Assembly (NCBI GenBank): GCA_030630935.1
Contig: DAOVMD010000005.1
Span: forward strand, 1-21,105
Direction of reading: 5' to 3'
Source: Candidatus Mcinerneyibacteriota bacterium
GTDB lineage: Bacteria > AUK180 > JAQVHJ01
DNA length: 21,105 nucleotides
Shown piece after piece: positions 1-21,105 of this stretch. Below the pieces are notes generated by a model that was not told the DNA's origin, did not search any database, and saw nothing but the letters and a program-made list of their open reading frames with translations. Position numbers and translations under genes: made by a program. Numbering within the stretch: position 1 is the first letter of the stretch; each line of letters begins with the position of its first letter.

Positions 1-167
1 ATAAAGATTTCTTAATTTAACAAATATTCATATAAAATAAAACAAATGTATCACAAGCAATTTTAACAGGACAAAGACAGACTTGAATACATACATAAAT
101 AAATCTAAACAACTTTATTTTTCACTATTATAGATTCAAGATGTAATAAAAAAGGAGGTTAAAAGAT
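1..167. other. AT-rich upstream region of first gene
   Basis: This is AT-rich sequence with no open frame that I can support. It ends in a strong Shine-Dalgarno (AAAGGAGG at 151-158) nine bases before the ATG at 168. A TATTATAGAT-like stretch lies at about 126-135, but I see no convincing -35 partner, so I do not call a promoter. Confidence 0.5.
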
Positions 168-476
168 ATGAATTTGAATAAATTGATAGAGATAATCCAT
201 GAACCTACATATTTTTTATTTATATGGGGTATCCCATTAATTCTTCTTATTGCTGTATATTTATTGATACTATACCTTAAGAAGAAAGGAAAAAAAATTG
301 TGAGATATATTGCTTTTGCATGGGCTATTTATGGTTGGTTATTACTTTCAATTTATGCCTTTTCTTTTACAAGAAGTCTTTTTTTAGGCATAACTTTTGC
401 TACTCTACTACCAACATTAAGTTTTGCATTAGAAAAGATTAAGAAAAATAGAAAAACGAAAGAAGACAATAATTAG
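168..476 (+). CDS. Small three-helix membrane protein, unknown function
   Basis: This encodes a 102-aa protein that I do not recognise. It shows three hydrophobic segments at about residues 15-37, 45-66 and 67-88. Lys/Arg-rich patches sit between helices 1 and 2 (KKKGKKIVR) and at the C-terminus (KKNRKTKEDNN), which suggests those parts face the cytoplasm. There is no signal peptidase site and no catalytic motif. The start is well supported by an AAAGGAGG Shine-Dalgarno nine bases upstream. The gene stands alone: more than 1.2 kb of non-coding DNA separates it from the next gene. It ends in TAG. It could be a small inner-membrane accessory protein, but nothing in the sequence assigns a role. 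Confidence 0.7.
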   Translation: MNLNKLIEIIHEPTYFLFIWGIPLILLIAVYLLILYLKKKGKKIVRYIAFAWAIYGWLLLSIYAFSFTRSLFLGITFATLLPTLSFALEKIKKNRKTKEDNN

Positions 477-528
477 CTTCTACAGTTTTTTAGTTCTCGT
501 CAGATCTTCGATAGTCGACCTGCTATTC

Positions 529-634
529 TCAAGCAACTTCGTTACTTGAACAGAGAGCAGATAGCAGAGAACCGACCCAGAACCACGCACTTCGTTAGGG
601 TATCTGAACTCTGGAGCAGTTGTTTTACAGATAA
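529..634. repeat. Dispersed intergenic repeat, copy A
   Basis: This block opens with an imperfect hairpin, TCAAGCAAC-TTC-GTTACTTGA (one mismatch). It continues with a low-complexity CAGAGAGCAGATAGCAGAG stretch, then GACCCAGAA, CACGCACTTCGTTAGGGTATCTG and a CAGTTGTTTT...AGATA end. The same elements in the same order occur at 17446-17582, where the hairpin is perfect. Its right end and the following bases to about 690 also match 16505-16577. Related non-coding segments lying after or between genes suggest a dispersed intergenic element of unknown function. Confidence 0.65.
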
Positions 635-750
635 AAGTACTTCATTGAGCGAAGCGCAGGTGTCCCATGTGTCCTTAGAACATCGGGATTAAACTCTTCT
701 CTTTTTAGTGTGTTTCGCGTGGTTAGTTGTGATTTTTTCTTTTTTTGTTT

Positions 751-812
751 TCTCGGAGTTTATCCCGAACTTTTTGCTTCGGGACGTCCGGAGTTTATCC
801 CGTTTTTTCGGG
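751..812. repeat. Paired short hairpins with a duplicated GGAGTTTATCCCG
   Basis: The string CGGAGTTTATCCCG occurs twice (754-767 and 789-802). The first copy forms the hairpin TCCCGAA (763-769) with TTCGGGA (778-784), giving a perfect 7-bp stem. The second pairs CCCG (799-802) with CGGG (809-812) around six Ts. Neither is followed by a T-tract, so a terminator role is not supported. They look like reduced intergenic repeats. Confidence 0.45.
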
Positions 813-1237
813 GCGGTGAAATATTTTTTACATTCAAGCGAACCCTGAAGTATCAGTAGCTCTAAGCAAATGTAAACTACATAAATAAGTCCATTACGAG
901 TCTCTTTAAAGTCACTGTTAAATTTTTTCTTGTTTTTTCCTTTTGTTATTTGTTTTATTTTTTTCTTTTGTAATGAGTGATTAATGGGACACTCTTGATA
1001 AATTCGGAAAATACATTTCTTTGGAGAACAAAGTATATTTTATTAATAATGTTACTGATCCCATTTACAGAATGTCCCAAATTCTTTCTTTTTCTGTTTT
1101 TTCACGAATTTCTTCGACCTTAATCCAATGTTTTTGAAAATCCCTGTAATTTTCTGAAAAAAATAACAAATTAATAAATTATAATGCTTTAATGTATATC
1201 CTGAAAATACAAATTGTTTTTACTTTTTAAATATTAA

Positions 1238-1259
1238 AAAATTAAAATGTTTTAATTTT
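1238..1259. repeat. AT-only palindrome
   Basis: AAAATTAAAA and TTTTAATTTT form a perfect 10-bp inverted repeat around TG. Being A/T only in a very AT-rich stretch, it may be chance. It could also be an AT-rich protein-binding site. Confidence 0.35.
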
Positions 1260-1423
1260 AAGTTAAGTAGAATATTACGATAACCACAAATATATAAATA
1301 ATATTTCATGTAATTCTCATTGTCGAAGCATTAAAAGATTATGAAATATTAATATAAAAAACACAAAGCAATTACGTTGTTTTACCTGATGAAAAACCAC
1401 AAAAAAAGTGAACAATTGTTTTC

Positions 1424-1453
1424 TTGACTTTAAACACATTGATGAAATATAAT
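1424..1453 (+). promoter_or_regulatory. Candidate sigma70-type promoter for the large operon
   Basis: TTGACT (1424-1429) and TATAAT (1448-1453) are separated by 18 bases. Nothing else this close to consensus is visible before the operon at 1739. A start near 1460 would give a leader of about 280 nt, much longer than needed for ribosome binding, so the leader may carry regulation. Confidence 0.55.
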
Positions 1454-1459
1454 AGTAGT

Positions 1460-1738
1460 GAGGCAAGAGGTTCTTTGAAATAATTTGAAACCGGATAGAA
1501 AATCCTGAAAAGAGGCTGGGCGAGTTACTCCTTCTAAAATATGAAAGGACGCTTCCCCTTTTAATTTTTTTCGCCAATTAAAGAAAACAGTACCTTCCAA
1601 ATAACAACACAACAACAGGTAGGCAATTCGAGCACCGACAGGCAGGCAACACGCATGCTGACAGGTCGAAGATTACGCCGCGCCATAAGGTGCGGTGCGC
1701 TGCTCGTCCAACCTCTTTTATATAAATAAAGGAATCAG
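1460..1738 (+). promoter_or_regulatory. Putative long 5' leader of the operon
   Basis: This lies between the 1424-1453 promoter and the ATG at 1739. It is richer in G and C than the DNA on either side and contains possible structure. An ACAGG-starting unit recurs at exactly 23-nt spacing (1615, 1638, 1661). The hairpin CCGCGCC-ATAA-GGTGCGG sits at 1678-1695 (one G-U pair). I could not match it to a known riboswitch. The Shine-Dalgarno AAAGGA (1728-1733) is at the end. Confidence 0.4.
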
Positions 1739-2134
1739 ATGAAGTTAATAGAGAAATTTGCAATCACATTATTAGTATTATTATTTCTATATTTAATTTA
1801 TGATAATTTGAGCAGGATAAATATGAATAATAGAATAGAATGCACAGAAGTTGAGGATATAATCGAACAGGAGAGCAGTGATCTTGGCCGTGTAACCCTT
1901 GATATGAACAGTATTCTTAATTACAGGGGCAGTTCAGATGAGACCATTATACTTCAGCGTCTGCTTAGCCGAATTCTTAAAAAACCGGTTAAACAAACAG
2001 GAAAATTTGATAAGGAGACACAGCGTTCATTGATTATCTTTCAAAAGATATTACGTTTGACACCGACCGGGAAGATGGATAGGGAGACAAAATTAGAACT
2101 CTGTAAACATATTCATCTGCTTTATGAAGAATAA
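1739..2134 (+). CDS. Membrane-anchored peptidoglycan-binding domain protein
   Basis: This is a 131-aa protein. Residues 1-22 form an N-terminal membrane anchor (KFAITLLVLLFLYLIYDNL) and a short linker follows. Residues about 65-122 match the PG_binding_1 (PF01471) pattern: an ILQRLL helix, TGKFDKETQRSLIIFQK, then a second TGKMDRETK turn. The paired TGxxDxET motifs and the FQ helix are the family signature. By family knowledge it binds cell-wall peptidoglycan; with a single anchor it would reach from the inner membrane into the periplasm. It is the first gene of a nine-gene operon and may fix the encoded apparatus to the wall. AAAGGA five bases upstream supports the ATG. Its end overlaps the next gene by 11 bases. 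The family call is firm; the role in a complex is inference. Confidence 0.8.
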   Translation: MKLIEKFAITLLVLLFLYLIYDNLSRINMNNRIECTEVEDIIEQESSDLGRVTLDMNSILNYRGSSDETIILQRLLSRILKKPVKQTGKFDKETQRSLIIFQKILRLTPTGKMDRETKLELCKHIHLLYEE

Positions 2135-2636
2135 ATATTATAATATATTGTTCTTTACTTTTGTAGTTAATTTAGCGATTCTTGTTCTTGGTTATTTCAA
2201 TACAATATTTATTGAGGATGAACCATATATAATTCGGGAGGAGGAACGAATGATCTTGAAAAACCTAAAGAGTTTTGAGATGAAGGAGAAGGAGTTTTTT
2301 ATTCTCTTTAATAAAATCCGAACCCGGGATGGTCTTGAAGGGTATGACTCAGTCAAGGAATTTTATACCAAGCTTCAGAAATTTCCACCGGAGCCGAAGG
2401 ATAAACTTCAAAAGACCTTGAACGAGTTATTCATTGAAGCCTATTCGGAAGCGGATAAATCGATTCAGAGAATTTATATTTATCGGAAGACAGGCGAACC
2501 TATCGCTTTAATTTATTCAAATCTTTTTGAGGATAAATTTATAAATAAGCGCGGAGAACTCCTTAAATCAATTTTAAGAACCAGGACCTTACTTAAGCAG
2601 CATATTAAGGATAGAAAAAATGCCAAAGAAAAATAA
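2124..2636 (+). CDS. Bitopic membrane protein, unknown function
   Basis: This is a 170-aa protein that I do not recognise. It has one hydrophobic segment at about residues 7-27 (ILFFTFVVNLAILVLGYF). The remaining 140 residues are charged, mostly helical in character, and contain no cysteines. The C-terminus is strongly basic (KQHIKDRKNAKEK). There is no catalytic motif. The ATG lies inside the end of the peptidoglycan-binding gene (11-base overlap) and has no obvious Shine-Dalgarno, so translation is probably coupled to it. It in turn overlaps the next gene by 17 bases. The anchor-plus-soluble-domain plan resembles periplasmic scaffold subunits of envelope machines, but that is inference. Confidence 0.7.
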   Translation: MKNKYYNILFFTFVVNLAILVLGYFNTIFIEDEPYIIREEERMILKNLKSFEMKEKEFFILFNKIRTRDGLEGYDSVKEFYTKLQKFPPEPKDKLQKTLNELFIEAYSEADKSIQRIYIYRKTGEPIALIYSNLFEDKFINKRGELLKSILRTRTLLKQHIKDRKNAKEK

Positions 2637-3075
2637 AGAATCGCTCCAACAAGAGATCAAGGAATTATTGGACATAGAAGATAAGCATGAAAGTATTGAC
2701 TTAGTAAATTATTTGAATGATCTTGATATTGAGCTTCAGCGTTTAATTAGAAATCTTTTAAAATTAAAGAATAATGCGGATCGGGCTACTGTTAAGGAGA
2801 CTGTTGAGAGTGTTAAGGTAGATAAGTTTCTGGAGTTTTATTTATGTGAAAATGGTTTTAAAGTAGAGAATAACCATGTGATGAAGGACGGGATAAGGTA
2901 TAAAGTATTCGAGAACACTTTTTCTTATCTAAAAAAGCATAATTTATTTCAGAAAAAACACTCTATTTTAGTTGTTCGAGGTGAGGAGAATAAAAGCAGG
3001 ATCCTTAAAGTAGCCCTTTTAGATAACCCGGTATTTATAAGGTTACCGGATAATTCAATTGAAAGGCTGGTTTAA
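2620..3075 (+). CDS. Soluble protein, unknown function, in envelope operon
   Basis: This is a 151-aa protein with no signal peptide and no membrane segment, so it is probably cytoplasmic. Residues about 5-65 look like long amphipathic helices rich in Leu, Glu and Lys (coiled-coil-like). Residues about 70-151 look like a small alpha/beta domain with strands such as KHSILVVRGEE and RILKVALLD. I recognise no family. AAGGA at 2607-2611 supports the ATG, and the gene overlaps its upstream neighbour by 17 bases. As the soluble protein between membrane subunits and just before the ATPase, it could be a cytoplasmic adaptor or stator; this is inference from position only. Confidence 0.65.
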   Translation: MPKKNKESLQQEIKELLDIEDKHESIDLVNYLNDLDIELQRLIRNLLKLKNNADRATVKETVESVKVDKFLEFYLCENGFKVENNHVMKDGIRYKVFENTFSYLKKHNLFQKKHSILVVRGEENKSRILKVALLDNPVFIRLPDNSIERLV

Positions 3076-3077
3076 TT

Positions 3078-3248
3078 ATGGATAGGTTTATAATATATTA
3101 TATTAATGGAATTATTACGGTCTGGATATTTACAAAGGCATATTACTTCCAGGTTGTTTCAATTTTAGGTTGTGTGATTTTAATCATTCAAGAGCTCTTG
3201 TTAATCAAGGAGAAAACCTCTTTTAAGAAGAAGGTCAGTTATGTTTAA
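3078..3248 (+). CDS. 56-aa membrane peptide
   Basis: An ATG two bases after the stop of the preceding gene opens a 56-codon frame, beginning MDRFIIYYINGIITVWIFTK and ending FKKKVSYV. It is hydrophobic from residue 4 to about 43, enough for one or two membrane helices (about 4-19 and 23-43), then has a basic tail (KEKTSFKKK). Its stop (TAA, 3246-3248) lies eight bases inside the next gene. Without it there would be a 165-base hole in an otherwise gapless operon, which supports it as a real gene. Small hydrophobic proteins are common next to VirB4-type ATPases (VirB2, VirB3), but similarity to either cannot be claimed from sequence. Confidence 0.6.
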   Translation: MDRFIIYYINGIITVWIFTKAYYFQVVSILGCVILIIQELLLIKEKTSFKKKVSYV

Positions 3249-3735
3249 ACCCAGTATTAAACAGTATCTAAGTCTGTCAATTTCGTACATCTTATTAGCA
3301 GCAGTATTACTTTTTGCAAATATGTTTATTGTTAAGCCTTTAGTAGGGGTTCTTAATAGTGTTTGTATTTTCACAACAATTCTTTTTATTCTTTATAATC
3401 CTTCAGAAGCCCGCAGGTTCATAATAAATTTAAAGCGCTTTATATTTGGTTATAATCTCGGATTATTAGGTTACAGGTTTTTATTATTATTAATTCTTCA
3501 AGTTCCGGCAGAGGAGTGGAATAAAATTTATAATATTAAATCACCAAAAGTTGTTGGATTCACAGGAAGGAACTTACTTGTTACATTATTGGTAATAGGA
3601 ATTTACATGATACCGATTGGGTATCTCACATATTTATTTAAATCTCTATTTTTCCATCCTAGAACAGATAGTCTCCGTAAGGAGCAAGAACGAATTTTGA
3701 GGACTGGAGATCAGGGTTTGAGACATGTGGAATAG
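3241..3735 (+). CDS. Polytopic membrane protein preceding the ATPase
   Basis: This is a 164-aa protein with about four hydrophobic segments near residues 10-30, 33-52, 72-88 and 111-133. Basic residues (RRFIINLKRF) lie between the second and third, and the charged tail runs from about 139. I do not recognise the family. It ends in TAG at 3733-3735. The ATPase frame is the same reading frame and begins only six bases later, so the two would form a single membrane-anchored ATPase if the amber codon were absent or read through. This makes it the likely inner-membrane partner of the ATPase, much as VirB3 is often fused to VirB4 in type IV systems. That analogy is structural, not based on sequence similarity. 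Confidence 0.7.
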   Translation: MFKPSIKQYLSLSISYILLAAVLLFANMFIVKPLVGVLNSVCIFTTILFILYNPSEARRFIINLKRFIFGYNLGLLGYRFLLLLILQVPAEEWNKIYNIKSPKVVGFTGRNLLVTLLVIGIYMIPIGYLTYLFKSLFFHPRTDSLRKEQERILRTGDQGLRHVE

Positions 3736-3741
3736 AAGAAA

Positions 3742-6700
3742 TTGAATTTACTTCAAAGAATAACAGGCTTATTTAGAAAAGAACAAAGACCATGCACAGA
3801 TATTTCGAGTGTTAATTTACTATATCAGGATATTATCGTTAAACAAAACAATAAGTTTGACCGTTTAGAACTTTGCGTAAGAGACTCATCTGAATCCACG
3901 CGGTGTAACGGATTTTATAAAACAATTAAATTATTAAAAGTTGTTAAGGTTCCGCAGCAATTACGTGAGCGCGAGTCTCTACTTGGAATTCATGCAGAAG
4001 TATTAAGTGGTTTATGGGTAAATAACATTGTTTTTATAAATATAATTGCAAATATAATTAATAATGATCGTGGCCGGAAGGGTTTATTATTTCTTTATGG
4101 AGTTGAAGGGACAGGTTCAACTCTGGAGGAATCCGTTATTTCTGCGGAAGAGGGGTATGCATCCTTAACAGGGTTATTAAGAGGAAACTTTAAACAATTA
4201 CGCTTTGAAGATTTAACAATGGGTGATTTCTCAGAGATCTTTTCGAGGATGGAAGGTTTTAAAAGACTTATGGTTATCAGGGGAATTCCTTCTTCGAAAT
4301 CTGGTATGGGAACTTCTGCCCAATCAGAACTCGGTTTCAATAATAGCCAAATTGAAGAGGTTAACGAGGAGTTTCTAAGAGGTTTAATAGATGAAGAATA
4401 TCTAATGGTTTCAATTTCTGTCCCGATTGATTATGGCACATTAAATTTTTGGATTCATGAAACTGCAACAAAACTCTCAAAATGGAAATCAGATGTTGAA
4501 GGGATGAAATCAATTACTGCCGGGGTCTCAATTCCTTTTATGATGATAGGAATGCTTGGTCGTCAAATGGGAAATTCATATCAGGAAGCGAGTAGTATTA
4601 CATCGACAAATTCCACAGCAGATTCCATAAGTGAGATGCTTACAACTGGGGAGAGTTCCGGTGTTACGCAGGGTGAGAGTATTTTAAACAGTATTAGCAC
4701 GACTGAGGGGACGAATGAAAGTCACGCGATCTCGAGCGGTTTTTCCGATTCACTTGGGAACAACATGGGGTTCTCGAAAGGAAATAACTATTCGGAAGGT
4801 AATCAAATTAATCATTCCGATAATGTTTCCAATTCACATAGTAATGGATCAAGTACGCAGGAATCAAATTCATATTCAAGAATGAATTCTCAAACTAACC
4901 ACCATTCAATTACACATTCCCAGTCCCAAACACGGTCTCATAGCGAGACTCATGGAGTTGGGCAAAACATTAATTTCTCTACTAATTGGGGTAAGAACAT
5001 CTCTAACTCATCTTCACTTGGTGAGAGTTGGCAGAATAACTTCTCCACAATAAATAGCAGGACAAACTCCAGCTCAATGTCAGATGGAATTTCTAATTCA
5101 GTAGGGAAAACGTCGTATGATAATTTTTACCAGACCAGCTTTTCCAAACCGCCAAAGATGCAGACTTGTGTTTGGAACTCTGGTTCAGGCTGGAATGCAG
5201 GGGCAGGTTTAAATGCCGGCATTGATGCGATTGGCGGTGCGATAAAGGGCGGGTATAATAAATCGCAGGGTTTTGCAGAGGGGTTCAGGCAGATAAATAA
5301 TTCGGATTTCATGGATTTTTACCGTGATACAAAAGACTTCCTTCCCCAGAGTCAAATGAATAATCCTTATAAAGTTTTCACACCAAAGAATGTTATGGGG
5401 ACAATGAGTAATGATATTCCTTTTGGTACGGGCTATACATTATACCAGGGTAATCCAATTACTAATAGTGTATCCAATAATATTACAAATTCAGTTGGTG
5501 AAGCAATTACAAACGGTGTTAATATAAGTAATGGTTTAGGAGGAAATGTTGTTAATTCAATTGTGAACGGAGTATCCCGGAACCTTGGTATCACGACAGG
5601 TTTTTCAAGGCAGCAATCTGTAACGGATGGTTGGAGTGTTACACAGGGAGTTGCAGAAACATTCGGGACATCTCAGACAACTGGGGTATCAGAGGGTATG
5701 ACTCAGGGAAATTCTCAGATGATAACAAATGGAACTTCAAACGGGTATAGCGATGGATACTCTAACACGAATAGTACCGGAGGTTCATCTGTTTATAATA
5801 CAGGCAACTCCATTAATAGAGGATCAACATATTCAAGTTCATTTTCAAATGGAACAAATCAATCGACGTCATCCACTGAAGGTACTACAAAAATGAATTC
5901 AACTTCTCACCAGGTCTCGACACAGGAGACTAAAGGTACTACTCAAACGGAATCAAGAGGGAATAGCATAGGTCTGGTAAACGGATTCGGATTTAACCGG
6001 GGAATAAATGCCGGGTTATCTTCAAGTTTTGGGCTTGCCCCGTCAATTATGATCAGCCATTCAAGACGTGAGTTTGATGAAGCAAGAGAGAATATTTCCA
6101 GGTTATATGGTGTATTAAAGGAGAGGTTATTAGTTGGATTAAATACAGGTATTTTCTCAACTTCAACTTATATTATTACTCCTGATAACTTCGTAGCATC
6201 AAAAGCAAAGGCCTTAATAAAAAGTGCATTTCTTAATAATGAACTTCTTAGCCCAATTCAGATTTTGGAACCTAAGGAAGAAACAGAAGAATATCTAAGA
6301 CAATATCTTAAGACCTTTGGGCAATGTACTCTTCCCGAAGAAGATTCGCATCCTATTGAAACATATAAATATTGCCAGACGTTATTACCAAGAGAGTTGG
6401 CAGCATTTAATCATCCTCCACGAGTGGAAATAGGCGGAATATATACAACAGTTGAAAATATCCCGGATTCTTTTGCGCTACCCAGTGATAGGCTTGGAAA
6501 GATTGAGATTGGAACAATAATTTCTCCGGAGACAGGGGAGAGTTCAATTTTCAGGTTTGGATTAACAGAAAACGAAATTGTACACACTTCAATTTATGGA
6601 ATTACAGGGAGCGGAAAAACCAATGGTGCACTTCAGTATATAACTCAAATTGCAAATAACTTCAAGAATATAAACATTAATATATTTGATTTTAAAAATG

Positions 6701-7716
6701 ATTGGAGAAATTTATATAATGCAATTACTGATAAAGACAGGTTTAGATTTTTTAGTTTATATAATGAAAAGTTACACCCGTTTAGATTTAATCCGTTAAG
6801 GGTTCCAAAAGGCCTAGATGCTGAAGAGTGGAAGGATACTATAACAGAAGTATTTTGCCTTGAAAACCTACTGGGAGAGAAACAATTTGGAATTATTGAT
6901 CAGGCAATTTATAAGCTATATGAAGATAATGGAGTATTTGATGACCCTGATAAGAGCTCTTTTCTCTCTTCAAAAATTACACTGGTTGATTTATATAACC
7001 TTTTAAAGCAGGAATCAGGAGACGTGAAAAGTAAGAACCTCCTTGATTCATATCATGGGATACTTATTAGACTTCGAAAATTTACTAATAAAAAATCAAG
7101 GCTATTTAAATTATACAGCACGCCTTATCAATCGATAAAGGTTGAGAATTTATTTAATAAAAATTATATTACTGTTTTTGAAGGTCAAAGGTTAGATCAT
7201 CAGACAAAAAAATTTATTCTGGGTCTTGTTGCCGCAGCGGAATATAAATATTCCCTTGCATACCCAACCGAAGAACTATCGCGTATGATTGTATTTGAAG
7301 AAGCTCATGAGATAATTAAAGGTTCAGATAGCCTTGACAGTCCTATTAAAGAAACGAGTATATATGAAAAAATGTTCATGGAATGCCGTGGTTTGGGAAC
7401 GATGATTGTAATTATTGCACAGAATATGTCAATGATACCATTGACGGTAAGGCAAAATTGTCCTAATCTATTTATTTTTAAGCTTACAAATGAAGAAGAT
7501 TTAAAGTTAGTTATGCGGAGCATTGGTCGTGATGAGCGAATTGACCACAGGGATATAATCAGGTATATTGCAAACAAGGGGATTGGGTACTCGACAGTAA
7601 AAATTGGGAATGTAACGGATTACTTAAAGGCACAGCCTGTGGAAGTTTTATTTGATTATAAAAAAATAAAGAGGATTTCAGATAATGAACTTGAAAGAAT
7701 ACCAAGTCGTATTTAG
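3742..7716 (+). CDS. HerA/VirB4-like (DUF87-type) ATPase with Ser/Asn-rich insertion
   Basis: This is a 1324-aa putative motor. Residues 1-270 form a globular domain with a LYGVEGTG stretch, as in the N-terminal parts of VirB4/HerA-like pumps. Residues about 275-765 are a Ser/Asn/Gly/Thr-rich low-complexity region, broken at about 469-569 by a more ordinary segment. The ATPase core follows: Walker A GITGSGKT at 953-960; Walker B with the HerA-type EEAH signature, MIVFEEAHE at 1182-1190; a possible arginine finger R1216 in ECRGLG; and sensor IIAQN at 1224-1228. Such ATPases are hexameric pumps for DNA or protein. The start is TTG with a poor ribosome site, and the first internal Met comes about 160 residues in. 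The end overlaps the next gene by 32 bases. The ATPase class is firm; the substrate is unknown. Confidence 0.85.
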   Translation: MNLLQRITGLFRKEQRPCTDISSVNLLYQDIIVKQNNKFDRLELCVRDSSESTRCNGFYKTIKLLKVVKVPQQLRERESLLGIHAEVLSGLWVNNIVFINIIANIINNDRGRKGLLFLYGVEGTGSTLEESVISAEEGYASLTGLLRGNFKQLRFEDLTMGDFSEIFSRMEGFKRLMVIRGIPSSKSGMGTSAQSELGFNNSQIEEVNEEFLRGLIDEEYLMVSISVPIDYGTLNFWIHETATKLSKWKSDVEGMKSITAGVSIPFMMIGMLGRQMGNSYQEASSITSTNSTADSISEMLTTGESSGVTQGESILNSISTTEGTNESHAISSGFSDSLGNNMGFSKGNNYSEGNQINHSDNVSNSHSNGSSTQESNSYSRMNSQTNHHSITHSQSQTRSHSETHGVGQNINFSTNWGKNISNSSSLGESWQNNFSTINSRTNSSSMSDGISNSVGKTSYDNFYQTSFSKPPKMQTCVWNSGSGWNAGAGLNAGIDAIGGAIKGGYNKSQGFAEGFRQINNSDFMDFYRDTKDFLPQSQMNNPYKVFTPKNVMGTMSNDIPFGTGYTLYQGNPITNSVSNNITNSVGEAITNGVNISNGLGGNVVNSIVNGVSRNLGITTGFSRQQSVTDGWSVTQGVAETFGTSQTTGVSEGMTQGNSQMITNGTSNGYSDGYSNTNSTGGSSVYNTGNSINRGSTYSSSFSNGTNQSTSSTEGTTKMNSTSHQVSTQETKGTTQTESRGNSIGLVNGFGFNRGINAGLSSSFGLAPSIMISHSRREFDEARENISRLYGVLKERLLVGLNTGIFSTSTYIITPDNFVASKAKALIKSAFLNNELLSPIQILEPKEETEEYLRQYLKTFGQCTLPEEDSHPIETYKYCQTLLPRELAAFNHPPRVEIGGIYTTVENIPDSFALPSDRLGKIEIGTIISPETGESSIFRFGLTENEIVHTSIYGITGSGKTNGALQYITQIANNFKNININIFDFKNDWRNLYNAITDKDRFRFFSLYNEKLHPFRFNPLRVPKGLDAEEWKDTITEVFCLENLLGEKQFGIIDQAIYKLYEDNGVFDDPDKSSFLSSKITLVDLYNLLKQESGDVKSKNLLDSYHGILIRLRKFTNKKSRLFKLYSTPYQSIKVENLFNKNYITVFEGQRLDHQTKKFILGLVAAAEYKYSLAYPTEELSRMIVFEEAHEIIKGSDSLDSPIKETSIYEKMFMECRGLGTMIVIIAQNMSMIPLTVRQNCPNLFIFKLTNEEDLKLVMRSIGRDERIDHRDIIRYIANKGIGYSTVKIGNVTDYLKAQPVEVLFDYKKIKRISDNELERIPSRI

Positions 7717-10700
7717 TATCGTCTTAGTCTTAATATTCAGTATTTCAGTCAGTGTTTTCCCTGCATCTGAATTTGATAATGTCATAAATAAACGTGGGAC
7801 GATTTATATATCCTTAATCTCGATAATTCGGTTAATGGATGTTGAAGACCGGAACCTGATGATTTCTGGGAGTGATTTATCCAGGATAAAAGCTGCTTAT
7901 ATTTTGAAGAATATTCTTGATGTGCTTGAGTTATTAAAGTCCAATCCTGAGTTAATGGATAAGATTCAGCCAACAGAGAACGAGAGGTATAACATATATC
8001 TTTTACAGAAGGAGCTTGGACCTGAGTTACGGTTATTTGGACTTAACTTACAAGTAATAGAAGTAAAGGTTCCGGAGACCATAACCAGGAGTACTAAACT
8101 CACAAAGAATATAAATCAAACCACAGTTGTAAAAACGGTTGAGGAATATTCTGAGTATGATGATTTTGATTTTGAGGATGAGAATTATTATGAAGAGGAG
8201 TTTGAACCAGAGATAGTTAATGTTAAGGCTCCGGAAAAAGTGAAGAAAAATTATATCACCGGGATGTTCTCAGCAATGTATAATAATAACCTTCTTCAGG
8301 GAGAGAATTATTATGACCAGAAAACAATGCTGCCGGTATTCGAAAGTACGGGAGAGTATTTTACTCAAGTATTCAACTTGAAAGTTGTCCGAAGCCTAAA
8401 AACCGAAACGGATTTTTTCTTAGACCTTTCAATAAGTTATGATTCATTAGATATCCCCGTGAATTTTGAATTTGAACGTGACCATATTTATTATAAACCA
8501 AAGCGATTTAACTATTCATTAAACCTACTTGAGATTAAAAAGGAACAGACCTACACTTTAACAGCGGGTATTATTCAACCGGAGTTCTGGAGCTTTTATT
8601 CATTAGATATGTTAAGTACGCAGGGTTTGAAATTGCAATTTAAGAAGTCGTTAACAGTTGTTCTTTTAAAAACTCGATTCCCGAGAGTTACTTGGCAAGA
8701 CGACTTGTTTGAACTGCACCCGGGTAATTTTGAAAGCTGGGGCTTAGGTCTGAGATATAAAAAGAATTTCACAAAGAGCTTTTCAATAAATGGTTATTTA
8801 TTAGATATAGAAGATAACCCGTCAAGTCTTCCTGTTTCAGAGAGAGAAAAACAATTTTCACCTAAAGATGAGCTTGAACTTTATTCCTTAACTGTTTTGG
8901 ATTTCTCAATTGATTCAATTGATGAAATAGAAAAAGTTTTAAATGATATTAATTTATTAAAAAGTTATCTTACGAGCGTAATGGAACAATACTTGTTTAC
9001 ATATTATGGCGGGAATTTTAATTTCCTGGGATTTGAAGATTTAAAGGAGTTGTTTTATTTATTTCAAACGTTCTATGATGAGTTCGGGAGACCGATTGAT
9101 TTTCCGGAACCAATACCCAGACCGTATCCTGAATCTGAATTAGAAAATAGATATACAGATATTTTAATTGACTTGGATTGGGTAATATTTGAGATTAATT
9201 CAATTTTAACATACGACTTTAATGATAGCGGAGTTTTAGTTTCACCCGAACTTACAGGGGCCAGGATAAATAATATAAATAATAATATGGTCTTAATTAT
9301 CCTGGATATGAACAGAGTAATCAATAGAATAAATAAATATTCATCAGGAACTTCATTTAATTATTGTACTCATGTTCTGATTCCGCTATGGAAAAAGATT
9401 AAGAAACTGAACACTGGGCTCGGCAGTGAGATTGGGGCTCAAATGGACTTATTGATTTCGGAAACTTATAGATTGATGGGGTTCGGATTAAGAAACCTAA
9501 CTTCACTTTCGAATAAATATTTTAATGATGCGGAGGATTTAAATTATATAGAGATGCTTGCGATTCCTACTGAGCCTGAAACATTAGTTTATTCAATTCA
9601 ACAGGAATCATTTCAAATTATAGGTTCAGATATTAAGCTTGATTTTAAGGAACTTGAAAATTCGCATTTCTATTCGGAAGTTTCGATTATGAGGAAAAAT
9701 CTTTCCGGGGAAGAAGATTTTGCATCTGCTGCTCATTCAAACCTAATATTAGGTTTTGGTAATTTTCTATTACGGAGTCAAATGTTCAATATTGGTTCAG
9801 CATATTCGAATCCTATGATTCATCGAAAGATAAACCCCCTTGATCAGGCGACTGTTATTGAAGAGAGGAACTATCCGTATCAGCCCGGGATGAAGGGAGG
9901 TGAGTTGGACACATTACTTAAAGTTCCGATTAAGGAAAAAACTCTTATTATAGGAGCGGGATTTAAAACTACGTTATGGGAACTGGAAGAGATTTATGAA
10001 GAAACGAAATTTGGAAAATTGGGGCTTGAAATAAAGGAGGAGTATGGAAATCTTTATTTAGAGTATAATCAGGGCCTATCATTGTTTGAATCCCGTTTAG
10101 AAGACTCGATCTATGATGCGAACTTCACAAGGGTGCTAGGTAATTTCCTTTTAAGAATTTCAAAACATTCTAATCTAAACGGAAATATTACCTCCGAAAT
10201 TATTAAGTGTGATGCAACTGATGAAATTTTACTCAGGAAAAATAAAACAAATCTTGAGTTGAAGATTAACCTCGGAAACTTCCACATGTTAGTAATGAAT
10301 TATATAATTGGCGAGAAAATATCGCCAAACTCTTCCGATTGTAATGACTATATTCTTCAGGGAACATGTAATTATATCTATAAATTTAATGAGAAATCAC
10401 CAATGTCCTTTTCACCTGAATTCAGGTATAAGTTAAGAAGAAGTATTGAAGATAATAAGGATCGGGAGAAATTGAAGGAATGGGAGTTTGGTATTTTATA
10501 TCGATATTCACCTTCTGATAATTTCACATTTGGTGCAAACTTCTTTTATACCAGCTTAAGTGTGGAACAACCTTTTATTAATGTTAATACGGGCGAGGTT
10601 GAATATGATATTTTTAATGAGTCAATCTCGGGCGAGAGCGCAACCTTTAATACCATCTCAGGATCTGTTAATTTTAAACCGGCATTCTTTCGTAATATTC

Positions 10701-11059
10701 AATTTTTTAATGAAGCAACCCAGCGGTTATATACTTATGAATCCACGTTTTATGAACCTGTTCAGAAAGAGACAAGGTTTCATAATAAATTCAGATTGAC
10801 ATATAATATAATAAAGAAGGATCTCCTCGAAGGGAATTTTGAATATACAAACCTATTATGGAAAACGGAGAGTATTTCACAAGATTCTGTTTCTTATCAT
10901 GCCCCAAAAAAAACGGCTGATATTATCGGGTTTAATTTTAAAATTAAAATTAATGAGAGGTCTGATATTTTGATGGATTATAAATTGAATAGGTTATTTG
11001 AAGACTCAATTGAAAGAAATTATTCGAAGATAATTGTAATTAGTAACTGGAGGTTCTGA
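7685..11059 (+). CDS. Large outer-membrane beta-barrel protein
   Basis: This is a 1124-aa protein. Residues 1-27 form a signal peptide (FSIVLVLIFSISVSVFPA, cleavage near FPA-S). An N-terminal, mainly helical domain (about 30-140) is followed by a very acidic, Tyr-rich linker (153-178). From about 190 the sequence shows alternating polar/hydrophobic strands with aromatic ends typical of a barrel. A helical stretch of roughly 250 residues interrupts it (about 395-650) and could be a plug or periplasmic insert. The protein ends in IVISNWRF, a good C-terminal aromatic barrel-insertion signal. I cannot name the family. AGAGGA (7670-7675) supports the ATG, which lies inside the ATPase gene. It is a candidate outer-membrane pore or anchor for the apparatus; the barrel call is by eye. 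Confidence 0.7.
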   Translation: MNLKEYQVVFSIVLVLIFSISVSVFPASEFDNVINKRGTIYISLISIIRLMDVEDRNLMISGSDLSRIKAAYILKNILDVLELLKSNPELMDKIQPTENERYNIYLLQKELGPELRLFGLNLQVIEVKVPETITRSTKLTKNINQTTVVKTVEEYSEYDDFDFEDENYYEEEFEPEIVNVKAPEKVKKNYITGMFSAMYNNNLLQGENYYDQKTMLPVFESTGEYFTQVFNLKVVRSLKTETDFFLDLSISYDSLDIPVNFEFERDHIYYKPKRFNYSLNLLEIKKEQTYTLTAGIIQPEFWSFYSLDMLSTQGLKLQFKKSLTVVLLKTRFPRVTWQDDLFELHPGNFESWGLGLRYKKNFTKSFSINGYLLDIEDNPSSLPVSEREKQFSPKDELELYSLTVLDFSIDSIDEIEKVLNDINLLKSYLTSVMEQYLFTYYGGNFNFLGFEDLKELFYLFQTFYDEFGRPIDFPEPIPRPYPESELENRYTDILIDLDWVIFEINSILTYDFNDSGVLVSPELTGARINNINNNMVLIILDMNRVINRINKYSSGTSFNYCTHVLIPLWKKIKKLNTGLGSEIGAQMDLLISETYRLMGFGLRNLTSLSNKYFNDAEDLNYIEMLAIPTEPETLVYSIQQESFQIIGSDIKLDFKELENSHFYSEVSIMRKNLSGEEDFASAAHSNLILGFGNFLLRSQMFNIGSAYSNPMIHRKINPLDQATVIEERNYPYQPGMKGGELDTLLKVPIKEKTLIIGAGFKTTLWELEEIYEETKFGKLGLEIKEEYGNLYLEYNQGLSLFESRLEDSIYDANFTRVLGNFLLRISKHSNLNGNITSEIIKCDATDEILLRKNKTNLELKINLGNFHMLVMNYIIGEKISPNSSDCNDYILQGTCNYIYKFNEKSPMSFSPEFRYKLRRSIEDNKDREKLKEWEFGILYRYSPSDNFTFGANFFYTSLSVEQPFINVNTGEVEYDIFNESISGESATFNTISGSVNFKPAFFRNIQFFNEATQRLYTYESTFYEPVQKETRFHNKFRLTYNIIKKDLLEGNFEYTNLLWKTESISQDSVSYHAPKKTADIIGFNFKIKINERSDILMDYKLNRLFEDSIERNYSKIIVISNWRF

Positions 11060-12555
11060 TGACTAAAAAGATAGTTTTAATTTTAGGGATTATAATGGTG
11101 GTTTTCCTTACTAACTGTGTCAGGCTGGAAGATGAGTTTCTGCCGAATACTGAAATAGTGAATAGGGAAGACGGGGCTTTTCCTAAAATTGTATTTACAG
11201 GAGATTCCCCCGATGACGGGCAAAGGATTTCAAGAAATTATGTTACATTTTCCTGGGAAGGTTATGATGATTTGTGCCTTCCTTCTAACTTAATGTTTAA
11301 AACTTCATTTGACGATGAAGAAGATTCGGAGTGGAAAAGCTTTAATGAGAAGTTCGTTACACATATTGAAAAAGGAAATCATCAGTTTATTGTAAAGTGT
11401 AAAACGACAGAAGGTCGGATAAATTCTGAAACGGTTAACTTTTCTATTACAACTGAATTTACGAATGACTGGGACCCACCAGAAATCCTGGGTTATGATT
11501 ATTTTCATCCTAATCATAGTGAATTTTTTCTAATTACTTCGGATGGCTTTGAATGGAGTAATTCTCAATTTTTAGAATACGAGATCGACCCGGCAGCGTT
11601 TTATATTTTATTAAACTGGGACTTTTGTTTTAGAGATGTAAACGATATCACACCACAGGAACAGTTGGAATATGAAATTAAAATTCTGGATAATGACATA
11701 GAAAGCGAATGGATTAAACTGGGGCATAATACAGAGTTTCTTTTTAATGTTGAACTGTACGAATTGATATTATCAAAAAACTTTGACGAGGGTAAGACAC
11801 TGAAGTTCAGGGTTAGATGCCTGGATGCTTGTGGGAATATCAGTGAATTTATCGAGAAGACAATAGAGATTTTATTTATTCCGCCGGAACTTGAGATTTT
11901 ATTCTTTGAATGGAATACCGGTGCTGGTCGGGAGTTTTTTCAATTTATCTGGGATGATGCGTTGGAGGATGGAAATATCCCGGCATTATCTATTGTTCTG
12001 AGAAACAACTCTGGGTATAGCGGAAAGGTTAGAGTTGAACGGAATTTTTTTAAATATACATTTAGGTTTATGAAAAAACTATTTGATAAGCCGCTTGCTG
12101 ATATTTCGAAGGATATTTTCTTGTATGATGTTCTCGAAAGAAAAAAGATAAATAATGAATTTTTAATACACTCGAAACAAGTAAAGGAGATTCGGTTTGT
12201 TTGTGACCGTGATTTTGAGGAGGTTGAAGATTATGAGATTTACTCAGCATTCCTAAGTTTAAATGGTCTTAAGAAACTATGTAAGTGCTATGAATCAGAT
12301 GGGGATACAGTAAAAAATTACTTGAGGATAAATGGCGATTTATCCAGTGACTTGATTTCTGACCAGAAAGGTTATTATTATAATTTTCCCGATTGGGACT
12401 TGGAACTCATTGAACCAAGGGTGGAATACGAATGCAGTACCTATGCAGCAGACTATTTTATCAAACTATATATTTCTTCCTTAAACGGGGTTTCAGAAAT
12501 AATGATTGAAAAGGATATTGGATATAACTTATTTTTTAAAACTAATAACAGGTAG
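11059..12555 (+). CDS. Lipoprotein with Ig/fibronectin-like domains
   Basis: This is a 498-aa protein. Residues 1-20 are a lipoprotein signal (IVLILGIIMVVFLTNC) with the acylated Cys at 20; Asn at the -1 position is less usual than Gly/Ala/Ser. Two beta-sandwich-like segments follow, at about residues 35-135 and 170-275. Both show a 'W..Y/F..R..D' style, with phrases such as YVTFSWEGYDD and FRVRCLDACGNISEF that recall Ig-like or Y_Y_Y-type domains. The C-terminal 220 residues are unrecognised. GGAGG at 11049-11053 supports the start, and the ATG overlaps the preceding stop (TGATG), indicating coupling. It would sit on the outer membrane beside the barrel encoded just upstream and may be its lipoprotein partner. 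Confidence 0.7.
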   Translation: MTKKIVLILGIIMVVFLTNCVRLEDEFLPNTEIVNREDGAFPKIVFTGDSPDDGQRISRNYVTFSWEGYDDLCLPSNLMFKTSFDDEEDSEWKSFNEKFVTHIEKGNHQFIVKCKTTEGRINSETVNFSITTEFTNDWDPPEILGYDYFHPNHSEFFLITSDGFEWSNSQFLEYEIDPAAFYILLNWDFCFRDVNDITPQEQLEYEIKILDNDIESEWIKLGHNTEFLFNVELYELILSKNFDEGKTLKFRVRCLDACGNISEFIEKTIEILFIPPELEILFFEWNTGAGREFFQFIWDDALEDGNIPALSIVLRNNSGYSGKVRVERNFFKYTFRFMKKLFDKPLADISKDIFLYDVLERKKINNEFLIHSKQVKEIRFVCDRDFEEVEDYEIYSAFLSLNGLKKLCKCYESDGDTVKNYLRINGDLSSDLISDQKGYYYNFPDWDLELIEPRVEYECSTYAADYFIKLYISSLNGVSEIMIEKDIGYNLFFKTNNR

Positions 12556-12563
12556 GGGCTACT

Positions 12564-14549
12564 ATGAAGAAATGGTTATCATTATTTTTTTTAATCGTTT
12601 TGATCCTTTTTAATTTAGGTAATAAATATTATTATAAATATATGCAGAAGGTAATTGTTGAGAATTCAAGCTTTTCAGAAACTCTCCCTGAAAAGTACAC
12701 AGTCGTTTTGGAAATTGATCTGGATAAATTGGTCGATGAAGGGAAAATAAATTCTTATAATAATTTAAAGATTCTATTTTGTTCATCCGGGGAGTTCTTA
12801 GAGGTTCCTGTCCTGATTTATTCTGATAAGACTAAAGATGAAAAGATTTGGTTTCGCTTGAATAAAACTATATCAGAAGGTTGTTCGGATGATAATTATT
12901 ATTTGGTATATTCAACTCAAACCTATTCTTCTGATGAGAGCATAGAAATTGAAGCATCAAGCGATAATGAAAAATGGATATTTGAAAAAGACTTCAGTTT
13001 ATGGAAACAATTCAGAACAACGGGTGAGGTTGACCTGGAATGGGGAACAGAAGAAGATATTCTATATGTTTTTGACCCCATAGACGGCAATTCAGCGGTT
13101 GGTAGAAAAGGATTTAAGTTCATGTCTTCCCTGAAAATAAAATCAATTAGTTTTGAAGGGCTCCAATTCTTCGAAACTGATTATGAGATATTAAAGCTTA
13201 CATCGGGCTGGGGAAAACTTTGGCAAACTGAAGATATTAATAACGGGGAGACCGCTTCAATTTCAATTAATAACCTTAATAACGATCTGTTAGCGAAAGA
13301 CCTGACTTTTGTTCAGGCGGTGGTGGTACCGTTTGATAATTATCTGTTAAACTATTTCAAAATAAATAGAGTTGAAGTGGGATTTGCTGACCCGCCGAAG
13401 GTCTATACTTTAGGTGAAGAACAGATTGGCGGGGTGGAAGCGTTTAAGTATTATAGAAAACTTTCTTTAGAGAATACTTCTCCGGAATATAAAATTCCTG
13501 CCGGATATTATATTATGCTTGAAATGAATACAAAGGATCTTGCAGCTGATGATAAGGTTCAGGAAGACTGTAGTGATCTGCGGGTTTTTTATTACGATTC
13601 CGAAAATCTAATATGGCATCAATTGGAAAGGCTGGTGATAAATCCTAATCACGAGAGAACAAGAATTTGGTTCAGGACTTTCAATCAGGTTAATCCAAGT
13701 GAAACAGATGAGTATGTACTTTATTATAAATCAAAAACTCAAATTGAGAATGTTTCAACATTAAATCTTCCTTTTTCGGATGAGTCGGATAATAGTGTGC
13801 TGTTGTTTAATGATGATTTTTCAGATTTCGAAGAGATAATCAGTAAACCGGGCTGGATACTTGGAAATGATTCGAATCTATTAATCAATACGGAAATCAA
13901 TACACCAGTTTCAGGATTTGCAGGATTTAGATACCAGAATAATTTGGAAATTTATGACTTGATAATCTCAGGGAAAACGAATAACCCAAACGGAGACCTG
14001 TTAATTGAAATTACAGATTTAAATAATGAGGTAATCTTTGAATTTGATCCTGTAACCCAATATTTTACTGATTTGATAATTCCGGTTAATTGTGATGAGA
14101 AAAGAGTTGTGAAGTTTAAAGTAAGATCTGTTGTCCCAGGAACAGTGTTTAACAAGACAAGAGGGTTATACCTGTCAAAAGTTAAGTTTGATATTGTTTA
14201 CCCGCTGGTGGTTACACTGGATATCAATGAATATACAAACGAAGACTATTCTCCCGGGGAAGAAGAAAAGGATGTTGAATATGAAAATAAGTTCTCAGTA
14301 ATAAATAACCTGTTAATCGGGGAAGAGAAAAAAATAATTATAAATATTTCTCATGATCGTGAAGAATCAGTTAAAATTGATCTTTATGATATCTCAGGTA
14401 AGAAGGTTGCAGCGATATTCAATGAACGAATTGCTCCGGGGATAAAAACGATTACCTGGGACTGTAATATGCTGAACTCGGGCACCTATTATATCGTCTG
14501 TGAAACGGGCAGCCGTGTTTATAAAAGGACGATTATGAAAATTAGATAA
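12564..14549 (+). CDS. DUF2341-like surface protein with T9SS type A-like sorting domain
   Basis: This is a 661-aa exported protein. Residues 5-20 are hydrophobic (signal peptide or anchor). Residues about 28-120 resemble DUF2341: VDEGKINSYNNLKILF, then VPVLI, KIWFRL and YYLVYST. A second copy at about 293-392 repeats the pattern with CSDLRVFYYD, RIWFRTF and EYVLYYKS. Residues 602-661 form a C-terminal beta domain of the T9SS type A/FlgD-Ig pattern: IDLYDISGKKVA, PGIKTITWD, SGTYYIV and a basic RTIMKIR end. By family knowledge such domains direct proteins across the outer membrane to the surface in FCB bacteria. It is the last gene of the operon, eight bases after the lipoprotein gene. It may be the exported cargo or an external part of the machine. 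Confidence 0.75.
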   Translation: MKKWLSLFFLIVLILFNLGNKYYYKYMQKVIVENSSFSETLPEKYTVVLEIDLDKLVDEGKINSYNNLKILFCSSGEFLEVPVLIYSDKTKDEKIWFRLNKTISEGCSDDNYYLVYSTQTYSSDESIEIEASSDNEKWIFEKDFSLWKQFRTTGEVDLEWGTEEDILYVFDPIDGNSAVGRKGFKFMSSLKIKSISFEGLQFFETDYEILKLTSGWGKLWQTEDINNGETASISINNLNNDLLAKDLTFVQAVVVPFDNYLLNYFKINRVEVGFADPPKVYTLGEEQIGGVEAFKYYRKLSLENTSPEYKIPAGYYIMLEMNTKDLAADDKVQEDCSDLRVFYYDSENLIWHQLERLVINPNHERTRIWFRTFNQVNPSETDEYVLYYKSKTQIENVSTLNLPFSDESDNSVLLFNDDFSDFEEIISKPGWILGNDSNLLINTEINTPVSGFAGFRYQNNLEIYDLIISGKTNNPNGDLLIEITDLNNEVIFEFDPVTQYFTDLIIPVNCDEKRVVKFKVRSVVPGTVFNKTRGLYLSKVKFDIVYPLVVTLDINEYTNEDYSPGEEEKDVEYENKFSVINNLLIGEEKKIIINISHDREESVKIDLYDISGKKVAAIFNERIAPGIKTITWDCNMLNSGTYYIVCETGSRVYKRTIMKIR

Positions 14550-14955
14550 CCTTAAAACTTCAATATAGTTAATAATGTCGGGGTCTCATGTCTGAGCTGG
14601 CGCTTCTAAGGTTCCGGCATTATTATAACACGCTTGAGATCTTTGAATTGCGGTATAATCGAGTAATCAAGGTAAGACCATTGTGAGCTTAAGTGAAATT
14701 ATGGTGTACGCTCGTAATATTTAGTTTTATAATTGTAGTTGTAAGTATTCCTTTTTGTAAAACGGATAACATGTATGAGAATACAGGAAAGTCTATGGAT
14801 GAATATTAGATGATATAAAAGATTATAGATAAGTAACAATAATGAGACATGATGTTTAGAAAGTGCTTCAAGGATTCTGGTATTATTATAACACGCTTGA
14901 GATCTTTAAATTGCAGTATAGTCGAATAATCAAGGTAAATCCGCAGGAGGTTAAG
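14550..14955. other. Intergenic region with degenerate tandem duplication
   Basis: This 406-base spacer contains two related copies of one leader sequence, at about 14601-14690 and 14863-14955. The left copy runs on into a decayed duplicate of the beginning of the downstream barrel gene. No clear rho-independent terminator is seen after the operon's last stop at 14549. The repeated leader contains TTATTATAACACGCTTGAGA and a TATAAT-like element, so it may include the promoter of the barrel gene, but I could not place a -35/-10 pair with confidence. Confidence 0.6.
14693..14809 (+). pseudogene. Truncated duplicate of the barrel gene's signal peptide
   Basis: Starting at GTG 14693 there is a 38-codon frame, VKLWCTLVIFSFIIVVVS... 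ending NTGKSMDEY and TAG. It aligns with the first codons of the barrel protein at 14956 (MKLKSTLVVISFIIILVG...NTGMFLEII) at a constant offset of 263 bases. The preceding leader is duplicated too. The AGGAGG ribosome site of the intact copy is changed here to GTGAGC, the start is GTG, and the frame stops after the signal peptide. I read it as the relic of a tandem duplication. A live 38-aa exported peptide is less likely. Confidence 0.6.
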
Positions 14956-15882
14956 ATGAAATTAAAAAGTACGCTCGTAGTTATTAGTTTTATAATTATA
15001 CTTGTAGGTATCGCTCTTTGTAAGGAGGAGAGGGCGTGGGGGAATACTGGGATGTTCCTGGAGATTATTAAGCCGGTTAAGGGTTCGGCGAGTGCGAATG
15101 GGGGCTGCGGAATGTTATGGGGTATTGATTCTGTCGGGATTAATCCTGCCGGGGCAGTTGGAGTATTCGGGTTTGAAGCACAAGTGGAGTATATAAACTA
15201 TTTAAATGATTTCAAGGTGCAGCGTCTGGTATTCGGAACCAGGACAAGGCTTGGTGTATTCATTATTGATTATACTTCATTCGGTTCAGATGAGTTTGAG
15301 ATTATTACGGAAGAATCACCCGGGGGAACAGGAGAATTCTTTTCGGAGAAGGATTCGGTTGCAAGTTTAATATACTCAAGACACTTTTTCTTTAAGAATT
15401 TTTACTGGGGGGTTGGACTGAAGAAGATGACAATGAAACTGTATGAATACTCATCATCATCAATTTTATATTCAACAGGCTTCTTATTTTATAGGGATGG
15501 TCTCGGGATTGGGGCCTCTATGATTAATGCAGGTGGGACGGTACAGTTTATTGAGGAGAAGGAAAAGATACAGGAGACTTATCGATTTGGTTTAAGCTTA
15601 AGAATTTATCAAGGTAAAGGAGGTGATTTAATAACCATATTTGATGTGATTAAAGGGAAGGAAGATGACCCGAAGTTTGTGCTGGGTCTTGAATTTGGAT
15701 TTATTGATATGTTCAGCTGTAATATCGGATATAGAATTGATGACGGTGAAAACGGGATCAGCGCAGGGTTGGGGTTTAATCTTAAATTGAAATCGGGAAT
15801 GGTGATGATGTTAAGCACTTCCTATTCCGATATTGGGGTGTTAGGTGAAAAGAACGGTGTTTCATTAGGTATAAAATGGTAA
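14956..15882 (+). CDS. PorV/PorQ-like (UPF0164-type) outer-membrane barrel protein
   Basis: The chosen start at 14956 gives 308 aa. It has AGGAGG (14945-14950) at ideal spacing and begins directly with a signal peptide (residues 1-23, STLVVISFIIILVGIALC). An in-frame ATG at 14863 would add 31 unlikely residues and lie in the duplicated leader. The mature protein shows the PorV/PorQ pattern: an early Gly/Ala stretch followed by GIDSVGINPAG, alternating Gly-rich beta strands, and the ending SYSDIGVLGEKNGVSLGIKW, close to the family's C-terminal barrel signature. Relatives act in T9SS export or as small outer-membrane barrels. It follows the gene for a T9SS-type protein, so a role in exporting or anchoring that protein is plausible but unproven. 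Confidence 0.75.
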   Translation: MKLKSTLVVISFIIILVGIALCKEERAWGNTGMFLEIIKPVKGSASANGGCGMLWGIDSVGINPAGAVGVFGFEAQVEYINYLNDFKVQRLVFGTRTRLGVFIIDYTSFGSDEFEIITEESPGGTGEFFSEKDSVASLIYSRHFFFKNFYWGVGLKKMTMKLYEYSSSSILYSTGFLFYRDGLGIGASMINAGGTVQFIEEKEKIQETYRFGLSLRIYQGKGGDLITIFDVIKGKEDDPKFVLGLEFGFIDMFSCNIGYRIDDGENGISAGLGFNLKLKSGMVMMLSTSYSDIGVLGEKNGVSLGIKW

Positions 15883-15895
15883 AAGGAGGTTTATG

Positions 15896-16423
15896 ATGAA
15901 AAAGATCATTTATGTTTTAACAATAATATTAATCTCGGCAGCTTTTGTTTTTGCCGGGGAAGATACTTCAAAGGAGAATACTGAGAAAGAAAACGATGAA
16001 AAAAGCAGAATAGAGAGCATAAAAGAGAAACAGAAAAAACAAAAAGCCGGGCAGAGCGAGAGTTCTACATTGGAGAAGGAGAAACCTCTTGAGGATAGAA
16101 TTCTTGATATGGAGGGAACCCTTGAACAGGAAAGGTCAAAGAAGAAGATCGAGGAAGACCGAATCCTAAGTACAAAATGCACAACTCATGAGAAGAGAAC
16201 CTTCCGCACTATCCTGATGGAGCTCTTTGGACTTAAGAAAAGACAGAAACCGAAAATTGAAAAACCCGATGAAAGGAAAAAGAAAGAAGATAAAATAATA
16301 ATTGATAAAGAGACTCAAGACCAAATCAACGAAAGAAAAGATGAAAGAATCTTACCGAAGAACCCCGATTCAGAAAAGAAGGAGGACGATGATAAAATAG
16401 AAAGACCTGTAAAGGATAAATAA
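15896..16423 (+). CDS. Secreted, highly charged Lys/Glu-rich protein
   Basis: Start 15896 gives 175 aa; ATG 15893 is also possible, but AAGGAGG (15883-15889) sits six bases from 15896 and only three from 15893. Residues 1-20 are a clear signal peptide ending FVFA-GED. The mature part is almost all Lys, Glu, Asp, Arg and Gln, with helical coiled-coil character and recurring phrases EDRILDME, EEDRILST and DERILPKN. One less charged island (CTTHEKRTFRTILMELFGL) lies near the middle. I do not recognise it. It begins 13 bases after the barrel gene and is probably co-transcribed, suggesting a periplasmic partner or spacer of that barrel. Confidence 0.65.
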   Translation: MKKIIYVLTIILISAAFVFAGEDTSKENTEKENDEKSRIESIKEKQKKQKAGQSESSTLEKEKPLEDRILDMEGTLEQERSKKKIEEDRILSTKCTTHEKRTFRTILMELFGLKKRQKPKIEKPDERKKKEDKIIIDKETQDQINERKDERILPKNPDSEKKEDDDKIERPVKDK

Positions 16424-16504
16424 ATCAGAGAGCAGATATCAGAGAATTGAGAGCAGTAGCTTTATAGATAACCTACAGCTTTACTGTTGAGAACAGATAC
16501 CAGA

Positions 16505-16577
16505 GAACAGATAACAGTCGTTTTATGGATAAAAGTCCTGCGCTAAGTAAAGCGCAGGCGTTCCACATATCGGGAAA
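16505..16577. repeat. Dispersed intergenic repeat, partial copy C
   Basis: The run CAGTCGTTTTATGGATAAAAGT, the strings AAAGCGCAGGCGTTCC and ATCGGG follow the same order as bases about 617-690 (CAGTTGTTTTACAGATAAAAGT, GAAGCGCAGGTGTCCC, ATCGGG). Here a perfect hairpin, CCTGCGCT-AAGTAA-AGCGCAGG (16537-16558), is present; in the other copy only the right arm is kept. Confidence 0.5.
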
Positions 16578-16623
16578 ACTAATTTAACACTTTGAACTAT
16601 CTTAACTGGTTTAACATTTAAAC

Positions 16624-16753
16624 ACATGCAAAGCATGTTTCTATAAAAACACTTGAACAATTAAACTATCGATGTGCGAAAGCACGTCGTTAAAATAACA
16701 TTGTAACGCATGCAAAGCATGCCTTTAGAAACACTTGAACAATTGAACTATCT
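16624..16753. repeat. Direct repeat with CATGC-AAA-GCATG heads and a GAAA hairpin
   Basis: Two units of about 46 bases (16624-16670 and 16708-16753) each open with a palindrome, ACATGC-AAA-GCATGT (16624-16638) or GCATGC-AAA-GCATGC (16708-16722), and continue with ACACTTGAACAATT(A/G)AACTATC. Between them is the hairpin CGATGTGC-GAAA-GCACGTCG (16670-16689), with a GNRA-type loop and one G-U pair. The stem differs between the two palindromes while pairing is kept. Confidence 0.55.
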
Positions 16754-16820
16754 CAACTTATTTAACTCTTAAACTTGTTTTGAACACTTTAACAATTGAA
16801 CATTTTAACTTTCTTTATTG

Positions 16821-16860
16821 TTGACAGACAGTATGAAATATGTTATACTAAAGTATGAAA
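16821..16860 (+). promoter_or_regulatory. Promoter and putative operator of the toxin-antitoxin operon
   Basis: TTGACA (16821-16826) and TATACT (16844-16849) are separated by the ideal 17 bases. An inverted repeat AGTAT (16830-16834)/ATACT (16845-16849) covers the spacer and -10. AGTATGAAA recurs as a perfect direct repeat at 16830-16838 and 16852-16860, 22 bases apart or about two helix turns. Such sites suit binding by the ribbon-helix-helix antitoxin for autorepression, as is usual in these modules. AAGGAG at 16860-16865 is the ribosome site. Confidence 0.7.
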
Positions 16861-16870
16861 AGGAGTCAGT

Positions 16871-17131
16871 ATGATAAAGAAGATAGCGATTAGTTTGCCG
16901 CAAGAGGATTTTGATAAGATGGAGAAAGCCCGGAAGAAGCTTGGTCTTAAGCGTAGTAAGTTCATTTACAATACGATTAGGTTCTGGTTAAAATACCAGG
17001 AGAAACAGGAACTTATCAGACAATATGAAGAAGGCTATAAAAAATATCCTGAAACAGAAGAAGAACTCGCCGAGTTAGAAGTTTGGGAAAAAGCTTATGG
17101 AGAAGCACTTGAAGAAGAAGGATTGTTATGA
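16871..17131 (+). CDS. Ribbon-helix-helix antitoxin
   Basis: This is an 86-aa protein. Residues 2-9 (IKKIAISL) form the expected DNA-binding beta strand. Helix A (about 10-25, PQEDFDKMEKARKKLG) and helix B (28-44, RSKFIYNTIRFWLKYQE) complete a CopG/MazE-type ribbon-helix-helix fold. The acidic C-terminal tail (about 50-86, many Glu) would wrap the toxin and neutralise it. The TGA stop overlaps the toxin ATG (ATGA), so the two are translationally coupled. AAGGAG five bases before the ATG supports the start. The promoter carries repeats suited to autoregulation. The type II antitoxin assignment rests on the fold pattern plus the linked MazF toxin. Confidence 0.85.
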   Translation: MIKKIAISLPQEDFDKMEKARKKLGLKRSKFIYNTIRFWLKYQEKQELIRQYEEGYKKYPETEEELAELEVWEKAYGEALEEEGLL

Positions 17132-17442
17132 AAAAAGGTGAGGTTTGGTGGGCGACATTGCAAAAACCTATTGGGACTCGACCTGTTGTTTTACTTTCTC
17201 GCGATGAGTCATATAGATTCAGAAATGCTTGCACTATTGCCCAGGTTACATCCAGAATTCGTAATATTCCAGTTGAGGTATTATTGGATCAAAAAGACGG
17301 TCTTCCAATAAAAAGTGTTGTAAATTTAGATACACTTGAGACAATTCAAAAGTCAAAATTAAAAAGAAAAATCTGTACACTAAAACCGGATAAGATCAAA
17401 GCGATTAATAAAGCGATTAAATTTGCATTGGATTTGGAATAG
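17128..17442 (+). CDS. mazF: MazF/PemK-family endoribonuclease toxin
   Basis: This is a 104-aa protein whose length is usual for the family. The MazF/PemK signature is clear: KKGEVWWATL at 2-11, GTRPVVLLSRD at 16-26, IAQVTS at 37-42, then the VEVLLD strand and the SVVNLDTLETIQKSKL segment. R18 and T41 correspond to the catalytic Arg and Thr of characterised MazF enzymes (R25 and T48 in Bacillus subtilis MazF), so it is probably active. The loop before the catalytic Arg is a few residues shorter than in the Bacillus protein. Family members cut mRNA at short sequences and stop translation. It overlaps the antitoxin gene by four bases. A perfect hairpin starts three bases after its stop. Confidence 0.9.
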   Translation: MKKGEVWWATLQKPIGTRPVVLLSRDESYRFRNACTIAQVTSRIRNIPVEVLLDQKDGLPIKSVVNLDTLETIQKSKLKRKICTLKPDKIKAINKAIKFALDLE

Positions 17443-17444
17443 GT

Positions 17445-17582
17445 GTTCAAGCAACTTTGTTGCTTGAACAGAAAACAGAAAGCAGAGAACTGACCCAGAA
17501 TCCAGAAGTACCAGGTGCGTTACTTGGCGCAGCACGCACTTCATTAGGGTATCTGGACGCGGAAACAGTTGTTTTTTAGATA
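17445..17582. repeat. Dispersed intergenic repeat, copy B
   Basis: It starts with a perfect 11-bp hairpin, GTTCAAGCAAC-TTT-GTTGCTTGAAC (17445-17469), three bases after the toxin stop. A CAGAAAACAGAAAGCAGAG stretch follows, then GACCCAGAA, GCACGCACTTCATTAGGGTATCTG and CAGTTGTTTTTTAGATA, the same elements as at 529-634. It has about 28 extra bases in the middle. No T-tract follows the hairpin, so it is not a standard terminator. Confidence 0.65.
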
Positions 17583-17769
17583 AGCATTGAAATAGCTAAT
17601 GCAAATCATTCTTACTTATTCATTCTTCACTCTTCATTCTTATCCCGATGTTAAAAAATCCTCGACAAATCGGGGTAAACTCAATCTCCTCCCTTTGGTT
17701 GCAGACTTGCTTAAATTAGATCGCAGCAAAAGCTGCGCTAATGGTTAGCACCTTATTCTTTATTATTAC

Positions 17770-17840
17770 AGATCTAGAGCTAGACCTAGATAAAGTATTG
17801 TCAGCATTCAGTACTGTCTAGATCTAGTATCTAGGTCTAG
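17770..17840. repeat. CTAG-rich inverted repeat
   Basis: Seven CTAG tetramers fall within about 70 bases. The outer arms CTAGACCTAGATA (17780-17792) and TATCTAGGTCTAG (17828-17840) form a perfect 13-bp inverted repeat. Inside it, AGTATTG (17794-17800) pairs with CAGTACT (17809-17815) with one G-U pair, and CTAGATCTAG (17818-17827) is itself a perfect palindrome. On each side CTAG recurs mostly every six bases. It could be a protein-binding site, a recombination site or a compact mobile-element remnant. Confidence 0.65.
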
Positions 17841-17846
17841 AAACTG

Positions 17847-17866
17847 AAGTTTCCGAGAGGAAACTT
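17847..17866. repeat. Perfect hairpin with GAGA loop
   Basis: AAGTTTCC (17847-17854) and GGAAACTT (17859-17866) form a perfect 8-bp stem closed by GAGA, a GNRA-type tetraloop. It lies six bases after the CTAG inverted repeat. A run of eight Ts starts at about 17884, too far away for an ordinary terminator. Confidence 0.55.
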
Positions 17867-17897
17867 ATGAGCGAAGCAATGCTGTTTTTTTTACATA

Positions 17898-17926
17898 TTG
17901 ATTTTATTTTAATTTTATGTTATAAT
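17898..17926 (+). promoter_or_regulatory. Sigma70-type promoter of first TPR gene
   Basis: TTGATT (17898-17903) and TATAAT (17921-17926) are separated by 17 bases in a very AT-rich stretch. A start near 17933 would leave a leader of about 40 nt before the ATG at 17973, with AAAGGG just upstream as the ribosome site. Confidence 0.6.
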
Positions 17927-17972
17927 TAATTTAGAGATATTAATCTTATACAAAGTTAAAAGGGTTCAGATT

Positions 17973-18518
17973 ATGAAGAAGTATCGTCTTTTAATAATTG
18001 CAATAGTTGTTGGGATTTTAACTTCGTCATGTAACGTTGATGTCAATAAAAAAGCTAACAAATTCCTTGTACAAGGAGTGCAAGCTCACATGTTAGCCAG
18101 ATATGAAGAAGCAATACATTATTATACAAAAGCAATTGAATTAAATCCGGAATTTGCTGACGCATACTATAATCGTGGACTTGCTTACCGAACAAAAGGT
18201 GAATATGATTTAGCGATCGTGGATTATTCAAAAGCGATAGAATTAAATCCAAAAGATGCTAGTGCATATCTTGGTTGTGGAATTACTTATGGTTATAAAG
18301 GCGAATATGATTTAGCGATAAAGGACTTTAATAAAGCAATAGAATTAAACTCGAAATATACAGATGTATATTATAATCGTGGACTTGTTTACTGGAAAAA
18401 GGGTGATTATAAAGCAGCGAGGCAAGACTTTGAAAAAGCACTCGAACAAGACCCCGATGGGCTTTTAGGAAATAAAGCAAGAGTAAATTTAAAAATATTG
18501 AAAAGCGAGGGGCATTAG
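17973..18518 (+). CDS. TPR repeat lipoprotein (four repeats)
   Basis: This is a 181-aa protein. Residues 1-20 are a signal sequence ending LTSSC, a weak but acceptable lipobox with Cys20 as the lipid site. Four tetratricopeptide repeats of 34 residues follow (about 28-165), each with the A-Y-N-R-G...G-E-Y-D-L-A-I...A-I-E-L-N-P consensus. Repeat 4 is more divergent (GDYKAARQDFEKALEQDP), as is usual for a C-terminal cap, followed by a short helix ending KSEGH. TPR domains are protein-binding scaffolds. Its cap and tail closely match those of the next gene (…AAKRDFEKALELDP…KIQGH), so the two arose by duplication. It has its own promoter. The partner is unknown. Confidence 0.8.
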   Translation: MKKYRLLIIAIVVGILTSSCNVDVNKKANKFLVQGVQAHMLARYEEAIHYYTKAIELNPEFADAYYNRGLAYRTKGEYDLAIVDYSKAIELNPKDASAYLGCGITYGYKGEYDLAIKDFNKAIELNSKYTDVYYNRGLVYWKKGDYKAARQDFEKALEQDPDGLLGNKARVNLKILKSEGH

Positions 18519-18552
18519 GTTGAGCCGCCGCTTTATTATGGGTTAGCTTAAT

Positions 18553-18595
18553 TTGACAAAGTTATTTGGAAGTGTTATAATATATTAAAAAGGAG
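18553..18595 (+). promoter_or_regulatory. Consensus promoter and ribosome site of second TPR gene
   Basis: TTGACA (18553-18558) and TATAAT (18576-18581) match both consensus hexamers and are 17 bases apart. AAAAAGGAG (18587-18595) follows, eight bases before the ATG at 18604. These sites show that translation was built to start at 18604 and not at an internal codon. Confidence 0.75.
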
Positions 18596-18603
18596 TTAGT
18601 AAA

Positions 18604-20026
18604 ATGAAAAAAAATATTATTTTGTTCAATTTGTATTTTATTATTATTTTTAATTGGATGTACAACAGCAAATAATTATTCTAAAGAATTGAACCCGGAA
18701 GATTCTGAAGCAACTGATTATTCTAAAGAATCAACCACAGAAGATTCTGAAACATACTATAATAGTGGAAATGCTTACCGGGAAAAAGGCGAATACGATT
18801 TAGCGATAAAAGATTTCAATAAAGCAATCGAATTAAATCCAAAAGACGCTAAAGCATACTATAATCGTGGATTTGTTTACCGGCAAAAAGGTGAATACGA
18901 TTTAGCGATAAAAGATTTTAATAAAGCGATCGAATTAAATCCGGAAGATACTGACGCATATTCTTATCGAGGAATTTCTTATGACGAAAAAGGAGATTTT
19001 GATTTAGCGATAAGAGATTATACTAAGGCGATAGAATTAAATTCAAAAGGTGCTAAGGTATACTTTAATCGTGGAATTGCTTACCGGAAAAAAGGTGAAT
19101 ATGATTTAGCGATTCGAGATTATACTAAGGCAATCGAATTAAATCCGGAATATGCTAAGGTATACTTTAATCGTGGAATTGCTTACCGGAAAAAAGGTGA
19201 GAATGATTTAGCGATAAAGGACTATACTAAAGCGATCGAATTAAATCCAAAAGATGCTGATGCATACCTTATGCGTGGACTTACTTACCGCTTTCAAGGA
19301 GAGTATGATTTAGCGATAAGAGATTATAATAGAGCAATCGAATTAAATCCGGAATATGAGAACGCATACTTAAATCGTGGACTTGCTTACTATAAAAAAG
19401 GTGAATATGATTTTGCAATAAAAGACTATAGTAAGGTGCTCGAATTAAATCCGGAATTTGCGGGAGCATATTACACTCGTGGAAATGCTTATTGGGAAAA
19501 ACGTAAATATGATTTAGCGATAAGAGATTATAATAGAGCAATCGAATTAAATCCGGAATTTGCTGATGCATACTATAATCGTGGACAAGCTTACGCTAAT
19601 AAACGTGAATATGATTTAGCGATTCGAGATTATACTAAGGCAATCGAATTAAATCCGGAATTAGTAGTAGCATACTATTCTCGTGGAAATGCTTATTATG
19701 ATAAAGACGAATATGATTTTGCGATAAAGGATTTTACTAAGGCAATCGAATTAAATCCAAAAGATGCTAATCTATACTATATTCGTGGATATGTTTACGG
19801 TCGTAAACAAGACGATGATTTAGCAATAAGAGATTATACTGAGGCAATCGAATTAAATCCAAAGGATGCTAGAGCATTCTTTCATCGTGGACTTATTTAC
19901 TCTAATAGACGTGAATATCAAGCAGCGAAGCGAGATTTTGAAAAAGCGCTTGAGCTTGATCCCAAGGGTCCCGCAGGAAGTGCTGCAGGAGAATATTTAA
20001 AAATAATGAAAATCCAGGGACATTAA
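18604..20026 (+). pseudogene. TPR lipoprotein (12 repeats) with frameshifted signal peptide
   Basis: The promoter and ribosome site point to ATG 18604. That frame gives MKKNIILFNLYFIIIF and stops at TAA after 23 codons. The next frame carries LFLIGCTTANNYSKELNPED and continues to 20026. Removing one A from the eight-A run at 18607-18614 joins them into a normal lipoprotein signal (MKKILFCSICILLLFLIGC), so the intact protein would be about 473 aa. It contains twelve 34-residue TPRs and a C-terminal cap like that of the preceding gene. As it stands, only a signal-less protein from an internal codon such as TTG 18689 could be made. The cause may be true decay, slippage-based on/off switching, or a sequencing error in the A run. 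Confidence 0.7.
18740..19960 (+). repeat. Tandem 102-bp repeats encoding TPRs
   Basis: Twelve in-frame units of 102 bases each encode one 34-residue TPR. Neighbouring units are very similar in DNA as well as in protein: 48 bases at 19051-19098 are identical to 19153-19200. This indicates recent duplication or conversion between units, so the copy number may vary between strains. Confidence 0.75.
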
Positions 20027-20032
20027 GTTAAG

Positions 20033-20051
20033 ATTAATCCTAATTAATTTT
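20033..20051. terminator. Weak AT stem-loop between convergent genes
   Basis: ATTAAT (20033-20038) and ATTAAT (20043-20048) can pair around CCTA and are followed by a few Ts. It lies in the 54-base gap between the TPR gene and the convergent WG-repeat gene, where a shared terminator is expected. The stem is A/T only, so support is weak. Confidence 0.25.
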
Positions 20052-20080
20052 ACAATTGTGTACTCTTATTAAATTATTTC

Positions 20081-21058
20081 TTATGTTGATTCAGTCCAAA
20101 CTACCCTACCGTCTTTATCTATATATTTCAATTTTCCGTCAGTGATAACTTTTGCCAAGCCATTTTTAAAATCGTATGCTCTATCATATTGAGGAGATAT
20201 AACAATCTTTCCTGATGTATCAATATAACCCCATTTTTTATCTATCTCAACCTGAGCAAAACCTTCGGAAAATTGGCGCGCTTCATCAAACTGTGCGTTG
20301 ATAATAGTCTCCCCGTTTTTATCTATAAAGCCATGTTTTCCGTTTTCTCTAAACTCAGCAAAACCTTCTGAGAATTTACCCGCCTCTTCAAAAAGGATAT
20401 CAAACGCTTTTTTCCCGGACTTGTTGATAAATCCGGTCATCCACTCAAACATTGTTATTGCAGAACTTGTTTGGGATTTGCGAAGTGAAAGTGAGTTCAT
20501 ATACATTTTTTCATGAAGCTTTACATTTGTTAATCCCTCAGAGAAGACAGATGGATATTTAAATTCCGGTTCAATTACAACGACTCCTGCCTTATTAATA
20601 AACCCATACTCTCCTTTTATCTTAACACAAGCCATACCCTCGTAAAAATCAAAAGCATTTTCAAACCTTTCTTCGATTATTCTTTCAAATGACTTATTAA
20701 TATAAATCCATTTCCCCTTTCCCTTTACCCGTGCAATTCCTTCCGAGAATGGATAAGTAAAATCATACTTAAGCTCCATAACAATATTGCCGTTATTATC
20801 GATATATCCCCAATTTAACCCCTTCTTTATCGGAGCAAAACCATCTGAGAACTCTCTTACATCATCATATTCATTCGGTATAACATAGACTCCGTTTTCC
20901 TTTATAAATCCCCATTTCCCGTCCTTTTTCGCAGGTGCTAACCCTTCTGAAAAAGATTGGACCATATCAAACTCAGCAGTAATTCGATTATAACCATACT
21001 GATCAATAAAGCCGTACTTTCCATTTTCCCTGATTGGAAATAAATAAGTTTTCTCCAT
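20081..21058 (-). CDS. WG-repeat protein
   Basis: This is a 325-aa protein built almost entirely of WG repeats (PF14903-type): eight full units of about 34 residues plus a partial ninth. The consensus is GKWGFIDKNGxxVIxxxFDxAxxFSEGLAxVKx; examples are DGKWGFIKENG, DKKWGYIDTSG and NGKHGFIDKNG. The fifth unit carries an insertion of about 20 residues (EKMYMNSLSLRKSQTSSAIT). There is no signal peptide, so it is probably cytoplasmic. WG repeats form beta-rich interaction surfaces with no enzymatic role known to me. On the minus strand, AAAGGAG lies just before the ATG at 21058. It is convergent with the TPR genes, so it is a separate unit. Confidence 0.85.
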   Translation of the reverse strand: MEKTYLFPIRENGKYGFIDQYGYNRITAEFDMVQSFSEGLAPAKKDGKWGFIKENGVYVIPNEYDDVREFSDGFAPIKKGLNWGYIDNNGNIVMELKYDFTYPFSEGIARVKGKGKWIYINKSFERIIEERFENAFDFYEGMACVKIKGEYGFINKAGVVVIEPEFKYPSVFSEGLTNVKLHEKMYMNSLSLRKSQTSSAITMFEWMTGFINKSGKKAFDILFEEAGKFSEGFAEFRENGKHGFIDKNGETIINAQFDEARQFSEGFAQVEIDKKWGYIDTSGKIVISPQYDRAYDFKNGLAKVITDGKLKYIDKDGRVVWTEST

Positions 21059-21091
21059 AAAGCCTCTCCTTTAAATAAAATTCTCTATTAA

Positions 21092-21097
21092 ATTATA
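21092..21097 (-). promoter_or_regulatory. -10 element of the WG-repeat gene
   Basis: On the minus strand this reads TATAAT, about 34 bases before the ATG. The matching -35 would lie beyond the window edge, so the promoter is only half visible. Confidence 0.4.
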
Positions 21098-21105
21098 TCA
21101 TAAAA

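Follow-up and report, generated by a model that had tools for sequence, protein, structure and literature searches.

Nine closely packed genes in a genome of Candidatus Mcinerneyibacteriota raise the question of whether they encode one apparatus that reaches from the cytoplasm to the cell surface and, if so, what such an apparatus would move. The genes are located in a window of 21,105 nucleotides (the whole stretch of DNA that was analyzed), and were described in the initial annotation as an undescribed envelope-spanning machine outside the known type IV (T4SS) and type IX (T9SS) secretion loci.

Gene Content and Organization

The nine ORFs are present at positions 1739-14549, all on the + strand, and neighboring genes either overlap (by 11, 17, 8, 32 and 1 bases) or leave gaps of 2, 6 and 8 bases (genes 1-9, ORF coordinates), which agrees with the tight packing first described. 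The cluster probably extends past position 14549, to 16423. The features are as follows.

1424..1453, + strand: promoter-like sequence match, TTGACT-18-TATAAT; the leader after it is about 285 bases long
1739..2134, + strand: gene 1, bitopic wall-binding protein (PG_binding_1) of 131 aa
2124..2636, + strand: gene 2, bitopic protein of 170 aa, with one transmembrane segment and about 145 aa outside the cytoplasm (hydropathy)
2620..3075, + strand: gene 3, soluble protein of 151 aa (no transmembrane segment by hydropathy)
3078..3248, + strand: gene 4, 56-aa peptide with one transmembrane segment (hydropathy)
3241..3735, + strand: gene 5, polytopic membrane protein of 164 aa (three strong hydropathy segments)
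3742..7716, + strand: gene 6, HerA-type ATPase, NF033849 "serine-rich protein" (profile match, Walker motifs)
7685..11059, + strand: gene 7, 1124-aa exported protein that probably forms a barrel in the outer membrane (strand statistics, -WRF at the C-terminus)
11059..12555, + strand: gene 8, putative lipoprotein of 498 aa (hydrophobic signal, LTNC motif)
12564..14549, + strand: gene 9, exported 661-aa protein with a T9SS-type C-terminal sorting tail (profile matches)
14863..15882, + strand: gene 10, PorV/PorQ-family barrel (NF033709, 64.9 bits, cut-off 90), with a likelier ATG start at 14956
15893..16423, + strand: gene 11, small exported protein with a high content of charged residues (counterpart in a second genus)

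The original assignment of a PG_binding_1 domain to gene 1 was confirmed (36.3 bits, cut-off 23), as were the membrane and soluble calls, with one transmembrane segment predicted by hydropathy in each of genes 1, 2 and 4. Comparison of the leader with Rfam gave chance matches only.

Another genus of the same family (G001) has homologs, and there too the genes remain together. The proteins are 28-69% identical and the order is retained, with contigs that end inside shared genes. Because of these homologs in the same order, the cluster is not a chance run of ORFs. Identities are 28% for gene 1, 55% for gene 2, 69% for gene 5, 41% for gene 7, 47% for gene 8 and 46% for gene 9. The overlap between the ATPase and barrel genes (32-35 bases) is kept in both genera at 41-62% identity with both frames open, and a TTGACT-17-TATAAT site is found at the equivalent place 5' of the G001 cluster (L082). 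That cluster continues beyond gene 9 into a PorV-like barrel gene, homologous to gene 10, which adjoins a gene for a charged exported protein with a length and composition similar to that of gene 11. An additional G001 protein also bears a T9SS-type tail. A search of genome contigs with a single-sequence query returned only the contig of G001 itself. The gene upstream of the G001 cluster encodes enolase; the locus therefore has a chromosomal appearance, and its substrate may have changed.

Gene 6 Is a Member of a Named ATPase Family

Gene 6 matches NF033849 (ser_rich_anae_1) of NCBIfam with 761.5 bits (cut-off 650) over model positions 11-1161 of 1163. The HerA-like character proposed at the outset was thus upheld, but the protein is not new: by sequence profile it is a member of an already named family. 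It consists of an N-terminal domain (residues 1-280), a region rich in Ser, Asn, Gly and Thr (281-780) and the ATPase domain (781-1324), in which the Walker A (GITGSGKT) and Walker B (MIVFEEAH) motifs are kept. Together with these motifs, a match to DUF87/HerA (32.2 bits, cut-off 23.2) places it in the FtsK/HerA superfamily, and its nearest relatives of solved structure are HerA-type proteins. Pfam models for VirB4 gave no match at E<=1 to the window proteins and TrbE models only 10.8 bits (E 0.07), while the CedD model scored 32.1 bits against gene 6, far under its cut-off of 600. For the N-terminal domain, matches in Pfam and PDB were at chance level, and an AlphaFold2 model from two sequences had a mean pLDDT of 28.8, too low for interpretation. 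The genome also encodes other T2SSE ATPases.

The Inner Core Resembles Plasmid Loci with Tad Pili

Further members of the family, scoring above its cut-off, are the ATPases of Ruminococcus albus (1615 bits), Alkaliphilus (1116 bits) and genome G353 (735 bits). We compared the window to the large clostridial plasmids pRUMAL01 (R. albus) and pB6464 (Alkaliphilus), loci L039 and L040, from which the core order is known. In both, the gene for the ATPase with its Ser-rich insert is preceded by genes for a bitopic protein, a soluble protein, a peptide of 59-66 aa and a polytopic protein, in the same order as in the window. The polytopic proteins form a weak, colinear match to gene 5 (hhalign E 3e-4) and rank 1 and 5 among the 204 ORFs compared, which come from the plasmids and from other comparison loci. 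In the same profile comparison, genes 1-4 and 8 had no credible match, their positional counterparts were unranked, and gene 1 had no counterpart among the plasmid loci. Gene 2 and the bitopic proteins in its position have no detectable similarity, and neither have gene 3 and its counterparts, which are proteins of 481-502 aa that weakly resemble Replic_Relax. In the position of gene 4, L039 has a one-transmembrane peptide of 59 aa (missed by annotators) and L040 one of 66 aa. Homology to the plasmid versions is shown, strongly, for the ATPase and, moderately, for the polytopic protein; the other core genes correspond in order and topology only.

The plasmid loci have SSB genes upstream (Pfam SSB, 34.7 and 39.7 bits) and a Tad pilus downstream. 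In the window, a wall-binding protein gene comes first instead, and the genes that follow the core encode a barrel, a lipoprotein and T9SS/PorV-type proteins. Tad/Flp genes directly follow the ATPase gene in every relative outside the phylum with readable downstream genes, namely the two plasmids and two other genomes (L049 and L061). CpaF, TadB/C and Flp pilin are present in L039, L040 and L049, but the window has no pilus gene. A Pontibacillus megaplasmid contains a more distant relative (392 bits, below the cut-off of 650) in the run SSB-soluble-polytopic-ATPase, with a Tad locus about 15 kb away. Wherever the upstream sequence could be read, the ATPase gene is flanked by membrane proteins. 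G366, G352 and more distant HerA-like genes of Bacillota, all well below the family cut-off, were left out of the synteny claims, and G581 is a fragment.

Hence, the proposal of one undescribed apparatus holds for the clustering, which is maintained in G001, but not for an undescribed unit, since homologous ATPases lie beside Tad/Flp pili on the plasmids and in the two other genomes, where genes for the barrel, the lipoprotein and the wall-binding protein are absent. That the genes form a phage module is unlikely: neither the ATPase nor the lipoprotein had a relative in viral contigs, and phage records contained none.

The Proposed Outer-Membrane and Surface Set

Gene 7 is probably an outer-membrane barrel, as suggested by its sequence. 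The C-terminal WRF is conserved in the G001 homolog, and the C-terminal 484 aa are rich in amphipathic strands in both proteins (z 2.3 and 2.7). These weak strand statistics and the -WRF tend to favor the barrel first proposed; a single-sequence AlphaFold2 model had a mean pLDDT of 28.6, too low for interpretation. The protein was found in only 2 of 386 genomes, the present one (G000) and G001, both incomplete MAGs from which the entire outer set is known, while core-type ATPases occur in several phyla. The tail of gene 9, also proposed early on, scores just above the cut-off for TIGR04183 (23.8 bits, cut-off 23) and just below it for Pfam Por_Secre_tail (25.9 bits, cut-off 27).

Comparison to Known Systems

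The locus resembles conjugative T4SSs (VirB3-VirB4-VirB8, TcpD/TcpE-TcpF) in having small and polytopic membrane proteins directly 5' of an FtsK/HerA ATPase, and a bitopic protein. VirB3-like genes are likewise placed just 5' of virB4 (PMC12857230). VirB3-like roles beside the ATPase and a VirB8-like role for the bitopic protein fit by position and topology, with no profile match; nor did the small proteins match any T4SS, conjugation or phage family. The ATPase matches DUF87/HerA and not VirB4, and no relaxase, coupling protein, VirB9/10 or other T4SS model match was found among the window proteins scanned, a result that applies to the window alone. The view that this is not a T4SS locus was thereby supported. 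T9SSs are similar in the putative sorting tail and the PorV-family protein, but no T9SS core component was identified in the window; SprA gave no match here, yet none in any control genome either.

The archaeal Ced/Ted systems provide a precedent for a HerA/VirB4-like pump with membrane partners that works beside type IV pili (PMC9905601, PMC11868833). The Ups pili next to this pump recall the pairing of ATPase and Tad on the plasmids, whereas the window has outer-membrane parts instead of a pilus, and no homolog of CedA or CedA1 was found. TdtA is described as a hexameric FtsK-HerA ATPase for DNA donation in Thermus without a T4SS or relaxase (PMC5365140); the likeness to the window is drawn from that description, which in the part of the source used here mentions no outer-membrane partners. 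In C. acnes, plasmids combine Tad with VirB4-like conjugation signatures (PMC5696575).

Discussion

We tentatively favor, at slightly less than even chance, a translocation machine of the HerA type whose inner core is conserved and whose outer part is particular to this lineage; its substrate would most likely be DNA. The locus is probably an export machine for DNA (or protein) refitted for a two-membrane cell. Because the plasmid relatives have the same core order but a Tad/Flp pilus, and the barrel was found, among 386 genomes, only in the two related genera, the inner core may be a translocator of the mobile-element type in which lineage-specific outer-membrane parts replace the pilus. The gene 6 ATPase would assemble as a hexameric ring, tethered to the inner membrane by the products of genes 4 and 5, which are placed as VirB3/TcpE is next to VirB4. 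Gene 2, in the VirB8 position, would link the ring to the periplasm and gene 1 would anchor the machine to the wall. The gene 7 barrel and gene 8 lipoprotein would provide the outer-membrane exit, taking the place of the Tad pilus, and genes 9-11 would decorate the surface. DNA might then be moved for export or exchange, as by the HerA-type pumps in Ced/Ted and Thermus transjugation. DNA is our best guess from the plasmid context and the superfamily, with protein export as its main rival. Against the favored reading stand the lack of detectable similarity of genes 2, 3 and 4 to their positional counterparts, the absence of SSB, primase and relaxase among the window proteins scanned, the chromosomal appearance of the G001 locus, the low pLDDT of both predicted structures, the use of HerA-type ATPases in repair and defence, and the small sample of two incomplete MAGs for the outer set and two plasmids for the core order.

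The same absence of DNA-handling genes and the enolase neighbor in G001 are consistent with a plasmid-derived core that now powers the assembly or export of the products of genes 9-11 rather than of DNA. We consider this less likely, although the downstream genes all encode exported proteins, among them a PorV-family barrel, and T9SS-type tails are present on gene 9 and the additional G001 protein. T9SS cargo exits by its own machine and is not known to use HerA-type pumps, and this ATPase family is otherwise accompanied by SSB and Replic_Relax-like genes on plasmids.

It is less probable still that a degenerate or recent remnant of plasmid conjugation happened to insert 5' of an outer-membrane operon that has nothing to do with it, with no single machine. 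The different distributions of core and outer set would be expected from such an event, but the gene order and the ATPase/barrel overlap have been kept in two genera, and the genes are coupled by overlaps behind a promoter-like site. HerA-type ATPases also work in repair and defence, and after NF033849 the best profile and structure relatives of gene 6 are HerA proteins of such systems. A helicase of this kind with accidental neighbors is nevertheless very improbable: the score against the HerA defence/repair model is far under the cut-off (41.9 against 800 bits), no NurA, Sir2 or nuclease partner was found in the window, and membrane proteins accompany the ATPase gene at every locus where this can be read.

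Some large plasmids of Bacillota contain Tad loci and no recognized transfer apparatus, and the recurring combination of SSB, membrane partners, a Ser-rich ATPase of the HerA type and a Tad pilus is a candidate transfer machine. It is possible, if rather doubtful, that NF033849 ATPases and their four membrane and soluble partners represent a class of cell-to-cell DNA transfer separate from T4SSs, in which the outer part can be exchanged: single-membrane plasmid hosts would have a Tad pilus, and this two-membrane lineage an outer-membrane barrel, lipoprotein and surface proteins. The translocation machine proposed here would then show how such a core can be fitted to a cell that has an outer membrane, and NF033849, a family that was annotated but unexplained, gains a genomic context.

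Gene content and family assignments

The window constitutes the entire contig C191 of an incomplete MAG (3.16 Mb, 471 contigs, 80% complete), and the source phylum was sampled with seven genomes. The nine open reading frames of the initial annotation were recovered at their coordinates; neighbouring frames overlap by up to 32 bases or lie no more than eight bases apart.

1454-1738: leader between a promoter-like site and gene 1
1739-14549 (+): genes 1-9, for a wall-binding (PG_binding_1) protein, a bitopic protein, a soluble protein, a one-TM peptide, a polytopic protein, an ATPase, a putative barrel, a lipoprotein and a T9SS-tailed exported protein
14550-14955: intergenic stretch separating gene 9 from the PorV-like gene
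to 16423: genes 10 and 11, for a PorV-like barrel and a charged exported protein
16871-17442: genes for an RHH-like antitoxin and a PemK/MazF toxin (67.6 bits), forming a toxin-antitoxin pair
17973-20026: two TPR proteins whose repeats closely resemble each other; the second (445 aa) has 12 TPR_1 matches
20081-21058 (-): WG-repeat protein, eight repeats

Profile searches in Pfam and NCBIfam backed the wall-binding domain of gene 1 and the HerA domain of gene 6, gave marginal support to the T9SS tail of gene 9, and matched no family to genes 2-5, 7 and 8; the T9SS links of the cluster are likewise marginal. Gene 7 is a putative barrel on account of a conserved C-terminal WRF and of a modest excess of strands over the C-terminal half of the two homologues (z 2.3 and 2.7; whole proteins, 1.4 and 0.2).

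Gene 6 scored above the cut-off of NF033849, an NCBIfam family of “serine-rich proteins” whose name reflects composition only, and the middle 500 residues contain 19% Ser, 13% Asn, 12% Gly and 11% Thr. These profiles place gene 6 in NF033849 and in the FtsK/HerA superfamily. No paper on NF033849 was found in the open-licence literature by accession or by the combinations tried.

Conservation within the family

Homologs of the cluster were identified on four contigs of a second genus of the same family, G001: C447 (enolase, gene 1, gene 2), C416 (gene 5, ATPase), C294 (ATPase end, barrel, lipoprotein) and C260 (lipoprotein end, gene 9, an additional T9SS-tailed protein, PorV-like protein, charged protein). 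One ATPase gene is split between C416 and C294, and the end of the lipoprotein gene is present in near-identical form on both C294 and C260; the gene order in G001 is therefore that of the window. Identities were 28% (gene 1), 55% (gene 2), 69% (gene 5), 62% (ATPase), 41% (barrel), 47% (lipoprotein), 46% (gene 9) and 46% (PorV-like); an assembly gap in G001 takes in all of gene 4 and the greater part of gene 3. Since the PorV-like and charged proteins also follow gene 9 in G001, the cluster probably reaches 16423. The ATPase and other cluster genes were absent from the remaining five genomes of the phylum, and the gene 7 profile had no further match among 386 genomes; conservation of the outer part refers to two incomplete MAGs.

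The leader is long in both genera (L082:2230-2409 at the start of the G001 cluster); the two have GGACGCTTyCCCTTT in common, the remainder has diverged, and no Rfam family fitted either. The stretch before the PorV-like gene appears to contain a degenerate duplicate of that gene's 5' end and upstream sequence, with TATTATTATAACACGCTTGAGATCTTT repeated; at this position G001 has the intact additional T9SS-tailed gene.

Relatives on plasmids

With tblastn, full-length relatives of gene 6 were identified on the clostridial plasmids pRUMAL01 (Ruminococcus albus 7) and pB6464 (Alkaliphilus); these proteins score 1615 and 1116 bits against NF033849 and are therefore nearer to its centre than the window protein. 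Two further relatives came from genome searches: G353:C15 (735 bits), whose N-terminus is lost where the contig stops, and G534:C17 (902 bits), whose frame is broken. The latter contig is possibly from another organism, as contamination of that genome is 7%. Tad/Flp genes follow the ATPase in all four loci: CpaB, CpaE-like, CpaF, TadB/C, Flp pilin, A24 peptidase and TadE on both plasmids; CpaE-like, CpaF, TadB-like and peptidase-like in G353; CpaB and a CpaE-like ORF before the contig end in G534. A more distant relative (392 bits) lies in an SSB-soluble-polytopic-ATPase run on a Pontibacillus megaplasmid, 10-21 kb from a second SSB, a Replic_Relax-like gene and a Tad locus. A Priestia megaplasmid carries the SSB/Replic_Relax-like/Tad set, with no ATPase of this type within the stretch read.

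Outside the phylum, upstream sequence was readable on pRUMAL01 and pB6464, and the order bitopic-soluble-peptide-polytopic-ATPase is identical there and in the window. The respective lengths are 277, 296 and 170 aa (bitopic), 502, 481 and 151 aa (soluble), 59, 66 and 56 aa (one-TM peptide) and 172, 186 and 164 aa (polytopic, directly upstream of the ATPase). The 59-aa peptide is unannotated; it lies between two annotated genes of pRUMAL01 (L039:11083-11262) and is the counterpart of gene 4 by position. Gene 5 is colinear with the plasmid polytopic proteins over 89 columns (hhalign E 3e-4, single comparison; BLASTP E 0.004 and 0.007), and its positional counterparts ranked 1 and 5 among 204 ORFs. 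Genes 2, 3 and 4 match by order and topology only, since sequence similarity to their counterparts was undetectable. The plasmid soluble protein weakly resembles Replic_Relax (E 0.007, below cut-off), and SSB genes precede the bitopic gene by 17 and 131 bases. Neither an SSB gene nor the large soluble protein is present in the window.

Two other loci were observed in passing. L051:11896-13875, in another genome, encodes a HerA-type ATPase fused to a C-terminal wHTH and nuclease-like module that by eye resembles the soluble Replic_Relax-like plasmid proteins. In L050:4165-12113, two dynamin-like GTPase genes are followed by genes for a pair of small proteins and for a HerA-type ATPase that contains Ser, possibly a separate system.

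Proposed mechanism and substrate

The suggestion that the cluster does not fit T4SS loci was upheld for the features tested: in the window, no VirB4 model matched, and neither a relaxase nor a coupling protein was found. It is not a Tad locus either, and gene 6 is neither a Ced nor a HerA defence system at curated cut-offs. The cluster may still function like a T4SS inner complex. Family, motifs, order and conservation are observed; beyond these, we infer that gene 6 would form a ring-shaped inner-membrane pump held in place by genes 4 and 5; gene 2 would link through the periplasm, gene 1 would anchor to the wall, genes 7 and 8 would form the exit through the outer membrane, and genes 9-11 would be surface parts.

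T4SS loci usually have the gene for the VirB3-like protein beside virB4 (PMC12857230), and in archaeal Ced/Ted a HerA/VirB4-like pump paired with pili moves DNA (PMC9905601, PMC11868833). Thermus TdtA is a hexameric HerA-family ATPase that serves DNA donation in a process involving neither a T4SS nor a relaxase (PMC5365140), and Tad loci beside VirB4-like genes on C. acnes plasmids were interpreted as conjugation signatures (PMC5696575). Because of these precedents, DNA would be the first guess for the substrate of the plasmid NF033849 members. The main rival for the window machine is that it serves protein export or surface assembly rather than DNA. With the SSB and large soluble protein absent here, and with enolase as the neighbor of the G001 cluster, the window machine may have come to act on another substrate than its plasmid relatives.
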